Of a DNA stretch of 64,000 bases, positions 1 to 64,000 are shown piece by piece (within the stretch, counting starts at the first letter, position 1; each line of letters starts with the position of its first letter). Origin of the DNA: Micromonospora inositola (GTDB lineage: Bacteria > Actinomycetota > Actinomycetes > Mycobacteriales > Micromonosporaceae); contig NZ_LT607754.1 in the NCBI RefSeq assembly GCF_900090285.1, positions 5,420,001-5,484,000 on the forward strand, written 5' to 3'. The notes under the pieces are model-generated. The model was not told where the DNA came from and made no database searches. It saw only the letters and a program-made list of their open reading frames with translations. The translations under genes were made by a program, and so were the position numbers.

Positions 1-609
1 CGACGCCGGTGGCGCTACTACGTCGCCGCGGCGCTCGTCGCCCTGCTCGTCGCGTTGCTGCCGCCGGGGCGGGCCGCCCTCGCCGACGCCGTGGCGGGGC
101 TGCTGCGCTTCGCGGGGATCAGCATCGCGACGTCGCCCGCACCGGCGATGCCCACCGGCACACCGTCACCGTTGCCGTCGCAGCGGGCCGCCGCCTTGGC
201 GGAGGCGCAGCGGAGGGTGCGCTTCCCGATCCGCCTACCGGCGAAGCTGGGCCCGCCCGAGCAGGTACTGGTCGCCGACCTCGATGACACGGGCACCTAT
301 CGAGTCGCGACTCTGCTCTATCGCGGGGGCGCGCTGCGCATCGATGCCTTCGACGGTCGTCTCGACCCGGTCTTCCAGAAACAGGCCAGCGGGCCGGGCG
401 CGGACTGGGTCCAGGTCAACGACGACTTCGCCGTGTGGATCGGCGGCCCACATGCACTGACCTACGTCGATCGCATCGGCGCGGTCCGCGTGGAGACCGC
501 GCGGCTCGCCGCCTCGACCCTGATCTGGCAGGAGGCTGGCGTGAGCTATCGGCTTGAGGGCGACCTCACCAAGATGGAGGCTATTGAGATCGCCAACTCG
601 CTGAATTAG
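1..609 (+). CDS. Membrane-anchored hypothetical protein (5' end outside window)
   Basis: The frame is open from the first base, so the true start lies upstream. The visible 202 residues begin with a basic stretch (RRRWRYY) and one hydrophobic segment (about residues 8-24), then a Pro/Thr/Ser linker and a roughly 130-residue extracytoplasmic domain. The domain reads through LVADLDDTG and ends in YRLEGDLTKMEAIEIANSL. That tail resembles the DUF4367-type domain of proteins encoded next to ECF sigma factors in actinomycetes, so a membrane-linked regulatory or sensory role is possible. The family assignment is from memory of the tail motif only. Function is unknown. Confidence 0.6.
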   Translation, partial: RRRWRYYVAAALVALLVALLPPGRAALADAVAGLLRFAGISIATSPAPAMPTGTPSPLPSQRAAALAEAQRRVRFPIRLPAKLGPPEQVLVADLDDTGTYRVATLLYRGGALRIDAFDGRLDPVFQKQASGPGADWVQVNDDFAVWIGGPHALTYVDRIGAVRVETARLAASTLIWQEAGVSYRLEGDLTKMEAIEIANSLN

Positions 610-1047
610 CGGAAGCCCCGCCAGGGCCCAACCAGCGCATCCGCGCGCCGCGTCGCCCGGACGGGCCAGCTGCCTGGCCTCCCGCCGCAGCCTGGCAACC
701 GGGTCATGGTCGACACCGATGGTGCTGCTCTCGAAACCGGTCGGGCCGGACAGATGGATGTGGCCGCGGTCGGTGCTGTCCCGGCGGGCGTACTCGGGCT
801 GCCCGCGGCCCTCCAACAAACGGCGCAGTGCGGCAGCGGACAGCGAGGGGTCGCCGTCACCGGCGCACGAGCACCCTTGTCACGCCCGAACCTGCGGGTG
901 ACGTGTGGTGGGAAACGGGTAGCGGCCCGGCATTCGATGACGTGGCGCGGCCCGGGGAGGCCCACACCAGGCGTCGCTCGCGCGACCCCTTTCCGTTCTG
1001 TGATCAACGAACTACGGTAGGCGCGACACTAGTGCCGGCGAACGGGG
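610..1047. other. Gene-poor stretch with a possible minus-strand remnant
   Basis: No convincing gene. On the minus strand an open frame from a stop near 880 runs through a protein-like segment (about 850-640, with GQPEYARRDSTDRG and RLRREARQLARP) into the antisense of the preceding gene. It has no good start and no family I recognise. It may be the decayed end of a gene. The last 40 bases hold the leader of the GMC oxidoreductase. Confidence 0.3.
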
Positions 1048-2646
1048 GTGCCCCGCGTGGAGGAGTTCGACTACGTCGTGGTCGGTGCGGGCTCGGCCGG
1101 GTGCGTGCTGGCCAATCGGTTGACCGAGGATCGGGGCACCCGGGTGCTGCTGATCGAGGCGGGTGGTTGGGATAGCAGTCCGTTCGTCCGCATCCCCAAG
1201 GGCTTCAGCCGGCTGATGGACGACCGGCGCACCGCCTGGCACTACCCGGCTGCGGCGGGGCCGGCGCACCGCGAGGTCTGGCAGCGCGGTCGCATGATCG
1301 GCGGGTCCAGCTCGATCAATGGAATGGTGTACGGCCGCGGCGACCGGCTCGACTACGACGGGCTGGAACGCCTGGGTAACCCCGGGTGGGGATGGGACAC
1401 CATGCTGCCGATTTTCAAGCGGCTGGAGGACAACCCGTTCGGCGCCTCTGACGTACGCGGAGCCGGTGGGCCGCTGCGGCTGTCCAGCGCGACCGGTACC
1501 GACGAGCTCTGCGAGGAGACGATCGCCGCCGGGGTGGAGTTGGGCTGGCACCGGGCGGACGATCTGAACGCCCACGACGACGAGCGGATCGGCTACCTCA
1601 TGGCGACCATTCGCGACGGTCGCCGGACCAGTGCCGCCGATGCTTTCCTGCACCCGGTACGCGACCGGCCCAACCTGACCGTGGCGGTGGGGACGGTCGT
1701 GCTCCGGGTCCTCGTGCAGGACGGCCGAGCGATCGGGGTGCGCGCCCGCCGGCACGCGCAGACGATTGACTATGCCGCCTCCGCTGAGGTGATCCTCGCC
1801 GCCGGCGCCATCGCCACCCCGCAGTTGTTGCAGGTTTCCGGCATCGGTCCGGCCGACACGCTGCGCCGCGCCGGTGTCGACGTGCTGCTCGACCGGGCCC
1901 GGGTGGGGGCCGGCATGCGGGAGCACCGGTCGATGCCGTTGCAGTTCCGGCTGAACACCGCGGGCGGCTACAACCCGATGCTCAGCGGCCGGCTCGGCCA
2001 GGGGCGGGCCATGCTGCGGTACCTGCTGACCCGCCAGGGCCCGCTCGCCCTGCCGGTGTACGACGTCGGGGCGTACATCCGCTCCGGCCCGGAGGCGGAC
2101 CGTCCCGACGCGCAGCTGCTGATCGCGCCCTTCTCGGCGGCGCCGCGGCGCCCGGGGCGCGCGCTGGAGTTGGAGACCGAGCCGGGGCTGATGGGCCTGG
2201 CGACCGTGACCCGGCCGGACAGCGAGGGCAGTCTGGCAATCACCTCGGCGGATCCGGCGGTGTCACCGCGGATCGTCGCCAACTATTTCCGGACCCCACA
2301 TGACCGTCGCGTCGCGGTGGGCGCCTTCCGGCGGATGCGGGAGCTGTTCGCCACCGGGCCGATCGCGAAGCGGATCTCCGCGGAGACACTGCCCGGTCCG
2401 GCGGTACAGGACGACGGCGAAATCATCAACGCGGCGCTGGCGCACGGCTACTGCGGGTACCACGCGGTAGGGACCTGCGCGATGGGCCCGGACGACGAGT
2501 TCGTGGTCGACCCGCGGCTCCGGGTCCGCGGCGTCGACGGCCTGCGGATCGTCGACGCCTCCGTGCTGCCGGTACTGGTCTCCGGCTACCTCAACGCCCC
2601 GGTGATGGCACTGGCCTGGCGGGCCGCCGACCTGATCCTGGCGTGA
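1048..2646 (+). CDS. GMC family FAD-dependent oxidoreductase (choline dehydrogenase-like)
   Basis: 532 residues, the usual GMC length. The N-terminus carries the FAD-binding VVGAGSAGCVLANRL (about residues 10-24). GMC signature 1 appears as GGSSSINGMVYGRG (about 88-101) and signature 2 as GAIATPQLLQVSGIGP (about 252-267). The C-terminal catalytic pair is H472 in GYHAVGTCAMG and N516 in SGYLNAP. Family members oxidise alcohols (choline, sugars, long-chain or aryl alcohols) to aldehydes with FAD. The substrate cannot be read from sequence. GTG at 1048 follows a G-rich SD (cggggg). No signal peptide, so cytoplasmic. It stands alone, followed by a weak hairpin. Confidence 0.9.
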   Translation: MPRVEEFDYVVVGAGSAGCVLANRLTEDRGTRVLLIEAGGWDSSPFVRIPKGFSRLMDDRRTAWHYPAAAGPAHREVWQRGRMIGGSSSINGMVYGRGDRLDYDGLERLGNPGWGWDTMLPIFKRLEDNPFGASDVRGAGGPLRLSSATGTDELCEETIAAGVELGWHRADDLNAHDDERIGYLMATIRDGRRTSAADAFLHPVRDRPNLTVAVGTVVLRVLVQDGRAIGVRARRHAQTIDYAASAEVILAAGAIATPQLLQVSGIGPADTLRRAGVDVLLDRARVGAGMREHRSMPLQFRLNTAGGYNPMLSGRLGQGRAMLRYLLTRQGPLALPVYDVGAYIRSGPEADRPDAQLLIAPFSAAPRRPGRALELETEPGLMGLATVTRPDSEGSLAITSADPAVSPRIVANYFRTPHDRRVAVGAFRRMRELFATGPIAKRISAETLPGPAVQDDGEIINAALAHGYCGYHAVGTCAMGPDDEFVVDPRLRVRGVDGLRIVDASVLPVLVSGYLNAPVMALAWRAADLILA

Positions 2647-2689
2647 GACGTGCCCCGTTGAGCGAGTACGGAATGCAGGACAACGAACG

Positions 2690-2706
2690 GCCGAGGTCCT
2701 CTCGGC
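2690..2706 (+). terminator. Short hairpin after the GMC oxidoreductase gene
   Basis: GCCGAG-GTCCT-CTCGGC forms a 6-bp stem with a 5-nt loop, 44 bases past the stop codon. No T-run follows, as is common in actinomycetes. A plausible but weak terminator. Confidence 0.35.
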
Positions 2707-2798
2707 ACCGTTGAGCAGTTCGCGGTCACGTTCGAGAGGATCTGACCGGAATGCCGCCTATCGCCGACGCCAGTCCGGCAACCGAGGCACCAGGACGG

Positions 2799-3128
2799 TC
2801 AGCCCACGAGGAGCCCACCCAGCACGGCCACGTCCACCGCGAAGGGTAGATACATCGGACCAGAGCCGAAGATGTCTCGGAACGCGTCGGCCACATACGT
2901 CGTCGGCACCGCGTACGCCAGCGGGCGAAGCACCGCCGGGTGGGCGTCCAGCCGCGTCATCACTGGCGAGAGGAGGAGCGCGAAGGCGAGGACGGCCACG
3001 ACTGCGGCGATGGAGATTCCGGCGATCGCGAGGCACACCCGAGGGCTGAACGACCAGGCCCGCGGAGCACCGAGGCCCGGGGCCGCCGCGGACCCAGCGG
3101 TGCCCTGAGCCACCCCGGGGCCGACCAC
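2799..3128 (-). pseudogene. C-terminal fragment of an ABC-2 type transporter permease
   Basis: A 109-residue frame whose last 70 residues look like the end of an ABC-2 permease: a hydrophobic helix (about 31-53, AGISIAAVVAVLAFALLL), a loop with RLDAHPAVLRPLAYAVPTTYV and ADAFRDI, then a final hydrophobic segment ending GGLLVG. Full permeases have about 240-270 residues and six helices, so at least the first four are missing. The first 25 residues (Gly/Ala/Pro-rich) do not look coding. No ATPase partner lies nearby. Best read as a remnant; a short membrane protein is the alternative. Confidence 0.45.
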
Positions 3129-3211
3129 CGGACCCGGCGGTGCGATGAGCGGCCGAGGCCGCCCACCGCACAGGTGGGCCGCCAGGACGTGCCTGACGGC
3201 CCAACGGTGGC

Positions 3212-4792
3212 TCAGTGGATGGCGACTGGTGTCGTGGACTGCTCCCCCTGGTCGCCGAGCAGGTGCGACGGCTCGCGTCGACGGGGCAGGAACGCGACCG
3301 GGATGAACGTGGCCAGCACGAGCGCGAATCCGACCCAGAACGTGGTGGCGAAGGAGTTGGCCGCGAAGTCGAGGCCGCGCTCGATGATCGACGGATCGAC
3401 CGGGAACTGCTGGGTCAGCTCCGGCCGCTGCTGGCTGGCGATGGCCAGCCCGGCCTCAGTGATCGGCTTGCCGCTCGGATCCGTCACGCCGGGGATCGGC
3501 CGGGAGCCGTTCAGCTCGTTGGTGAGGATCACCGACATCACCGCGGCGCCTACCGAGCCGCCGATCTGCTGAAGGATGTTGACCAGGGTGGAGCCGCGGG
3601 CCACCTCCTGGGCGTGCAGGGTCTTCAGCGCCGAGGTCATGATCGGCATCATGGTGCCCCCCATGCCCAGGCCCATGACGAACAGCGACCCGCAGAGCAG
3701 CCAGTACGAGGTGTGCGGGTCGACCTGGGTGAAGGTGAAGAACCCGAGGACGATGAGCCCCAGCGCGAAGGGCACCGTCCGGCCGACGGGCACCCGGTCG
3801 GCCAAGATCCCGGCGACCGGCATCGTGATCATCGCGCCGATGCCCTGTGGTGCGATCAGCAGGCCGGCGGCCAGCGTCGACTCGCCGCGGACCTGCAGGA
3901 AGTAGCTCGGGAACAGCAGCCCGGCGCCCATGAACGCGATGATGAACACGAACAGGGTCGCCGCCGCGACGGTCAGGTTGCGGTTGGCAAACAGCCGCAG
4001 GTCGAGCAGGGGGTGCCGAGGCTTGAACGAGTACATGACGAACCCCACCACGAGCGCGGCGCCGATCAGCATGGGCACCCACACCTCAGCGTCGGCGAAC
4101 GTGCCGGCCTCGGGCAGCGAGGAGACGCCGTAGAGAAACAGGGCGAGCCCCGGCGAGAGCATCAGCATGCCGAGGAAGTCGAACGACTCCGACGGCTCGG
4201 GGTTGTCCTTCGGCAGCGCCAGCAGAGCGTAGACGAGCGCGACGGCGCCGATCGGCAGGTTGATCAGGAAGATCCAGCGCCAACTCGCCGTGTCGATCAG
4301 CCACCCGCCGAGGATCGGGCCGCCGATCGGCCCGAGCAGCATCGGGATGCCGAGGACAGCCATCAACCGACCGATCCGGTTCGGCCCGGCCGCCCGAGTC
4401 ATGATCGTCATGCCCAGCGGCATGAGCATGCCGCCGCCGAGGCCCTGCAGGACGCGGTAGCCGATCAGCTGTCCGATCGTGTCGGCAGTGGCGCACAGCC
4501 CGGACCCGATCGTGAACAGCCCCAGCGCGACCATGTAGAGGCGCTTGGTGCCGAAACGGTCTGCGGCCCAACCGCTGAGCGGGATCACCGTGGCCAGCGC
4601 GAGCGTGTAGCCGGTCATCGTCCACGCGACTCGGGCGTAGGACGCGTCGAACTCGCTCTGGAACGTCGGTAGCGCGACGCTGACGACCGTCACATCGAGG
4701 ATCGACATGATCGCACCGAGAACGACGACTCCCGCCACCTTGAGAACCGCGGCGTCGAGCTTGTCCGGTGTCGCGACAGATTGCTGGGTCAC
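3212..4792 (-). CDS. MFS transporter, DHA2 (EmrB/QacA) drug:H+ antiporter type
   Basis: 526 residues with about 14 hydrophobic segments, typical of the 14-TM DHA2 exporters. The first helix has LDVTVVSVALPTF (diagnostic for EmrB/QacA), motif A is GWAADRFGTKR and motif C lies around LLGPIGGPILGGW. It should export hydrophobic compounds against a proton gradient. I chose GTG at 4792, giving MTQQSVATPDK, because AGGAG sits 7 bases upstream; the frame stays open 24 codons further but that stretch is not conserved-looking. It lies downstream of the ROK gene on the same strand, 305 bases away, so it probably has its own promoter. Confidence 0.9.
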   Translation of the reverse strand: MTQQSVATPDKLDAAVLKVAGVVVLGAIMSILDVTVVSVALPTFQSEFDASYARVAWTMTGYTLALATVIPLSGWAADRFGTKRLYMVALGLFTIGSGLCATADTIGQLIGYRVLQGLGGGMLMPLGMTIMTRAAGPNRIGRLMAVLGIPMLLGPIGGPILGGWLIDTASWRWIFLINLPIGAVALVYALLALPKDNPEPSESFDFLGMLMLSPGLALFLYGVSSLPEAGTFADAEVWVPMLIGAALVVGFVMYSFKPRHPLLDLRLFANRNLTVAAATLFVFIIAFMGAGLLFPSYFLQVRGESTLAAGLLIAPQGIGAMITMPVAGILADRVPVGRTVPFALGLIVLGFFTFTQVDPHTSYWLLCGSLFVMGLGMGGTMMPIMTSALKTLHAQEVARGSTLVNILQQIGGSVGAAVMSVILTNELNGSRPIPGVTDPSGKPITEAGLAIASQQRPELTQQFPVDPSIIERGLDFAANSFATTFWVGFALVLATFIPVAFLPRRREPSHLLGDQGEQSTTPVAIH

Positions 4793-5097
4793 AAAAAGTC
4801 TCCTGAGTTCGGTTCGGCCGCCGGACGGTGGGCGGCACCGCGCCTGTCGAGCGCGAGGTGTCACGTACGGAAAGCGAGGTCCACACGCAGACTAAAGACC
4901 CGCACCGACACTTGCGCTCGGATTAGCAGCCACCGCCCTCGGCGGCAGGTCAGCGCCAGCCCGTCGTCGACCCGAGTATGCCCCGTACCGCCCGGTCCAG
5001 AATGTCACTGCCGTCCACCTCGAGCCCTGCAGCGACGGGCAGGGCGCGCACCTCGGACCTTCTCCCCGCCCGCTCGCGCTGTCCTTGCCGAAGCCGG
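4793..5097. other. Upstream region of the exporter with a possible regulator remnant
   Basis: Holds the likely promoter of the exporter. On the minus strand a frame ending at 4950 reads RALPVAAGLEVDG, then ILDRAVRGILG. It looks like the tail of an alpha-helical regulator such as TetR, which often accompanies DHA2 exporters. There is no start and the fragment is short, so this is a guess. Confidence 0.25.
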
Positions 5098-6279
5098 TCA
5101 ACCGCCGTCGGAGCCGCTGACGACTCGCAGGAGCTCAGCGCGTGCGGCCTGCAGGGCGACGAACAATGCTCCCGTGAGGGATGCCGCCTCGCCCAGCGCG
5201 CTGGTCTCGATCCGTGGCGGAAACGGCGCGTACGCGTTGACGGTCTCCCGGACCGTCGGCAGCAGCAGCGGGTTGCGGCCGACGCCCCCGCCGAGGACGA
5301 CGAGCTCGGGGTCGAAGATCGCACACGCGCTGGCGATCGTGAGGCCGAGTTGCCGAGCCTCCGCCTCCACCAGATCACGCGCGGCGGGCACGCCCGTGGC
5401 GGCCTGGGCGAACAACTCCTCCACCGAAGACGGCCGCGTGCCGGGCCAGGACCTGCGGGCGTCGAGAGCCGCGAGAACGCCGTACGCCCCGGCCTCGTCG
5501 GCCAGCTGCTCCCTGCCGCGACCGACCCGCTGTCCCGGCGGCACCGAACCCGGCAGCGGGAGGTAGGCCACCTCTCCGGCGGCACCGTGCGCGCCGCGTA
5601 CGAGCTCGCCGTCGTGAACCAGACCCATGCCGATGCCGGCACCGACGGCCAGGAACGCGAACGTCCCGACCTCCCGGGCGTGCCCCCGCCAGCGCTCGCC
5701 CAGCGCCGCGAGGTTGACGTTGTTCTCCAGCACGATCGGAGCGTCGACGCGCGCCTCGAGCGGGGTGATCAGGTCGAACGAGCCCTCCTCACCGAGGTTG
5801 CGGGCGACCGACATGGTGCGACCGTCGGCATGGACGGCACCGGGCGCCGACACGCCGACCCTACGAAGTGGCCCGAGCTGATCCCCCACCGCCTTCGTCG
5901 CGGCCGTGATCATCCGGGCAACCTGCACGGCGACACGGATCGCGCCGGTTGCTCTGGTGGCCTGCCGCTGCTCGAAACAGAGAGCGCCGCTCATGTCCGC
6001 CGCCGCGACCCGGAGGTTGTCGCCACCGACGTCGACCGCGACCACGTACCCCGCGGTTGGGGCAAGCCGGTAGTAGGTGGGCACCCGACCCGGACGACCG
6101 CGTCGCACACCGGCGTCGACGATCAGGCCGGTGTCGACGAGCCGGCGTACCACCTCGGAGATGGTGGGCCGCGACAAACTCGTCCGGTTGGCAAGCTCCG
6201 GCCGGGTCATGGGCACGCTGTCGAGCAGTGCGGCCAGCACCAACCGACCGGACGAGTCGACGGAGACCAAGGCTTCCAC
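5098..6279 (-). CDS. ROK family transcriptional repressor (sugar responsive)
   Basis: 393 residues. An N-terminal winged helix (about 1-70; RPELANRTSLSRPTISEVVRRL) precedes a ROK sugar-binding domain with VVAVDVGGDNLRVAA, LENNVNLAALGE and GAGIGMGLVHDGELVRGAHGAAGEV. The zinc motif CxCGxxGC of many ROK proteins is absent: the equivalent loop, PPGQRVGRGRE, has no cysteine. It is divergent from the sugar ABC operon and should repress it until a sugar ligand binds. Context points to a glucosamine- or GlcNAc-containing ligand. In Streptomyces the ROK protein CsnR controls chitosan uptake and chitosanase in a similar arrangement (family knowledge). The putative operator at 6353-6371 lies in the shared intergenic region. 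Confidence 0.88.
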   Translation of the reverse strand: MEALVSVDSSGRLVLAALLDSVPMTRPELANRTSLSRPTISEVVRRLVDTGLIVDAGVRRGRPGRVPTYYRLAPTAGYVVAVDVGGDNLRVAAADMSGALCFEQRQATRATGAIRVAVQVARMITAATKAVGDQLGPLRRVGVSAPGAVHADGRTMSVARNLGEEGSFDLITPLEARVDAPIVLENNVNLAALGERWRGHAREVGTFAFLAVGAGIGMGLVHDGELVRGAHGAAGEVAYLPLPGSVPPGQRVGRGREQLADEAGAYGVLAALDARRSWPGTRPSSVEELFAQAATGVPAARDLVEAEARQLGLTIASACAIFDPELVVLGGGVGRNPLLLPTVRETVNAYAPFPPRIETSALGEAASLTGALFVALQAARAELLRVVSGSDGG

Positions 6280-6352
6280 TCCTTCGCCTGTTGGATCCGG
6301 AAGGCTGCGATGACGGCCTTGACCCGTGATCGCGAACCGAGTACAAGTTTTT

Positions 6353-6371
6353 GTTAAGCAGCCTACCTAAT
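6353..6371 (+). promoter_or_regulatory. Putative ROK operator in front of the sugar ABC operon
   Basis: GTTAAGCAGCCTACCTAAT, an imperfect inverted repeat ending five bases before the AGGAGG of the solute-binding protein gene. Fourteen of 18 aligned positions match the site at 15017-15034 in front of the GH20 gene. Bound repressor here would block the ABC operon promoter. Confidence 0.6.
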
Positions 6372-6387
6372 GCCCAGGAGGGCGATC

Positions 6388-7707
6388 ATGTCGGAGAGCA
6401 TGAGCGAGCTGTCCAGGCGAAGACTCCTTCAATTGTCGGCTGTCAGTGGCGCGGGCCTCCTTCTCGCGGCCTGCGACGTCGGCGGAGGCAACGACAGTGG
6501 CGCGAGCGGTGACCGGGGCGCGGCAGGCACCGGTGAAGGCCAGATCAAGGCGCTGTTCATGAAGCAGGCCGGCTATTCCGAGGACGACATCCGCGCGATG
6601 ACCGACGAGTTCCAGAAGAAGTATCCGAAGATCACCATCGAGCCGTCCTTCGTCGCCTACGAGGCGCTGCACGACAAGATCGTGGCGGCGGCCCCGGCCA
6701 GCACCTTCGACGTGGTGCTGATCGACGTGATCTGGCCGGCCGAGTTCGGCAGCAAACGCATCGTCACCGACGTGACCGACCAGTTCCCCGCGGCGTGGAA
6801 GAGCGACATGCTCGGTGGGGCGCTGGCGACCGCCGCCTACCGTGACCGCTACTTCGGCGTCCCGTGGATTCTCGACACGAAGTACTTCTTCTACAACACG
6901 GACATGCTGAGCAGGGCGGGCGTCGCTCCGGCGAGCCTGTCCACCTGGGAGGGCGTCCTCGCAGCCGCCCGGACGCTCAAGGCGAAGAAGGTCGTCGACT
7001 ATCCGCTGATCTGGAGCTGGAAGCAGGCTGAGGCGCTCATCTGCGACTACACGCAGCTCGTGGGCGCCTTCGGCGGCAAGTTCCTGTCGGACGACGGCGG
7101 ATCCGTGGCCTTCAACACCGGCGGGGGCCTGCAGGCGCTGGAGTTCATGAAGATGACCCTCGACACCAAGCTCACCAACCCCAACTCGGTCGAGTCCCTG
7201 GAAGAGGACGTTCGCAAGATCTTCTCCGACGGCCAGGCGGCCATGGCGCTCAACTGGACCTACATGTTCAACGCCGCCAACGACCCGCAGCAGTCGAAAG
7301 TCGTCGGCAAGGTCGGCGTGGCGGCCACGCCAGCGGGACCGGCCAGCGCCCCGGGCGTCAACGGCTCGATGGCCCTGTCGGTCAGCTCCGGCAGTAAGAA
7401 CCAGAAGGCCGCCTGGACATACGTCAGCTACATCACCAGCGCTGACGTGCAGAACAAGTACGCCAAGAGTTCGCTGCCGTGCTGGACGAAGTCGTACGAC
7501 GACAGTGCGGTCGTGTCCGCGCTGCCGCAGGTGGTGCCGGTGGCCCGGAAACAGCTCGCCAACCTCATCGCCCGGCCGCAGGTGCCCCGCTACAACGAGA
7601 TCAGCCAGATCCTGCAGGCCGAGGTGCAGAACGCGTTGCTCGGCAGGAAACCGGCGAAGAAGGCTCTGGACGACGCCGCCGAACAAGCCCGTAGCCTGCT
7701 GTCATGA
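6388..7707 (+). CDS. Sugar ABC transporter solute-binding lipoprotein
   Basis: 439 residues from ATG 6388, chosen because AGGAGG lies 6-7 bases upstream; an ATG at 6370 has no SD and sits in the operator. The signal region has SRRRLLQLSAV (possible Tat signal) and lipobox LLAAC with the lipidated Cys at residue 29. The mature part is a family 1 solute-binding protein (extended N-terminal lobe IKALFMKQAGYSEDDIRAM, then FQKKYPKITIEPSF). It captures an oligosaccharide outside the membrane and delivers it to the two permeases, whose genes overlap its 3' end. The neighbouring glycosidases suggest chito- or chitosan oligosaccharides. No ATPase gene follows, so a shared MsiK-type ATPase is likely used. 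Confidence 0.9.
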   Translation: MSESMSELSRRRLLQLSAVSGAGLLLAACDVGGGNDSGASGDRGAAGTGEGQIKALFMKQAGYSEDDIRAMTDEFQKKYPKITIEPSFVAYEALHDKIVAAAPASTFDVVLIDVIWPAEFGSKRIVTDVTDQFPAAWKSDMLGGALATAAYRDRYFGVPWILDTKYFFYNTDMLSRAGVAPASLSTWEGVLAAARTLKAKKVVDYPLIWSWKQAEALICDYTQLVGAFGGKFLSDDGGSVAFNTGGGLQALEFMKMTLDTKLTNPNSVESLEEDVRKIFSDGQAAMALNWTYMFNAANDPQQSKVVGKVGVAATPAGPASAPGVNGSMALSVSSGSKNQKAAWTYVSYITSADVQNKYAKSSLPCWTKSYDDSAVVSALPQVVPVARKQLANLIARPQVPRYNEISQILQAEVQNALLGRKPAKKALDDAAEQARSLLS

Positions 7708-8681
7708 CGGCGGCGCCCCCGGCGCGCCCGGCACCCGCGCCACCGGCGACTCGGCGTGTCCCGCCGGCGCGCCGGTGGCCGTTTACCAGGCGCGCCGGGG
7801 GCGGTCAGGTCCGGCTGGCGCTGCTGCTGCTCCTGCCCGCGGCGATCGTCGTGTTCGGCGTGGTGCTGTACCCGGCCGGGCGCGCTCTCGTCATCTCGTT
7901 CTACGACGTCGACAGCCCGTTCCCCGGTCGCTACCCGCTCGTCGGCCTACGCAACTACACCGAGATCCTTGCCGACCACCGGTTGTGGACGGCGGTCGGG
8001 CACACCGCCTACTTCACCGCCGTCTCCACCGCGCTCGAGCTCGTCCTCGGTCTGGGGCTGGCTCAACTGCTCGCCGCGCCGTTGCGGCTGCGGTGGCTCT
8101 TCCGCGCGATCGTGATCCTGCCGTGGGCGCTGCCGACGATCGTCAACGCAGCGATGTGGCGGTGGATCCTCAACGCCCAGTACGGCGTGGCCAACGCGCT
8201 GCTCACCGAACTGCACCTGCAGGGCGGCTATCGGTCGTGGCTGGGCAGCGACCCCTTCCTCGCCCTGAACATGGTGATCGTGGCCGACGTCTGGAAGAAC
8301 ACGTCACTGGTCGCGTTCTTCCTGCTGGCCGGCCTACAGACGATCCCGCAAGGGCTCTACGAGGCGGCGCGGGTGGACGGGGCGGGGCCGATCCGCTCGT
8401 TCTTCCGCATCACGCTCCCACTGCTGGTGCCCAATATCGCGCTGGTGCTGGTGCTGCGCACCATCGAGGCGTTCAAGGTGTTCGACATCGTCTACGTCAT
8501 GACCGGCGGTGGTCCCGCGAGCGGCACCCAGACGGTCACCTTCTTCACCTACCTCCAGGCGTTTTCGGCCCAACGGTTCAGCTCGGGGGCGTCGTTGGCC
8601 TATCTGACGGTGGTCGCCATCCTCGTGCTGGCCCTGATCTACCTTCGGCTGCTGCGGCAGAGCGAGCTGAGGTCGCCATGA
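7704..8681 (+). CDS. Sugar ABC transporter permease (MalF/UgpA-like)
   Basis: 325 residues. It starts at ATG 7704 inside the stop of the binding-protein gene (ATGA overlap), so translation is coupled. After a Pro/Ala-rich, basic N-terminus there are six hydrophobic segments. The EAA loop that docks the ATPase reads EAARVDGAGPIRSFFRITLP, and FKVFDIVYVMTGGGP is typical of the MalF/UgpA branch. It forms the membrane channel together with the next permease. Confidence 0.93.
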   Translation: MTAAPPARPAPAPPATRRVPPARRWPFTRRAGGGQVRLALLLLLPAAIVVFGVVLYPAGRALVISFYDVDSPFPGRYPLVGLRNYTEILADHRLWTAVGHTAYFTAVSTALELVLGLGLAQLLAAPLRLRWLFRAIVILPWALPTIVNAAMWRWILNAQYGVANALLTELHLQGGYRSWLGSDPFLALNMVIVADVWKNTSLVAFFLLAGLQTIPQGLYEAARVDGAGPIRSFFRITLPLLVPNIALVLVLRTIEAFKVFDIVYVMTGGGPASGTQTVTFFTYLQAFSAQRFSSGASLAYLTVVAILVLALIYLRLLRQSELRSP

Positions 8682-9526
8682 GAGCAAGCCTGGGCTATCG
8701 CCTCTTCATCCACCTGGCCGCGCTCGCCACGTCCGCGGTGATCCTCGCGCCGTTCGCCTGGCTGCTCTACTCGTCGTTCGTGGGGCAGACCGACCTCGTC
8801 TCCCGGCCGATGCGCTGGCTGCCCGAGCACGTCACGCTGGACCGTTACCGCGAGATCTTCGCCGGCGGCGGCACCAGCGCCGGCGCCGCGTTCCGCAGCG
8901 CGATGGTCAACAGCTTCCTGGTGGCGGGCGGGACGGTGATCATTGCGCTCACCGTCGGGGTGCTGGGCGGTTACGCGCTGGCCCGGCTGCGGTTTCCCCT
9001 CAGGCGGGTGACGCTGCTGTCGTTCCTGGTCACCTACATGCTGCCACCGATCGCCCTGATCATCCCGCTCTATCTGCTCATGTCGCGCTTCGGGCTGCTC
9101 GACACCAGGACCGGTCTCATCATCGTGTACTGCTCGCTGGCCACGCCGTTCGCCCTGTGGAACATGAGCACCTTCTTCGCATCCCTGCCGGTGGAGCTCG
9201 AGGAGGCCGCCCGAGTAGACGGATGTACCCGACTCGGCGCCCTCGTACGAGTGATGCTGCCGCTGTCCAAGCCCGGCATCCTGGCCACCGCCCTCTATGC
9301 GTTCCTGTTGTGCTGGGACGAGTTCCTCTACTCGCTGATCTTCACGTCCACCGCACAGGCCAAGACGGTTCCGGTCGCGATCGCCGAGTTCACCGGGCGC
9401 AACGCCGTCGACTTCGGCCTCATCGCCGCCGGCGGGGTCCTCGCCGCGCTGCCGCCCGTGGCGCTGGCGGTGATGTTCCAGCGCTACCTCATCAGTGGCC
9501 TCGCGTCCGGGGCGGTGAAGGGATGA
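8678..9526 (+). CDS. Sugar ABC transporter permease (MalG/UgpE-like)
   Basis: 282 residues from ATG 8678, which overlaps the preceding stop (ATGA). A longer open frame begins far upstream but runs antisense or out of frame to the first permease and is spurious. Six hydrophobic segments and an EAA loop EEAARVDGCTRLGALVRVMLP mark the MalG/UgpE branch. It pairs with the upstream permease in a sugar importer of the CUT1 class. The start of the SIS gene overlaps its end. Confidence 0.93.
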   Translation: MRASLGYRLFIHLAALATSAVILAPFAWLLYSSFVGQTDLVSRPMRWLPEHVTLDRYREIFAGGGTSAGAAFRSAMVNSFLVAGGTVIIALTVGVLGGYALARLRFPLRRVTLLSFLVTYMLPPIALIIPLYLLMSRFGLLDTRTGLIIVYCSLATPFALWNMSTFFASLPVELEEAARVDGCTRLGALVRVMLPLSKPGILATALYAFLLCWDEFLYSLIFTSTAQAKTVPVAIAEFTGRNAVDFGLIAAGGVLAALPPVALAVMFQRYLISGLASGAVKG

Positions 9527-10536
9527 CCGTCGCTTACCTCGCCGGGGTGCGGGCGCAGCCGGACAATTTGCGGCGCTCGGCCGAGACGGTGCGGGCGGCG
9601 CTGGCCGGGCCGGCCGGCGCCCAGGCCGCCGCGGCGTCACGATGGGGCAGCCTGTTGGCCTTCGGCATGGGTGCCAGCAGCCACGCCGCCGCCGGCTTCG
9701 CCGCCGTCCTGCGCGCCGGCGGCTTGCCCGCGATCTCGGCGAGCGCCGCCGACCTGCACGACGGGGTACCACCGGGACTCGCCGCCGCATTCTTGGGCAT
9801 CAGCCAGTCAGGCCGCAGCCGGGACACAGTTGACACACTGGCCGGCGTGCCGGCCGGACCGGCCGCCCGGCTCGCCCTGACCAACCACCCGGACAGCCCG
9901 CTCGGCGCGGCGGCCGACACCGTCGTGACGCTGGGCTGCGCCCTGGACACCCCGGTGTCCACGCTGAGCTACACCGCCACGCTGCAGGCGCTCGGCCTGC
10001 TCGCCGAGCGGATCAGCGGTCGCCCCCAGACGGACTGGGACCTGCTGCCCGACCTGGCGGCCGAGGTGCTCGAGGATGACGTCGAGCCGCTAGCGGAGGC
10101 CCTCACCGGCGCCGGCTGCGTCGACGCCGTCGCTTCCGGGGTACGGCTGGCGACGGCGGGCGCCGCGGCCCTGCTCCTGCGTGAGGCCGCCCACCTGCCC
10201 ACCGCCAGCTTCGCCACCCACGAATACCTGCACGGGCCGTTGGAGACTGCGGGACCGGGCCACGCAGTGCTGCTGTTCGGCGCGGGCCGCGAGGTCTCCC
10301 TCGCTGCCGACCTCGCCGGATACGGCGCGCGTGTCGTCCTGGTCACCGACGCCGAAGCCGGCGAGCCCACGCATGACAACCTGCGGGTCGTCCGGCTTCC
10401 GGGCGTTGCCGGCCTCGGCGGCTGTGTACTCGACATCCTTCCCGTACAGCTCGCCGCGCAGGCCCTGGCGGAGCGCGCCGGCCGGCCGATCGAGCTTCGA
10501 CACATGCCGGCCGACACCAAGCTGCCGCCAGGATGA
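9523..10536 (+). CDS. Double SIS-domain sugar-phosphate isomerase/deaminase (GlmS isomerase-like)
   Basis: 337 residues from ATG 9523, overlapping the previous stop (ATGA). Two SIS domains: the first with FGMGASSHAAAGFAAVL and GISQSGRSRDTVDTL (about 46-115), the second with LREAAHLPTASF and HEYLHGPLE (about 210-240), where GlmS and its relatives place catalytic Glu and His. The glutaminase domain of GlmS is absent, so it should act on an amino-sugar phosphate directly, e.g. glucosamine-6-phosphate deamination to fructose-6-phosphate. As last gene of the uptake operon it would feed imported amino sugar into glycolysis. No NagA deacetylase or kinase is seen in the window. Confidence 0.82.
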   Translation: MTVAYLAGVRAQPDNLRRSAETVRAALAGPAGAQAAAASRWGSLLAFGMGASSHAAAGFAAVLRAGGLPAISASAADLHDGVPPGLAAAFLGISQSGRSRDTVDTLAGVPAGPAARLALTNHPDSPLGAAADTVVTLGCALDTPVSTLSYTATLQALGLLAERISGRPQTDWDLLPDLAAEVLEDDVEPLAEALTGAGCVDAVASGVRLATAGAAALLLREAAHLPTASFATHEYLHGPLETAGPGHAVLLFGAGREVSLAADLAGYGARVVLVTDAEAGEPTHDNLRVVRLPGVAGLGGCVLDILPVQLAAQALAERAGRPIELRHMPADTKLPPG

Positions 10537-10544
10537 GCCGGAGC

Positions 10545-10568
10545 GGGGGCGGCTTCGCCGCCGCCCCC
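10545..10568. terminator. Bidirectional terminator between the SIS and GH2 genes
   Basis: GGGGGCGGC, a 6-base TTCGCC loop and GCCGCCCCC form a perfect 9-bp stem between two converging stop codons (10536 and 10577). No T-run. Position and strength make it a likely terminator for both operons. Confidence 0.7.
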
Positions 10569-10576
10569 GGCCGCGG

Positions 10577-13252
10577 TTACGGCACCGGGGTCGATGCCGT
10601 CGGAATGTTGTAGCCCCGCATGCGCAGGTATGGAGCCTGGCCGGCCAGATCGCTGGTCTGGTAGGTCGCCGTGATGGTGGCCGACTCCCCCGGCCACAGC
10701 GAGACGTAGTTGTCGGTGTAGCTCACCGGCAGCACCTCGTCGCCCCCGTTGCCGGCCGTGATCTCCGGTCGCAGGAAGAACGCGACGTTCGTCGGGCTGT
10801 TGTTGGTCATCGTGATGGTGGCGGTCTCCTGCCCACCGGAGACCGTCCGGGTCACGCCGGTCGCCAGGTTGGGGTTCGACGGCAGGCTGTTGAGTCCGGT
10901 GAGGTTGGCGTAGGTCTTGACCGCCGTCATGTACCAGTTCTTCTTGTTCGCCAGCACGTCGGGCTGGGTGGAGTACCAGTAGAGGTTGTTGCTCACGACC
11001 GCGCCGGCGGCGTCCTTGAGCTGCAGTCGGATGAAGTACGTCGCGGACAGACCGGTCAGCGCCGGCAGCGTGAGCACCTGGGTGGAGGCGTTCGCCGCCG
11101 CGTTGACCGGAACCGAGGTCGTGTAGGCCTGGGTCAGGCTCGGGATGTTGTACACCGTCGCCGTGGCGGTCAGACCAGTTCGCCCGCTCAGGGTGGAGTT
11201 GACGGCGTACACGTTCCTGGTCTTGTAGTCGTAGGCGACATGGACCGGCTCGTTGGCCTTCTTGCTGCCGAAGTATCCGCCCCCGGGCTTGAAGTAGTAG
11301 TCGTACAGGTTCCAGTGCACCGAGGGCCAGGCGTTGTTCAGCATCCAGAAGATGACCCCGAACGACTGGGTGTACTCGTGCGAGTTCCAGGCCTCGAAGA
11401 ACGACTTGGTGTTCTCGTAGTTCTGCAGCTCCGACTTGCGGGAGTAGTCCTCGGCGCTCGCGGTGCTGCCGTACCGCTTGTTCACGCCGTCGGTGAAGAC
11501 CTGGATGTTGTCGAACACGCTGCGCGGCTTGCCGGCGTGGTAGTTCCAGGTGGCGCCGATGGGCCACAGGTCGGCTGCGGGGATGAACTTCCGCAGGCTC
11601 TCCAGCGGCGGCGGCGCTTCGGTGCCCTCCTCGGCATTGGTGCCGAACGCGCTGCCCGACTGGCTGGGGCTGTCCCACCACAGCACCGGCGGCTCCCACT
11701 TGTACGGACCGTCCATCTTCATGCCCGCGTTGGCGTTCGACCAGGTCGCCACGTTGTCCACCGTCGGGTTCTGCCAGTGCAGCTTCGCAGCCGTGTTCTT
11801 GTACATGGTCAAGTGGGTGGCAGTCGGCGGCTGGTCGCTGCCGTAGTTCCACATGAACGGGCTGGCGTGGGCGCGCAGCGCCCGCAGCTGGCTCTCCAGC
11901 GACGCGTTGGCCACCTGCTCCTGCTCGGCCGTCCAGGTGTTGTCGTTCTCCCAGGCGCTGCAGCAGACGAAGCCCGGCATGATCATGACGCCGGCCTTGT
12001 CGGCCAGGTCGTAGAGCTCCTCGTTGCCCAGGGTCCCTTCCAGGCGAATGGTGTTGAGCCCCATGTCCTTGACGTACTGGACGTGGGTGGCGTTGGTCTT
12101 CGTGTCCCAACGCTGCAGCATGTCCCACATGTAGCCGCCGCCCCGGAAGAAGATGTTCTGCCCGTTGACCTTGTAGCCGACGAACGAGGTGCCGTTGACG
12201 GTGCTCCGGTAGTCGGTGAACTGGCGTACCCCAAAGTTGATCGACTTGGTGTCGGAGGTGGCGCCGGCCGCCGTGGCCGATGTCGAGAGCTGGTAAAGCT
12301 CCGGGCTGCCGAACTGGTAGGGCCACCACAGCGCAGGGTTGGTGACGTGCAGCTGTGGATAGCTCGCCGGGTCGAAGGCGACTTCACGGCGCTCGTTGGC
12401 GGCCAGGGTGACGGTCTGGCTGACCGAGATGGTCGGATAGCCCGCCTTGGTGATCGTCCCGCTGACCGTCGTCGTGACCGGGGCGTTGGTCGCGTTGACG
12501 GCATCGACGTAGACGGTCAGATCCGCCGCGTTCGTCGCCGGGAGCGGCAGGACCGACTTGACGTACGGATCCCGCAGCGCCACGGGCCCTGTCGTTTCCA
12601 GCAACGTCCTGCCCCAGAGGCCCGCGTTCATGTCAGGGGCCTCGGGATTCCAGTCCACCGTGCAGAAGGAGAGGTCCTTGCAGTCGTGGGCGGGCGGGGT
12701 CACCAGGATCGCCAGCGCGTTGAGCGCGCCGGGCCTGATCAGGTTCGTCACGTTGTACTCGTGCACCACCATGGTGCCGACCGCGTTGGCGTCGAGCTGG
12801 GTGCCGTTCAGCCAGATCTGGGCCCGGTAGCTGATCCCCTTGAAGCGCAGCCAGTACGCCTGGTCGGCGGTCGCGGCCGAGGCGGTGAACTGCCCCCGGA
12901 ACCACCAGTTCTGCCCGGTCAGGTCGGGCACCGACCGCAGGTTCGTACCGACGTAGATGTTCTGGTAGACGTTGTTCGCGACCAGCCCGGCCAGGACGGT
13001 CGACGGGAGCGAGACCGGATTCCAGCCCGCGGTGCTGTAGCCGACCTGGGAGATGGTCGTTCCCGGGTCCGTGACGTTGTTGGCTGATCTCAACGCCCAA
13101 CCGGCTGACAGCTCGGTCGATCCGACGGCGGCGGCGCTCGCGCTCGGCAGGTGGACCGCGCCGACGCCGGCCACGAGGGTCAACGCCACGAGCAGCGTCG
13201 GGAGCAGTCGACGTCTACGCCGGACAGGGTGGATGGCAGGGGGCGGTGGCAT
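10577..13252 (-). CDS. Secreted GH2 glycosidase, exo-beta-D-glucosaminidase-like
   Basis: 891 residues with a Sec signal peptide (VRRRRRLLPTLLVALTLVAG, cleavage near ASA-AA, about 41). It has the GH2 order: sugar-binding jelly roll (WWFRGQF, WLNGTQL), Ig-like domain and TIM barrel (FFRGGGYMWDML, GLNTIRLEG), then two further beta domains. The catalytic acid/base position is Asp (D473 in YGSDQ) and the nucleophile Glu (E541 in NAEEGT). Asp there is characteristic of the exo-glucosaminidase branch (CsxA-like), and the surrounding text matches what I recall of CsxA. It should release GlcN from non-reducing ends of chitosan oligomers. It follows the GH20 gene by 54 bases, so the two are probably cotranscribed. 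Beta-mannosidase is the alternative. Confidence 0.82.
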   Translation of the reverse strand: MPPPPAIHPVRRRRRLLPTLLVALTLVAGVGAVHLPSASAAAVGSTELSAGWALRSANNVTDPGTTISQVGYSTAGWNPVSLPSTVLAGLVANNVYQNIYVGTNLRSVPDLTGQNWWFRGQFTASAATADQAYWLRFKGISYRAQIWLNGTQLDANAVGTMVVHEYNVTNLIRPGALNALAILVTPPAHDCKDLSFCTVDWNPEAPDMNAGLWGRTLLETTGPVALRDPYVKSVLPLPATNAADLTVYVDAVNATNAPVTTTVSGTITKAGYPTISVSQTVTLAANERREVAFDPASYPQLHVTNPALWWPYQFGSPELYQLSTSATAAGATSDTKSINFGVRQFTDYRSTVNGTSFVGYKVNGQNIFFRGGGYMWDMLQRWDTKTNATHVQYVKDMGLNTIRLEGTLGNEELYDLADKAGVMIMPGFVCCSAWENDNTWTAEQEQVANASLESQLRALRAHASPFMWNYGSDQPPTATHLTMYKNTAAKLHWQNPTVDNVATWSNANAGMKMDGPYKWEPPVLWWDSPSQSGSAFGTNAEEGTEAPPPLESLRKFIPAADLWPIGATWNYHAGKPRSVFDNIQVFTDGVNKRYGSTASAEDYSRKSELQNYENTKSFFEAWNSHEYTQSFGVIFWMLNNAWPSVHWNLYDYYFKPGGGYFGSKKANEPVHVAYDYKTRNVYAVNSTLSGRTGLTATATVYNIPSLTQAYTTSVPVNAAANASTQVLTLPALTGLSATYFIRLQLKDAAGAVVSNNLYWYSTQPDVLANKKNWYMTAVKTYANLTGLNSLPSNPNLATGVTRTVSGGQETATITMTNNSPTNVAFFLRPEITAGNGGDEVLPVSYTDNYVSLWPGESATITATYQTSDLAGQAPYLRMRGYNIPTASTPVP

Positions 13253-13306
13253 GGTTGGCCTCCTCGATCCAGTTGGAGGGAAGCGGTGCGCCGCTCGGTG
13301 CGACGC

Positions 13307-14917
13307 CTAGGAGCCGGTGGGCCAGGACACCTGCGTGGAGTGGTAGTAGTTGATCCCCATGGCACGCCAGCGCGGGCCCTGGGCGCCGAGCCGCTGGTTG
13401 AACGAGGTCCAGTCGTGGGTGCTCATCGGCGACCAACCCAGCTCGGCGATCGCCGGCAGGCGCGGGAAGGCCAGGTATTCGACGTCGGCCAGCGTCTCGA
13501 TCGTCTCGGTCCACAGTGGCGCCTCGATCCCGAGCACCGACGTTGCGCCGACGCCCGCCAGATACGCCCCCGGGTCCCAGCCGTACGCGTCCTGGACGTC
13601 GATGTAGCCAGCCCAGCGCAGGCCGAGCCGGGTGCGGGAGTTGTACTTCATGTCCAGGTAGACGTGGTTGGCCGGCGACATGATGACCTTGGTGCCGTTC
13701 TGGGCGGCCGTCGCCACCGCGGCGTTGGACGTCGTGGTCCCCCAGAACTGGGCGACGGTCGACGATAGGACCGGGGCGTTGACGATGTCGTGCCAGCCGA
13801 CGACGCTCTTGCCGTGCGCCGCGACGATCTGCTGCGCGCGGTTCATGAAGGTGGCGTAGTCGGCGGCGGTGGTGGAGCTCGCCTCGTCGCCGCCGATGTG
13901 CAGGTAGGGCCCGGGTGTGAGCGCGGCGATCTCGCCCAGCACCTGGTCGAGGAACGTGTAAGTGATCTCTTTGCCCACGCAGAGCGAGCTGAACCCGACC
14001 TTGGTGCCGGTGTAGAGCTTCGGCGCCACGCCGTCGCAGTTGAGTTCCGCGTACGAGGCGAGCGCCGCGTTGGTGTGGCCGGGCATGTCGATCTCGGGGA
14101 TGATCATGATGTACCGGGCGGCGGCGTACGCGATGATCTGCCGGTATTCGTCCTGGGTGTAGTACCCGCTGGTGCCACCGCCGACCTCGGTGCTCCCACC
14201 GTAGATCGCAAGGTTGGGCCAGCTGTTGACGGCGATGCGCCACCCCTGGTCGTCGGAAAGATGCAGGTGCAGCCGGTTCACCTTGTAGAGCGCGATCTCG
14301 TCGATGTATCGCTTGACCACCGACATCGGGAGGAAATGCCGTGCGACGTCGAGCATCGCGCCCCGGTGAGCGAACCGGGGGTAGTCGACGATGCGCCCGC
14401 CGGCCACGTCCCACGGCCCGGGCTGCACCGTCGGGCTTTCCACGGCAGCGGGTAGCAATTGGCGCAGGGTCTGGACGCCGGCGAACAGGCCGGCCGGCTC
14501 GTTGGCGCGCACGGCGATCGACGCGTCGGTGACGTCCAGCTGGTAGCCCTCCCCACCGACAGCCGTCGGCGCGCCGGACAGCAGCAGCGCGATGCCGTCG
14601 GTCGGGGTGGCGCTCGGTGCGTCGACGACCGGCATCGGATAGCCGGTCGAGCGGCGCACGATGGCGGCGAGCTGGCCGGCGATGTCCGCCGCCGCTGTCG
14701 AACCGGGCTCGGTGTAGATCGTCGTCGTCGCTGTGATCCGGTAGGTCACACCGCCTGTCGGGGTCGCGATGACCGGTGCCGGCACGACCGATGCCGGCGA
14801 AACGGCCGTAGTCCCGGCCCGGGCGACGGTGGCAACGGCGGGACTCCCCCAGACGCCGCCGGTGGAGACCACGAGCATTACGGTGGTGAGGAAACAACGT
14901 ACGCCGCCGATGGTCAT
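13307..14917 (-). CDS. Secreted GH20 beta-N-acetylhexosaminidase
   Basis: 536 residues with an N-terminal signal peptide (about 1-33, CFLTTVMLVVSTGGVWG). A GH20b domain (about 45-170) precedes the barrel, which shows LHLHLSDDQGWRI, MIIPEIDMPGHTNAAL and YLHIGGDEAS. The catalytic pair of GH20 substrate-assisted hydrolysis is D344-E345 in GGDEA. It should remove terminal GlcNAc (or GalNAc) from chito-oligosaccharides outside the cell. ATG 14917 has GGAGG five bases upstream. First gene of a leftward unit with the GH2 gene; the ROK operator-like site at 15017-15034 lies in its promoter region. Confidence 0.92.
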   Translation of the reverse strand: MTIGGVRCFLTTVMLVVSTGGVWGSPAVATVARAGTTAVSPASVVPAPVIATPTGGVTYRITATTTIYTEPGSTAAADIAGQLAAIVRRSTGYPMPVVDAPSATPTDGIALLLSGAPTAVGGEGYQLDVTDASIAVRANEPAGLFAGVQTLRQLLPAAVESPTVQPGPWDVAGGRIVDYPRFAHRGAMLDVARHFLPMSVVKRYIDEIALYKVNRLHLHLSDDQGWRIAVNSWPNLAIYGGSTEVGGGTSGYYTQDEYRQIIAYAAARYIMIIPEIDMPGHTNAALASYAELNCDGVAPKLYTGTKVGFSSLCVGKEITYTFLDQVLGEIAALTPGPYLHIGGDEASSTTAADYATFMNRAQQIVAAHGKSVVGWHDIVNAPVLSSTVAQFWGTTTSNAAVATAAQNGTKVIMSPANHVYLDMKYNSRTRLGLRWAGYIDVQDAYGWDPGAYLAGVGATSVLGIEAPLWTETIETLADVEYLAFPRLPAIAELGWSPMSTHDWTSFNQRLGAQGPRWRAMGINYYHSTQVSWPTGS

Positions 14918-15016
14918 GGCTGCCTCCGGAGCCTACCGATGCCGCAGAAAGCGGACTGCGACTTCCAGCCGCGCATCGACCTTCATCGTTAGGGTCAACG
15001 TAGTCGGCATTTTTTC

Positions 15017-15035
15017 GTAAGGCAAGCTACCTAAC
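15017..15035 (-). promoter_or_regulatory. Putative ROK operator in front of the GH20-GH2 unit
   Basis: On the minus strand GTTAGGTAGCTTGCCTTAC, an imperfect palindrome, 100 bases upstream of the GH20 start. It shares GTWARGCARSCTACCTAA (plus-strand form) with the site at 6353-6370. It resembles the TTAGG/CCTAA palindromes recalled for actinomycete ROK repressors. Confidence 0.6.
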
Positions 15036-15217
15036 AATCTTTACCCGGCCGGGATGGCTGGGCGTGCCCATGACCGTCGCCGCCGGATGGGTGATCCCCT
15101 TCTTCGGTGTCACCCTCTGCCATGGACATCACCCCGGCGCCCTTCGCGTCGTTCGTGGTGGCCACCACCGACGGGCCGCCACCGGTCGGCTCGACGCGGA
15201 CCATTCCGCGCAGGGGG

Positions 15218-15811
15218 TCAAGGCAGCGCCAGCTTGGGCGCGATGTGCCGAATCTTCGGCCCGCTCGGGCCGTGATAGTCAAGAACAATGTCGGGTCCGT
15301 GGTCCGGGTCCGCATGACCGCCGCTGGTCTGCCCGCTCTCGGGGGTGATCGGGCCTCCCGTGGTCACGCGAATACTGACCTGGCACACCTCTTCGTCGCT
15401 CGGTGCGAGCGTCCCGCTGGTGATCACCATGACGGTCGAACCGCCGGCTTCGTGATCGGATGACGTGAGGCGGGTGGCGTTCGGTTGGCTCGGATTGGAG
15501 GCCAAGCAGCGGCAGGCGCGCCCCCGAGCGTGCAGAGCACGCGTCAGGTGGCCCACGAAGGCGACCTGCGAATCGGGGCAGGCCACCGCGACACACAACC
15601 CCTTGCCGGCCGCCACCGCGATGATCGCGTCAGCGACGGTCGCCAGCATTGCCCGCTCCCGCGCGGTGGCGGTGAGATCGGCGGTCACTATCGCACCCTC
15701 CAGTCCGAGCTGGTGGGACACCGGCCCGTCAGCGCGCAGGTCCACCGCCGCAACGTTGCGGTCCGGCGCAGGCCCGCCCAGCTGCCCGTTGACCGCGCGG
15801 CCGACCTTCAT
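15218..15811 (-). CDS. Hypothetical protein, weak resemblance to nucleoside-kinase-like proteins
   Basis: 197 residues, soluble. The middle (about 48-100: ERAMLATVADAIIAVAAG, LCVAVACPDSQVAFVGHL) looks like the opening strand and helix of a uridine-kinase-type P-loop fold, but the Walker A lysine is missing (ACPDSQVAF). The end reads DIVLDYHGPSGPKIRHIAP, which resembles the end of those kinase-like proteins. The SD is poor. It may be a degenerate kinase relative or an unrelated protein. It lies between the GH20 promoter and the second ROK gene, with no clear link to either. Confidence 0.45.
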   Translation of the reverse strand: MKVGRAVNGQLGGPAPDRNVAAVDLRADGPVSHQLGLEGAIVTADLTATARERAMLATVADAIIAVAAGKGLCVAVACPDSQVAFVGHLTRALHARGRACRCLASNPSQPNATRLTSSDHEAGGSTVMVITSGTLAPSDEEVCQVSIRVTTGGPITPESGQTSGGHADPDHGPDIVLDYHGPSGPKIRHIAPKLALP

Positions 15812-15986
15812 CCCTACGTCAAGAACAGGCGACGTGAATCCCTGTGCTGTTACGTGACCCGGTGCTGGGCCGCGCGATGTTGCTCCGCCACGTGACGATC
15901 AACGGGGCGACCTTGGGCCACGCGGGGCGGCCCGACCCACGGCCGGCGGCGATGACGGCCCGGCCGACCGGCTACGTCTGGTGGTG

Positions 15987-17165
15987 TCACAGGTGGGCGG
16001 CCCACTCGGCGAGGGCGGTTTCGCTGGTGCAGTGGTCGAGGCCGAGGAGAGCGGCGCCGTGCAGCGGCCCCTGGTCTCCGTGTGCGGCGTCGACGACGGG
16101 TGGGGATTGGGCGCGGTGGAAGGTCATGAGGCCGTCGGTGTAGGCCGCGTCGAAGGCGGCGGAAGCGGTGTTGCGGATGGCGGGACCGAGCCCGCCAAGG
16201 GTGATCAGGTCGGGGTCGTGGATGTTGGCGAGCCCGGCGATGCCGGCGGCGAGGGACTGCGCCACGGTGCTGACGGCCTGTCGTGCGCGGGGGTCGTTGG
16301 CGGTGCGGTGAAGGACGTGGCGGGCATAGCTGCGCGGGTCGGCGGGGGCCGGTTCGCCGAGGTGGCGGGCGAGAGCGCGGCCATCCACGTCGAGGTCCCA
16401 GCATCCCCGGGCGCCACAGGGGCAGCGTAGGCGGCGGTCGCCGAACGGAAGGTGGCCATATTCACCGGCCGCGCCGTGAGCCCCCAGTACGGGTTGTCCG
16501 TCGATGGTGAGGGTGCCGCCGATGCCGACTTCGACGATCAGGTGCAGGGCGGTGCCGGCGGTGGTGGCGGCGCCGGTGCGGGCTTCGGCGACGCCGGCGA
16601 GGGTGGCGTCGTTGCCCACCAGCAGCGGCACGATGGCGTCACCGGTGATGCTGCTCAGGTCGACCGGCCCCCAGCCGAGAGTTGACGCCTGCACGAGATG
16701 CTGGTCGTGGAGTGTGGCGGCGACCGCGAGGGAAACCGCCCGCAGCCGCTCGCCGTACCGGGCGCGGGCGCGATCAACGGCGTGCCGTATCTCGCGCAGC
16801 ACCGCCGTCGGCTGCCGGCGGCGGTGCGTGTGCCGCTGCGCCTCGTGCAGCATCCCGTCGACGGTCGCCACGGCGTGGCGCCAGTCCTCCTGTCGCAGGT
16901 CGACGGCGAGCACTACCGGCCCGTCGTGGTGCGGTTGCAGCACGGTGGTGGGCCGACCGCGCCCACTGATCGGGGCCGGCGCCTCGGTGAGCAGTCGCAG
17001 CTGGCGCATGCGGGCGGTGATCTCGGTGGCGAACCCGCTGGCCAGGTGCAGCTCGCGGGCCATCGCCGCTCGGGTGATCCCGGGCCGACGGCGCACGACG
17101 GCCAGCACCTGCGACGCGGTGTGCCACCGGGCCGCGTCGGCGCGCTGCCGAGTAGAGCTTGCCAT
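15987..17165 (-). CDS. ROK family transcriptional regulator
   Basis: 392 residues. N-terminal winged helix (about 15-70, TRAAMARELHLASGFATEITARM), then a ROK domain with LLVGNDATLAGVAEA, EVGIGGTLTIDGQPVLGAHGAAGEYGHL and the intact zinc motif CPCGARGCWD. The opening VVLAVDLRQEDWRHAVA lacks the DxGxT ATP-binding pattern of ROK kinases, as expected for a regulator. It is divergent from the HAD phosphatase/MFS pair, with a 21-bp near-palindrome (17184-17204) in the 55-base gap, and probably represses both itself and that pair. The inducer is unknown, presumably a sugar. Confidence 0.87.
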   Translation of the reverse strand: MASSTRQRADAARWHTASQVLAVVRRRPGITRAAMARELHLASGFATEITARMRQLRLLTEAPAPISGRGRPTTVLQPHHDGPVVLAVDLRQEDWRHAVATVDGMLHEAQRHTHRRRQPTAVLREIRHAVDRARARYGERLRAVSLAVAATLHDQHLVQASTLGWGPVDLSSITGDAIVPLLVGNDATLAGVAEARTGAATTAGTALHLIVEVGIGGTLTIDGQPVLGAHGAAGEYGHLPFGDRRLRCPCGARGCWDLDVDGRALARHLGEPAPADPRSYARHVLHRTANDPRARQAVSTVAQSLAAGIAGLANIHDPDLITLGGLGPAIRNTASAAFDAAYTDGLMTFHRAQSPPVVDAAHGDQGPLHGAALLGLDHCTSETALAEWAAHL

Positions 17166-17183
17166 GAGAGGGCCATACCACCT

Positions 17184-17204
17184 TATCCTCGTCCCACGAG
17201 AATA
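17184..17204. promoter_or_regulatory. Palindrome between ROK regulator and HAD-MFS operon
   Basis: TATCCTCGT-CCC-ACGAGAATA: eight of nine arm positions pair, centred between divergent starts 55 bases apart. Candidate operator of the ROK regulator. It differs from the sites of the first ROK protein. Confidence 0.5.
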
Positions 17205-17220
17205 TTAGAGGAGCGTGGTC

Positions 17221-17853
17221 ATGGACCTGTCAACGGTCGGTGCGGTGCTGCTGGACATGGACGGCACCCTGGTGGACTCCGACGCCGCTGTCGAGCGAGC
17301 CTGGCGGGCATGGGCGGCCGAGTACGACGCAGACCCCGGGGCGGCGCTCGCAGTCGCGCACGGCCGCCCGGCCGATGGCACCGTACGCCTGCTGCTGCCG
17401 CACGCCGACGACGCGGCGGTGGCCGCCGCGGCGGCGCGACAGTTGGCGTTGCAGTACGACGACCTGTCCGACGTGACCGCCACCCGTGGCGCACTCGAGC
17501 TGCTGGCGACGCTGGCCCGGCTCCGGTTGCCGTGGGCGGTGGTGACCAGCGCGGACACCCAGCTGGCCAAGGCACGCCTGACCGCGGCAGGTATCGACCC
17601 GCCGGTGCTCGTCACCGTCGACGACCTCACCGCCGGAAAGCCCGACCCGCAGGGCTACCTGCGCGCCGCCGAACTGGTGGGCGTACCGCCGGCTCGGTGT
17701 CTGGTCGTCGAGGACGCCGACGTGGGTGTGCAGGCCGGACGCGGCGCGGGCGCGATGACGGCCGGGCTCAAGGGCGTGGACGCGGACCTGCGTATCGATG
17801 ATCTGGCGCAGCTGGCGCAGCTGCTGGCCGGGCAGCCGCCGATGGCGTCATGA
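17221..17853 (+). CDS. HAD superfamily sugar-phosphatase
   Basis: 210 residues. All HAD motifs are present: motif I LLDMDGTLVDS (D12, D14), motif II VVTSAD, motif III lysine in TAGKPDPQGYL and motif IV VVEDADVGVQAG. The cap is helical (about 18-85), as in beta-phosphoglucomutase or glycerol/2-deoxyglucose-phosphate phosphatases. It probably dephosphorylates a small sugar phosphate. ATG 17221 is preferred because GAGGAG lies seven bases upstream; a GTG six bases earlier is too close to it. The stop overlaps the start of the MFS gene (ATGA), so phosphatase and transporter are likely one unit: dephosphorylation followed by export, or processing of an imported sugar. Confidence 0.88.
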   Translation: MDLSTVGAVLLDMDGTLVDSDAAVERAWRAWAAEYDADPGAALAVAHGRPADGTVRLLLPHADDAAVAAAAARQLALQYDDLSDVTATRGALELLATLARLRLPWAVVTSADTQLAKARLTAAGIDPPVLVTVDDLTAGKPDPQGYLRAAELVGVPPARCLVVEDADVGVQAGRGAGAMTAGLKGVDADLRIDDLAQLAQLLAGQPPMAS

Positions 17854-19031
17854 GACGCCGGACCTCGGCAAGCGAGACGGCCACGCCGCTGCGGTGCGAC
17901 GCCGGCCTGCAGGCTGGCACCGCGCAGGCGGCTCTGGGGTTCGTCCTCACCAGCCTGGGCGCCTGTATCGCCCTGCTCGCCCGCGACTTGCACATGCCGG
18001 CGGAGCGAGTCGCGGGCCTGTCCGCCACCTTCGGCGTCGGCCTGGTGGTCGTCGCCGCGGCCGGACCGAGCCTGCTGCGCCGCGGACCGCACCTCACGCT
18101 GCGCGGCGGCGCCCTGTTGACCGCCACCGGCAGCGCCCTGCTCGCCGTCGCGCCGACGCTGCTGATCGCCATCGGCGGCGCGTTGCTGCTCGGCATCGGC
18201 GGCGCCGCCATCGTGCTGGTCACCCCGGCGCTGCTGGCAGGCCCGGACACCGCGGTGCGCCTCACCCGCGTCAACGCCGCCTCCAGCACCGCTGCGGTCA
18301 TCGCTCCCGCCGCCATCGGCGCGGTCGAGATCATTGGCGCCAACGGCCGGCTCGCGCTGCTGGCCACCGTCGCGCCCCTGCTCATGCTGGCCACCATCCG
18401 CCCGGCCGCCACCGAGGCGCAAACTTCCACGACCACCGCGCGTCCCGCCCTGGGGCAGATCGCGCGGCACTGGAGCAGCGTGGTGCTCGCCGTGGCTGTC
18501 GAATTCTGCTTCACCATCTGGGCGGTCGCTCGCCTGCACGACACCGGAGTCTCCACCGCCACGGCGGCCCTGCTCGGCAGCTCCTTCCCCGCCGGCATGG
18601 CCGTCGGACGCCTCCTCGGACCCCCGCTGCTCACCCGCCTGCCCGTCATTCCGGTCGGCGGCGCCCTCGTCGCCGCCAGCACCCTGGCCATCGCCGCGAC
18701 CCACCACGCCGCCGTGGTCACGGGGGCGCTCACCCTCGCCGGCATCGGCGTCGCAACCCTTTATCCGGTCACTCTCGCCACCCTCGTGGCCACCCCCGAC
18801 CTGGCACCACACCACGCCGCGTCCCTGGGCGCCCTCGCCTCTGGCGTCGCCATCCTCACTGCCCCTGCCGCCCTGGCGGCCCTGAGCAGCAACGTCGGCC
18901 TACGCACCGCCTTCCTGATCACCATCCCGCTGCTCGTCGCCCTCCTCGCCCTCCATCCGCAAGCACCTCGCGCCGCCGAAGCGCCGCGCTTTCCGGGCAC
19001 ACCGGGCCGTCAACAGACCATCGTTTCTTGA
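17850..19031 (+). CDS. MFS transporter (12-TM, CynX/sugar efflux-like)
   Basis: 393 residues with about 12 hydrophobic segments, starting at ATG 17850 inside the phosphatase stop. The usual motif A (GxLaDrxGrR) is replaced by a short loop, LLRRGPHLTLRGG. The charge-poor cytoplasmic loops and compact size suggest the sugar-efflux or CynX-like branch. Substrate unknown. Coupling with a HAD phosphatase under a ROK regulator argues for a sugar. Confidence 0.8.
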   Translation: MRRRTSASETATPLRCDAGLQAGTAQAALGFVLTSLGACIALLARDLHMPAERVAGLSATFGVGLVVVAAAGPSLLRRGPHLTLRGGALLTATGSALLAVAPTLLIAIGGALLLGIGGAAIVLVTPALLAGPDTAVRLTRVNAASSTAAVIAPAAIGAVEIIGANGRLALLATVAPLLMLATIRPAATEAQTSTTTARPALGQIARHWSSVVLAVAVEFCFTIWAVARLHDTGVSTATAALLGSSFPAGMAVGRLLGPPLLTRLPVIPVGGALVAASTLAIAATHHAAVVTGALTLAGIGVATLYPVTLATLVATPDLAPHHAASLGALASGVAILTAPAALAALSSNVGLRTAFLITIPLLVALLALHPQAPRAAEAPRFPGTPGRQQTIVS

Positions 19032-19088
19032 AGATCAGCCAGCCGGTCCGAACGAGCCCGATCGAACCGCCCTGGGGCTGCCTGGGCA

Positions 19089-19814
19089 TCAACGAACGCT
19101 GACTTTGATCTTGTCGAAGTCGGGTGCCGCCGAGTTCGGGTTGAACATCTTCAGCGTGTTGGGCCCGGGCCGGAGAGGCACCGTCACGACCATCGTGCCG
19201 ACACTGCTCCACCCGCCCGTGCCCGGGAAGGTCAGCGTCATCGGAGGCCCGCCGTTCACGCTGACCTGCCCCACTCGCGGGGACTCACCGTTGACGTAGG
19301 CGATCGTCACGGTGGCCGAGCCGCCCGTCCGGGCGGTCACACCATTGAATTGCAGCGTCCCCATACCGCGGCCGATGTTGCCCACCTTCTTGTTGCCGGA
19401 GCAGCCGGGGCAGGTGTAGATCCGGATGTTCGCCAGCCCGTTCGCCGCCGACTCGGCCTCGTACGACGTCACGACCAGCGGTGCGGGCGGGGTGGTGTGC
19501 GCCGGTGGGGCGGGCGGCGGAGCCGCGGGTGGCGCCGCGGACCGGGTCTCCGCGGATCCGACGCGCACATCCCCGGGGGCGTCGACAGGCGTGGACGGGG
19601 TCGGGGCGGTGGTGGCGTGGTAACCCTCGTCCGCCCTCACCGCGCCGGTCGAGGGAGGGCCACCCGCCGCGGTCGGCTGCCCGCCGTCGAGATCCGAACT
19701 GACCGCCGCCAGCGTCAGCACGACGGTCAGGTAGCCGACTCCCACGACCGTCAGCAGGCGGACCGGTCCAATCCGCCAGATGCCCTCAAGACCGGATCCA
19801 TGACGTGGACTCAC
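19089..19814 (-). CDS. Membrane-anchored protein with extracellular CBM6/35-like domain
   Basis: 241 residues: a short cytoplasmic N-terminus, one transmembrane helix (about 20-40, LLTVVGVGYLTVVLTLAAV), a Pro/Ala/Thr-rich linker (about 45-112) and a C-terminal beta-sandwich starting YEAESAANGLAN and ending DKIKVSVR. The YEAE opening and the GxVSVNGG pattern are typical of CBM6/CBM35 carbohydrate-binding modules. Two cysteines (IYTCPGCSG) could form a disulphide. No catalytic domain. It may hold a polysaccharide at the cell surface, and its divergence from a peptidoglycan carboxypeptidase suggests a wall link. Confidence 0.72.
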   Translation of the reverse strand: MSPRHGSGLEGIWRIGPVRLLTVVGVGYLTVVLTLAAVSSDLDGGQPTAAGGPPSTGAVRADEGYHATTAPTPSTPVDAPGDVRVGSAETRSAAPPAAPPPAPPAHTTPPAPLVVTSYEAESAANGLANIRIYTCPGCSGNKKVGNIGRGMGTLQFNGVTARTGGSATVTIAYVNGESPRVGQVSVNGGPPMTLTFPGTGGWSSVGTMVVTVPLRPGPNTLKMFNPNSAAPDFDKIKVSVR

Positions 19815-20011
19815 CCTCGCGCTCCCCTTCGCGCCGGCTTACGCCCGCGCGGATGCCCCGCAGGCGGGCGTTACAGGTGACACCCGATTATATTGGCGCT
19901 GACCGATTCTCACCGCCCGGCACCTGCCTCTCCAAGCAGGTACGGAGCGTGCACGCGTGCATTCCGTCAATCGGGCCGCGCCAGCCTTGCTTACGGCTAC
20001 CGTACGTTAAC

Positions 20012-21346
20012 GTGACCAACTCTCGGGTTACCGCCGCGACGCTCAGCGCCATCCTGGGTCTGCCCGCTGTCGCGATCATGCCACCAACGCGAGCGGCAGC
20101 CGCGCCGTACGTGCCATGCCCGGCCGTCAAGCCGCCGGCACCTCCGCCCACCGCGCCGTCGCCGCCACCGGTTGACCCCACCCACCGGGCAGTCGGGGGG
20201 CAGGCGCTGGCGACTGCGGGACTGGCCATTCCCGCGGGTGCGCCGATGGCGCCAGCAGTTACCGCCACCTCGTGGCTCGTGGCGGACCTCAACAGTGGCG
20301 AGGTCCTGGGTGGGTGCGGCCCCCACGAGCACCGAACCCCAGCCAGCGTGCAGAAGCTGCTGCTGGCCGCGACCCTGATGCCCCGCCTCGATCCGGCCCA
20401 GATGGTGGAGGTGAACCGGGCGGATCTGCGCGATCTCGATCCGGCCAGTTCGCTGATGGGGGTGGTGGAGGGCGGCCGGTACTCGGTCGAGAGCCTGTGG
20501 CTGGGACTCCTGCTCAGATCGGGGAACGACGCGGCCAACGTGCTGGCTCGCGTGGGCGGCGGCGCCGCCGGTAGGCAGGGCGGAGTGCAGGCAATGAACG
20601 ACGAAGCGCGCCGGCTGCGCGCGTACCAGACCCACGCCGCAACGCCCTCGGGCCTGGACGGCCCCGGTCAATACACCAGCGCATACGACCTCGCGCTGAT
20701 CGCGCGAGCCACCTTCGCCCGCAAAGACTTTCGGCGATACGCGGCAACTACCGTGGCGCAGATACCGGCACAGCCGGGAAACCCGGCATTCGAGATCACC
20801 CACGACGCCACGCTGCTGGGCCGCTACCCCGGAACGCTGGGGGGGAAGACGGGTTTCACCGACCTGGCTCGGCAGACGTACGTCGGCGTGGCCGAACGCA
20901 ACGGCCGTCGGCTCGCGGTGACCTTGCTGGGAGCGGAAACCGCGCCGCTGGGTAGCTTTGGAGAGGCCGCGGCCCTGCTCGACTGGGGCTTCGCCCTTCC
21001 TCCCGACGCGTCCGTCGGCCGCCTGGTCACACCCGAAGAGAAGAAGTATGACCGTCCCGTAGTCCCGGTCAAAGGCGAGCGCCCTGGTCGGGCCGGGGAG
21101 TCGTCATCGTTCTCGTTGCCCACCGGGCTCGGCATCGGCGCTGCCCTCGTACTGGCCGTCCTGATCTGGGCGGCTCCGTGGCGGCGCAAAAGTGCGCGGC
21201 GAGGAACCGGCCAACGGTGGGGCGCTCCACGTCTGTCCCGCCGGGCGCAGGACAGCGCCGGCTCGGATGCCGTATGTGGAGTCGGTGGCGATGGTGCCGT
21301 CGGGCATGTCGAGCCGGGCCCGGCCTCGACCCTTGACAGCCCGTGA
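20012..21346 (+). CDS. D-alanyl-D-alanine carboxypeptidase (peptidase S11, DacA/PBP5-like)
   Basis: 444 residues from GTG 20012, chosen because the upstream open frame does not look coding and a signal segment follows (VTAATLSAILGLPAVAIM, AAAA cleavage region). The penicillin-binding motifs are complete: SxxK as S112-V-Q-K115, SxN as S170-G-N and KTG at K279. A Pro-rich linker precedes the domain, and one TM helix (about 375-395, LGIGAALVLAVLIWAAPW) anchors it. The last 40 residues after the helix are low in hydrophobics and may be cytoplasmic. It trims the terminal D-Ala of peptidoglycan pentapeptides. Confidence 0.88.
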   Translation: MTNSRVTAATLSAILGLPAVAIMPPTRAAAAPYVPCPAVKPPAPPPTAPSPPPVDPTHRAVGGQALATAGLAIPAGAPMAPAVTATSWLVADLNSGEVLGGCGPHEHRTPASVQKLLLAATLMPRLDPAQMVEVNRADLRDLDPASSLMGVVEGGRYSVESLWLGLLLRSGNDAANVLARVGGGAAGRQGGVQAMNDEARRLRAYQTHAATPSGLDGPGQYTSAYDLALIARATFARKDFRRYAATTVAQIPAQPGNPAFEITHDATLLGRYPGTLGGKTGFTDLARQTYVGVAERNGRRLAVTLLGAETAPLGSFGEAAALLDWGFALPPDASVGRLVTPEEKKYDRPVVPVKGERPGRAGESSSFSLPTGLGIGAALVLAVLIWAAPWRRKSARRGTGQRWGAPRLSRRAQDSAGSDAVCGVGGDGAVGHVEPGPASTLDSP

Positions 21347-21397
21347 CCGGCGGGGGTGGGCGCGCCGGCCGGTCCGTGGCATGTGAGGATGCGGCGC

Positions 21398-22447
21398 ATG
21401 CGCGCCGTGATCTTCGACGAGTTCGGTGCCCGACCCGAGGTCCGCGACGTCCCGGACCCGGTGCCGCCGTCCGGAGGCGCGGTCATCCGCGTCGAGGCGA
21501 CCGGGTTGTGCCGCAGCGACTGGCACGGGTGGCAGGGACACGATCCCGACATCCGCCCGCCACACGTCCCCGGCCACGAGTTCGCCGGCGTCGTCACGGC
21601 GGTCGGCGCTGACGTACGCGGCTGGCGGCCCGGCGACCGGGTCACCGCGCCCTTCGTCTGCGCGTGTGGGCGGTGCCCGGCCTGCCTCGCGGGCGACCAG
21701 CAGGTCTGCGAGCGGCAGACGCAGCCCGGCTTCACCCACTGGGGCTCGTTCGCCGAGTACGTGGCGGTGCACAACGCCGACGTCAACCTGGTCCGGCTCC
21801 CCGACGACCTGGACTACCCCGCCGCCGCGGCGCTCGGCTGCCGCTTCGCCACGGCGTTCCGGGCCGTGGTCAGCCAGGGGCGGGTCGCCGCGGGCGAGTG
21901 GGTGGCGGTGCACGGCTGCGGCGGGGTGGGGCTGTCCGCGGTGATGATCGCGGCTGCGTGCGGCGCGCAGGTGGTGGCGGTCGACGTCGCCCCCGGCGCG
22001 CTCGAGCTGGCCAGGAGCTGCGGGGCCACGGTCTGCCTGGACGGCAGTGCCCTGACCGGACCCGGCGCGGTGGCCACGGCGGTCCGGGAGGCGACCGGCG
22101 GCGGCGCCCACCTGTCGCTCGACGCGTTGGGCAGTCACGCCACCTGCACCGCCTCGATCGAAAGCCTGCGGCGACGTGGACGGCACGTCCAGGTCGGACT
22201 CCTCCCCGCCACGCAGGGCCGACCGGCCCTGCCGATGGAGCTCGTGATCGCGTTCGAGCTGGAGCTGCGGGGTAGTCACGGCATGGCCGCGCACGCCTAT
22301 CCGGAGCTGCTCCGGCTGGTCACCGCCGGCGTACTGCGCCCCGCCGAGCTGATCACCCGCACCGTCGGCCTCGCCGACGTCCCCACCGCGTTGGCCGCGA
22401 TGGACCGGCCGGCTCCCGGCGGAATGTGCCTCATCGACCCCCGGTGA
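21398..22447 (+). CDS. Zinc-dependent alcohol dehydrogenase (MDR family)
   Basis: 349 residues. Catalytic zinc ligands C38 and H60-E61 (PGHEFAG); structural zinc cysteines C90, C93, C96, C104 in CGRCPACLAGDQQVC; Rossmann fingerprint VHGCGGVGLSAVM; all intact. It oxidises an alcohol with NAD(P). The text is close to the class annotated as zinc-dependent alcohol dehydrogenases with broad substrates; the precise alcohol is not readable. ATG 21398 has GAGG about ten bases upstream, and the in-frame ATG at 21389 is the alternative. It is followed by a strong hairpin. Confidence 0.9.
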   Translation: MRAVIFDEFGARPEVRDVPDPVPPSGGAVIRVEATGLCRSDWHGWQGHDPDIRPPHVPGHEFAGVVTAVGADVRGWRPGDRVTAPFVCACGRCPACLAGDQQVCERQTQPGFTHWGSFAEYVAVHNADVNLVRLPDDLDYPAAAALGCRFATAFRAVVSQGRVAAGEWVAVHGCGGVGLSAVMIAAACGAQVVAVDVAPGALELARSCGATVCLDGSALTGPGAVATAVREATGGGAHLSLDALGSHATCTASIESLRRRGRHVQVGLLPATQGRPALPMELVIAFELELRGSHGMAAHAYPELLRLVTAGVLRPAELITRTVGLADVPTALAAMDRPAPGGMCLIDPR

Positions 22448-22556
22448 GCGGGCGTGCCGCACGACGTTCGCCGAGTCGACCTACCTGAACCGGGACGGGC
22501 CGACCGGCCCCCTGTTCGCACCCCGGTTTCCCCTGAGGCTCCGGGCTCCTCGCGAT

Positions 22557-22598
22557 GCCGGCGCTGCCGCACGGTGCGCCCGTGACAGCAGCGCCGGC
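22557..22598. terminator. Long hairpin between converging genes
   Basis: GCCGGCGCTGC and GCAGCGCCGGC form an 11-bp perfect stem. Inside it CACGG and CCGTG add a second 5-bp stem with a TGCGC loop. It lies between the alcohol dehydrogenase stop (22447) and the transporter stop (22626) and could end both transcripts. Confidence 0.7.
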
Positions 22599-22625
22599 GT
22601 CGTTCCGCTCGGATGACCCGATGCC

Positions 22626-24191
22626 TCACCAGATGATCGCGGCGACCACCGTACTGACGACCAGTCCCGTGACCACGGGCAGGAACAGCTTGCGGGCGAG
22701 GTCGACCACGGACACCCCGCAGAAGGTGGCAACGGCGATCAGCGACGACCAGATGACCAGCGTGCCGCCCCCGGTCCACGACGCGCCGTTCTGCGCGATG
22801 GCGGCGAGCGTGGCGGTGTCGACTCCGGCGTGGGGGCTGAGCGCCTCCGAAAGGGAGCCGGTGAGCGGCAGCCCGGCCCAACCTGATCCGTCGAGGCCGA
22901 CCGTCATGCCGGCCAGCAGGACGGCGAGCATGATGACGAACGGGTTGTTCGGGATGTGGTCCTCGACGCTGCGGATCGCGTCGAACAGGAATCCTGGCGC
23001 CGTCGTGCCCTCTGCCAGCCCCATGATGCGGCCTGAGAAGTCCGAGATGCCGATGAAGACGAACCCGGCGATGGGGATGACGACGCCCATCGCCTTGAAC
23101 GCGAACGAGAGGCCGTCGACGACGTGCTCGGCACAACTCTCCAGGGACCGGACTCCGTCGCTGGTCACTGCCACGGCGAGGAGCAGCAGCGCGGCCAGGC
23201 CGCCGACCAGCGGAGCCCCGGCGCCGTCGTCGACCGACACCAGGTCGGTGAATCGACCGAGCAGCATGTACACGAGCAGCGCGCCGAAGGAGACGGGTAC
23301 CAGGACGGCGAACAGCTTGGCCCGCCAGTTCTGTCCGCGCTGGTCGGAAGGATCATCGTCGAGCACGGCGTCGGTGGTTGTCGCTTCCCCGTCCTCCAGC
23401 GCCTCCCGCGGCGGCTGCTTCGTCGCCAGGGCGTGGCCGAGCTGCTCGGAGGTCCCGCCCGAACCGCTACCCGCGACCACCGCCGCGGGGGCGAGTTCGG
23501 CGCGAGGCGCCACACTCGTCGACATCGCGGGGCTGGGCTCGGTCGCCGCCAGGCTCGGCCGGCGGCGACGCACCGTCATCAGGTAGCTCATCGCCAATGC
23601 GACGATCCCGACGACCCACGACAGAACCAGGGCCCGATCGGCGATCAGGTCCGCCGACACGTTGGCGCCGCTCGCCGACAGGGCGGGCGCGACACCGATG
23701 ACGTAGTCGGAGGCCAGTGCCATGCCCTGTCCGGCGATGGCGATCGCGATCGCGCCGGCCATCGGGGACAGGCCCGCTCGGATGGCGGCCGGGAGCAGGA
23801 TCGCCGCGATCAACGCGAGGGTCGGCGTGGGCCAGAAGAACAGCGCGAAGACGTAGGTGACGACGAACAGGACGAGGTAGGCGATCGGCCCGTTCACCAT
23901 CAGCCGACGGAACGGCGCCACCATCCGGTGTTCGGCCCCGATGGCTCGCAGCGCAGCGAGCATCGCGGTGACGAGCGCGATGATGAGGAAGATGTTGAAC
24001 AGCTCCGAGGCGGCCACCAGACTGGCGCGGAACACCGACGCCACTCCCCCGGGCACGCTGCCGGTGAAGGTAACGGCGGTGAGGAAGGTCGCGGCGATGG
24101 CGGGGACGACGACGTTCTTCCGGGCGACCATGACGACGATCAGTGAAGCCAGACCTGCCAGGTACACCCAGTGCGCTGGCGTCATTTCCAT
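22626..24191 (-). CDS. Multi-pass membrane transporter, copy 1 of a paralogous pair
   Basis: 521 residues, about 11-12 hydrophobic segments in two halves separated by a charged cytoplasmic loop (about 215-290, with DDDPSDQRG). Distinct motifs are HWVYLAGL, ARKNVVVPA, LFNIFLIIALVTAML, GQGMALASDYVI and TGGGTLVIWSSLIAVA. The re-entrant-like second-half motifs suggest an ion-coupled carrier in the broad IT/citrate-type class, but I cannot name the family. It is clearly homologous to the protein at 30041-31636. AGGAG precedes the start by six bases, and the Nif3-like stop is nine bases away, so the two are cotranscribed. Confidence 0.75.
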   Translation of the reverse strand: MEMTPAHWVYLAGLASLIVVMVARKNVVVPAIAATFLTAVTFTGSVPGGVASVFRASLVAASELFNIFLIIALVTAMLAALRAIGAEHRMVAPFRRLMVNGPIAYLVLFVVTYVFALFFWPTPTLALIAAILLPAAIRAGLSPMAGAIAIAIAGQGMALASDYVIGVAPALSASGANVSADLIADRALVLSWVVGIVALAMSYLMTVRRRRPSLAATEPSPAMSTSVAPRAELAPAAVVAGSGSGGTSEQLGHALATKQPPREALEDGEATTTDAVLDDDPSDQRGQNWRAKLFAVLVPVSFGALLVYMLLGRFTDLVSVDDGAGAPLVGGLAALLLLAVAVTSDGVRSLESCAEHVVDGLSFAFKAMGVVIPIAGFVFIGISDFSGRIMGLAEGTTAPGFLFDAIRSVEDHIPNNPFVIMLAVLLAGMTVGLDGSGWAGLPLTGSLSEALSPHAGVDTATLAAIAQNGASWTGGGTLVIWSSLIAVATFCGVSVVDLARKLFLPVVTGLVVSTVVAAIIW

Positions 24192-24200
24192 TGTTGTCTC

Positions 24201-25298
24201 CTAGCTTGCTTGCTCGGAGTGACTGAGGGGTGTGGCCGCGACCGTCGTCGCAGCGGCGCGAACGCGTGCGGCCTCGGCGAGTGGCAGCAGGTGTTCCTGC
24301 GCCATCGTCCGTCCGTACTCACGCAGTGGGCCCGTGCCCACGCTGTTGATCGGGATCGAGACGACCCGGTCCCGGAACAGGACGACGTCGACGTTCGGCA
24401 GTAGTGCGGACAGTCCGAACGCCAACGGAAGTCCGTTCTCGAAGACCTCCGAGGCGTGGGTGCTGCCCACCAGTACGTTGAGGCCGCGCGCTGCCGCACT
24501 CGCCACCACGGCCGAATCCGGTGCGGCAGCGCTGATGCTGAAGATGACCGTGGAGATGGCCGGGTACTCGGCGAGCAACTGGGCGAGCTGCTTCTCACCG
24601 AACCCGGTGTGCGGGAAGGCGTGCAGGACGACCTCGCCGAGGGGATCGTCCGGGGCGCCCGCGAGCACCCGCATGCCCGGGGCCGTGACGCTGTCCACCA
24701 GCTCGGCGCACTGGCGGACGGCGCGTTCACCGGCGAGGATGCGCAGGTCCAGGGACCGCTCCAGGCCCGCGTTGAGCCGGGCGAGCACGTCGCCGACCGT
24801 GGTGACTCCCGGCAGCGGCCGGCCGACCATGACCACCAGCCCATGCACGCCGTCGTACGCGGGGTTGACGTAGAAGGGCCGGTGCCCGTGCAGGTGCGCC
24901 ATGCCGGGGTGCAGTCCGTGGAAGGCTTCGTGGCACTCCAGCACCGCGACCCCGTAGAGCGAGAGGTAGTCGGCGAGCGCGACCCCGCCGGAACTCGCCG
25001 CGTCCGCGATCGGGTGGTGTGCCACGATCGCGTCCACGCCACTGGCGTAGGCGAGTTCGATGTGGTGTTCGGTGATGGTCATGGCGACCGCGAGCCGCCG
25101 CACCGGTCTGTCGGAGGCCCCCCAGACCAGGCCGGGCCGCTCGGTCACCGCCTTGCCGGGAATTCCCGAGTCCTTGCTGATCACCCACGGGTTGCGGCCC
25201 CCCTCGGAGCTCGTGACCCGGCCGCCGGTCAACCCGTCGAGGGCCGCGACCACGTCGGCCACGGTCGGACAGGTCTGCGACACCGCCTCGTTCGTCAC
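24201..25298 (-). CDS. Nif3-like metal-binding protein
   Basis: 365 residues from GTG 25298. The frame PGLVWGASDRPVRRLAVAM, then GVDAIVAHHPIADA, matches the Nif3/YbgI core, including the metal-binding HHP. The C-terminal GSTHASEVFENGL stands where Nif3 proteins have their second metal site (GHxxTE). About 100 residues are inserted between the halves, as in longer family members. The biochemical role of Nif3 proteins is unsettled (metal-dependent hydrolase suggested). An ATG at 25319 is possible, but a perfect palindrome directly before it (25325-25343) and GGCGG nine bases before the GTG favour the shorter form. First gene of the unit with transporter copy 1. Confidence 0.7.
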   Translation of the reverse strand: MTNEAVSQTCPTVADVVAALDGLTGGRVTSSEGGRNPWVISKDSGIPGKAVTERPGLVWGASDRPVRRLAVAMTITEHHIELAYASGVDAIVAHHPIADAASSGGVALADYLSLYGVAVLECHEAFHGLHPGMAHLHGHRPFYVNPAYDGVHGLVVMVGRPLPGVTTVGDVLARLNAGLERSLDLRILAGERAVRQCAELVDSVTAPGMRVLAGAPDDPLGEVVLHAFPHTGFGEKQLAQLLAEYPAISTVIFSISAAAPDSAVVASAAARGLNVLVGSTHASEVFENGLPLAFGLSALLPNVDVVLFRDRVVSIPINSVGTGPLREYGRTMAQEHLLPLAEAARVRAAATTVAATPLSHSEQAS

Positions 25299-25324
25299 GC
25301 GTTTCGTCCGCCTTTCCATTGACG

Positions 25325-25343
25325 TCAGTGCGACACGCACTGA
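25325..25343. promoter_or_regulatory. Perfect palindrome upstream of the Nif3-transporter operon
   Basis: TCAGTGCG-ACA-CGCACTGA: 8-bp perfect arms, 3-nt centre, 27 bases before the chosen Nif3 start. A likely operator. It has GTGC/GCAC cores but not the TGCACA form seen at other promoters in the island. Confidence 0.5.
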
Positions 25344-25611
25344 ACCTGGTGCGGCGGAAGCAAAAAGAGCTGCCACCGCTCGGACTCGGCGGCATGCGCG
25401 AACACGCGCAGACCGCCAACCGCCATCGGCGACAGCTGTCGGGCTCTTCGGGACGGAAGCTCCCTCGACCGTTCGTCGGCTCTGAATCACGACGTCCTCG
25501 TCGGCCCGTACCTGCAGGAACAGCGCCTCAGAGGTTTGTGATATATAACGGCGCTCGCCGGAGGGTGTCAAGGTCTCGACCGACCCGTCCGACCCTCATT
25601 ACAGTCGCGCC

Positions 25612-26004
25612 ATGGATCCCTCAGGCAGCACACCACCGCGGACGCCCGGAGAGCTCAAGCAGGAGATTCTGCGCGTTTACAACGCCGTGAACCAGGCGAT
25701 CGCGGGCGTCGGTGTGAGTCGGCAGCGGGTCGACCTCATGGATGACCGCATCCTCATCCTCGCCCAGCACCAGCGCGTCAAGGCGCTCGCGACGCTGGAT
25801 CCCGCCCGCCGCGACATCACCCGCGAGGTGGACGTGGCTCTGCTGGACGAGGGCAAGCGGCGGCTGGCCCAGGAGCTCAAGGACAGGATCGGGCTTCCGG
25901 TACGCGTCGTCCTCAAGGACTACGACCCGAACACGGAGATCGCCGCGACGGTCGTGGTTCTCGACGCCCCGTTGTCCCTCACCGAGTCCCGGCGCCACCA
26001 GTGA
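25612..26004 (+). CDS. DUF2294-like small protein
   Basis: 130 residues, soluble. The layout (a helix LKQEILRVYNAVNQAIAGVG, a strand with DDRILILAQH, a helix with DEGKRRLAQELKDRIGLPV and final strands KDYDPNTEIAATVVVLD) resembles the short DUF2294 fold found in sodium-translocating decarboxylase contexts and alone in many bacteria. No catalytic motif is visible. It is divergent from the Nif3-transporter operon and points at the HbpS-like gene on the other strand. Function unknown. Confidence 0.6.
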   Translation: MDPSGSTPPRTPGELKQEILRVYNAVNQAIAGVGVSRQRVDLMDDRILILAQHQRVKALATLDPARRDITREVDVALLDEGKRRLAQELKDRIGLPVRVVLKDYDPNTEIAATVVVLDAPLSLTESRRHQ

Positions 26005-26085
26005 TTGCCGGCACCGGGTCGATCCGACATCGTCGCTGACGTGCCGTTGGTCGACGCACATCAGCGACGAGGCCGTTCGCGAGGG

Positions 26086-26541
26086 CTACCCGCTGAGCCC
26101 CAGTTCCGCGACGTGCTTCGCGAACGCTTCCAACGCCGCCGCGCCGACCGCCTTGTCCTGCTCGCCGTTGCCGCCGCTGACCCCGACGGCGCCGACGATC
26201 TGGCCCTCGTACTCGATGGGGAACCCGCCGACGAAGATGGCGAACTTCCCGGGGTACATGTGGCTGATCCCGAACGCCTCGTTGCCCGGCAGCGCGGGGC
26301 CGTTCGGCGGCTCGTTGAACTTGTGGGTCGCCCGCTCGTGCCCGGCCGCGGTGAACGCCTTCGCCATCGCGATCTCGACTCCGGTGAGGCGGGCACCGGG
26401 CAGCCGATGCAGCGCGAGCACATGGCCGCCGTCGTCGCAGACGCAGATCGTCTGCCGGACTCCGATCTCCTCCGCCTTCGCTCGCGCTGCGGCGAGCATG
26501 GGAAGCGCGTCGTCGAGCGTGATTCGGTAGATCCTGTGCAC
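26086..26541 (-). CDS. HbpS/GlcG family haem-binding-like protein
   Basis: 151 residues from GTG 26541 (AGGAGG just upstream). The family pattern is clear: LTLDDAL-type opening, VRQTICVCDDGGHVLALHRL, SHMYPGKFAIFVGGFPIEYEGQIVGAVGVSGG. Relatives form octamers; HbpS of Streptomyces binds and degrades haem, and GlcG-like proteins sit beside oxidative catabolic genes. It is divergent from the PucR gene, so it likely belongs to the same island. A TGCACA half-site overlaps its start codon (26536-26541 region). Confidence 0.82.
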   Translation of the reverse strand: MHRIYRITLDDALPMLAAARAKAEEIGVRQTICVCDDGGHVLALHRLPGARLTGVEIAMAKAFTAAGHERATHKFNEPPNGPALPGNEAFGISHMYPGKFAIFVGGFPIEYEGQIVGAVGVSGGNGEQDKAVGAAALEAFAKHVAELGLSG

Positions 26542-26668
26542 CTTGCCTCCTCTGCCCACTACCGGGCCGTCCGTGCGACCAGCCTGCCGGTACGCGGAGG
26601 GCGCGAACAATGGCTAGACTGCCGCGATGCGGCGGGGGAAGCTTGTGCAACCTGTCCAAGGAGTTGTC

Positions 26669-28426
26669 ATGACCGACCCATCGGCAGAGGCACTTCACGG
26701 CCCGCCTGGCGACGTGGACCCGCAGCACCTGACGGTGGGCCGGCTGCTGCAGGAACGGTTGCTCCGCCCGGCCCGTACGACGGCGTCCGCCCAGCTGCTC
26801 GACGCCGCCGTCACCTGGTGCCTGCCGTGGGACGAGGTCCAGACCAGCGTCGACCCCCTGCCCGGAGTTGTCGTCCATGCCCGGGCCGAGCAGGTCCGAC
26901 CGGCACTGCTTGCCGGTCTCGGCCGGCGCAGCGCCGCGGCGATCGTCGTCGCCGGCGGCGCCGGCGATCTTCCCGACCCGGCCTGCGGGCTGCCGGTGAT
27001 CCACGTCGGTGCGCACGTCGGGTTCCGTCAGCTCAGTCAGCTGGTGGCGGAACTCGTCCTGGCCCGGGACACCCACGTCCTCCGCTACGGCCTGAGGGTG
27101 CACCGCTCGCTGGTGGAGTTGCTGTACCGCGGGGCCGGGTTGGCCGCGCTCGGGCACCAGATGGCCCGGCTGTCCGGGTGCACGGCGGCCATCCTCGACC
27201 CGCAGTACCGCGTCCTGGCGTTCGAACCCAGCCGCGACCGCGTGTTCGAGGCGGCGGCGGTCGCGGACGCGCTGCGCGAGGACGCGTCCGGCGTGACGGC
27301 GGACAGCGCGTCACCGGGTCGTGACGCCGCGGCGGGACCAAGGCCGGCCGCTACCGAGCAGCCGCCCGCCGGGCCCCAGGTTCGGACGCTGCTGATCGAC
27401 GGGATCAGCGCGACGTGCGTGCTCAATCCGATCCTGCTCAGCGGTCGCCACGACGGCTGGGTGGTCATCGTGGAGTCGGCCGACCCGCCCAGCCCGCACG
27501 AGGTCGCGCAGCACCGCGTGGTCGTCGAGCAGGCCGCCACCATCGTAGGCACCGAGATGCTGCGCCTGCGCAGCGTGGAGCAGGCTGAGGAGCGGGCGCG
27601 GGGCGACTTCGTCCACGCGCTGCTGCACGGCCGTTTCTCGAACCAGCACGAGTTGGAAGCCCGGGCGGCACACTACGACTTCCCGGTCGGGGCGACCTAC
27701 GGCGTGGTCGTCGCGAACGGACTCGGCTCGGTCGGCAGCCCCGACTCCCCGACCGCCCTGTTCCAACTGGCCCGGCACGCGGCCCGCCTCGACGCCCGGC
27801 CGAACGGGCACACGCTGGCGACGGTCGTCGGCGACGTGCTCGCGGTGGTCCGGCAGGTCAACCCGACGGGCCGCCGGGACTCGCCGGACGCGCAGGACCG
27901 GGCGCTGGCGGACTTCGCCCGCACCCTGCAGGCGGAGTTGGAACGGAGAACCCAGCGCCCGGTGGCCGTGGCACACGGGCGCTGCGTCGGCGGCGCCGGC
28001 CGCATCTTCGACAGCTACCGGGAGGCGCGCATCGCGCTCGGGATCCGGAACCGTCTTGGCATGGACCAGGTCTGCGGCTTCCAGGACCTGAGGGTGTTCG
28101 CCGCCCTGGTGGAGCTCGCGGAGAGCCCGCAGGGGCGTGCCTTCGCCCGGGACATGCTGGCCCCGCTCCGCGACTCCCGCGCCGGCGGGAGCGGCTTGGA
28201 GCAGGCGGTCATCGCCTACGTCGCATCCGGCGGCAACCTCAACGCCGCCGCGCGGGAACTGCACATCCACCGCAACACGATGCTCTACAAGCTCGACCGC
28301 GCGTCACGGCTGCTGCAACTGGATCTGCGGGAGGCCGAGCACCAGTTCGCGGTGTGGCTGGCGCACAAGCTCAACCTGCTCGCCGAGACGGTGACGGCCG
28401 TCGACCGCGATCTCAGCCCGACGTAG
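26669..28426 (+). CDS. PucR family transcriptional regulator
   Basis: 585 residues from ATG 26669, chosen for AAGGAG six bases upstream. The N-terminal third is a purine-catabolism-regulator-like domain (LTVGRLLQERLL, QLVAELVLA), the centre a GAF/GGDEF-related CdaR region (about 300-500) and the C-terminus the PucR helix-turn-helix (AVIAYVASGGNLNAAARELH, IHRNTMLYKLDRA, about 525-570). PucR proteins usually activate nitrogen-compound catabolism in response to a substrate. It is central in the island, and TGCACA sites at its own promoter, the second transporter and the diiron-oxidase operon suggest it controls all three. Its 3' end overlaps the MFS gene tail-to-tail by 14 bases. Confidence 0.87.
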   Translation: MTDPSAEALHGPPGDVDPQHLTVGRLLQERLLRPARTTASAQLLDAAVTWCLPWDEVQTSVDPLPGVVVHARAEQVRPALLAGLGRRSAAAIVVAGGAGDLPDPACGLPVIHVGAHVGFRQLSQLVAELVLARDTHVLRYGLRVHRSLVELLYRGAGLAALGHQMARLSGCTAAILDPQYRVLAFEPSRDRVFEAAAVADALREDASGVTADSASPGRDAAAGPRPAATEQPPAGPQVRTLLIDGISATCVLNPILLSGRHDGWVVIVESADPPSPHEVAQHRVVVEQAATIVGTEMLRLRSVEQAEERARGDFVHALLHGRFSNQHELEARAAHYDFPVGATYGVVVANGLGSVGSPDSPTALFQLARHAARLDARPNGHTLATVVGDVLAVVRQVNPTGRRDSPDAQDRALADFARTLQAELERRTQRPVAVAHGRCVGGAGRIFDSYREARIALGIRNRLGMDQVCGFQDLRVFAALVELAESPQGRAFARDMLAPLRDSRAGGSGLEQAVIAYVASGGNLNAAARELHIHRNTMLYKLDRASRLLQLDLREAEHQFAVWLAHKLNLLAETVTAVDRDLSPT

Positions 28427-29852
28427 TGGCCGGCGACGTCCGGTCGGTGTCGAGCGGGGACGGGTCAGGGCCGGCGAAGCTGACCACCAGCCCGACGGCG
28501 GCGATCACCGTGCATCCGGCGAAGAGCAGCAGCAGATTGCCGTGCGGGTAGACGACCGCCACCCAGGCCGCGCCCAGCGCCGACCCGCCGAAGCGCATCA
28601 TGTTGAACAGTCCGAGGGCCGCGCCCGATCTGCCTGCGGGTGACCGGGTCGCCCCGGCGGCGGAGGGTGTCTGGACGAGGGCCACCCCCACACCCACCGC
28701 GAGAAGCAGCGCGACGAGCAGCGCGGTGCTCCGGCCGGCGTTGCCCGCGTACAGCCCCAGCAGCAGTTCCGCCGTGCCGAGCAGGACCAGACCGGTGCGC
28801 AGGATCCAGCGCGGCCGGCCGCGTTCGCTGAGCAGGCCGACGACGGGGGCCAACACGGCCATGGCGGCGGGCAGGGCGAGTACCAGCAGACCGGTGACGG
28901 CGGTGGCCCACCCGAGGGTCCCGGTGACATACAGCGGAACCGCGACGAGCGTGGCGGCGAGGCAGAACATCTGGGCGGCCGCGGCGACCGTGCTACGCAG
29001 GAATCGTGACTCGACGATGAGACGCGGCCGGATGATGGGCGCCGCCGCGTTGGCGGAGGAGATGACGAAGATCGCCAGCAGGCCGACGCCCGCCACCGCG
29101 AGCGTGACGGTGAGCCAGGTCGGCACCACGTGCTGCGGGACGGCGGTGGCGGCCGTCATCACCAACGCGGCACCGAGCGTCAACGACACCGCGCCGGGCC
29201 AGTGCAGCGCGGTGGCGTGCCCGCGGTCGTCCGGCACCACCAGGACGGTGGCGACGAGCAGGATCACCGCCACCGGCGCGAGGCACCAGAAGATCGCCCG
29301 CCAGCCGGCGAGGTCAGCCAGCAGACCGCCCAGCGGCGGGCCGATGGCCTGTCCGATCCCGTTGGCGGCCGCCCAGGCGCTCATCGTGCGGGTCCGCTGG
29401 CTCGGCCCGTAGATGCTGCCGAGCATGCCCATGACCGCCGGCGGGTAGGCCGCACATGCCATGCCCTGCAGGGCGCGCATCGCGACGAGGACAGGCAGCG
29501 ACGGGGCCAGCGCCGCCCCCACCATGGCGACCGCCATGAGGGCCAGGGACGCGATGACGGTACGGCGTCGTCCGAACCGGTCGCCCACCCAGCCGCTCAA
29601 CGCCATGCCCGTGGCGAGGACCAGGACGAAGCTGCTCACCACGAGCACGCCGGAGGACAGCGAGACGCCGAGATCGGCGGTGATGTCGCGCAACGGCACA
29701 TTCAGCACATTGTTGATGACGGTGCCGAGCAGCGTGGCACCGAGCAGGGTCAGCAGTACGGCGGGTCCCGCCCGCTTTCGCTGCGGCGGAGCCTCGAGGG
29801 CCGGCGTAGCCAACGACGGGGCGCCTCCAACCCGCAGCCGGGTGTCCCGCAC
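28413..29852 (-). CDS. MFS transporter (DHA2-like)
   Basis: 479 residues, about 14 hydrophobic segments. It has the conserved MFS motif A GWVGDRFGRRR, ALQGMACAAYPPAVMGML, and a motif C-like GIGQAIGPPLGGLL, typical of proton-driven exporters. The first helix has NNVLNVPLRDI in place of LD.T.VNVALP, so it is a divergent DHA2 member. It may export a catabolic intermediate or import the substrate. It converges on pucR and is divergent from the second paralogous transporter, whose upstream region holds several TGCACA sites that could serve both promoters. Confidence 0.87.
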   Translation of the reverse strand: MRDTRLRVGGAPSLATPALEAPPQRKRAGPAVLLTLLGATLLGTVINNVLNVPLRDITADLGVSLSSGVLVVSSFVLVLATGMALSGWVGDRFGRRRTVIASLALMAVAMVGAALAPSLPVLVAMRALQGMACAAYPPAVMGMLGSIYGPSQRTRTMSAWAAANGIGQAIGPPLGGLLADLAGWRAIFWCLAPVAVILLVATVLVVPDDRGHATALHWPGAVSLTLGAALVMTAATAVPQHVVPTWLTVTLAVAGVGLLAIFVISSANAAAPIIRPRLIVESRFLRSTVAAAAQMFCLAATLVAVPLYVTGTLGWATAVTGLLVLALPAAMAVLAPVVGLLSERGRPRWILRTGLVLLGTAELLLGLYAGNAGRSTALLVALLLAVGVGVALVQTPSAAGATRSPAGRSGAALGLFNMMRFGGSALGAAWVAVVYPHGNLLLLFAGCTVIAAVGLVVSFAGPDPSPLDTDRTSPATTSG

Positions 29853-29932
29853 GTCCCGTCCTTCCCGTCGTCTGCGCAGATCACATACCGTTCGAGACTG
29901 CGCCGTGACCGTCGGATGACGCTACGGCACCC

Positions 29933-29989
29933 TGCACAATCTTTGACCGCCGGCCTGTGCACATGGCTGATAGACGCTGACCTTGCACA
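29933..29989. promoter_or_regulatory. Cluster of TGCACA half-sites upstream of transporter copy 2
   Basis: TGCACA occurs at 29933-29938, 29958-29963 (within CTGTGCACATGG) and 29984-29989, spaced about 25 bases apart, i.e. roughly regular helical spacing. It lies between the divergent MFS gene and transporter copy 2. The form CTGTGCACA recurs at 38254-38262. Candidate PucR binding region. Confidence 0.5.
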
Positions 29990-30040
29990 CGCGGAGTCTG
30001 ACGTGCAATCAACTCCCTGCAAGAGGCAGTGAGGTAGCAG

Positions 30041-31636
30041 ATGCAGCTAACGGCGGCCCACTGGGTCTATCTAGCCGGCGTTGTCGTCATCATCGCGACG
30101 ATGATCGCCAGAAAGAACATCGTAGTCCCGGCCGTGGTCGCGACCCTCGCGACCGCGCTCGTCTTCTCGCACAGCGTCATCCGCGGGCTCTCCGCGGTGT
30201 TCAACGCCAGCCTCGTGGCGGCAACGAACCTGTTCAACATCTTCCTGATCATCGCGCTCGTGACCGCGATGCTGCACTCGTTGCAGGCGATCGGCGCCGA
30301 TCGGAAGATGGTCGTCCCGTTCCGAGGCGTGATGCGCAACGGCCACCTCGCCTTCTGGACGCTGGTGGTCGTCACGTACTTCATCTCGCTGTTCTTCTGG
30401 CCGACCCCGGCGGTGCCGCTGATCGGCGCGGTGCTCATCCCGGTGGCGATCCGCGCGGGTCTGCGGCCGATGGCCGTCGGCCTGGTCGTGGCGATCGCGG
30501 GCCAGGGCATGGCCCTCTCCTCCGACTACGTCATCCGGGTCGCCCCCGGGCTGTCGGCGAAGGCGGCGGGAGCGGACGCGAACGTGGTCGCCGACCGCGC
30601 CATGGTGCTGTCACTCGTCGTCGGTGGGGTCGCTCTCGCGGTCGCCTACCTGATGGAGTTCCGCACGATGCGCCAACCAGACCCGGCCCTGCTCGTCGAG
30701 TGGGAGTCGACGGCAGACGGCAGCGGTGAACGCGCGAGGGACCTGGCGGTCACCGAGCGGGAGCGCGAGCTGGTCGGCGCGGGCGAACGGCCGGCCGGTG
30801 GCGGGGACGTCCCGTCCCTGCGGGGCGGACCGCCGACGACCGGGCACGGCGTCGCGCTACGGGAGGAGTACGACGAGGAGCTGCGGGACGGCCCCGAAGA
30901 GTCAGCCGGCAGCTACCGCGGCAACCCCCTCGTACCGACCTTCTTCGCCATCTTCGTGCCGGTGGCCTACCTGGCGCTGATCGTGTACATGGTGGTCGCG
31001 AAGTTCTCCGACAGCGTGCCCGACCTGCGCGGCGGCGACGCCGCCGCCCTGGTCGGCGGCATCGCGGCCCTCATCGTCTTCCTGGCGGCGCTCGCCGGTG
31101 ACGGCAAGAGCTTCCTGGAGAGCTCCGCCGAGCACGTGGTCAACGGACTGGTGTTCGCGTTCAAGGCCATGGGGGTCGTCCTGCCGATCGCCGGCTTCTT
31201 CTTCATCGGCAACGGCGACTTCTCCGGCCAGATCCTCGGCACCGCCGATCCGGCGAAGGGGCCGGCGTTCCTGTACGACCTGGTCACGGCGGCGCAGAGC
31301 CACATCCCCCACAGCGGCTTCATCGCGGCCTTCGGCATCCTGCTAATCGGCATGATCGCGGGCCTGGAGGGGTCGGGCTTCTCCGGACTGCCGCTGACCG
31401 GGTCGCTGGCGGGCAGTCTCGGCCCGGCCGCCGGGATCAGCGCCGGGACGCTCGCCGCCGTCGGCCAGATGGGCAACATCTGGTCCGGCGGCGGCACCCT
31501 GGTCGCCTGGTCCTCACTCATCGCCGTCGCCGGTTTCGCCCGGGTGCCGGTGATCGCCCTGGCGCGCAGGTGTTTCATTCCGGTCGTCAGCGGGCTCGTC
31601 GTGGGGACCATCTTCGCGGTGGTCTTCTTCCCGTAG
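30041..31636 (+). CDS. Multi-pass membrane transporter, copy 2 of a paralogous pair
   Basis: 531 residues, same topology as the protein at 22626-24191: two hydrophobic halves with a charged central loop (about 205-290, rich in Glu/Arg). Shared motifs include HWVYLAG, ARKNIVVPA, LFNIFLIIALVTAML, FFWPTPAVPLIGA, GQGMALSSDYVI, LEGSGFSGLPLTGSLAG and SGGGTLVAWSSLIAVA. Likely an ion-coupled carrier for the island's substrate; the family name is unknown to me. ATG 30041 has GAGG six bases upstream. It converges on the diiron-oxidase operon, separated by a strong hairpin. Confidence 0.78.
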   Translation: MQLTAAHWVYLAGVVVIIATMIARKNIVVPAVVATLATALVFSHSVIRGLSAVFNASLVAATNLFNIFLIIALVTAMLHSLQAIGADRKMVVPFRGVMRNGHLAFWTLVVVTYFISLFFWPTPAVPLIGAVLIPVAIRAGLRPMAVGLVVAIAGQGMALSSDYVIRVAPGLSAKAAGADANVVADRAMVLSLVVGGVALAVAYLMEFRTMRQPDPALLVEWESTADGSGERARDLAVTERERELVGAGERPAGGGDVPSLRGGPPTTGHGVALREEYDEELRDGPEESAGSYRGNPLVPTFFAIFVPVAYLALIVYMVVAKFSDSVPDLRGGDAAALVGGIAALIVFLAALAGDGKSFLESSAEHVVNGLVFAFKAMGVVLPIAGFFFIGNGDFSGQILGTADPAKGPAFLYDLVTAAQSHIPHSGFIAAFGILLIGMIAGLEGSGFSGLPLTGSLAGSLGPAAGISAGTLAAVGQMGNIWSGGGTLVAWSSLIAVAGFARVPVIALARRCFIPVVSGLVVGTIFAVVFFP

Positions 31637-31653
31637 TGTCGGCAACACGAAGT

Positions 31654-31690
31654 GCGGAGGCGGCGGAGCAGCCATGCCCGCCGCCTCCGC
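31654..31690. terminator. Strong hairpin between transporter copy 2 and the RidA gene
   Basis: GCGGAGGCGGCGG and CCGCCGCCTCCGC form a perfect 13-bp stem with an 11-base loop, 17 bases after the transporter stop and between converging genes. Likely terminator for both sides. Confidence 0.75.
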
Positions 31691-31790
31691 CGTGCCGGCA
31701 CCGCACAACCGGGCTCTGAACCGGGGACTTCCCTCCAGCCGCTCGCCGTCCGCCGAGGGCGCAGCCGGACGGCGGAGATCCGCCCGGGGC

Positions 31791-32243
31791 TCAGTCGGCG
31801 GTCACGGCGGCGGTGAGCTCCACCTCGACCGGCGCGCCGGACGGCAGGCTCGCCACCCCGACGGCTGAACGCGCGACGGCACCGCGGTCGCCCAGCCAGT
31901 CCCGCAGCACCTCGGATGCGCCGTCGGCAACCAGAGAGTGCTGCGTGAAGTCGGGACGGCAGGCGACGTACACGGTCATCCGCAGGCATCGCCGCACCCG
32001 GTCCAGTCCCCCCACCGCCTGGGCCACCGCGGCGACGGCGTTGCTGGCCGCGATGCCGGCTGCGGCGCGCGCCTCGGCCACGGTCAGCTCCGCGCCCACC
32101 AGGCCGCGCACGGCGAGCCGGCCGTCCACCCGCGGGGTCATCCCCGCCGTGTACGCGACACCCTCGTGCACCACCACCGGCACGTAGTGGCCCTGCGGGG
32201 CCGGGGGCGCCGGCAGCCGTCCCCGGCCGGCCGGCTCAGCCAC
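31791..32243 (-). CDS. RidA family protein (enamine/imine deaminase)
   Basis: 150 residues from GTG 32243, which overlaps the end of the gamma-glutamyltransferase gene by eight bases. RidA/YjgF pattern: VVHEGVAYTAGMTPRVDG, a central helix SNAVAAVAQAVGGLDRV, and the tail ARSAVGVASLPSGAPVEVELTA with the conserved arginine that binds carboxylates. RidA proteins hydrolyse reactive enamines or imines to ketones plus ammonia. Last gene of the diiron-oxidase operon. An imine formed by the oxidase or released from its product would be its natural target. Confidence 0.85.
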   Translation of the reverse strand: MAEPAGRGRLPAPPAPQGHYVPVVVHEGVAYTAGMTPRVDGRLAVRGLVGAELTVAEARAAAGIAASNAVAAVAQAVGGLDRVRRCLRMTVYVACRPDFTQHSLVADGASEVLRDWLGDRGAVARSAVGVASLPSGAPVEVELTAAVTAD

Positions 32244-33843
32244 CGAGCACCACCCCGTCCTGCCGGGGGTCGGCGCCACCGGCGAGGCAGCCGAGCCGCT
32301 CGTCCACCGAGACCACCAGGGCACTCCCGCCCGCGTCCCACGGCCCCACCACCCGGACCGGGTGTCCGGCGGCGCGCAGCCCCGCGAGGGTCCGCTCGCC
32401 CAGCCGCGACTCGCAGATCAGCTCGTCGGGGGCCCCCACCACGTCCGAGTCGCTGCCCGGGAACACCGTGAACCGCGGCGCCGACACCGCCTCCTGCGGA
32501 TCCAGGCCGTGGTCGATCAGGTGCGACAGCACCTGCATGTTCCACTGCACCTGTCCGTCACCGCCGGGCGTGTTGCCGACGTGCCGCAGGGCTCCACCGG
32601 CGTCGGTCACCAACCACGCAAGGCAGGTGTGCAGCGGACGGCGCCGCGGTCGCACCTGGTTCGGGTGTCCCTCGACCAGGTACGCGCCGCGCCCCAGCCG
32701 ATTGTTGAGCATGATGCCGGTGCCCGGGATGGTGATCCGGGCGCCGAAGGTGAAGGCGAGCGAGTGGATGAAGCTGACCGCACGGCCGTCGCCGTCGACC
32801 GCGACTGTCGTCGTGGTGTCCCCGTCCGGCGTCAACCCGGCCGTCGCGAGTGGATGCCGTCCGGCGGCCAGCTTCGCCCGCACGTCCGCGACCGCCTCGG
32901 GCCGCAGCAGCGCCCGCCAGGCGTCCGTGTCGGCGCCGCACCGGTCCCAACGGTCCCGGAAGCCCTGGCGGGCGGCTCCGGCGAGCCAGCCGACCGCGTC
33001 GACGCTCAGCCACGGCAGGCCGGAGAGCATCCCGTCGCAGACGGCCGCCTGCTGCAGGACCATCCAGCCCGGTGTGGGCGGCGGTGACGTGTGCATGACC
33101 AGGTCGCCGTACCGGCCGGCGATCGCCTCGCCCTCGAGGGGGACGCCGGAGGCCGCCCACTCGTCGCCGTTGAACGGAGCGCCGGCCGCCGCCAGTGCGG
33201 CCACCGCGCGATCGGCCAGTTCGCCGGTGTAGAGGGCGCCGGGATCGGCCGCCAGCAGCCGCAGCGAGGCGGCGAGTTCCGGCTGTGGGAGCCGTTCGCC
33301 GACCTGCGGGGCCCGACCGTTGCGCAGGAACGTCCGTCGGGCCCCGTCGTCGGTGCGCAGCTGCGCCTCGTGTTCGACGATGTCCGCGCGGGTCTTCCGG
33401 GTGCAGGGCAGACCACGTTGGGCGGCGGCGATCGCCGGCGCCCACAACTCGGGGAGGCTGCGCGTCGCCCCGCGGGCGTGCAGCGCGGCGATCGCGGTCA
33501 CCGCACCCGGAGCCGCCACGGCCAGCGCCCCGGTGAGTGGAATCGCGGACAGGCCCCGCGCGCGGTAGAACTCCAGGTCGCCGCCGTCCGGCCCGTACCC
33601 GCTGCCGTTGATGGTCCACACCGACCCGTCCGGCTCCCGGACCACGGCGAAGGCGTCGCCGCCGACGCCGCACTGGCCCGGCAGCGCCAACCAGGACATC
33701 GCGGCCATCGCCACCGTCGCATCGATCGCGGTGCCGCCGTCGGCGAGCACGCGGTGGCCGACGGCGGTGACTCCCGGGTGGCTCGAGATCGCCATGTGCT
33801 CGCCGGCGAGAACCGGGTTACGGGTCGGTGCCGGCCAGTCCAC
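32236..33843 (-). CDS. Gamma-glutamyltransferase-like Ntn hydrolase
   Basis: 535 residues from GTG 33843 (GGGAG five bases upstream; GTGs at 33849 and 33858 are alternatives). The family opening is AISSHPGVTAVGHRVLADGG and TAIDATVAMA. The autoprocessing and catalytic threonine lies in GDTTTTVAVDGDGRAVS, where classical enzymes have TTHFSVVD; the His is a Thr here. HVGNTPGGDGQVQWNMQVL and the C-terminal domain are intact. No signal peptide, unlike periplasmic GGT, so it should act in the cytoplasm. It may hydrolyse a gamma-glutamyl or other amide in the pathway. Sixth gene of the operon. Confidence 0.85.
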   Translation of the reverse strand: MDWPAPTRNPVLAGEHMAISSHPGVTAVGHRVLADGGTAIDATVAMAAMSWLALPGQCGVGGDAFAVVREPDGSVWTINGSGYGPDGGDLEFYRARGLSAIPLTGALAVAAPGAVTAIAALHARGATRSLPELWAPAIAAAQRGLPCTRKTRADIVEHEAQLRTDDGARRTFLRNGRAPQVGERLPQPELAASLRLLAADPGALYTGELADRAVAALAAAGAPFNGDEWAASGVPLEGEAIAGRYGDLVMHTSPPPTPGWMVLQQAAVCDGMLSGLPWLSVDAVGWLAGAARQGFRDRWDRCGADTDAWRALLRPEAVADVRAKLAAGRHPLATAGLTPDGDTTTTVAVDGDGRAVSFIHSLAFTFGARITIPGTGIMLNNRLGRGAYLVEGHPNQVRPRRRPLHTCLAWLVTDAGGALRHVGNTPGGDGQVQWNMQVLSHLIDHGLDPQEAVSAPRFTVFPGSDSDVVGAPDELICESRLGERTLAGLRAAGHPVRVVGPWDAGGSALVVSVDERLGCLAGGADPRQDGVVLGG

Positions 33844-33854
33844 GCTCACTCCCG

Positions 33855-34265
33855 TCACCTCACCGGTTTGCGTCGGCGCGGGCCACCGGTCGCGATGTCC
33901 TCCGGCGTCACGCCCACGTAGATCTGCCCGTCCTCCTCCCGCACCGGGAACGTCTTGATCGGTTCGGTGGCGGGCGGGCAGACCGGCTCGCCCGTCTCGA
34001 GATCGAAGACGCTGCCGTGGCAGGAGCAGCCGATGCCGTCGTCGACGAGCTTGCCCGACGAGAGCAGGCAGTCCAGGTGCGTGCAGTAGTTCGACGTCGC
34101 GTACGCCTTGCCCTGGAAGCGGGCAACACACAGCTCCAGGCTGTCGGCGTAGAACCGGCGGACGTACCCGTCGGGCACCTGACCGGAGCGGGCGACGCAA
34201 ACGAATCTGGCGGCGCCCGGCTCCGCTCCCGCGTGCGGGGTGCCGGTGGCCTCGGGCGTGCTCAT
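33855..34265 (-). CDS. Rieske [2Fe-2S] protein, second of the operon
   Basis: 136 residues. The iron-sulphur ligands are C61-x-H63 (CTHLDCLL) and C80-S-C-H83 (CSCHGSVFD), in the usual Rieske frame; the domain covers about residues 20-122, and both tails are polar. No catalytic oxygenase domain is attached, so it is a soluble electron carrier. Its ATG overlaps the aldehyde dehydrogenase stop (ATGA). Having two Rieske carriers in one operon suggests two electron-requiring steps or a dedicated carrier for each partner. Confidence 0.87.
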   Translation of the reverse strand: MSTPEATGTPHAGAEPGAARFVCVARSGQVPDGYVRRFYADSLELCVARFQGKAYATSNYCTHLDCLLSSGKLVDDGIGCSCHGSVFDLETGEPVCPPATEPIKTFPVREEDGQIYVGVTPEDIATGGPRRRKPVR

Positions 34266-35698
34266 GAGCCCACGTACACGGTCTTGTCGACGGTGTAGAA
34301 GTGCATCATCGTCTCCCCTGCCTGTTCCTTGAACGTCTGGGTGCTGGAGTTCTTCAGCCCACCGAAGGGGGCGTTCATCGCCATGCCGGTGGTCGGCTGG
34401 TTGATCTTGACAAGGCCGCTGTCGACCCGCCGGGCGAAATCGAGCGCGCGGCCCAGGTCGCGGGTGACGATCCCGGCCGACAGACCGTACGCCGTGTCGT
34501 TGGCGACGCTGATCGCGTCGTCGAAGGATCCGACGCGCAGCACGCCCAGAACCGGTCCGAAGATCTCCTCCTGCGCCAGCGGCGACGACGGGTCGACGTC
34601 GGTGAAGACCGCCGGGCGGACGAAGTTGCCGTGTTCCAGGCCCGGACCGAGTGGCTCGTCACCGGCGCGGAGGCGGGCGTTGGCGGCCGCCGCGAGGTTG
34701 AGGTAGTGCCGGGTCTTGTCCAGTTGGGCGCGGGTCGCGAGGGGGCCCATCTGCACGCCGTCGGAGAGCCCGTCGCCCACCCGGCGAGCGCGGGCGAGTG
34801 CGACCACCCGCTCGACGAGCGCGTCGTGCACCGCGTCGTGGACGATCAGCCGGCTGGTGCCGGTGCACGCCTGGCCGCTGAGGCCGAACGCCCCGCGGAC
34901 CACGATGTCGGCCGCCCGGTCCAGGTCGGCGTCCTCCAGCACGATCACCGGGTTCTTGCCGCCCATCTCCAGTTGGCAGCGCTGGCTGGGTCCGACCGCG
35001 CGGTGGATGGCCGCCCCGACGTCAGAGGAGCCGGTGAAGGTCACCGCACCCACCCGCGGATCCGCGACCAGCGCCGCCCCGGCCTCCCCGCCACCCTGCA
35101 CGAGGGCGAGCGCACCGGCCGGGACGCCCGCGTCGAGCAGCGCCTCGACCAGCCGCTGCCCCATCAGCGGGGTCACCTCGCTCGGTTTGAACACCACCCC
35201 GTTGCCCGCCGCCAACGCCGGACCGAGCTTGCGCGACGGGATGTTCAGCGGGAAGTTCCACGGAGTGATGGCCACGACGACGCCGACCGGTTCCCGGGAG
35301 GTGTAGACGAGGCTGCCGTCTCCCGTGGCGTACGTGCTGCCGGCGACGCGCAGCGCCTCACCCGCGTAGAACCGGAGGTTCGACGGGGTCCGGCGGGTCT
35401 CGGTGAGCGCCTCGGCGAGCGTCTTGCCTTCCTCACGGACCAGGTCCCGGGCGAGGTGGTCGGCGCGGGCGGCGAGGATGTCCGCGGCGCGGTGCAGGAC
35501 CGCCGCCCGCGCCTCCGGACCGCGCTCCGCCCAGTCCCGGTAGCCGGCCGCGACCGCGGTCACCGCGTCGTGCGCGTCCTTCGCGTCCGAATCCGGGAAG
35601 ACCGCGACGACCTCGCGCTCGTCAGCGGGGTTCCGCCGCTCGCGGGTACGCCCGCTGGCCGAGCCCACCCACGCACCACCGATGAAGTTGCCCTTCAC
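34262..35698 (-). CDS. NAD(P)-dependent aldehyde dehydrogenase
   Basis: 478 residues from GTG 35698 (GGAGG seven bases upstream; overlap GTGA with the reductase stop). Family landmarks: ITPWNFPLNIPSRKLGPALA, FTGSSDVGAAI, catalytic Glu in LEMGGKNPVIVL and catalytic Cys in SGQACTGTSRLIV; EEIFGPVLGVLR and the C-terminal FGGLKNSS are present. The sequence leans toward the aldehyde dehydrogenases acting on 2,5-dioxovalerate and similar semialdehydes (impression only). In this operon it would oxidise the aldehyde left after oxidative cleavage. A longer upstream open frame is antisense noise. Confidence 0.9.
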   Translation of the reverse strand: MKGNFIGGAWVGSASGRTRERRNPADEREVVAVFPDSDAKDAHDAVTAVAAGYRDWAERGPEARAAVLHRAADILAARADHLARDLVREEGKTLAEALTETRRTPSNLRFYAGEALRVAGSTYATGDGSLVYTSREPVGVVVAITPWNFPLNIPSRKLGPALAAGNGVVFKPSEVTPLMGQRLVEALLDAGVPAGALALVQGGGEAGAALVADPRVGAVTFTGSSDVGAAIHRAVGPSQRCQLEMGGKNPVIVLEDADLDRAADIVVRGAFGLSGQACTGTSRLIVHDAVHDALVERVVALARARRVGDGLSDGVQMGPLATRAQLDKTRHYLNLAAAANARLRAGDEPLGPGLEHGNFVRPAVFTDVDPSSPLAQEEIFGPVLGVLRVGSFDDAISVANDTAYGLSAGIVTRDLGRALDFARRVDSGLVKINQPTTGMAMNAPFGGLKNSSTQTFKEQAGETMMHFYTVDKTVYVGS

Positions 35699-36915
35699 GG
35701 TTGCTCCTCCAACGCCGTCAGTTCGGTCAGGTCGACGTCCTCGTCGGCGAGGATCCGCGGATCGACGCTGACCTGTCCGGCGATCAGCTCCTTGGCGACG
35801 AGGACGTCCGCGCCGCGGTCGACGGCGAACGCCGCCCGGACCAGGCCGTCGCGCAGGTAGAACGCCGAGAAGTCGCACTCCTCGACCGAGCCGCGCACGA
35901 CCAGCTCGTCCCAGACCGGCGCGTGGCCGGTGTACTGCAGGTTGTGGTCGTACTGGTCCGACCAGAACCAGTGCGGTTCGGCGTACACGGTGGTCCGGCC
36001 GATCATGTTGTTGGCGGCGGCGGTGGCCTGCCGGCTCGCGTTGTCGAAATGCTCGACCCGGATCCGCTCCCCGAAGAGCGGATGCCAATGGTTGGCCACG
36101 TCGCCGGCGGCGTACACGTTCGGCACCCCGGTCTGGCAGTACTCGTCGACGAGGATGCCGTTGTCGACGGCGAGGCCGGACCGCTCGGCCACGCTGGTGT
36201 TCGGCGTGATGCCGATGCCCACCACCACCAGGTCGCCCTCGATGCGGCAGCCGCTGGTGGTGACGACGACGCCGGTCGGTGTCTCGACGACGGACTCGAC
36301 GGACTCGCCCAGCCGCAGCGTGACGCCCTGCCGGCGGTGGATCGCCGCGCAGGTGGCCCCGATCTCGCGGCCGAGTACGCGCTGCAGCGGCACGCCGAGC
36401 GCCTCCACCACCGTGACGTCGGCGCCCTTGCCGCGGCTGGTGGCGGCGACCTCGGCGCCGATGAAGCCGGCGCCGATGACGATCACCTGTACGCCCGGAC
36501 GCAGCTGGGCGCGGAGACGGTCGGCGTCCCGCCGGGTGCGGAGGTAGTGGATACGCTCGCCCGCGACGTTCGGCAGACGGCGGGGGCTCCCACCGGTGGC
36601 CAGCAGAACCGCGTCCGCGGCGACCTCCGTGCCGTCGGCCAACTCGACGAGCCCCCGCTCGGGCCGGATCCGGACGGCCGGCTGGCCGAGCCGCAGGCGC
36701 ACGTCGTTCGCCGCGCACCAGTGCTCCGACAGCAGGTGCAGGCCGCAGTCGTCGTCGCCGGCGAGGTACTCCTTCGACAGCGGCGGCCGCTGGTACGGTG
36801 CCTCCGGTTCGGCACCGAGCAGCTCGATCCGGCCGTCGAAACCGCGTCGGCGCAGCGCACGGGCGGCGACGGCGGCGGCCTGACCGGCGCCGACGGTGAC
36901 GATGGTCCTGGTCAT
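35695..36915 (-). CDS. FAD-dependent NAD(P)H:ferredoxin reductase (BphA4-like)
   Basis: 406 residues from ATG 36915. FAD site VTVGAGQAAAVAARAL (about 7-22), NAD site VIVIGAGFIGAEVAA (about 145-160), second FAD motif NVYAAGDVANHW. The substrate-end domain has HWFWSDQYDHNLQYTG, typical of reductases serving Rieske ferredoxins in oxygenase systems. It transfers electrons from NADH to the Rieske ferredoxin encoded seven bases upstream. Start supported by GGTGAG before ATG. It overlaps the aldehyde dehydrogenase start by four bases. Confidence 0.9.
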   Translation of the reverse strand: MTRTIVTVGAGQAAAVAARALRRRGFDGRIELLGAEPEAPYQRPPLSKEYLAGDDDCGLHLLSEHWCAANDVRLRLGQPAVRIRPERGLVELADGTEVAADAVLLATGGSPRRLPNVAGERIHYLRTRRDADRLRAQLRPGVQVIVIGAGFIGAEVAATSRGKGADVTVVEALGVPLQRVLGREIGATCAAIHRRQGVTLRLGESVESVVETPTGVVVTTSGCRIEGDLVVVGIGITPNTSVAERSGLAVDNGILVDEYCQTGVPNVYAAGDVANHWHPLFGERIRVEHFDNASRQATAAANNMIGRTTVYAEPHWFWSDQYDHNLQYTGHAPVWDELVVRGSVEECDFSAFYLRDGLVRAAFAVDRGADVLVAKELIAGQVSVDPRILADEDVDLTELTALEEQP

Positions 36916-36922
36916 CGGCAGC

Positions 36923-37300
36923 TCACCCCGCAGCCGCGGCCGGGTGTGCTGCGGCATCGCTCGCCGCGCGCCCGGTGCGCTGTCGCGGGTTGACGTAGAT
37001 CTTGCCGTTCGCCACCCGGACGTCGTACGTCGGCTGGCACTCGGCCTGGTCCGCCGCCTCGCCGGTGGCCGGGTCAAAGGACCACTGGTGACCGGGGCAG
37101 ATGATCCGCCCGTGCAGGATTGTCCCCTTGCTCAGGGAGCGCTGCTTGTGGACGCATACGTCGTGCAACGCGAAGACCTGGGCGTCGACGTAGAACAGCG
37201 CGATCGGCGTGCCGCCGACGACCACCTGCTTCCTCTTGCGGCGCGCGAGCTCGGACAGCTCGGCGACGGGCACCCACTCGACGGGGTTAGGCTCGCTCAC
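36923..37300 (-). CDS. Rieske-type ferredoxin
   Basis: 125 residues. Cluster ligands C49-x-H51 (CVHKQRSL) and C68-x-x-H71 (CPGHQWSFD), as in biphenyl or nitrite-reductase small-subunit type ferredoxins. The tail after 105 is Ala-rich. It lies between the diiron oxidase and the reductase genes and is the obvious carrier between them. The start ATG at 37300 follows a GGAGGGAGT-type SD. Confidence 0.9.
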   Translation of the reverse strand: MSEPNPVEWVPVAELSELARRKRKQVVVGGTPIALFYVDAQVFALHDVCVHKQRSLSKGTILHGRIICPGHQWSFDPATGEAADQAECQPTYDVRVANGKIYVNPRQRTGRAASDAAAHPAAAAG

Positions 37301-37397
37301 TCCCGACTCCCTCCGTATCTGAAGCGGTCGCGGAACTCCGGCCGCAGATGCCGGCAGGGTGGGTCAACCAGTGGACCCACCCGTCCGGCGGCTTCGG

Positions 37398-38111
37398 TCA
37401 GGCGCTGACCAGGTCCGTCGCCACGTAGGTGTCGTAGAGCGCCTTGGTGTAGGCGAAACGCATCTCCGCGCCCCAGCGGACGAACTGCAGCGATCGCTGC
37501 TGCAGTTCGGGCGTGTTGGCGTGGTCCAGGACGATCTGGTAGCCGCGCTCGCCGTGCACCTCGTCGGAGGTGATGTGCAGCTCGAAGAACTCGATCTCGT
37601 CCTCGGTGAAGCCGTACGCCTCGCGCAGCGGGACGATCTGCTTCTTGTAGATGCTCGGCACCTGGGACTCGAGGCCCACGACCAGTGCCGCGGTCGCCAC
37701 CGCGAAGTGCTCGCGCATGGCCGTGGCGTAGCACCACGCCTGAAGGCCGCGGGTCACCGCGTTCATGTTGTTCGGGTCCTCGATCCGCTCGCGCGTCGTC
37801 CCGCACGCCTCGGCGAAGCGGATCAGCAGGTCCGTGTGGCGGATGTCGGCCAGTTCCTCCTCGTACATGTTCTGCAGGAGGAAGTCCTTGGCGTCCGTGC
37901 AGGTGTCCGGGGTGTTGGCGTAGACGTAGCTCAGGTAGTCGGCGAACGGGCCCACGTAGTGGTAGTGGTTCTCCGCCCAGCGTGCGAAGTGGTGCCGCTG
38001 CAGCTTGCCGTCGGCCCATGCCTGGCTGAACGACGCGTTCTTGGCCTCCCTGCCCTTGATCGCGTCCTGGAGGGCAGTGCGGAAGTCGTCGCGGGAGAGC
38101 AGCTCGGTCAT
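37398..38111 (-). CDS. Haem-oxygenase-like diiron oxidase (HDO superfamily)
   Basis: 237 residues, all-helical, first gene of the operon. The six diiron ligands of the HDO superfamily are all present: E85-x6-H92 (EEELADIRH), E148 (GLESQVPSIY) and H179-x3-D183-x2-H186 (HITSDEVH). Spacings match those I recall for CADD (E81/H88/E142/H174/D178/H181). This separates it from cofactor-free PqqC and from thiaminase TenA, which share the fold. Known HDOs N-oxygenate amines or cleave C-C/C-N bonds (SznF, UndA, BesC). Electrons would come from the ferredoxin and reductase next door. Substrate unknown; the neighbours suggest a nitrogen-bearing carboxylate or amide. Confidence 0.85.
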   Translation of the reverse strand: MTELLSRDDFRTALQDAIKGREAKNASFSQAWADGKLQRHHFARWAENHYHYVGPFADYLSYVYANTPDTCTDAKDFLLQNMYEEELADIRHTDLLIRFAEACGTTRERIEDPNNMNAVTRGLQAWCYATAMREHFAVATAALVVGLESQVPSIYKKQIVPLREAYGFTEDEIEFFELHITSDEVHGERGYQIVLDHANTPELQQRSLQFVRWGAEMRFAYTKALYDTYVATDLVSA

Positions 38112-38230
38112 CTTGTCGCCTCTCTCTGTAGTGCGTCGGTGCGGTCCCGGCAGCTCGGCGTGGCGCCACGGGGAGTCTCTGGGGTGTCACCAACGCTAGG
38201 GAGCCGACGACCAGCGCCCCACGGTCAAGA

Positions 38231-38265
38231 TGCACATCCTTCGACGTCGTCTTCTGTGCACACAG
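38231..38265. promoter_or_regulatory. TGCACA sites in front of the diiron-oxidase operon
   Basis: TGCACA at 38231-38236 and the inverted repeat CTGTG-CA-CACAG at 38254-38265, within the divergent promoter of the diiron oxidase (minus) and DUF1275 gene (plus). CTGTGCACA is identical at nine bases to the site at 29955-29963 in front of transporter copy 2. Confidence 0.5.
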
Positions 38266-38305
38266 TCCACGGCGTTTCCGTCGGCCAATTTGCCATCGTG
38301 GGCCG

Positions 38306-39061
38306 ATGCCGACGATCAACAGCGCGTATCCGCGCCGATTCAGGTGGACGACGACAGGGCCGCCGCGCAGCAGCGACCGGCAGCGTCGGGGGCGGGAGTT
38401 GATGGCCGTCGTGCTGGCGGTGAACAGCGGCGCCACCGACGCGATCGGGTTCCTGGCGCTGGGCGGCGCCTTCACCAGCGTGATGACCGGGAACATGGTC
38501 CTGCTCGGGGTCGCCGTTGCTGGGGCCGACGGCGCGCTGGCCGTACACGCCGGGGCGGCGATCGCCTGCTTCATCCTTGGCTGCTCGCTCGGCACGCGCA
38601 TCGCCGGCACCCCCAGACCCGACGACCCGGTCTGGCCACCCGCGGTGACCAGGGCGCTGGCCGTCGAGGGCGTGGTGCTCACCGGCTACGCCGTGGGCTG
38701 GTGGTTGAGCGGCGGACACCCGTCGGGACAGCTGCAACTGTCGTTGCTGGTGCTCAACGCGCTCGCGCTCGGCATCCAGAGCAGCACGGTACAGCGGTTC
38801 GGCGTGGCGGGACTGTCGACCACCTACCTCACCGGGACGCTCACCACCGTGATCGCGCGACTCACCTCCGGGCACCGACTGCGCGACGTCACGCCGAGCG
38901 TCCGCACCCTGCTGGGGCTGATCGCGGGCGCGGCGCTCGGCGGTTTGCTCGCGGTACGCGCGCCGGTGTGGGCGCCTCTGGTGCAGCTGGGGAGCCTCGG
39001 CACCGTCCTGGCCGCTGCCGTCGCGGCGATCCAGCCGGCGCCCGACCGCGATCGGCCATAG
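38306..39061 (+). CDS. DUF1275 (YoaK-like) membrane protein
   Basis: 251 residues with six hydrophobic segments. The family opening NSGATDAIGFLALGGAFTS, then VMTGNMVLLGVA, and the repeat LSTTYLTGTLTTVIARL mark DUF1275. The two TGNxx/TGTL elements suggest an internal repeat, as in small transporters. Function not established. The start is uncertain: ATG 38306 gives a 30-residue basic leader common in the family, and ATG 38402 with GGAG close by is possible. It is divergent from the diiron-oxidase operon. Confidence 0.82.
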   Translation: MPTINSAYPRRFRWTTTGPPRSSDRQRRGRELMAVVLAVNSGATDAIGFLALGGAFTSVMTGNMVLLGVAVAGADGALAVHAGAAIACFILGCSLGTRIAGTPRPDDPVWPPAVTRALAVEGVVLTGYAVGWWLSGGHPSGQLQLSLLVLNALALGIQSSTVQRFGVAGLSTTYLTGTLTTVIARLTSGHRLRDVTPSVRTLLGLIAGAALGGLLAVRAPVWAPLVQLGSLGTVLAAAVAAIQPAPDRDRP

Positions 39062-39111
39062 GCGTCGTGATCGCCGGATCCCGGAGGAACCGGCGATCAC
39101 CGCTGGTCCAG

Positions 39112-39240
39112 TTACGCGATGCGGCGGATCCTACGAATGGCGAGATAGAGCAGGAGCAGGACGAGGACGACGAAGATGCCGGTCTCGATGCCCTGGAAGA
39201 GCCAGAACCGGAGGCGTTGTCGGAATGCAGTCGGAGCAGG
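39112..39240 (-). pseudogene. C-terminal fragment of a membrane protein
   Basis: About 40 residues ending FRQRLRFWLFQGIETGIF, then a hydrophobic run and YLAIRRIRRIA before a stop. It is a credible last transmembrane helix with a basic tail, but no upstream domain exists in this frame: the DNA upstream belongs to the LysR remnant in another frame. It looks like the end of a lost gene joined to the truncated LysR gene. Confidence 0.4.
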
Positions 39241-40020
39241 GCGAGGTCGGGCGGGATGGCCCGGACGGCCAGGGCGGGCACCAGTGCGACGCCCAGCCCG
39301 GCCGCGACACAGCCCAGCTTGCCGGTCCACTCCGCGGCCACGATGTCCGTCCGAGGTCGGAAGCCGGCCGGCAGGGTGGCCCGCAGCAGGGTCTCCTCGA
39401 CGGTGGCCGAGCCCGCGATGAAGGCATCATCGGCCAGTTCGCGCAGCCGGACCGTCCGCCGGTGGGCCAGCCGGTGCGTCCTGGGCGCCGCCACCAGCAG
39501 CACCTCGTCCAGGAGGTGGTGCAGGTCGAGGCGGTGGCCGTCGAGCGGCTGGTCGGGTGCGGCGCTCACCACGGCGACGTCGGCGTCGCCGTCGAGGAGG
39601 CGTTCCAGCAGCCCGGGCGTCAGCCCCTCGACCAGGGAGAGCGCCACCTCGGGGATGGGCGGACCGGAACGTGGCCAGGGCGCGCGGGACGAGCGCGGCG
39701 ACCGCCGTCGGGAAGGCGCCGACCCGCAGACGGCCGGCGGTGAGGTCGCGGAGCGCGGCCAGGTCCCGGCGGGCGGCGTCGAGGCGGTCGAGCACCGCCA
39801 CGGCATGGTCGAGCAGGCAGCGACCCTGTTCGGTCAGGGCTACGCCGCGCGGCAGCCGGTCGAACAGGGGGATCCGGTCTCGGCCTCCAGCGCGGCGATC
39901 TGCCGGGACACCGCGGACTGGGTGTAACGCAGGGTCCGGGCGGCAGCCGTGATGGAGCCGTGCTCGGCGACCGCGCGGAAGACCTGAACGTCGGAGGCGA
40001 GCAGTGACCGCCGGCCGAGA
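39225..40020 (-). pseudogene. LysR family regulator, frameshifted and truncated
   Basis: Three frames are needed to read one LysR protein. The HTH (SDVQVFRAVAEHGSITAAAR, TLRYTQSAVSRQIAALEAE) is in one frame. After about 39876 it moves to a second (IPLFDRLPRGVALTEQG to ATFRSAHP), consistent with loss of one base. After about 39651 it moves to a third (PEVALSLVEGLTPG to ALVPALAVRAI), consistent with an extra C in a CCCC run. The last 50 or so residues of the effector domain are missing and no convincing start codon precedes the HTH. A sequencing error could explain one shift but not the truncation. Confidence 0.75.
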
Positions 40021-40061
40021 GCGCGCCAGGTAGGCGCGGTTCCGCACGGACAGTGATGTGG

Positions 40062-40478
40062 TCAGGCGCGGATGTCCTGCCTCGCGGAAGCCTGCCAACG
40101 CAGTTCGTGGCGCGCCAGGGCGTTCTTGTGCACCTCTTCGGGCCCATCGGCGAAGCGCACGGTGCGGAGGCGGGCGTAGGCGCCCGCCAGTGAGAAGTCC
40201 TCGGAGAGGCCGGCGGCGCCGTGCAGCCGCCGCGCCACCGGCTGCGCCTCGGCCATGGTGGCCTCCAGGCGCTCGCGCTGCGTGCGCAGCAGTCGCTCGT
40301 AGATCTCCTGGAGGAGGTCGTCCTTGCCCGCGAAGTAGTGGTACATCGCGCCCTTGGTGACCCCGGCCGCCTCGACGATCTCCTGGACCGAGGTCTTCTC
40401 GAAGCCCTTCTCCGCGAACAGCCTGGTGGCGACCGCCAGCAGCCGCTGCGGCAGCGCCTCGTCGCCCGTTCGACCCAC
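40062..40478 (-). pseudogene. TetR N-terminus fused in frame to an acyl-CoA dehydrogenase C-terminus
   Basis: 138 residues. Residues 1-82 are a TetR DNA-binding domain ([39 protein letters not shown]) and the first ligand-domain helix. From about residue 86 the sequence becomes the end of an acyl-CoA dehydrogenase: [19 protein letters not shown], then [22 protein letters not shown]. The rest of both genes is gone, with the reading frame kept. A deletion joining two neighbouring genes is the simplest explanation, perhaps at the similar (L/V)HGAAG stretch. DNA binding might survive but the sensor domain is lost. Confidence 0.72.
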
Positions 40479-40543
40479 CGTGCCCCTTCCCCTCCCGGCC
40501 CGCCCGCCGGCGCGATGCGCCAGCGTACGCGGGGCGCCGCCGG

Positions 40544-42763
40544 TCAGGCGGGCTCGACGCGCACCGGGATGCCGTTGAGCACGACGTTGCCGGAGAGCGG
40601 GTCGACGGCCGTCTCATCGGTGAGCACATTGCTGTTGACGCCGGCGTGCGCGCGCGCCACCGACTGGCGGGTGCCGGGCACGTCGTGCCCCCAACCGTGC
40701 GGCAGGCTGACCACGCCCGGCATGGTGTCGGCGGTCAGCTCCACGGGGACGACGACAGACCCCACCCGCGAGGAGACGCGTGCGGCGTCCCCGGCGGCCA
40801 GTCCGAGCTTCGCCGCGTCCTCGGGATGCACCTGCAGCGTGCAGCGGTCCCGGCCCTTCACCAGCGCCGGCACGTTGTGCATCCAGCTGTTGTTCGACCG
40901 CAGGTGCCGGCGGCCGACGAGGACGAAGCCGTCCGGCGGCGCGTCGCGGGCCTCGCGCAGCCGGGCCACGTCGGCCGCGATCGACGGCGGGCACAGCTCG
41001 ACCGTCCCGCTCGGCGTGCGCAGCACCTCCGGCAGCCGCGGTCGCAGCGGCCCCAGGTCGACGCCGTGGGGATGGTCGAGCAGCCGGGTCAGGGACAGGC
41101 CATCCGGTCGCTGTCCGAACAGGTCGCCGTACGCGCCGAGCCGCAGCCGCGCGTCGAGCAGGCGTTCGGCCGGCCGGTCCCCGAAGATCAGCGCCCGCAG
41201 CTCGGTCGCCGGTCGGCCCAGTCCCTCGACCGCCTGGGCGAGCACCTGATCGAGCAGGTGCTCGTGCAGCACCGCCGGGTCTGCCGCTGCGCCCTGCCCG
41301 GCGGCGATCAGGGTGAGCCGGGCGAGGATGTCGCACTCGTCGAGGCCGTCGGGATCCGGCGGCAGGGCGGGCGGCGAGTAGCTCGCCACGTTACGCACGG
41401 CGAGGGTGAGGAACGCGAAGTCGTAGTGTCCCGCGCGAGCGGGGTCGGGCGGCGGCAGCACCACGTCCGCGTGCCGGGTGGTCTCGTTCAGGTACGGGTC
41501 GACGCTGACCATGAAGTCGAGCGAGGCGAGCGCGCGGTCCAACCGCTCGCTGTTGGCGGTGGACAGCACGGGGTTGCCGGCGATGGTGATCAGTGCGCGG
41601 ACCTGGCCCTCCCCCGGCGTGGAGATCTCGTCGGCCAGCGTGGCGACCGGCAGCTCGCCCTTGACCTCCGGCAGGCCCCGCACCCGGCTCGCCCAGCGTC
41701 CGGTGCGGAAGCCCTTGCCGGGGCCGGCGGCGCGGGTCCGCTGGTGGGCGGCGAGGGGGAACATCGCCCCGCCCGGCCGGTCGAGGTTGCCGGTCAGCAC
41801 GTTGACCACGTCGACGAGCCAACTCGTCAGCGTGCCGAAGGTGACCGTACAGGTGCCGATACGCCCGTACACGGCGGCCGTCGGGGAGGCTGCCAGCTCG
41901 CGGGCGAGCTGGCGGATGCGCGGCGCGGGCACCGCGCACCGGTCGGTCACCCGCTCGGGGGCGAACGCCGCGGCCAGGTCCCGGACGCCGTCGAGGCCGG
42001 TGACGTGCTCCGCCAGCCGGCCGAGCCGTACGAGGCCCTCGTCGAAGAGAGTGTGCACGACGGCGAAGAGCAGCAGCGCGTCGGCGCCGGGCCGGATGGG
42101 CAGGTGCTCGTCGGCGGCGGCGGCGGTGCGGGTGCGCCGAGGGTCGACGACCAGGAACCGCCCGCCGCGCGCCTGCAGCGCCCGCAGCCGACCGGGGAAG
42201 TCGGGCGCGGTGCAGAGGCTGCCGTTGGACTCCCAGGGGTTGGCGCCGAGCAGCACGAGAAGGTCGGTGCGGTCGAGGTCGGGCACCGGGATGGCGTTCG
42301 GGTCGCCGTACAGGTAGCCCGAGGAGACGTGCTTGGGCATCTGGTCGACGGTGCTGGCGGAATAGACGTTGCGGGTGCCGAGCGCCCGGACGAGGGGTCC
42401 CACGTGGAGCCCGCCGGCCATCGTGTGCACGTTGGGATTGCCGAGGTAGGCGGCGACCGCATCGCGGCCGCCGGACCGGGCGGCGGTCAGCCCGGCCTCG
42501 ACGGCGGCGAACGCCTCGTCCCAGCCGACCTCGCGCAGCGTGCCGTCGACCCGCAGCAGCGGCCGGCGCAGGCGGTCCGGGTCGGCGAGGAGCTGCGGGA
42601 ACGCGGCCCCCTTCGGGCAGACGAAGCCGTGGCTGAAGACGTGCTCGCGGTCGCCGCGGGCGTGCGTCACCCGGTCGTCGGCGATGGTCAGCGTCAGGCC
42701 GCAGGTGGCCTCGCACAGTGGACAGGTGCGGTACGCCGTGCGCGTCGCGGTCGTTCCCGGCAT
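40544..42763 (-). CDS. Molybdopterin-dependent oxidoreductase with N-terminal [4Fe-4S] cluster
   Basis: 739 residues of the formate dehydrogenase/nitrate reductase superfamily. The N-terminal cluster ligands are CPLCEATC and CPKG (about residues 14-53). Molybdopterin-binding blocks follow ([37 protein letters not shown], and C-terminal [12 protein letters not shown] and [10 protein letters not shown]). At the position of the metal ligand ([14 protein letters not shown]) there is no Cys or Sec, so it belongs to the Ser/none class. Electron donor unknown. No Tat signal, so cytoplasmic. It stands between decayed genes but looks intact. SD GGAAGGGG precedes ATG 42763. Confidence 0.87.
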
Positions 42764-42847
42764 CGCGGGCCCCTTCCGGTTGGAGACCGACTGGTCGGTA
42801 TGGTGGCATGCCGCCGGGCGACTGTCACCCCTCGGCGACCGGCTCCG

Positions 42848-43400
42848 GCGCCGTTGATGACCTGCCGGGCGCGCACCTCGAACACCCGGTCGGTCTCCCG
42901 GTCGTGCACCCGGGCGCCGGTGATCCGGGCGCCGTGCCGCAGGAAACCCACGACGCGGGCCCGCGACAGCGGGTGCGCCCCGTGCGCGGCGGCGGTGTGG
43001 AGGAGGAAGGTCACCAGCCGGGCGTCGTCGACCTGGGCGTCGTAGTACTGCAGGGCGCCGACCAGCGACTCGGGCCGCAGCGACGGGCAGGCGCGCAGCG
43101 CCCCGCGGCGGCTCAGGTGCCGGTGGGGGGCCTCGCGGACCAGCCCGAAGTCGAGCATCTCCAGGTACCGCAGGCCGCCGTGAATGAGCTTGCTGGACCG
43201 GCTCGACGTCCCGCTCGCCCAGTCGCGGGCCTCGATGAGCCCGACCGACAGGCCGCGGGTGACGGCGCGAGAGCGCAGCCGGCGCCGGTGACGCCGCCGC
43301 CGATCACCAGGACGTCCAGTTCCTGGCCGCTGCCGAGGGCGGCCAGGGACCGCTCGCGGGCGGCCGGCGACGGACGCCGGCCGCCCAGACCCTTGAGGGG
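42848..43400 (-). pseudogene. glpD: glpD (glycerol-3-phosphate dehydrogenase) remnant
   Basis: The FAD-binding start LDVLVIGGGVTGAGCAL lies in one frame. After a shift near 43265-43275 the next frame reads VTRGLSVGLIEARDW, then SRSSKLIHGGLRYLEMLD. It then jumps from LVREA straight to PHRHLSRRGALR, skipping about 60 residues found in GlpD proteins, continues LVGALQYYDAQVDDARLV, and stops matching after RQVINGAG. No start codon is found in front. It directly follows glpK, as in glpF-K-D operons, so this is the decayed third gene. Aerobic glycerol use would need a GlpD encoded elsewhere. Confidence 0.82.
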
Positions 43401-43414
43401 CGTGGGAGGCGACG

Positions 43415-44932
43415 TCAGCCGACGTCGACCCAGTCGAGGGTGCGCTGGACCGCCTTCTTCCACCGGGCGTAGCCGTTCTCGCGCTGCTCCGCCGACCAGC
43501 CCGGCTGCCAGCGGCGGCTCTCGTTCCAGTTCTGGCGCAGCTCGTCGGTGTTCTTCCAGAAGCCGACGGCGAGGCCGGCGGCGTACGCCGCGCCGAGCGC
43601 GGTGGTCTCGGCCACCACCGGCCGGCTGACCGGCACGCCCAGGATGTCCGCCTGCAGCTGCATGCACAGGTCGTTGACGGTGACCCCGCCGTCGACCTTG
43701 AGGCACTCCAGGTGCACCCCGGAGTCCTGCTCCATGGCCTCGGCCACGTCCCGGCTCTGGTAGCAGATGGACTCGAGGGTGGCCCGGGCGATGTGGGCGT
43801 CGGTGTTGAACCGGGAGAGGCCGACGATCGCGCCGCGGGCGTCGGAGCGCCAGTACGGGGCGAACAGGCCGGAGAACGCGGGCACGAAGTACACCCCGCC
43901 GTTGTCCTCCACCTGGCTGGCCAGGATCTCGCTCTGCGCCGCGCTAGTGATGATCTTGAGCTGGTCGCGCAGCCACTGCACGGCCGAGCCGGTGACCGCG
44001 ATCGAGCCTTCGAGCGCGTACACCGCCGCCTCGTCGCCGAACTGGTAGCACACCGTGGTGAGCAGCCCGGCCTTCGACCGCACGATCTCCGTGCCGGTGT
44101 TGAGGAGCATGAAATTGCCCGTACCGTAGGTGTTCTTGCCTTCGCCCGGTGCGAAGCAGACCTGGCCGACCGTGGCGGCCTGCTGGTCGCCCAGGTCGCC
44201 GGTCAGCGGGACCGGGCCGGTGAACGGGCCGTGCTGCACGGTGCTGCCGTACGAGCGCGGGTCGGACGACGGCCGGATCCGCGGCAGCATGGCGCGGGGG
44301 ATGTCGAAGAACGACAGCAGCTCGTCGTCCCAGTCCAGCGTCTCCAGGTTCATCAGCATGGTCCGGCTGGCGTTGGTGGGGTCGGTGACGTGCACCCCGC
44401 CCTCGACCCCGCCGGTGAGGTTCCACAGCAGCCAGGTGTCGGTGTTGCCGAAGACGGCCTCGCCGCGCTCGGCGGCCTCCCGGACCCCGTCGACGTTCTC
44501 GAGGATCCACCGGATCTTCCCGCCGGAGAAGTACGTCGCCGGCGGCAGGCCGGCCTTGCGCCGGATGACGTCGCCCTTGCCCTCGCGTTCCAGCGCCGAG
44601 GCGATGCGGTCGGTACGGGTGTCCTGCCAGACGATGGCGTTGTAATAGGGCCGGCCGGTCCGGCGGTTCCACACCACGGTGGTCTCGCGCTGGTTGGTGA
44701 TGCCGAGCGCGGCCAGGTCGGAGGCGGTCAGGCCGCGGGCGTTCATCGCGGTCTGAATGACCGTCTGGGTCCGCTCCCAGATCTCCAGCGGGTTGTGCTC
44801 CACCCAGCCGGCCTGCGGCAGGATCTGCTCGTGTTCGAGCTGGTGGCGGCCGACCTCGTTGCCGCCGTGGTCGAAGATCATGAAGCGGGTGCTGGTGGTG
44901 CCCTGGTCTACCGCGCCGACGAAGTCAGCCAT
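43415..44932 (-). CDS. glpK: Glycerol kinase
   Basis: 505 residues, full length for GlpK. It has the phosphate-1 motif [13 protein letters not shown], the substrate region [28 protein letters not shown] and the FGGY signature area with [14 protein letters not shown], ending VDGGVTVND and [15 protein letters not shown]. It phosphorylates glycerol to glycerol-3-phosphate with ATP. It lies between glpF (46 bases upstream) and the glpD remnant. AAAGGAG precedes the ATG at 44932. It looks functional although both neighbours are damaged. Confidence 0.95.
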
Positions 44933-44978
44933 CCGGGGTCTCCTTTGTGTTCGTCGAGAGGATTCGGGTCGGCGGATG

Positions 44979-45629
44979 TCAGACCCGGGCGAACTCGGCC
45001 CCGGCCGGGGCGGTCTCGGTGGCCAGGGTGCCCGGCTCCGGCTCGTCCTCGCTGGGCAGGAAGCGGCCGCCGATCAGCTCGTAGAGGCCCGCGCCGATGA
45101 CGCCGCCGACGAGCGGCCCGACGAGCGGCCCGACGAGCGGCACCCAGAAGTACGGGTATCCACTGGCGTCCTGGAAGGCCGTTCCGATGATCTGGTCGCG
45201 CAGCGCGCCCCACTCGGTCACGCCGGCGCCGGGCAGGATGGAGAAGACGCCCTGGCTCTTGCTGGTGAGGCCCGGGTCGAACCGGGACAGCGCCTCGCTG
45301 TGGTTCCAGCGGATGATCAGGGCCGCGACGAACGCGCCGGCGGTCTGGGCCAGCGCGTACGGCAGCACCTTGCGCCAGGAGAAGCCCTTGAAGACCGCCA
45401 GTGCGACGGTGACCGCGGGGTTGAGGTGCGCGCCGCTGATGCGGCCCGCCACGTACACGCCGAGCGTGACGCCGAGGCCCCAGGCCCAGGCGATGCTGTC
45501 GAACTCGCCGGTTCCCGCCGCGACCACCTGGGCGACCACGCCCACGCCGAACAGGATGAGAATCGCGGTGCCGGCGAACTCGGCAGCCAACTCGCCGACG
45601 AGCCCGGGCACTTTCCACCGTTGCGCCAT
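44979..45629 (-). CDS. glpF: Glycerol facilitator with an internal deletion
   Basis: 216 residues instead of about 270-290. The first half is a normal aquaglyceroporin: [31 protein letters not shown] (first NPA), [20 protein letters not shown]. The sequence then goes from LRDQIIGTA directly to [18 protein letters not shown], skipping TM5 and the second half-helix with NPARD that forms half of the pore. The frame is kept. A 12-base unit is repeated three times at about 45107-45140 (PLVG repeats). Without the second NPA element the channel is unlikely to work, so this is effectively a pseudogene. Confidence 0.85.
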
Positions 45630-45761
45630 GGTGCCTCCAAGGGTGGGGGTGGCGGCCCTCCCGTCCGGGGGAAAACGAGGGCCGGTCGGTCACGCCGTGA
45701 GGTCGGACGTCACCGTGGGGTGAACCGTAGAAAACCCTCGGGAGCGGGTCAACGAACCCGG

Positions 45762-45774
45762 TCGACATTGTCGA
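45762..45774. promoter_or_regulatory. Palindrome upstream of glpF, candidate GylR/GlpR operator
   Basis: TCGACA-T-TGTCGA, perfect 6-bp arms around one base, 133 bases before the glpF start. IclR-type GylR controls glycerol operons in streptomycetes. The match to its operator is an inference from position only. Confidence 0.4.
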
Positions 45775-45928
45775 ACACTGTTGCGGCGGCCCGGGCCGCC
45801 AACGAATGAATCAGCGCATTACCGATCCCGGTCCGAACCGGAGGCGAACCAACGCCTGCGGGGAACCGCTCGGCACAGGCCCGCAGCAATCAGTGCACGT
45901 CGTCGGGCGGAAAGTACACGAGCAGTCC

Positions 45929-46177
45929 CTACGCCGTGACCAGGACGGGGTTGCGGGAATCGACCTCATCCATCCAGGCCAGATCGAGGCGGGGCAACAC
46001 CCCCTCACGCAACCGCGCCGACGCAGGCAGGTCAACCGTGAGGCACCGTACGAGACCGTTGTCCACCCACCGAAGCCGCCACGATCCACCAGGACCGCGC
46101 TGCGGCCATCGGCCAAGAGCCCGTGGTCGGCAATCGGGGCGTCTCCCACACGGCGACCACCCAGCAAGTGAGCCCAC
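45929..46177 (-). pseudogene. Possible small-protein gene with an in-frame stop
   Basis: A minus-strand frame reads RWVDNGLVRCLTVDLPA, then LREGVLPRLDLAWMDEVDSRNPVLVTA to a TAG at 45929. Directly after the stop it continues GLLVYFPPDDVH in the same frame. The combined text looks like one protein interrupted by a nonsense codon. I do not recognise the family and the start is unclear. A genuine short protein ending at the TAG is equally possible. Confidence 0.3.
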
Positions 46178-46317
46178 GGTTCGCGGGGTAGTTCCGCGGG
46201 TTTAGGTTGATCGACTTTGGGTTAAGTCCCCGAGTCGGCAGGTGACGTCCGACATGACCCATGTGGCGGACCGGAACAAAGCGGCGTACGACCCAGCGAC
46301 ATGGTGGGAAAGGCAGG

Positions 46318-46680
46318 TCACTCGGTGGTGAAGTCGTCCCCCAGACCGACCATGTCGAGGACAGTGACGATGATCCGAGACGGCTTGCGCACCACCAGCG
46401 CGCAGCCGCCCGAAGCGATCCGCTGGCGCACCGCCAGCAGCGCGGTGATCCCGGCGGCGCAGAAGAAATTCACCCCGCTCAGGTCGAGTACCAGCACCGG
46501 GGGCGGTTGGCCGGCCATCACCCTGTCCACGAGGTCGATGAGCAGGTCGACGGTGCCCATCTCGAGCGGGCCTCGGACCTCCACCACCGCCGCCGGGCCT
46601 TCCCGAGCGACCGCGAGGGACAGGATCGGCTGGCGGGTGGTTTCCGGCGTCGCTCGGTGTGACGCCTGATGCACGGACAT
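46318..46680 (-). CDS. STAS-domain anti-sigma factor antagonist-like protein
   Basis: 120 residues, one STAS domain (about 20-115): AAVVEVRGPLEMGTVDLL, VLVLDLSGVNFFCAAGITAL, MVGLGDDF. In canonical antagonists the phosphorylated serine lies in DSSG; here that place reads CAAG, so serine phosphorylation as in SpoIIAA is not possible at this site. It may act constitutively or as a scaffold. ATG 46680 has GAGGAG seven bases upstream. It belongs to a group of partner-switching genes (GAF-ANTAR, SpoIIE phosphatase, MEDS-HATPase) between 46.3 and 51.4 kb. Confidence 0.82.
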   Translation of the reverse strand: MSVHQASHRATPETTRQPILSLAVAREGPAAVVEVRGPLEMGTVDLLIDLVDRVMAGQPPPVLVLDLSGVNFFCAAGITALLAVRQRIASGGCALVVRKPSRIIVTVLDMVGLGDDFTTE

Positions 46681-46935
46681 GAGCTGCTCCTCGGTGAGGA
46701 TGTCGGGACCGGGTCGGCGCTCGGCCCGCGGTCGGCGGGCGGCACTGGTCCTGGGCTCATGTCCGAACCCACGTTGACCCTAGCCGCGTCCCGCCCGATC
46801 CGCACCCCGCTCACCGGGAAGCGTGGGCTCGTTGGCGATAAAATGCACCGGCCGGCGGCTCCCCCCGGGAGCAAGCCAGGACGGTGGCGTCACCTGCGGT
46901 CGAACCGAACGGGCACATGTTTTCAGGAGGTAGCG

Positions 46936-47691
46936 GTGGTGTCCGATGCTGCTGAGTCGCACCTGGCCTCGGCGTACGGCCGGCTGTTGACCCTGGTCGC
47001 TGACTCACCCCACGTCGATGTGTTCCTCGACCAGGTCGTCCGGGTCGCGGCGGAGGTCGTCACCCCCGCGGTGGCCTGCGGACTGACCGTGCGGCGGGAC
47101 GGCGGTGCCTTCACCGTCGCCAGCAGTGGCGACCTCGCCGCCCGGGGTGACGAGATCCAGTACGGCGCCGACGAGGGGCCCTGCCTCGAGGCCCTGCGCC
47201 GTGGACGCGTCGTTGAGGTCGTCGACCTGCGTGAGGACACCCGCTGGTGCCGGTACCGGGAACACGCGCTCCGGCTCGGCGTCGTCAGCTCGCTGTCGCT
47301 GCCGATGACGGTCGACGGCGAGACCGTCGGCGCGTTGAACCTCTACGCCACCCAGCCCGCCGCCTTCACCGACACGGCACGCCGGCACGCCGTGGCGTTC
47401 ACCGACCAGGGGGCGGCAGCGCTGACCGTGATCCTCCGCCAGGCCGACCACGCCCTCCTGCATCAGCAACTCACCGACGCGATGACCTCCCGCAGCGTCA
47501 TCGACCAGGCCCTCGGGGTGCTGATGGGCCAGCAGCGGTGCACCGCCACCGAGGCTTTCTCCCTGCTCCGGCAGGCGTCGCAGCACCGAAACCGCAAACT
47601 GCGTGACGTGGCCGCGGAGATCATCAAACAGGTCAGCGGCGAGTCCCCGCAGCCGGCTCCCGGGTTCGCGGTGCCCCGCCAACACCTCTGA
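46936..47691 (+). CDS. GAF-ANTAR domain regulator
   Basis: 251 residues from GTG 46936 (AGGAGG five bases upstream; the adjacent GTG at 46939 is equally possible). GAF domain about 15-170 (YGADEGPCLEALRRGRVVEV, LSLPMTVDGETVGALNLYA). ANTAR domain about 178-236 (LHQQLTDAMTSRSVIDQALG, VLMGQQRCTATEAFSLLRQ), an RNA-binding antiterminator fold. A small ligand or stress signal sensed by GAF should control transcript read-through. Divergent from the STAS gene. Confidence 0.9.
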   Translation: MVSDAAESHLASAYGRLLTLVADSPHVDVFLDQVVRVAAEVVTPAVACGLTVRRDGGAFTVASSGDLAARGDEIQYGADEGPCLEALRRGRVVEVVDLREDTRWCRYREHALRLGVVSSLSLPMTVDGETVGALNLYATQPAAFTDTARRHAVAFTDQGAAALTVILRQADHALLHQQLTDAMTSRSVIDQALGVLMGQQRCTATEAFSLLRQASQHRNRKLRDVAAEIIKQVSGESPQPAPGFAVPRQHL

Positions 47692-48340
47692 CCAGGGCAG
47701 CTGCCAGCTGGCCGGTGACCCGGTAGTCCTCGGCTCCAGGTGCGGCGCACGCAACGTTCCCGGCCGCGGCTTGGCCGGCGCCGCGACATGGCCCATTCTG
47801 GGCAGAGGTGCCCGCCGGTACCCGGGTTCCGGCGCGACCGAGGCCGGGGCGGTTGAGCACACAGCCGCCCCGGCCGCCCAGGCGGACGGGCGAGGGATGG
47901 CGCCGGTAACTGGTTCCTGCTCAGGGCGGCCAGTTGGTGGTCCCGGACAGCCGACGCCGGCCACGCGGTCTGGCGGTCAGCACTCCCGGCAGTCGGCGAC
48001 GTCCACCCGTTCGAGGACGGCCGGGCCGACAGTCCTGGCGTTGGCCGCGATCCCAGGCACGCCGGGCCGGTCGCTGCCAAGATCCACCAGCGGGTCAGCC
48101 GGCCCAGGTCGTGGCGGGTGTAGTAGGACGGTCGCCGGCGGTGACAGGCGGAGCTGCAACAGCAGCTCGCAGCGGGTGGGCGAGGCATCGTGGCCCGTCA
48201 CCGTGTGTCGCGGCTATTGCTGCGTGGGTGGTCGCAGATGAGACCCGACCGTGTCCAATGGGCTGAAACTTCTCACACTGCCACTGTCGCGCCTCCACCA
48301 TGACAAGGAGATTTCGACGCGACAGTGAGGAGGCAACGCC
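47692..48340. other. 650-base gap without a convincing gene
   Basis: A minus-strand frame at 47977-48201 (GTG start, SPPATVLLHPPRPGPADPL, ending DVADCREC) is protein-like over 74 residues but has no recognised relatives, and a neighbouring frame also reads protein-like (YYTRHDLGRLTRWWILA), which suggests a decayed gene with frameshifts. The end of the gap holds the leader and SD of the small membrane protein. Confidence 0.3.
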
Positions 48341-48592
48341 ATGAGGCGTCGACGGAGCAGGAGGCGGCCGCTGGTGCAGGCCGCGGCGATGTCGCTGGCG
48401 GCGGTGGTGACGGCCGTAGCGGTCGTCCGAGCCGGGCGCCGTCGCCCCGCCAAGGACACGGCCGGCGGGCTGCCTGTTCGGGGGGAGGGCGACGTCGCCG
48501 GAGCGGGCATGCTTGCGCCGCCGGTCAGCGGAGCAGCCGCCGGTCAGAGTGACGCCGCGGCATCACTGGGCGTGGCCCGTTCGGCGGGCTAG
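48341..48592 (+). CDS. Small single-pass membrane protein
   Basis: 83 residues. A very basic start (RRRRSRRRPLVQ) is followed by one hydrophobic segment (about 13-30, AAAMSLAAVVTAVAVVRAG) and a Gly/Ala-rich hydrophilic tail. The SD GGAGG lies seven bases before ATG 48341. The orientation would place the tail outside. Not recognised, but start context and layout support a real gene. Confidence 0.45.
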   Translation: MRRRRSRRRPLVQAAAMSLAAVVTAVAVVRAGRRRPAKDTAGGLPVRGEGDVAGAGMLAPPVSGAAAGQSDAAASLGVARSAG

Positions 48593-48769
48593 GTCTGTCG
48601 CGGGGGGTGTCGACACGTGGCTGCCTCGGCCAGCGGTGGTCGGGGAGCCGAGGGGGCATCGGGAGAGGCTGACGCTGGAAGGGAAGACGCAGGCCAGCCG
48701 CACGATGCCCCGCAAGCCGGACAGGGCGTTGGCCAGGGGACGCCGCAGCCCCGCGCGGCGGGGACGGCC

Positions 48770-48966
48770 GACCGCATCATGCACGGTGGTGCTGATCCGC
48801 ACGACGGCGCCGCCCGGGCTGCTCTCGATCTGCAGGTCGTCGGTCATCTGCTGCGCGATCCATAGGCCCATCCCGCCGGCCGCGGATGGCGGCGGGCGAT
48901 CCTGGAGGTTGCCGTAGTCCGCGGTGGAGAAGCCAGGGCCGCCGTCTCGGACCTCGCGATGAACAG
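48770..48966 (-). pseudogene. Fragment of an anti-sigma regulatory kinase (HATPase_c)
   Basis: A frame reads VHREVRDGGPGFSTADY, then PPPSAAGGMGLWIAQQMT and DDLQIESSPGGAVVRI: the G1 and G2 boxes and the end of an RsbW-type ATPase. The N-terminal half with the Asn of the N-box is missing and no start codon precedes the fragment. The upstream DNA is occupied by the GAF-SpoIIE gene on the other strand. A 5'-truncated remnant. Confidence 0.6.
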
Positions 48967-49015
48967 GGCGCTCCTGAGGGGCTGCCCTGGGCCTGCGAGG
49001 GGCTAGGATTCTGCC

Positions 49016-50230
49016 GTGATTGGCGTGCAGGGCAGCGGGAGCGACGAGCGGCTGCGTCGTATCGAGGCGGTCACAGACGCGACGCTGTCCCAGCTTGACG
49101 TCAGCGACCTTCTCGATGAGCTCCTCGACCGTGTCCGAGAGGTGCTGCGGGTTGACACTGCCGCCATCCTGCTGCTGGACGTGCACGCCCAGCAGTTGGT
49201 GGCCACTGCGACGAAGGGGCTGGACGAGGTCCGGCACGGCTCTCGGATCCCGGTCGGCCGCGGCTTCCCTGGCCGGATCGCTCGGGTAAAGCAGCCCGTC
49301 CGACTGGACTCTGTCACCGCCCCCGACGATCCGATCCTGTTCCACAGGGGGGTCCGCTCGTTGTTGGGTGTGCCCATGTTCGCCGGTGGCGAGGTGATCG
49401 GCATATTGTACGTCGGCTGCCTGCGGCCGCACCGATTCACCGACGGCGACGTGCAGTTACTCCAGCTCGCCGCCGACCGGGCAAGCCTGGCCAGCCGGAC
49501 CCGGGCCAGCAGCATCGACCGCACCGCCGCCCTCGCCCTGCAACGCAGCCTGCTACCCACCCACCTACCCGACGCGCCGGCTGTGGACATGGCCGCCCGT
49601 TACGTGCCCGGCCACGACGCCGGCGTCGGCGGCGACTGGTATGACGTGTTCCCCCTCCCCTCGGGCTGGCTTGGCGTGGTCATCGGCGACGTGTCTGGAC
49701 ACGGCCTGCGCTCCGCAGTCGTGATGGGACGCATCCGCAGCGCGCTGCGTGCCTACGCCCTGGTCTCCGACGACCCGGCCGACGCGCTGACCCTGCTCGA
49801 CCGCAAGATCCACCATTTCGAGGCCGGGAACCTCGCCACGGTCCTCTACGCCATGATCTCTCCGGACCGCGCCACCATCCAGATGTCCCTCGCCGGGCAC
49901 CTGCAACCCATCCTGGCATCACCAGGACGGCCGGCCGACACCCTGAACATTCCAGTTGATCTTCCGTTGGGCACGGGTATGCATCAACCGGTCCGCCGGC
50001 AGACCGAGGTCGCGTTCCCTCCGGGGGCGGTAATGGTCTGCTACACCGACGGGCTCGTCGAACGGCGCGGCGAAATCATCGACGTCGGCATCGAACGACT
50101 CCGCTCAGCCGTCGAGCCAGGTCCCGCCGAGGCGGTCTGCGCCCACATCATGACAACACTCGCCGCCGAACAGACCACCGACGACATCGCCCTACTGGCC
50201 ATTTACGCAGCCCACCAGAGTCACCCTTAG
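49016..50230 (+). CDS. GAF-SpoIIE (PP2C-type) protein serine phosphatase
   Basis: 404 residues from GTG 49016. GAF domain about 15-160 (VDTAAILLLDVHAQQL, IPVGRGFPGRIAR, LLGVPMFAGGEVIGILYVG). PP2C domain about 170-398 with the metal aspartates in GVGGDWYDVF, GDVSGHGLRSAV, LVERRG and DDIALLAI. The bridge LALQRSLLPTHLPDAP is the usual linker helix. It should dephosphorylate STAS antagonists in response to a signal bound by GAF, so releasing sigma factors. Lies with other partner-switching genes. Confidence 0.92.
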   Translation: MIGVQGSGSDERLRRIEAVTDATLSQLDVSDLLDELLDRVREVLRVDTAAILLLDVHAQQLVATATKGLDEVRHGSRIPVGRGFPGRIARVKQPVRLDSVTAPDDPILFHRGVRSLLGVPMFAGGEVIGILYVGCLRPHRFTDGDVQLLQLAADRASLASRTRASSIDRTAALALQRSLLPTHLPDAPAVDMAARYVPGHDAGVGGDWYDVFPLPSGWLGVVIGDVSGHGLRSAVVMGRIRSALRAYALVSDDPADALTLLDRKIHHFEAGNLATVLYAMISPDRATIQMSLAGHLQPILASPGRPADTLNIPVDLPLGTGMHQPVRRQTEVAFPPGAVMVCYTDGLVERRGEIIDVGIERLRSAVEPGPAEAVCAHIMTTLAAEQTTDDIALLAIYAAHQSHP

Positions 50231-50461
50231 GCCGGGCGCTGGCAGGTCGCCCGTGCCCACCCCGCCACTAGGAGGGGTGAACCGGACCGGACTGGCAGTC
50301 GTTTGCCAAGGCCGCAGCGGCAGCGCCGGTCGGGTTCACTCCGACCGGCTGCTCCCAGGCCGTCGCCCGTACACTGCACCTGACCGGCGCCAATCAGGTC
50401 CCCGGACTGACACTGCTGTGGCCCGACGAGGCGACCGGACCACGCCCTCGGAGGCCGCCGC

Positions 50462-51403
50462 ATGAGTATCTCCGTCGCCACCAGTACCGAGAGTTTCGTG
50501 CACCCCGCCCTCTTCTACGCCAATCGCGAGGAGTACCTGGCCGGGACAGTGCCGTTCATGCAAGCCGGCCTTGCCGCCGATGAGCCGGTCATGGTCGCCG
50601 TCCCCGGGGACAACCTCGATCACATCCGCACCGCGCTCGGCAGCGACGCGGACAGGGTCCAGCTACACGACATGAGCGTGGCCGGGCGCAACCCCGGGCG
50701 CATCATTCCAGGCGTGCTGCTCGCCTTCGCCGCTGCCCACCCCGGCAAGCGGGTACGCATCATCGGCGAACCCATCTGGGCCGGCCGTACCGCTACTGAA
50801 TACCCCGCTTGCGCGCAGCACGAGGCCCTGATCAACGCGGCGTTCGCCGGCCGGCGGGCCACCATCCTCTGCCCCTATGACACCAGTCGCCTGAGCCAGA
50901 GCTGGCTCGACGACGCCTACCGCACCCATCCGATCCTGCAGACCGGCAGCGCGGTGCGGAAAAGCCCGCATTACGCCGATCCAGTCGCGGTCGCCGCCGG
51001 GTTCAACCTGCCGCTGCCGGACCCACCCGCCAATGCGACCACCATGAGCATCGACCTACGTGCCCTCCCGGCCCTCCGCCGGATGGTAACCGCCGAGGCC
51101 ATCACGGCCGGCCTGACTCCGGACCGGGCCTCCGACCTGACGCTGGCAGTCAACGAACTGGCTGCGAACACGGTCAGACACACCGCCGCCGGCGGGACCC
51201 TGGCGGTCTGGACGGACCGCACCCGGCTGATCTGCCAGCTCACCGACACTGGGCACATCACAAATCCGCTCGCCGGCCGGATTCCGGTGCCACCGCAGCA
51301 GCCCGGCAGCCGAGGGCTCGTTCTGGTCAACCAGCTCTGCGATCTCGTGCGCGTCCACACCAGGCCCGGTGCCACCACGATCCGCCTTCACATGCACCGC
51401 TAA
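50462..51403 (+). CDS. MEDS domain-HATPase anti-sigma regulatory protein
   Basis: 313 residues from ATG 50462 (GGAGG seven bases upstream). Residues about 12-170 form a MEDS/DcmR sensor domain (HPALFYANREEYLAGTVPFM, CPYDTSRL). About 190-310 form an RsbW-like ATPase: N-box LAVNELAANTVRHTAAGG, G1 LTDTGHI, G2 SRGLVLVNQLCDLV. The kinase would phosphorylate STAS antagonists or bind a sigma factor, with the MEDS part sensing an unknown small molecule. Follows the phosphatase gene after 231 bases, so a separate promoter is likely. Confidence 0.88.
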   Translation: MSISVATSTESFVHPALFYANREEYLAGTVPFMQAGLAADEPVMVAVPGDNLDHIRTALGSDADRVQLHDMSVAGRNPGRIIPGVLLAFAAAHPGKRVRIIGEPIWAGRTATEYPACAQHEALINAAFAGRRATILCPYDTSRLSQSWLDDAYRTHPILQTGSAVRKSPHYADPVAVAAGFNLPLPDPPANATTMSIDLRALPALRRMVTAEAITAGLTPDRASDLTLAVNELAANTVRHTAAGGTLAVWTDRTRLICQLTDTGHITNPLAGRIPVPPQQPGSRGLVLVNQLCDLVRVHTRPGATTIRLHMHR

Positions 51404-51618
51404 CGCCCGCAGCAGCGGCAACTCTAGATCGGCAGACCGCGGCGCGGGTGGTTAACCCAGCCCGTCGACGGACCGCCCGGCCAGCCCCGCGTCCCGTCCT
51501 TGCCCGCGAATGCCGGCCCGGCCGGTTGAGCCGGGCCGGCACCCGACTTCCGTGGCGCGTGAAGGCGTCCGGGCGCTCCTGCGGCGGATTGTCGGGGGTC
51601 GCCCGTACGGTCCCTACC

Positions 51619-51960
51619 GTGATAACCGTCGCCGATGTCCGCGCGCTGGCCCGGACGTTGCCGCGCACCACCGAGCACCTCATCCACGACCGCGTGAAGT
51701 TCCGCGTCGGCGCCATCGTGTACGTGGCGTTCTCCCGAGACGAGCAGACCATGGGTTTCGGCTACCCGAAGGAGCAGCGGAACGGCCTCGTCGCCGCCGA
51801 GCCGGATCTGTTCTTCCTCCCCCGGGCATCCGACCTGCGGTTCAACTGGGTGTGCTGTCACCTGTCCCGGCTCGACCACGCCCAGATGACCGAGCTGGTG
51901 ACGGAGGCGTGGCGGATGGTGGTGCCGAAGTTCCTCGCCCGGCAGCGACTGGGCGACTGA
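51619..51960 (+). CDS. MmcQ/YjbR family protein
   Basis: 113 residues from GTG 51619. The pattern LARTLPRTTEHLIHDRVKFRVG, then IVYVAFSRDEQTMGFGYPKE and ending TEAWRMVVPKFLA, matches the MmcQ/YjbR fold, whose members resemble DNA-binding beta-hairpin proteins but have no agreed role. The open frame extends upstream but that part is not conserved-looking. Converges on the NYN gene. Confidence 0.8.
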   Translation: MITVADVRALARTLPRTTEHLIHDRVKFRVGAIVYVAFSRDEQTMGFGYPKEQRNGLVAAEPDLFFLPRASDLRFNWVCCHLSRLDHAQMTELVTEAWRMVVPKFLARQRLGD

Positions 51961-51976
51961 AACGGCCTCACCGCAG

Positions 51977-53047
51977 TCAGGGCGCCTTCGCGGTGAGGAG
52001 GTAGTCGTCGTCCTCGGGGCTCCACCGCAGCTCGACGACGCCGCTGGTTGCGGCCGCCTTGCAGAACTGGAGGAAGCTGCGGTACCCGAGCTTCTTCTCG
52101 CTGAAGTCCGGGCGCGCCCGGCGAAGCTGGTTCTTGAGCCCGGAGAGCGCCACCGTGCCGTCGCTGCCCGCCAGTTCCTGGACCACGGTGCGCAGCAGCC
52201 CGAACGCCACCTCCCGATCACCGTGTTCGGGCAGCGACACCTCGGGGTCGCCCTTGGCGGGGCCCTCCGCCAGCTCGATCACGTTGTGCGCGGCGAGGTG
52301 TCGCAGGAGCTCGCCGAAGGTCCGGAAGCCGTAGTCGGACTCGCTGAAGGTCGGGTCCTTGCGCAACAGGGTGCGCTTCAACGTCGAGGCGGTCACCGCG
52401 CCGCTGGAACTGCCCTGCAGACCGGCGACGGTCTGGGCGACCAGGACCGCGAGGGTGTCGACGTCCCGGGGCGCCTCCTCCTCGGCTGGCTGCGGCTCGG
52501 GCTCCTGCCCCACCGGCTGCGGCTCGGGCACCCGGGCCGGACGAGCGCGCCGGCCACGGGCCTCCGGGACCTCGACCCCTTCGAGCCGGTCGTAGAAGAG
52601 GAACTCGTCGCATGCCGGCGGGAGCAGCGCCGAGGTGGACTTCTCGACGCCGACGCCGATGACGCGCTTGTTGAGCTCGCGGAGCTTGTGCACCAGCGGG
52701 GTGAAGTCGCTGTCACCGGTGCAGATCACGAACGTCGAGATGTAGTCACGCTCGAAGGCCAACTCCACGGCGTCGACGGCCATCTTGATGTCGGCGGCGT
52801 TCTTCCGCGACGCGCCCATGCGCTGGGGTATCTCGATGAGTTCCACGTGCGACCGGGTGAGCATCCGGCGATCCTCGTCGAAGTACGACCAGTCCGCGTA
52901 CGCCCGACGCACCACCACCCGCCCCCGCTCGGCAAGGGCGTCGGCGACCGGCCGGAAGTCGAAGGCCATCCCGCCACGATGGTCGCGCGCCCCCAACGCC
53001 AGGTTCTCGTAGTCGAGGAACAGCGCAATTCGATCTTCCTGATCCAC
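51977..53047 (-). CDS. NYN-domain ribonuclease-like protein with two LOTUS (OST-HTH) domains
   Basis: 356 residues. The NYN/PIN-like domain (about 1-165) has the acidic residues of the family: ALFLDYENLALGA, NAADIKMAVDAVELA and ICTGDSDFTPLV. A Pro/Glu-rich linker (about 168-195) leads to two winged-helix LOTUS domains (about 210-270, TLKRTLLRKDPTFSESDYGF; and 285-350, LKNQLRRARPDFSEKKLGY). LOTUS domains bind RNA, including G-quadruplexes, and the NYN part is likely a metal-dependent RNase. The layout is like a compact version of eukaryotic MARF1 proteins. Single gene. Confidence 0.9.
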   Translation of the reverse strand: MDQEDRIALFLDYENLALGARDHRGGMAFDFRPVADALAERGRVVVRRAYADWSYFDEDRRMLTRSHVELIEIPQRMGASRKNAADIKMAVDAVELAFERDYISTFVICTGDSDFTPLVHKLRELNKRVIGVGVEKSTSALLPPACDEFLFYDRLEGVEVPEARGRRARPARVPEPQPVGQEPEPQPAEEEAPRDVDTLAVLVAQTVAGLQGSSSGAVTASTLKRTLLRKDPTFSESDYGFRTFGELLRHLAAHNVIELAEGPAKGDPEVSLPEHGDREVAFGLLRTVVQELAGSDGTVALSGLKNQLRRARPDFSEKKLGYRSFLQFCKAAATSGVVELRWSPEDDDYLLTAKAP

Positions 53048-53163
53048 GCGAGCAGCTTACGCCCGGACCCCGGCCGGTGGACGACTCGCGGGCCGCGCGG
53101 TCGGCGGAAATTTCGCCGGCGGCGTCCGGCGGTTCCCCACCGCACGGGAGCAGTCCGCCGCGC

Positions 53164-54330
53164 TCACCGCCCCGGCCGGGATTCCAGCTCGGTAGACGCG
53201 AGCCGGCGGTCCAGCAGCGCCACGACGAGGAGGACGACGACCGTCGCCGCCGCGCTGCCGAGCAGCGGCAACGCGGTCCCGGCGAGCGCGGTGAGGAGCA
53301 GGGTGGGCAGGCCGAGCAGCTGGGGCCAGGACAACCGGCGGAAGATGACGGCGGACAGGGCGACCCGGCCGGCGAGGAAGAGCGCGGGACCGGCGACGGT
53401 GAGGGCGACGACCGCGCCGGTTCCCCGTTCGGTGGGATGCGTGATCACCAGGTCGGTGGCCACCGAGGTGGCCACCACGCCCGCGATCAGCACCAGGTGC
53501 AGGTAGGCGGTGACGGTGCCGAACCGGGACGGGTCCCGTTCGTCGAAGGCGGTGCCCAGGTTCCGGCCGGCCGGCGTGACGTACAGCAGGCCGATGAGCA
53601 CCGCGGTGGCGAAGGCCAACAGGAACGCGACCGACTGCGCCGCCGCCAGGCCGGTCGCCGAGTACGCCACGCCCGCGGTGATGATCAGCTCGCCGAGCGC
53701 GATGATGAAGACCTGCTGGAACCGCTCGGTGAGATGCCCGCCCCGCAGCCGCAGCTCACCGGGCCGGGCGCGGCCCAGCCCCGGCGTCCGCCAACCCATC
53801 CGCGGCGCCGTGTAGTCCAGTACCAGGGCCGCCACCCAGACCGGCACCCGGGCCGCCGGCCAGCCCGCCCCGACCAACCAGAGGATGCCGGTCGTGCCGA
53901 ACCAGGCCAGGATCCGCAGCGTACGGCGGCGCAACGGATGCCCCCGGAGCGCCACCGCCGTGACGACGGTGCGGCCGACGTGGATCGCGACGTACGCCCC
54001 GGCGAAGAGCCCGGCCCGACCGCCGGTCGCCTCCGGGAGAGCGACGCTCATCAGGAGCATCCCGAGCGCGGCGCCGACGAGCAGGGCCTGCACCCAGCGG
54101 TTGGCGCGGTCGAACCAGTCGGTGAACCAGGCCGTCACCACCCAGACCCACCACAGCGGCAGCAGGAGCAGGGCGGTACGCGCCGCCCCGGCGACGCTCA
54201 CGTCGGCGAGCAGGACGAGCGACAGCTCCTGCAGTGCGAGGACGAAGGCCAGGTCGAAGAAGAGTTCCAGGAACGACGCCCGCAAGGGCTCGCCACGGCG
54301 TCGCAGCAGCGCGTCCGGCCTGCTCGACAT
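53164..54330 (-). CDS. Low temperature requirement protein A (LtrA) family membrane protein
   Basis: 388 residues with about 10-12 hydrophobic segments. The family opening is SFLELFFDLAFVLAL, and further LtrA hallmarks are HLTERFQQVFIIALGELII and the early WWVWVVTAWFTDWFD. The biochemical function of LtrA is not known; the name comes from a Listeria cold-growth phenotype. ATG 54330 lies in a G-rich leader. Monocistronic. Confidence 0.85.
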   Translation of the reverse strand: MSSRPDALLRRRGEPLRASFLELFFDLAFVLALQELSLVLLADVSVAGAARTALLLLPLWWVWVVTAWFTDWFDRANRWVQALLVGAALGMLLMSVALPEATGGRAGLFAGAYVAIHVGRTVVTAVALRGHPLRRRTLRILAWFGTTGILWLVGAGWPAARVPVWVAALVLDYTAPRMGWRTPGLGRARPGELRLRGGHLTERFQQVFIIALGELIITAGVAYSATGLAAAQSVAFLLAFATAVLIGLLYVTPAGRNLGTAFDERDPSRFGTVTAYLHLVLIAGVVATSVATDLVITHPTERGTGAVVALTVAGPALFLAGRVALSAVIFRRLSWPQLLGLPTLLLTALAGTALPLLGSAAATVVVLLVVALLDRRLASTELESRPGR

Positions 54331-54670
54331 CGCGGCTCCCCCCGGCGCTCCCCCGCCTTCATACCATCGCCGACCGCGACCCGGGGCGGTCTCGCCGTCC
54401 CGGCTTGTACGGCGCCGAGCCCGCGCCCGCCGCCACCTCGTCGGGGTACGCGCCCACGGAGGTCAACCGGACGGTTTCGGCACACCCCAATCCCGTTCGC
54501 TCTACCCTGGATCCGACGAGGCGGAAGCCCTGGTCGGAGCCGGTGGGCGTCCCACCGACGACCGGGACCGCCCGCGCTCGGCGGTGCGACGCTTCCCCGG
54601 CTGAGCCACCTTCCAGACTTCCGCCCGGGCCAGGCCGCACCACGCATCGCATTCGGAGGGATGAGGATCC

Positions 54671-54862
54671 GTGATGGCGACAGCAACTGCAGTACGGGTC
54701 CGCCCGTTCCGCGTCGAAATTCCGGAGGAGGATCTCGTCGAACTCCGCCGACGGCAGCTCATCTACTTCAACGAGGTCGACATGGGCGGTCATTTCGCGG
54801 CCTGGGAACAGCCGGAACTGTTCGCGAGCGAGGTTCGCGCGGCGTTCCGGCCGCTACGCTGA
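54671..54862 (+). pseudogene. Epoxide hydrolase remnant with a large in-frame deletion
   Basis: 63 residues. The first 27 (VRPFRVEIPEEDLVELRRRQ) are the start of an epoxide hydrolase N-terminal domain. The next residues, YFNEVDMGGHFAAWEQPELF and AAFRPLR, are the extreme C-terminus, including the catalytic His region (GGHFAAWE). Roughly 300 residues with the nucleophile and lid are gone and the frame is kept. GGAGG stands upstream, so a short peptide may still be made. Located ten bases before the DipZ-like gene. Confidence 0.75.
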
Positions 54863-54871
54863 CCGGCCGAC

Positions 54872-55801
54872 ATGCCGCTCTTCTTCTCACGACGTGACTC
54901 CGGTCTTGACGAGTTGACCCTTCGAATCCCTGAGCTCGCTGCTGAGCGATGGGTGAACTCTGCACCGCTGACCGGTGATGCGCTCCACGGTAAGGTGGTC
55001 CTGGTTGATTTCTGGGAGTACACCTGCATCAACTGGATCCGCACGTCGCCCTATGTGAAGGCATGGCACCGGGACTATGCCGATCTGGGCCTGGTCGTCA
55101 TTGGCGTGCATGCGCCCGAGTTCGAGTTCGGCAAGCGTGCCGAGAACATCGGCCGGGGGATCCGCGACCACGGGCTCACCTACCCGATCGCGCTCGACAA
55201 CGACTTCGTGGTCTGGCGGGCCCTCGGCAACAACGCCTGGCCGGCGAAGTATCTGTTCGATGCGGAGGGAAGACCCGTCGATCGGTGGGTCGGGGAGGGT
55301 AGCTACGACCGCGTGGAGGCGGAGATCCGCCGGCTTCTCGTCGCGGCGGTGCCTGCAACCGAGCTGCCTCCGGTCAGCCCCGAGGTGATGACGTTCGCCG
55401 CGACCGGGCTACCCTCCTACGCCGGCGTCACAGCCGAGACGTATGTCGGCACTGACCAACGCCTGCCCGGCACTTTCGACCTGGTCGGCGACTGGCACAG
55501 CAGCGGCGAGTACGTCGAACTCGCGGGCGGCACCGGCGAGATCGCCCTTGCCTTCAACGCCGGCGAGGTGAACCTCGTCGTGGACCCGGGACCGTCCGGG
55601 GAGGCGGCGGTCCGGGTGCTGCTCGATGGGAAACCGATCGGCGACGAGCGCGGCGCCGACGTCGGTCCGGACGCCGTGGCGCACCTCAACCGGGCGGCAA
55701 TGACTCGGCTGGTCGACGGCGCGTCCCGGGACGATCACCTACTGACCCTGGTCGCCAGCCAACCCGGCCTCCGCGCGTTCGCTTTCACATTCGGCCCGTA
55801 G
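54872..55801 (+). CDS. Redoxin/DipZ C-terminal-like protein
   Basis: 309 residues. Thioredoxin-like domain about 35-165: GKVVLVDFWEYTCINW, LGLVVIGVHAPEFEFGK, GLTYPIALDNDFVVW, NAWPAKYLFDAEG. After it comes the beta-rich C-terminal domain seen in mycobacterial DipZ (ETYVGTDQ, ending LRAFAFTFGP). The active site has a single Cys (YTCINW), where DipZ has CINC, so a disulphide exchange by CxxC is not possible; peroxiredoxin-like or one-cysteine chemistry is more likely. No signal peptide or TM, unlike DipZ. Start ATG 54892 region uncertain; ATG at 54872 used. Confidence 0.78.
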   Translation: MPLFFSRRDSGLDELTLRIPELAAERWVNSAPLTGDALHGKVVLVDFWEYTCINWIRTSPYVKAWHRDYADLGLVVIGVHAPEFEFGKRAENIGRGIRDHGLTYPIALDNDFVVWRALGNNAWPAKYLFDAEGRPVDRWVGEGSYDRVEAEIRRLLVAAVPATELPPVSPEVMTFAATGLPSYAGVTAETYVGTDQRLPGTFDLVGDWHSSGEYVELAGGTGEIALAFNAGEVNLVVDPGPSGEAAVRVLLDGKPIGDERGADVGPDAVAHLNRAAMTRLVDGASRDDHLLTLVASQPGLRAFAFTFGP

Positions 55802-56024
55802 AGCGAGAAGATTCCCGAGGGGACAGCCACGTCCTCGGGCAGCGGGCCAATGACCTCGCACTGACGAAGACACACCCGCCGCAAGCAAGACGCCCGGCAG
55901 GGGGCGACCGCCAGCTCGCGGAACACGCGACCAGCGGCTCCGGCGCGCGTGGCTGACCCCACCCTGGCGCCCACCGGGGCGCGGGTCATCCGTGATGGCC
56001 CGCGCCCAGCGGTCGTGTCCGGTG

Positions 56025-56147
56025 TCAGCCCTGCCGGGCCTTCTGCCGCGGATCCGCCTTGTTGATCACGAACACCTTGCCGCGGCGGCGCACCACGATC
56101 GAGTTCACCTTCCGCTTCAGTCCTCGCAGGGAGCTTCGCACCTTCAT
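56025..56147 (-). CDS. rpmJ: 50S ribosomal protein bL36, zinc-independent paralogue
   Basis: 40 residues beginning [14 protein letters not shown] and ending [14 protein letters not shown]. The four zinc ligands of ordinary bL36 (three Cys and one His) are absent, and this is the known C-minus form that replaces the zinc-binding one under zinc limitation. In other actinomycetes such paralogues are repressed by Zur. I find no AT-rich Zur-box-like palindrome in the 350 bases upstream. The gene lies alone here, away from the usual infC/rpsM context of the main copy. Confidence 0.9.
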
Positions 56148-56501
56148 CGCGCGTCATCCTTCCCGAGCGTCGGTGTGCGGCGCCCACCGATCGACGTCGC
56201 CGGTGGCATGAACCTCGCCCGGCAGCGGCGCAGCACCGTCGGCCGGCCGAGCGCCGCAGGTGTCGCATACCCGGCACGCGAACCGGCATACCCGCGCCGG
56301 CCGGCCGACGAGCACCGCACCACTGGCACCTCTCGGCCCGGAACCGGGCGGAGGGCGGCGGCGGCCGTCCGCCGCCGGCTCTTTCGCAGCTCGTCGGTAC
56401 GGTGGCGGCGCTCGGGCTCGCACCTGAGCGGGCCATCCCGCCACCGCAGCGGCCACTGCGGCGTGGACGACTCCCGGTGGCGGCGGCGCTACCCTGACCC
56501 C
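56148..56501. other. Intergenic stretch with a possible cysteine-rich small ORF
   Basis: On the minus strand a frame ending at 56154, seven bases before the bL36 start, reads RVCRFACRVCDTCGARPADG and ends RWAPHTDAREG. The CxxC pairs suggest a zinc-binding peptide, which would be interesting next to a zinc-free ribosomal protein, but the upstream part (Pro/Arg/Ala-rich) looks non-coding and the start is unknown. The right end holds the promoter and leader of the DinB gene. Confidence 0.25.
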
Positions 56502-57035
56502 GTGGATCGTTGCGACGAGTGCGCCTTCGTCTATGCCAGCGCGCCCGCGGAGGCGCTGCCGCAGCTGCTGCGCGAGCTGGGTGACCGGTACGCGGCCGCG
56601 CTGGCCGAGGTGCCGGACCTACGCCGGCGCCCGGCCGAGGGCGTGTGGTCGCCGCTGGAGTACACCTGCCACGTCCGAGACGTCCTCCGCGTCCAGGGCG
56701 AGCGACTCGCGCTGGCCCTGGCCGTCGACGAACCGGAGTTCACCCCGATGGGTCGCGACGAGCGGGCCGTCGCCGACGCGTACAACGCGCAGGACCCGGC
56801 GGTGGTGCTGGCCGAACTGACCGCGGCCGGCGACCACCTGGCCGCCCGGTTCGCCGTGCTCGGCCGCGCGGAGCTCGCCCGCACCGGTGCGTACCCCTGG
56901 CCACAACCGCAGGTCCGGACGCTGCTCTGGCTCGGTCAGCACACCGTCCACGAGGGCGAGCACCACCTGCTGGACATCCGCCGCGCCGCCCGGTCCAAAG
57001 CCGCTACGGAGACCGCTGCCGACCCGGCGGGGTGA
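56502..57035 (+). CDS. DinB/DUF664-type four-helix protein
   Basis: 177 residues from GTG 56502. It starts with DRCDECAFVY, a short CxxC motif, followed by a DinB-like four-helix bundle. Histidines in YTCHVRDVLRVQGERLA and in LGQHTVHEGEHHLLDI are placed as the metal triad of the DinB superfamily, whose thiol-dependent members (e.g. mycothiol or bacillithiol transferases) act in detoxification. Function here is not proven. Its stop lies two bases from the stop of the SRPBCC-CBM2 gene on the other strand. Confidence 0.85.
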   Translation: MDRCDECAFVYASAPAEALPQLLRELGDRYAAALAEVPDLRRRPAEGVWSPLEYTCHVRDVLRVQGERLALALAVDEPEFTPMGRDERAVADAYNAQDPAVVLAELTAAGDHLAARFAVLGRAELARTGAYPWPQPQVRTLLWLGQHTVHEGEHHLLDIRRAARSKAATETAADPAG

Positions 57036-57037
57036 TC

Positions 57038-58126
57038 CTAAGGGGCCGCGCAGGGGGCGGCGCCCAGCGTGCAGCTCTCGGGCGCCTTGGTGAGCGGGTC
57101 GCCGTCGCGGACGTCGAAGGTGAACGTCTCCGACCCTCCGGCCGGTACGGGTGCTCCGGTGAAGGTGACGGTCTGCCCGTCCTGCCGCCAGTCAGCCCCG
57201 CTGGCACCGGCGATCGTGCCGCCCTCTGACAGCGTGACGACGACGCTCCAGTCATTCGCCGCCGCGCTACCCGCGTTGTCGACCACCACCTCACCGGTGT
57301 AGCCGAAGATTCGGGTGGACACGGTGGCGTAGCGGGCGGTCAGGACGCCGGCCGCTGGCGGGAGCGAGGCGGTCGCGCCCGACGGCTTGGCCGTGGGCGT
57401 CCGGCTGGGGCGGGCGCTACCGCTGCCGGCGCTCGGCTTGGGACGCACGGGGAGGGCCGCCCGGGGTAGGCGCGTCGTGGCCGTCGCGGCGGTCGGCGCC
57501 GGCAGCGGTGCCGGGTCCGTGCCGGCGGCGGGGTCCGGCTCGGCCGGCAGCACGGCCCACACTGCCAGGCCGGCGGCCAGCACAGCGCCGGCCAGCACCG
57601 CGATGAGCAGCGGTCCACGGCTGCGGCCGGCCGGCGCCGGCTCGTCGTCGATCAGCTCGGTGACCGGCAACTGGGCGGTCACCGCCGGATCACCGCGCCG
57701 CAGGTCGACCTGCTGGAACGCCAACCAGTCCAGGATGGCCGGCAGCCGTCCGGTCAGCGCCTGGTCGTAGTACTGCTCGCGGCGGTCGCGCTGGTCCGCC
57801 GGCCACGTGCCGTGTTCCAGGACCTCGCGCACCACCAGCCGGCAGCCCTCGGTTGTGGAGGTGAGGGTGCAGGTCAGCCGGGTACGCCGGCCCGCCTCGT
57901 CGCACCGCAGCGCGAGCAGCTCCGGCTCCCGCCGCTCGGTCACCTCCGCGTCGACGGCGGCGTCGAAGCCGGCCAGCCCGGCCGTGCACACCAGCAGCCG
58001 CCCCCGCGCCCCGGCCACCGCCTCGACCTCGGTGAACCAGCGGGCGACCAACTCCCGGTCGGTCAACGCGCGCCAGACCAGGTCGGCGGGATGGGTCAGG
58101 TCGACCGCGGTGTCGATCTCAATCAC
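57038..58126 (-). CDS. SRPBCC domain-TM-CBM2 fusion protein
   Basis: 362 residues with an unusual order. About 1-135 is an SRPBCC/AHSA1 ligand-binding domain (VDLTHPADLVWRALTDRELV, RWFTEVEAV). About 172-192 is one transmembrane helix (LLIAVLAGAVLAAGLAVWAV), then a 75-residue Pro/Ala/Thr linker, then a C-terminal carbohydrate-binding module of CBM2 type (about 262-362: GYTGEVVVDNAGSAAANDW, VVTLSEGG, two end cysteines). The SRPBCC part should be inside the cell and the CBM outside. It could link a cytosolic ligand to polysaccharide binding. No signal peptide. No similar architecture comes to mind. Confidence 0.82.
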   Translation of the reverse strand: MIEIDTAVDLTHPADLVWRALTDRELVARWFTEVEAVAGARGRLLVCTAGLAGFDAAVDAEVTERREPELLALRCDEAGRRTRLTCTLTSTTEGCRLVVREVLEHGTWPADQRDRREQYYDQALTGRLPAILDWLAFQQVDLRRGDPAVTAQLPVTELIDDEPAPAGRSRGPLLIAVLAGAVLAAGLAVWAVLPAEPDPAAGTDPAPLPAPTAATATTRLPRAALPVRPKPSAGSGSARPSRTPTAKPSGATASLPPAAGVLTARYATVSTRIFGYTGEVVVDNAGSAAANDWSVVVTLSEGGTIAGASGADWRQDGQTVTFTGAPVPAGGSETFTFDVRDGDPLTKAPESCTLGAAPCAAP

Positions 58127-58275
58127 GGCGAGACTCTACGGTCCCGCTGGCCGGCCCGGCCGGAGGGGATCCCCCGCCGGTGTCGTCCCCGCTCGGCCTC
58201 CCGGCAGGAACATGACCTGGATCATCGGTGGGCCACACAGGCACGGACAAGGTCGTCGGCTGCGCACCGGGCGGC

Positions 58276-59469
58276 TCAGGCGTCGATTCGTTCGATGATC
58301 GTCGCGTTGGCGGTGCCGCCGGCCTCGCACATCGTCTGCAGGCCGTACCGGCCGCCCGTGCGTTCGAGCACGTGCAGGAGGGTGGTGGCGAGTCGGGCTC
58401 CGCTGGCCCCGAGCGGGTGTCCGATGGCGATGGCGCCGCCGTCGACGTTGACCTTCGCCGGATCGGCGCCGGTCTCGGCCAGCCATGCCAGCACGACCGA
58501 CGAGAAGGCCTCGTTGACCTCGAAGGCGTCGATGTCGGCGATGGTCAGGCCGGCGCGGGCGAGCACCCTGGCGGTGGCCGGGATGATGCCGGCCAGCATG
58601 AGGATTGGGTCGTCACCGACCACCGTGGCGGTGTGCACGCGGGCCCGCGGACGCCAGCCCCGCTGCCGGGCGATCTCGCTCGTGGTCAGCAGGAGCGCCG
58701 CTGAACCGTCGTTGAGCGGGCTGGAGTTGCCCGCCGTCACCTTCCAGTCGAGCGCACCGAACCGGCGGGTCCAGCGCTGGTCGGCGAAGGCCACCGGCAG
58801 CCCGGCCAGCCGGTCCACGGTCGTGCCCGGACGGATCGTCTCGTCGATGGTGAGCTCGGCCCCGGGCAGTGGCGCGACCTGGGTGACGAACCGGCCCTCT
58901 CGCCACGCCTCGGCGGCGCGGCGGTGGCTGGTCGCGGCGAACTCGTCGAGCTGGGTCCGGGACAGCGCCCACTTGCGGGAGATCAGCTCGGCGCTGACGC
59001 CCTGCGGGATGAGGCCGCCCGGGTAGCGCTCGGCGACCGTGGGACCGGCGAAGTCGGTCCGGACGCCGTCGACGACCGCTGCGCTGCCGATCGGCACCCG
59101 GCTCATCGACTCGACGCCCGATGCGATGACGATGTCGTAGGCACCGGCGACGAGTCCCTGGGCGGCGAAGCTCAGCGCCTGCTGGCTGCTGCCGCACTGC
59201 CGGTCGACGGTCACACCCGGCACCGACTCGGGCAGCCCGGCGGCGAGGGCGGCGAGCCGCGTCGTGTTGGTGCTCTGCTCGCCCACCTGGGCGACGGCGC
59301 CGCCGATCACGTCGTCGATCTCCGCCGGATCGAGCCCCGGCATCCGGGCGATCAGACTGCGCAGGGCGTGCGCGTGCAGGTCCACCGGATGGACCCCGCT
59401 GTAGGCACCGCCCCGCTTGCCCCTGGCCACCGGTGTCCGAACCGCCTCGACGATGACCGCGTCACGCAT
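58276..59469 (-). CDS. Acetyl-CoA acyltransferase (thiolase)
   Basis: 397 residues from ATG 59469 (AGGAG six bases upstream). The catalytic nucleophile is C92 in VDRQCGSSQQALSF; the second active site region is FEVNEAFSS and the His in GHPLGASGARLAT; the acid/base Cys lies in TMCEAGGTANA. It catalyses thiolytic cleavage of 3-oxoacyl-CoA (beta-oxidation) or the reverse condensation. The divergent TetR gene with two near-identical palindromes between them indicates local control, perhaps by acyl-CoA. Confidence 0.93.
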   Translation of the reverse strand: MRDAVIVEAVRTPVARGKRGGAYSGVHPVDLHAHALRSLIARMPGLDPAEIDDVIGGAVAQVGEQSTNTTRLAALAAGLPESVPGVTVDRQCGSSQQALSFAAQGLVAGAYDIVIASGVESMSRVPIGSAAVVDGVRTDFAGPTVAERYPGGLIPQGVSAELISRKWALSRTQLDEFAATSHRRAAEAWREGRFVTQVAPLPGAELTIDETIRPGTTVDRLAGLPVAFADQRWTRRFGALDWKVTAGNSSPLNDGSAALLLTTSEIARQRGWRPRARVHTATVVGDDPILMLAGIIPATARVLARAGLTIADIDAFEVNEAFSSVVLAWLAETGADPAKVNVDGGAIAIGHPLGASGARLATTLLHVLERTGGRYGLQTMCEAGGTANATIIERIDA

Positions 59470-59495
59470 CGCTGTCTCCTGACTGCCGACCCGAT

Positions 59496-59580
59496 CCGGA
59501 CCGATCGGTCCGGGACTGAACAGCCCGATACTGCGCCGCACGACACAGGGCGGTCAACCGTTTCCGGACCGACCGGTCCG
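59496..59580. promoter_or_regulatory. Two TetR operator-like palindromes
   Basis: Site 1, 59496-59513, is a perfect 18-bp palindrome with core CGGACCGATCGGTCCG. Site 2, 59565-59580, is CGGACCGACCGGTCCG and differs from that core at one base. Site 1 lies 27 bases from the thiolase start and site 2 is 37 bases from the TetR start, so one repressor could close both promoters. Confidence 0.7.
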
Positions 59581-59616
59581 TTATCCTCGACACAACGGAG
59601 CGACAGGGAGGGGACC

Positions 59617-60198
59617 ATGGCGCGCACGGCGGCCCCGGGAAGCCGGGAACGGATCCTCGACACGGCCGCGGGCCTGTTCTACCGGTACGGCGTCCGGGCT
59701 GTGGGCATGAAGCAGGTCATCGACGCCGCGGGGTGCGGCAAGAACCTGCTCTACACGCACTTCCCCAGCAAGAACGACCTGGTGGCGGCCTACCTTCGGG
59801 AGTGCCGGCGGGAACGGGCCCGGTCCGCCGCCGCGGCGGCCGGCGAGGTGCCCGGCGATGACCCGGCCGCGCAACTGCTCGCACTCGTCGGAGAGATCGT
59901 CACCACGGTCGGCCGACCGGAGTTCCGGGGTTGCGCGTTCCGCATCTACCTGACCGAGTTCCCGGACGACCAGAGCGAGCCCGCCCGGTTGGCCCGCGAC
60001 TACCTGCGCGACAGCCGCGCCGAGATCGACCGGCTGGTGGCCCGCCTCGGCGTCACCGACCCCGGCCAGCTCGCCGACCGCGTCTGGCTGATCGTGGAGG
60101 GCCTCTACGCGAGCGCCGCCCGTTCGGAGTCGGCCGGGGCGGCGGACGCGGCGACGCAGCTCGTCCGGGACCTCCTCGCCGGCGCGAGGGAGCGGTGA
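59617..60198 (+). CDS. TetR family repressor
   Basis: 193 residues from ATG 59617 (GGGAGGGG upstream). The DNA-binding domain is about 8-60: RERILDTAAGLFYRYGVRAV, GMKQVIDAAGCGKNLLYTHF, PSKNDLVAAYL. The rest is a helical ligand domain (VGRPEFRGCAFRIYLTEFPD). Divergent from the thiolase gene with two palindromes between; likely represses both. The following alpha/beta hydrolase remnant overlaps its stop (GTGA), which suggests the intact hydrolase once formed an operon with it. Confidence 0.88.
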   Translation: MARTAAPGSRERILDTAAGLFYRYGVRAVGMKQVIDAAGCGKNLLYTHFPSKNDLVAAYLRECRRERARSAAAAAGEVPGDDPAAQLLALVGEIVTTVGRPEFRGCAFRIYLTEFPDDQSEPARLARDYLRDSRAEIDRLVARLGVTDPGQLADRVWLIVEGLYASAARSESAGAADAATQLVRDLLAGARER

Positions 60199-60440
60199 GA
60201 CGCCCGGCGTCCAGGCAACCGTCTGATCCCAAATGGCCCTTCGACGACGCCACCCTGGACCGGGCCGCCGCAGCCTTCGACAATCCGGACTTCGTCGACG
60301 TGGTCGTCCACGGCTACCGGCACCGGCTCGGCCTCGCCGGCGACGACCCGCGATGCGCAGAGATCGAGGCGCGGCTCGCCGGGCAGCCGGCCATCACCGT
60401 GCCGACCGTGACCCTGGACGGCACCGCGGACGGCAACTGC
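60195..60440 (+). pseudogene. C-terminal remnant of an alpha/beta hydrolase
   Basis: From GTG 60195 (overlapping the TetR stop) the frame reads WPFDDATLDRAAAAFDNPDF, VDVVVHGYRHRLGLAGDD, RLAGQPAITVPTVTLDGTADG. This is the last part of the lid and the strand carrying the Asp of haloalkane-dehalogenase-like hydrolases. The nucleophile region is missing in front and the catalytic His region behind. After residue 80 the text becomes unrelated (antisense of a STAS fragment). Confidence 0.7.
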
Positions 60441-60489
60441 CGGCTGATCGTGCAGACCCTGTTCCAGTTCGGCACCGTCGAGACCGGTG

Positions 60490-60629
60490 GGATTGATGAT
60501 GCCGAAGCGCTTGCCGGCGCCGGTGGCGGTGTGCCGGGCGGTGATGAGCGCGCTGATGACCGTGGAGTCGATGACGGTGGCGTCCGGCTCCACGCGGGTC
60601 CGGTGCTGCCACCTGAGCTGAGGCGTCAT
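60490..60629 (-). pseudogene. STAS-domain remnant behind the anti-sigma kinase gene
   Basis: The ATG at 60629 overlaps the kinase stop (ATGA), then TPQLRWQHRTRVEPDATVID, STVISALITARHTATGAGKR, FGIINPTG. The middle is the phospho-site helix of a STAS antagonist (IDSTVISAL), but the preceding strands and the C-terminal helix are missing and the reading continues into antisense DNA. It looks like the antagonist partner of the neighbouring kinase, decayed by deletions. Confidence 0.6.
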
Positions 60630-61129
60630 TGCTCGTCGTCCTCCACGGACCCGTCGGGCTTGTCGTGGTGTCGTGCGATGGCGGGTACGCCGTCCGGGGA
60701 CAGCCAGGCGGTGACGGTGGCGGTGAGTCCGTGCACCCCCCGGGCGAAGATGAGTCCCTCGGCCAGCTGGCTTGCCAGCCAGAGCCCGCGTCCGCCGGCG
60801 ACATCGACCGCGGGCAGCCGCACGGGCAGTCTTCCCAGGGTGGCGCCCCCATCGCTGACCTCGCAGATCAGCACGTCGTCCTGGCGCCGCAGGGCGAGGT
60901 GGCCGTGGCCGCCGCCGTGGCGTACGGCGTTGGTGACCAGCTCGTGCACCGCCAGGACGAAGTCGTAGCCGGCGTCGCCGGCCAGCCCCGCGCCGGTCAC
61001 CGCGGCCGCCAGGCCGTGGCGCAGGGCGGTGACGGTGGAGGCGGTGAAGTCCTGCGACATCAGCGCCACGCTCGTGGCTGGACCGGGAGTCGGGTGGCTC
61101 ACGTCGGATGCCCTGGGATCCTCGGTCAC
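60626..61129 (-). CDS. Anti-sigma factor/serine kinase (RsbW-like HATPase)
   Basis: 167 residues from GTG 61129 (the frame is open 22 codons further, but that stretch is Cys/Met-rich and not family-like). N-box AVHELVTNAVRHGGGHGH, G1 VSDGGAT, G2 VAGGRGLWLASQLAEGL. It should sequester a sigma factor or phosphorylate a STAS antagonist. The antagonist gene directly behind it is truncated, so if the kinase acts it must use a partner encoded elsewhere. Confidence 0.82.
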   Translation of the reverse strand: MTEDPRASDVSHPTPGPATSVALMSQDFTASTVTALRHGLAAAVTGAGLAGDAGYDFVLAVHELVTNAVRHGGGHGHLALRRQDDVLICEVSDGGATLGRLPVRLPAVDVAGGRGLWLASQLAEGLIFARGVHGLTATVTAWLSPDGVPAIARHHDKPDGSVEDDEQ

Positions 61130-61223
61130 GGCTAGGAGGCTACACATCATCGCAAACTTCGCGACCTTTGCCAAAAGACAACCATCGCAGCTCACGGCGC
61201 GTACGAATACGGCTCCGGCCGGG

Positions 61224-61697
61224 TCAGCTGACGATCCTGACCTCGACCGGGCCGACGCGCAGGGTGCCGTCGTTCAGTGGGCTGCAGCGGATCCCGCCCC
61301 GGCCGCGCAGCGCCCGCCAGGCCCCGGGGCCGATGGTGGCGTCCATCCAGGCGCAGGGGTTTGCCGGCCGGCGGACCCGAAGGCTGACCGGGCCCTGTCC
61401 CGAGTCCAGGATCAGCACGGACCCGACCAGCTCGTCGACGGCGATGCCGGTGGTGAGCACGTTGCGTCGGACCTGCACCAGATCGACGTCGGGCGGCAGC
61501 GACTCCTGCGCGATCACGGTCACGCTCGCTTCGCGGTGCGCCGGCTTGCCGAAGTACCGGTCGCCGACGATGCCGAGGCCGGCGCGGACGTGGATCTCCG
61601 CCACCAGCTCACCGGGCGGCGCCGGCGTCGGACCGTCCGCGGGCCGGCCCACGTAACGGTGCACGGGCGAGGCCAGCAACTGCACGATCTGCGGCAT
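61224..61697 (-). CDS. MOSC domain protein
   Basis: 157 residues, a stand-alone MOSC fold. Markers: GLGIVGDRYFG, REASVTVIAQESL, VRRNVLTTGIAVDELVG, and the conserved Cys region RPANPCAWMDATIGPGAW. MOSC domains bind molybdenum cofactor sulphur or transfer oxygen/sulphur in N-hydroxylated-base detoxification (YiiM, YcbX families). No reductase domain is attached. It is divergent from the MarR remnant. Confidence 0.9.
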   Translation of the reverse strand: MPQIVQLLASPVHRYVGRPADGPTPAPPGELVAEIHVRAGLGIVGDRYFGKPAHREASVTVIAQESLPPDVDLVQVRRNVLTTGIAVDELVGSVLILDSGQGPVSLRVRRPANPCAWMDATIGPGAWRALRGRGGIRCSPLNDGTLRVGPVEVRIVS

Positions 61698-61753
61698 GGC
61701 GGCGATTCTAAGAAGCGACAGCCGCGGTCGTCCCGGCGTCAGGAGGTGAAGGA

Positions 61754-61880
61754 GTAAACCGACCCCAGACGTGGCTCGCCCTGATCAGCCTGCTGGTCAG
61801 GCTGCCGGCCGCGCTCGACACGCAGATGCGGCGCGAGTCGGGGGTCAGCCACTTCGAGTAGCAGGTGCTGGCGGTCGGGT
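61754..61880 (+). pseudogene. MarR regulator remnant, start codon and frame lost
   Basis: The frame reads NRPQTWLALISLLVRLPAAL, DTQMRRESGVSHFE, then TAG, then QVLAVG: the first helices of a MarR protein (consensus SHFEYQVL), with Tyr changed to a stop. A well-placed AGGAGG (61741-61746) is followed seven bases later by GTA where GTG would be the start. The rest of the gene (wing and dimer helices) is missing. Confidence 0.65.
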
Positions 61881-61989
61881 CGTGCGCTCCACCCGCCGAT
61901 ATCCACCGTCACGAATGCGGCGGGACCACCGGGCGGCCGTCCGGTCGGTACGATCGCCGTGCCGTTCCCCACAGCCCTTGGAGGTCGCG

Positions 61990-62847
61990 GTGGCCGACAC
62001 CCAGTCGCCCGGATCGGGCGGGCGGCCCCTGGTGGAAGACGCCTCGCCCTCGGCGCGGATCGACCCGACGGTGCCGCACGCCGCCCGCCGCTACGACTAC
62101 TGGCTCGGCGGCAAGGACAACTTCGCCGCAGACCGGGAGTCGGGTGACGCGGTGGCCGCCGCTTACCCGGCGATCCGCACCACCGTGATCGAGAACCGGC
62201 GGTTCATGCAGCGGGCCACCCGCCACCTCGCCGAACAGGTCGGTATCCGGCAGTTCCTCGACATCGGCACCGGCATCCCGACCAGCCCGAACATGCACGA
62301 GGTCGCCCAGGGCGTCGGGTCGGAATCGCGGGTCGTCTACGTCGACAACGACCCCATTGTGCTGGCGCACGCCCGCGCCCTGCTGACCAGCGCGCCCGAT
62401 GGCGCCACCGCCTACGTCGACGCGGACCTGCGCGACCCCGAGCGGATCCTGCGGCATCCCGACCTGCGGGCGACGCTCGACCTCACCCGTCCGGTCGCGC
62501 TGATGCTGGTCGCCATCCTGCACTTCCTCCCCGACGGCGACGACCCGTACGGGGTGACCCGCCGGCTGGTCGAGGCCCTCCCCTCCGGCAGCTACCTGGT
62601 GGTCTCCCACGCCACCACGGATCTGGTGCCACGGCACATCGCGGCCGCCGCCGCGCCGTCCGCCGCCACCAGCATGATCGACATGGCGTTCCGCACCCGG
62701 GACGAGTTCGCGTCGTTCTTCGACGGGCTCGACCTGATCCCGCCGGGCGTCAGCCCGGTCACCGAGTGGCGACCGGACGACCCGCCGGAGCGGCGCACCC
62801 CCGCGGCGCAGGCCTCGATGTACGCGGCGGTGGCCCGCAAACCCTGA
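61990..62847 (+). CDS. SAM-dependent methyltransferase, DUF574 type
   Basis: 285 residues from GTG 61990 (GGAGG five bases upstream). Family text: RIDPTVPHAARRYDYWLGGK, DNFAADRESG, then the SAM site FLDIGTGIPTSPNMHEVAQ, VVYVDNDPIVLAHARALL, and LMLVAILHFLPD. This group is abundant in actinomycetes and its substrates are not known. It follows the MarR remnant, which may once have controlled it. Confidence 0.92.
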   Translation: MADTQSPGSGGRPLVEDASPSARIDPTVPHAARRYDYWLGGKDNFAADRESGDAVAAAYPAIRTTVIENRRFMQRATRHLAEQVGIRQFLDIGTGIPTSPNMHEVAQGVGSESRVVYVDNDPIVLAHARALLTSAPDGATAYVDADLRDPERILRHPDLRATLDLTRPVALMLVAILHFLPDGDDPYGVTRRLVEALPSGSYLVVSHATTDLVPRHIAAAAAPSAATSMIDMAFRTRDEFASFFDGLDLIPPGVSPVTEWRPDDPPERRTPAAQASMYAAVARKP

Positions 62848-62937
62848 CCACACCGACGGACCACGGGCCGGCACCGCCACGTGAGCGTCGCCGCCCGCCT
62901 CCGGGCCGCCCGGTCCCGAGGCGGACGGCGGTCGGCT

Positions 62938-64000
62938 CTAGTTGGTGAGCCACCGGTGGATGCAGTGCAGCAGATCGTCGGCGTCGACCGGCTTGGTGAC
63001 GTAGTCGCTGGCACCGGAGGAGATGCTCTTCTCGCGGTCGCCGTACATGGCCTTCGCGGTGACGGCGATGATCGGCAGGTCGGCGTAGCGGGGCATCGCG
63101 CGGATCGCGGCGGTGGCGGCGTACCCGTCCATCTCCGGCATCATCACGTCCATCAGGACGAGGTCGATGTCGTCGTGGCGCATCAGCGTCTCGATGCCCT
63201 TGCGGCCGTTCTCGGCGTAGACGACGTCGATGCCGTGCAACTCCAGGATGTTGGTCAGGGCGAAGACGTTACGGGCGTCGTCGTCGACGACGAGGACCTT
63301 GCGGCCGGTCAGCGCCGTGGCGAGCGGGTCGCTGACGGGCAGCCGGTCGGCGGCCGGAGGTGTGAACGGCACGACGCGTTCCGGGGTGTCCGCCGTCAGG
63401 TGCAGCGCCATCCGCTCGCGCAGCTCGTCGAGGCTGCGCAGGATCTCCATCGGCCGGTCCTGGGCCAGCGCGAGCAGCAGGGTCTCCTGGCCCGGCGTCA
63501 GCGGATGCCCGTGGTAGGCCAGCACGGGCACGCCACGCAGGTCCGAGTTGTCGTTCAGCGCCTTGAGCAGGGCTGTGCCGCTGTCGTCCGACGCGTCGAG
63601 GCGGAGGACCAGCAGGCGGTGGCGGTGGGCGGTGAGCGCCTCCACCGCCGAGGCGGCGTCCACCGTCGTGGACACCTCGACCGGGCTGCCGGTCTCCGCG
63701 GCGACACCCTGGGCCAGCAGGGTGAGCAGCCCCTTGTCTCGGGGCTCGAGCACCAGCAGCCGGGACTCCGCCCGCCGGTGGGGGTCCGGCTCCGGTGAGC
63801 CGGCCGGGTGGTCGCCGACCGCGACGGAGGCGGTGTCGGGCGCGAGCGGGCCGGTGGCGGTGACCGGCAGGTAGAGGGTGAAGGTGCTGCCCTGACCGAG
63901 GACGCTCTGCGCGGTGATCTGGCCGCCGAGCAGCTGGGCGATCTCTCGGCTGATGGACAGCCCTAGGCCCGTGCCGCCGTACCGTCGGCTGGTGGTGCCG
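62938..64000 (-). CDS. Hybrid histidine kinase, C-terminal part (continues past the window)
   Basis: 354 residues are visible and the N-terminus lies beyond base 64000. First comes the end of a histidine-kinase ATPase domain ([31 protein letters not shown]). Next is a degenerate receiver-like domain ([36 protein letters not shown]) and then a full receiver: [19 protein letters not shown], phospho-Asp in [16 protein letters not shown], and [12 protein letters not shown] and YVTKPVD. The layout matches large multi-sensor hybrid kinases of actinomycetes. The receiver ends only nine residues before the stop, so the protein ends on it. Confidence 0.92.

Follow-up and report, generated by a model that had tools for sequence, protein, structure and literature searches.

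A conserved gene set around a CADD-like haem-oxygenase-like oxidase in Micromonospora inositola and other bacteria, with a possible role in nitrogen-compound catabolism

A CADD-like haem-oxygenase-like dimetal oxidase (HDO) encoded in a 64,000-nucleotide window of the Micromonospora inositola genome (contig NZ_LT607754.1) belongs to a gene set that recurs in dozens of loci; across them the oxidase keeps its metal-ligand residues while the electron carriers beside it are exchanged, and the motif TGTGCAC is enriched upstream of the genes that lead its transcription units. In our view these observations are best explained by a regulon for the breakdown, by oxidation, of a small nitrogen-containing compound that is probably anionic, a reading to which we give about an even chance. 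Our confidence is likewise evenly balanced on the wider proposal, namely a widespread undescribed catabolic pathway begun by a multi-turnover, three-component HDO that is fed by a Rieske protein and whose carriers have given way to unrelated ones in other lineages. The original prediction knew of no named pathway with this set of genes, and a search of the open-access literature (one library) likewise found no match.

Gene set and its conservation

All seven genes predicted between 31791 and 38111 are present on one strand, the minus strand, and Pfam agrees for each family. The predicted extent of the set was too narrow, however, as the genes for the HbpS-like protein, PucR, the MFS protein and Tpt, and sometimes that for a DUF1275 protein, also belong to it. 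The features of the set are as follows.

37398 to 38111, minus strand: HDO, a CADD-like haem-oxygenase-like dimetal oxidase of 237 aa (PF14518, 122 bits)
36923 to 37300, minus strand: Rieske A, a dioxygenase-type ferredoxin, C49-x-H51 ... C68-x2-H71 (PF00355, 66.5 bits)
35695 to 36915, minus strand: FAD/NADH ferredoxin reductase, HcaD/AndAa-like (PF07992 and PF14759)
34262 to 35698, minus strand: aldehyde dehydrogenase, ALDH (PF00171, 505 bits)
33855 to 34265, minus strand: Rieske B, a second Rieske protein, C61-T-H63..C66, C80-S-C82-H83 (Pfam)
32236 to 33849, minus strand: GGT-like Ntn hydrolase (PF01019, 301 bits)
31791 to 32243, minus strand: RidA-like predicted imine/enamine deaminase (nearest PDB sequence PA0814)
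30041 to 31636, plus strand: Tpt, a membrane protein without a Pfam family (model resembles organic-anion carriers)
28413 to 29852, minus strand: MFS transporter (PF07690)
26627 to 28426, plus strand: PucR/CdaR-type regulator, presumed regulator of the set (PF13556 and PF17853)
26086 to 26541, minus strand: HbpS/GlcG-like small protein (PF03928, 123 bits)
38306 to 39061, plus strand: DUF1275 membrane protein, divergent from the HDO gene, optional member (PF06912)
38255 to 38262, no strand: TGTGCACA palindrome in the HDO upstream region, operator candidate (motif count across loci)
29956 to 29963, no strand: TGTGCACA palindrome between the divergent MFS and Tpt genes, operator candidate (motif count across loci)

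From the HDO gene to the RidA-like gene the successive spacings are 97, 7, -4, -4, 5 and -8 bases (negative values are overlaps), which bears out the predicted overlaps of 4-8 bases and gaps of 7-97 bases but for the one gap of 5 bases. The GTG starts of the ALDH, GGT-like and RidA-like genes are our choice; that of the HbpS-like gene, whose open frame extends to 26610, was set by comparison with relatives.

A search for this gene order in other genomes, proposed as a check on the original prediction, recovered it in similar form in dozens of loci, so that it is not a chance neighbourhood. Eighty loci were chosen by HDO similarity among the matches listed; because they were picked in this way and many are closely related, the locus counts given here are not independent. 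The high identity of the HDO is itself partly an effect of this selection. At least nine of the ten companions were present in 54 of the 58 loci with full 9-kb flanks on both sides, with ALDH and Rieske B found in 57 of these 58 loci, RidA and PucR in 56, HbpS in 55, GGT and MFS in 53, Tpt in 47 and DUF1275 in 20.

That the set produces or detoxifies a natural product, instead of feeding the cell, we consider distinctly improbable. The HDOs covered by a 2026 review (PMC13108848) are presented there as natural-product enzymes, the best-scoring models for the MFS protein are effluxers, and the set is patchily distributed, with one other occurrence among 149 sampled genomes of the family. On the other hand, ALDH, HbpS and Tpt accompany the HDO in both actinobacteria and beta-proteobacteria, and among the families present in at least six loci, surveyed mostly by eye, we recognised no ligase, PKS/NRPS or transferase.

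The oxidase and its electron supply

When its structure was predicted beside known HDOs, as had been suggested, the AF2 model of the oxidase (mean pLDDT 95.3) found its best fold match in CtCADD (8va9; TM 0.92 on the target); it also matches PqqC, UndA, HrmI, FlcD and BesC, and thus has the HO-like helical fold. The complete ligand set originally read from the sequence (E85, H92, E148, H179, D183 and H186) aligns with what we take to be the metal-ligand positions of CADD. These residues, the 3-His/3-carboxylate set of HDOs, do not vary in any of the 43 aligned sequences, six of which are only 29-33% identical. A grouping with TenA/PqqC and without iron ligands, named in advance as the outcome that would count against the prediction, is not what we found: the protein is CADD-like and its ligand residues are kept. 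We presume that the protein is the terminal oxidase or oxygenase of the set; as an HDO it would bind two metals and activate O2.

Identity as a pABA synthase was rejected because CADD's Tyr and Lys are absent: Ser29 and Gln158 stand at what we take, by number and role, to be Tyr27 and Lys152 of CADD, and the TIGR04305 match reaches 100 bits against a cut-off of 200. The cleaved tyrosine of CADD has been described (PMC11965152).

The same comparisons bear on whether the HDO hydroxylates an amine nitrogen, with the later enzymes processing an oxime or nitroso product, which we think unlikely. N-oxygenases are known among HDOs beyond the azomycin enzyme, and the fold matches that of the N-oxygenase HrmI, but the HDO is nearer CADD than HrmI in both sequence and fold, and no nitronate, oxime or nitrite enzyme was recognised in the set. 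For the azomycin enzyme, N-oxygenation is described in PMC10724926.

The HDO, Rieske A and reductase genes are contiguous in 70 of 72 loci, Rieske A directly after the HDO and the reductase third. A carrier may lie beside the HDO without feeding it; contiguity is what these loci establish. At least 97% of 42 rows, among which the sequence from the window appears twice, retain the Rieske A ligands. Rieske B has an extra Cys pair, which we take to resemble that of bc1 and sulredoxin Rieske proteins; sulredoxin and bc1 models are among its weak matches, and at least 97% of 55 rows retain its Cys/His residues. The HDO may be served by only one of the two Rieske proteins, which are of different types.

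Elsewhere, HDOs of the same clade lie beside other carriers: two plant-type ferredoxins and an FNR-type reductase in five Cupriavidus and Caballeronia loci (L003-L007), a plant-type ferredoxin and a Rieske protein in L067, L080 and L097, and a rubredoxin-like protein in L008. Because the carrier type differs between lineages while the HDO stays, the HDO is probably electron-driven. A metal-free oxidase of the PqqC/TenA type, with the Rieske protein and reductase serving another oxygenase, is highly improbable. Weak PqqC and TENA_THI-4 matches do occur among the HDO profile results, and ring-hydroxylating oxygenases, which could use the same carrier, were found in 12 of the 13 relative genomes searched. 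Against this stand the invariance of all six ligand residues, a score of 46 bits to the PqqC equivalog TIGR02111, whose membership cut-off is 240, and both the contiguity and the exchange of the partners. Moreover, the M. fulviviridis genome (L010/G544) contains the HDO-Rieske-reductase genes, and no ring-hydroxylating oxygenase alpha subunit was matched in it; the two alpha-subunit matches in the window's own genome are both more than 1.1 Mb away.

Companion enzymes, transport and regulation

The nearest NCBIfam models to the ALDH are 2,5-dioxovalerate and alpha-ketoglutaric semialdehyde dehydrogenases, all below cut-off (NF052305, 513 bits against 750). The GGT-like protein scores 215 bits against TIGR00066, where the cut-off is 358. 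Relative to E. coli GGT it carries S for R114, H for D433 and H-T for S462-S463, residues that we take, in role and numbering, to bind the gamma-glutamyl group. Because these are replaced, we dropped the gamma-glutamyl-type amide put forward as a substrate in the original prediction. The nucleophile region, G343-D344-T345-T346, aligns with the Thr391 region of E. coli GGT, and at least 97% of 63 rows retain it; we presume that the protein hydrolyses another amide or a lactam. We found no GGT gene in the loci from beta-proteobacteria.

The RidA-like protein has as its best PDB match PA0814, which has been named a Rid1 protein (PMC5619798), and at least 97% of 66 rows retain the deaminase arginine, R125; on these two grounds we predict a Rid1 imine deaminase. 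RidA was found in 66 of the 80 loci and not in L003-L008, L080 or L097. An ornithine-cyclodeaminase (OCD) family protein, with imino-acid reductases among the models closest to it, all of them scoring under their cut-offs, is present only in L003-L007, L080 and L097, the seven without RidA; neither was found in L008. Because RidA is missing exactly where the OCD-family protein is present in these seven loci, an imino-acid intermediate in the pathway is hinted at. The mutual exclusion partly follows phylogeny.

Each of the six plasmid records with the HDO also has Tpt, as does one further plasmid record, and the Tpt model (mean pLDDT 73) has weak TM-scores to MleN, TRAP, ArsB and INDY. On an Arthrobacter plasmid, the neighbours of a Tpt homologue include an LLM flavin oxygenase, a flavin reductase, an amidase, an ALDH and a Rid-domain protein, the same types of step with another oxygenase. 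Together with the weak fold match of Tpt to anion carriers, this is consistent with a ring-opening scheme in which the HDO would replace a RutA-type flavin oxygenase and open an N-heterocyclic carboxylate, the amide hydrolase, ALDH and Rid protein finishing the route much as the Rut pathway does. We hold this possible, if on the unlikely side: the plasmid is a single case with CoA ligase and enoyl-CoA hydratase genes absent from the HDO set, and catabolic ring opening by an HDO was not found reported in the open-access literature (one library).

The HbpS-like protein has a median identity of 79% across loci. Its service as iron supplier to the HDO is an attractive possibility, but the tight iron motif is not kept: where HbpS has the internal site E78XXE81, this protein reads E79xxM82 (conserved Lys83 set to K84 by eye).

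Of 80 loci, 44 have TGTGCAC within 250 bases before the HDO, while 94 of 1600 random pieces contain it. In this comparison the motif was noticed post hoc, the control is mostly coding DNA, and the rows are related and share divergent intergenic regions. The motif is enriched before the unit-leading genes HDO, Tpt (55 of 64 loci), MFS (32 of 59) and HbpS and occurs before neither ALDH (0 of 66) nor Rieske A (0 of 79); it is also raised before the reductase, an operon-internal gene (15 of 76). Within the window TGTGCAC is not rare (12 found, 9.5 expected), and TTGCAC falls short of expectation (6 found, 17.8 expected). One TGTGCAC copy, at 26535-26541, runs into the start codon of HbpS; we do not propose it as an operator. 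When the intergenic regions of the window were compared in pairs for a shared operator, nothing rose above shuffles, and a promoter and terminator scan found nothing above chance.

Proposed pathway and known systems

For the catabolic regulon that we favour, we infer the following scheme. A substrate such as an amino acid or N-heterocyclic carboxylate would be moved by Tpt, the MFS protein or both. NADH would supply electrons to the FAD reductase, and one or both Rieske ferredoxins would carry them on to the diferrous HDO; the HDO would activate O2 and oxidise the substrate at or beside a C-N bond. ALDH may then oxidise an aldehyde-bearing product, RidA may hydrolyse an imine adjoining a carboxylate (handled in some relatives by the OCD-family protein), and the GGT-like hydrolase may open a non-gamma-glutamyl amide or lactam. 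PucR would sense the substrate or an intermediate, probably acting at the TGTGCAC sites. The scheme gives no step to HbpS or Rieske B.

HDOs have so far been studied mainly in natural-product pathways. If the proposal is true, they would take a place with P450s, Rieske oxygenases and diiron monooxygenases among the catabolic oxygenases that are modular and driven by ferredoxins, and Rieske B and HbpS would be new accessory parts; a regulon shared by actinobacteria and beta-proteobacteria, with several exchangeable carriers, would show them to be ordinary multicomponent catabolic oxygenases. The set would supply multi-turnover HDO systems and point to a nutrient eaten by an undescribed route, and the exchanges of carriers and of RidA for OCD yield specific predictions.

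Among known systems, CADD, a self-sacrificing p-aminobenzoate synthase, shares the fold and all six ligand positions, but its gene neighbours differ. The GGT-related Ntn hydrolases 5hft (which we take to be the oxamate amidohydrolase HpxW), 2i3o and 2nlz all have H-T in place of the GGT Ser-Ser, as here, and a GGDxQ stretch is common to our protein, 5hft (of which only the small chain was aligned) and 2i3o. The Rut uracil pathway combines an oxygenase, an amide hydrolase, a Rid-family step and a transporter in one set; it works alike, with the flavin oxygenase RutA in place of the HDO, although we claim no orthology. In PMC13185094, the mangotoxin acetylenase MboA/MboB likewise pairs a 3-His/3-carboxylate HDO with a dedicated NADH-linked reductase. 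MboA needs this reductase, which is of a different type from the one here, for its second oxidation; MboB is a single flavin/[2Fe-2S] reductase in a peptide biosynthetic cluster, whereas a Rieske ferredoxin and a separate FAD reductase occur here in a catabolic-looking set. According to a 2026 paper, MboAB may be the first HDO to have a redox partner dedicated to it. The Aib monooxygenase AibH1H2GF of Rhodococcus wratislaviensis, as described in PMC7782822, is likewise a dimetal terminal oxygenase; its electrons come from NADH by way of a reductase and a Rieske ferredoxin, and its single catabolic cluster includes an ALDH and a transporter. Its terminal enzyme, however, has an amidohydrolase fold, and AibF is an FMN-containing [2Fe-2S] reductase.

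Extent and distribution of the gene set

The original prediction placed seven genes on one strand at 38111–31791; all are present, with starts, overlaps and gaps taken from the sequence, and the families claimed for them agree with Pfam and NCBIfam assignments. The first encodes the haem-oxygenase-like dimetal oxidase (HDO; 37398–38111, minus strand), the single PF14518 match in the 6.7 Mb genome, of which the window is bases 5420001–5484000. This confirms the initial observation, although the system proves bigger than first reported: because companions recur across relative loci, the set in the window comprises twelve genes from 26086 to 39061, the added members encoding an HbpS-like protein, a PucR regulator, an MFS protein, the anion-carrier-like membrane protein Tpt and, optionally, a DUF1275 protein. 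The purpose of the set is probably catabolic. The fuller reading, a regulon for oxidative catabolism of a small, probably anionic, nitrogen-containing compound started by a ferredoxin-fed HDO, has in our judgement about an even chance of being right.

A genome-contig scan returned at least 529 relatives among at least 598 matching stretches, and the loci compared here are the best 80 of these at least 529, ranked by HDO similarity. The distribution of the HDO is patchy but widespread. A match was found in 2 of 150 genomes sampled from the same family, the window's own included, and in 7 of 396 genomes sampled from the phylum at E 1e-20; the only close matches among the latter are the window's genome and G180 (78%), the other five being 30–34% identical. 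The HDO of Micromonospora yasonensis is 97% identical to that of the window, which most likely places the host in that genus.

Companions were sought by tblastn with per-gene identity limits and at least one quarter of the query covered, and were counted in the 58 of 80 loci with at least 9 kb either side of the HDO (full-flank loci). Leaving DUF1275 aside, all ten companions were found in 39 of these 58 and at least nine in 54, the remainder being L032, L037, L061 and L080; such counts are not independent, because several loci belong to one genus.

Companions, conservation and upstream TGTGCAC. Identity is the median to the window among accepted hits; the HDO value is flattered, as loci were selected by HDO, and the HbpS value is free of this bias. 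Motif counts are loci with TGTGCAC at most 250 bases upstream.
Gene	Full-flank loci (of 58)	Identity (%)	TGTGCAC
HDO	–	85	44/80
Rieske A	58	55	0/79
Rieske B	57	71	1/70
Reductase	57	54	15/76
ALDH	57	63	0/66
RidA	56	58	3/65
PucR	56	41	15/60
HbpS-like	55	79	29/66
GGT-like	53	62	16/65
MFS	53	47	32/59
Tpt	47	61	55/64
DUF1275	20	–	–

Where the downstream sequence extends to 3.5 kb (72 loci), HDO, Rieske A and reductase are consecutive in 70; the order is broken in L045, where tblastn found no Rieske A, and in L080. HDO–Rieske A is followed either by reductase–ALDH–Rieske B (n=48) or by reductase–Rieske B (n=22); given the second layout, the HDO, two Rieske proteins and the reductase can therefore make one block without the ALDH. 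The second-layout ALDH of Pseudonocardia- and Streptomyces-like loci is just 40–45% identical.

The HbpS/GlcG-like gene (26086–26541, minus strand) accompanies the HDO in actinobacteria and beta-proteobacteria, and its product is without the known iron-binding EXXE. Also on the minus strand of the window are a LysR-type gene (38889–39806; PF03466) and, by eye, a TetR-like frame (40062–40478) and a molybdopterin-oxidoreductase-like frame (40544–42763).

Putative regulation and transport

Upstream counts of TGTGCAC, which occurs in 94 of 1600 random control pieces from the same loci, support a single putative regulon without proving it, since the control is made up mainly of coding sequence, the rows are related to one another, and genes in divergent pairs share the DNA between them. 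The motif is not enriched in the window as a whole. Palindromic copies nevertheless lie at these two places:

38255–38262, palindromic TGTGCAC copy upstream of the HDO
29956–29963, palindromic TGTGCAC copy between MFS and Tpt

Tpt belongs to no Pfam family. Its model (mean pLDDT 73) resembles MleN, TRAP, ArsB and INDY carriers at TM-scores of about 0.4–0.55 and rmsd of 8–13 Å, a likeness which suggests that Tpt handles an organic anion. Among plasmids, Tpt occurs on the same six records as the HDO and on one Arthrobacter plasmid, where its neighbours encode an LLM flavin oxygenase, a flavin reductase, an amidase, an ALDH and a Rid-domain protein, another catabolic-looking set. This plasmid (L096, Arthrobacter sulfonylureivorans p1) also carries a CoA ligase gene, and its Rid domain shares a 337-aa frame with a TetR-type domain. 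The window contains a second Tpt paralogue (22626–24191, minus strand; 54% identical to that of the set), adjoining a gene for an uncharacterised 456-aa protein (24201–25571). A second Tpt lies directly after RidA in mycobacterial loci L079, L081, L082 and L083 and in Rhodococcus L054.

The oxidase and proposed downstream chemistry

The closest sequence relatives of the HDO with solved structures are 4-aminobenzoate synthases and CT610 (CADD), followed by PqqC. The complete ligand set claimed for it is borne out: none of the six positions varies among the 43 sequences aligned, which include six at just 29–33% identity. AlphaFold2 gives it a confident model (mean pLDDT 95.3), whose best match is CtCADD (TM 0.92 on the target) and whose further fold matches include PqqC, UndA, HrmI, FlcD and BesC. 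In the alignment, however, Ser29 and Gln158 occupy the positions of CADD's sacrificial Tyr27 and active-site Lys152, and the protein scores far under the cut-offs of the NCBIfam models for CADD (100 bits against 200) and PqqC (46 against 240). Ligand residues and fold thus class the enzyme as an HDO, though as neither a pABA synthase nor PqqC.

The RidA is closest to the Rid1 protein PA0814 and retains the deaminase Arg; in vitro PA0814 deaminates imines from several amino acids, though not iminoarginine (PMC5619798). RidA is present in 66 of 80 loci. At E 1e-5, only L003–L007, L080 and L097 among the searched loci gave an ornithine-cyclodeaminase (OCD)-family protein. RidA was found in none of these seven, a mutual exclusion that partly tracks phylogeny; neither was found in L008. 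The nearest models to the OCD-family protein, all scoring under cut-off, include pyrroline/piperideine-carboxylate and iminosuccinate reductases, cyclodeaminase and alanine dehydrogenase. Imino acids are the substrates of Rid proteins and of many OCD proteins, from which we infer that the pathway would include an imino-acid intermediate.

In the GGT-like protein the Thr region is retained, whereas the gamma-glutamyl-binding R114, D433 and S462–S463 of E. coli GGT are replaced by Ser, His and His-Thr; its His-Thr is common to 2i3o, 2nlz and the small chain of 5hft. The nearest models to the ALDH are 2,5-dioxovalerate dehydrogenases, at a score under their cut-off.

Probable electron supply to the oxidase

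Among plasmids, the HDO matches six records at about 70%; one further hit, from Azospirillum, is PqqC (26%). In the five of the six examined as loci (L003–L007), the HDO is accompanied by an ALDH, an HbpS-like protein, an FNR-type [2Fe-2S] reductase, two plant-type ferredoxins, an OCD-family protein and Tpt. Between the two ferredoxins, all five beta-proteobacterial loci examined encode a small protein (L004, 11078–11428; L003, 8403–8741; both minus strand), of which the L004 copy falls into no Pfam family. The HDO is followed by a plant-type ferredoxin and then a Rieske protein in L067 (Pirellula bin), L080 (Desertimonas) and L097 (G180), and by a rubredoxin-like protein in L008 (G002; HDO 50%). 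A tree built from 94 HDO rows accounts for the four carrier labels with three changes, the minimum possible, with the Rieske–reductase label put on 79 rows en bloc and the reductase found in 77 of 80 loci. The eight rows with other carriers group on one branch (support 97/95), in a tree whose bootstrap is unsettled and in which L008 is a long branch.

The best indication of an electron-driven HDO, which we consider very likely, is the presence of unrelated carriers next to a single oxidase. Such carriers could instead serve Rieske oxygenases elsewhere in the genome, whose alpha subunits were found in 12 of 13 relative genomes searched; however, the M. fulviviridis genome (completeness unstated) gave zero alpha-subunit matches, and the two in the window's own genome both lie more than 1.1 Mb distant. 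Rieske B has an extra cysteine pair, as in bc1- and sulredoxin-type Rieske proteins, a feature that goes with higher potential. By eye, the protein (33855–34265, minus strand) lacks an evident membrane anchor; it is more conserved than Rieske A among the loci.

The word 'ferredoxin' is absent, by term search, from the main text of a 2026 HDO review (PMC13108848). Electron feed to the HDO would have precedents among dimetal oxygenases: the HDO MboA reaches full oxidation only with MboB, and the authors describe the two as perhaps the first dedicated HDO–redox pair (PMC13185094); in Rhodococcus, AibG and AibF supply another kind of dimetal oxygenase with a catabolic role (PMC7782822).
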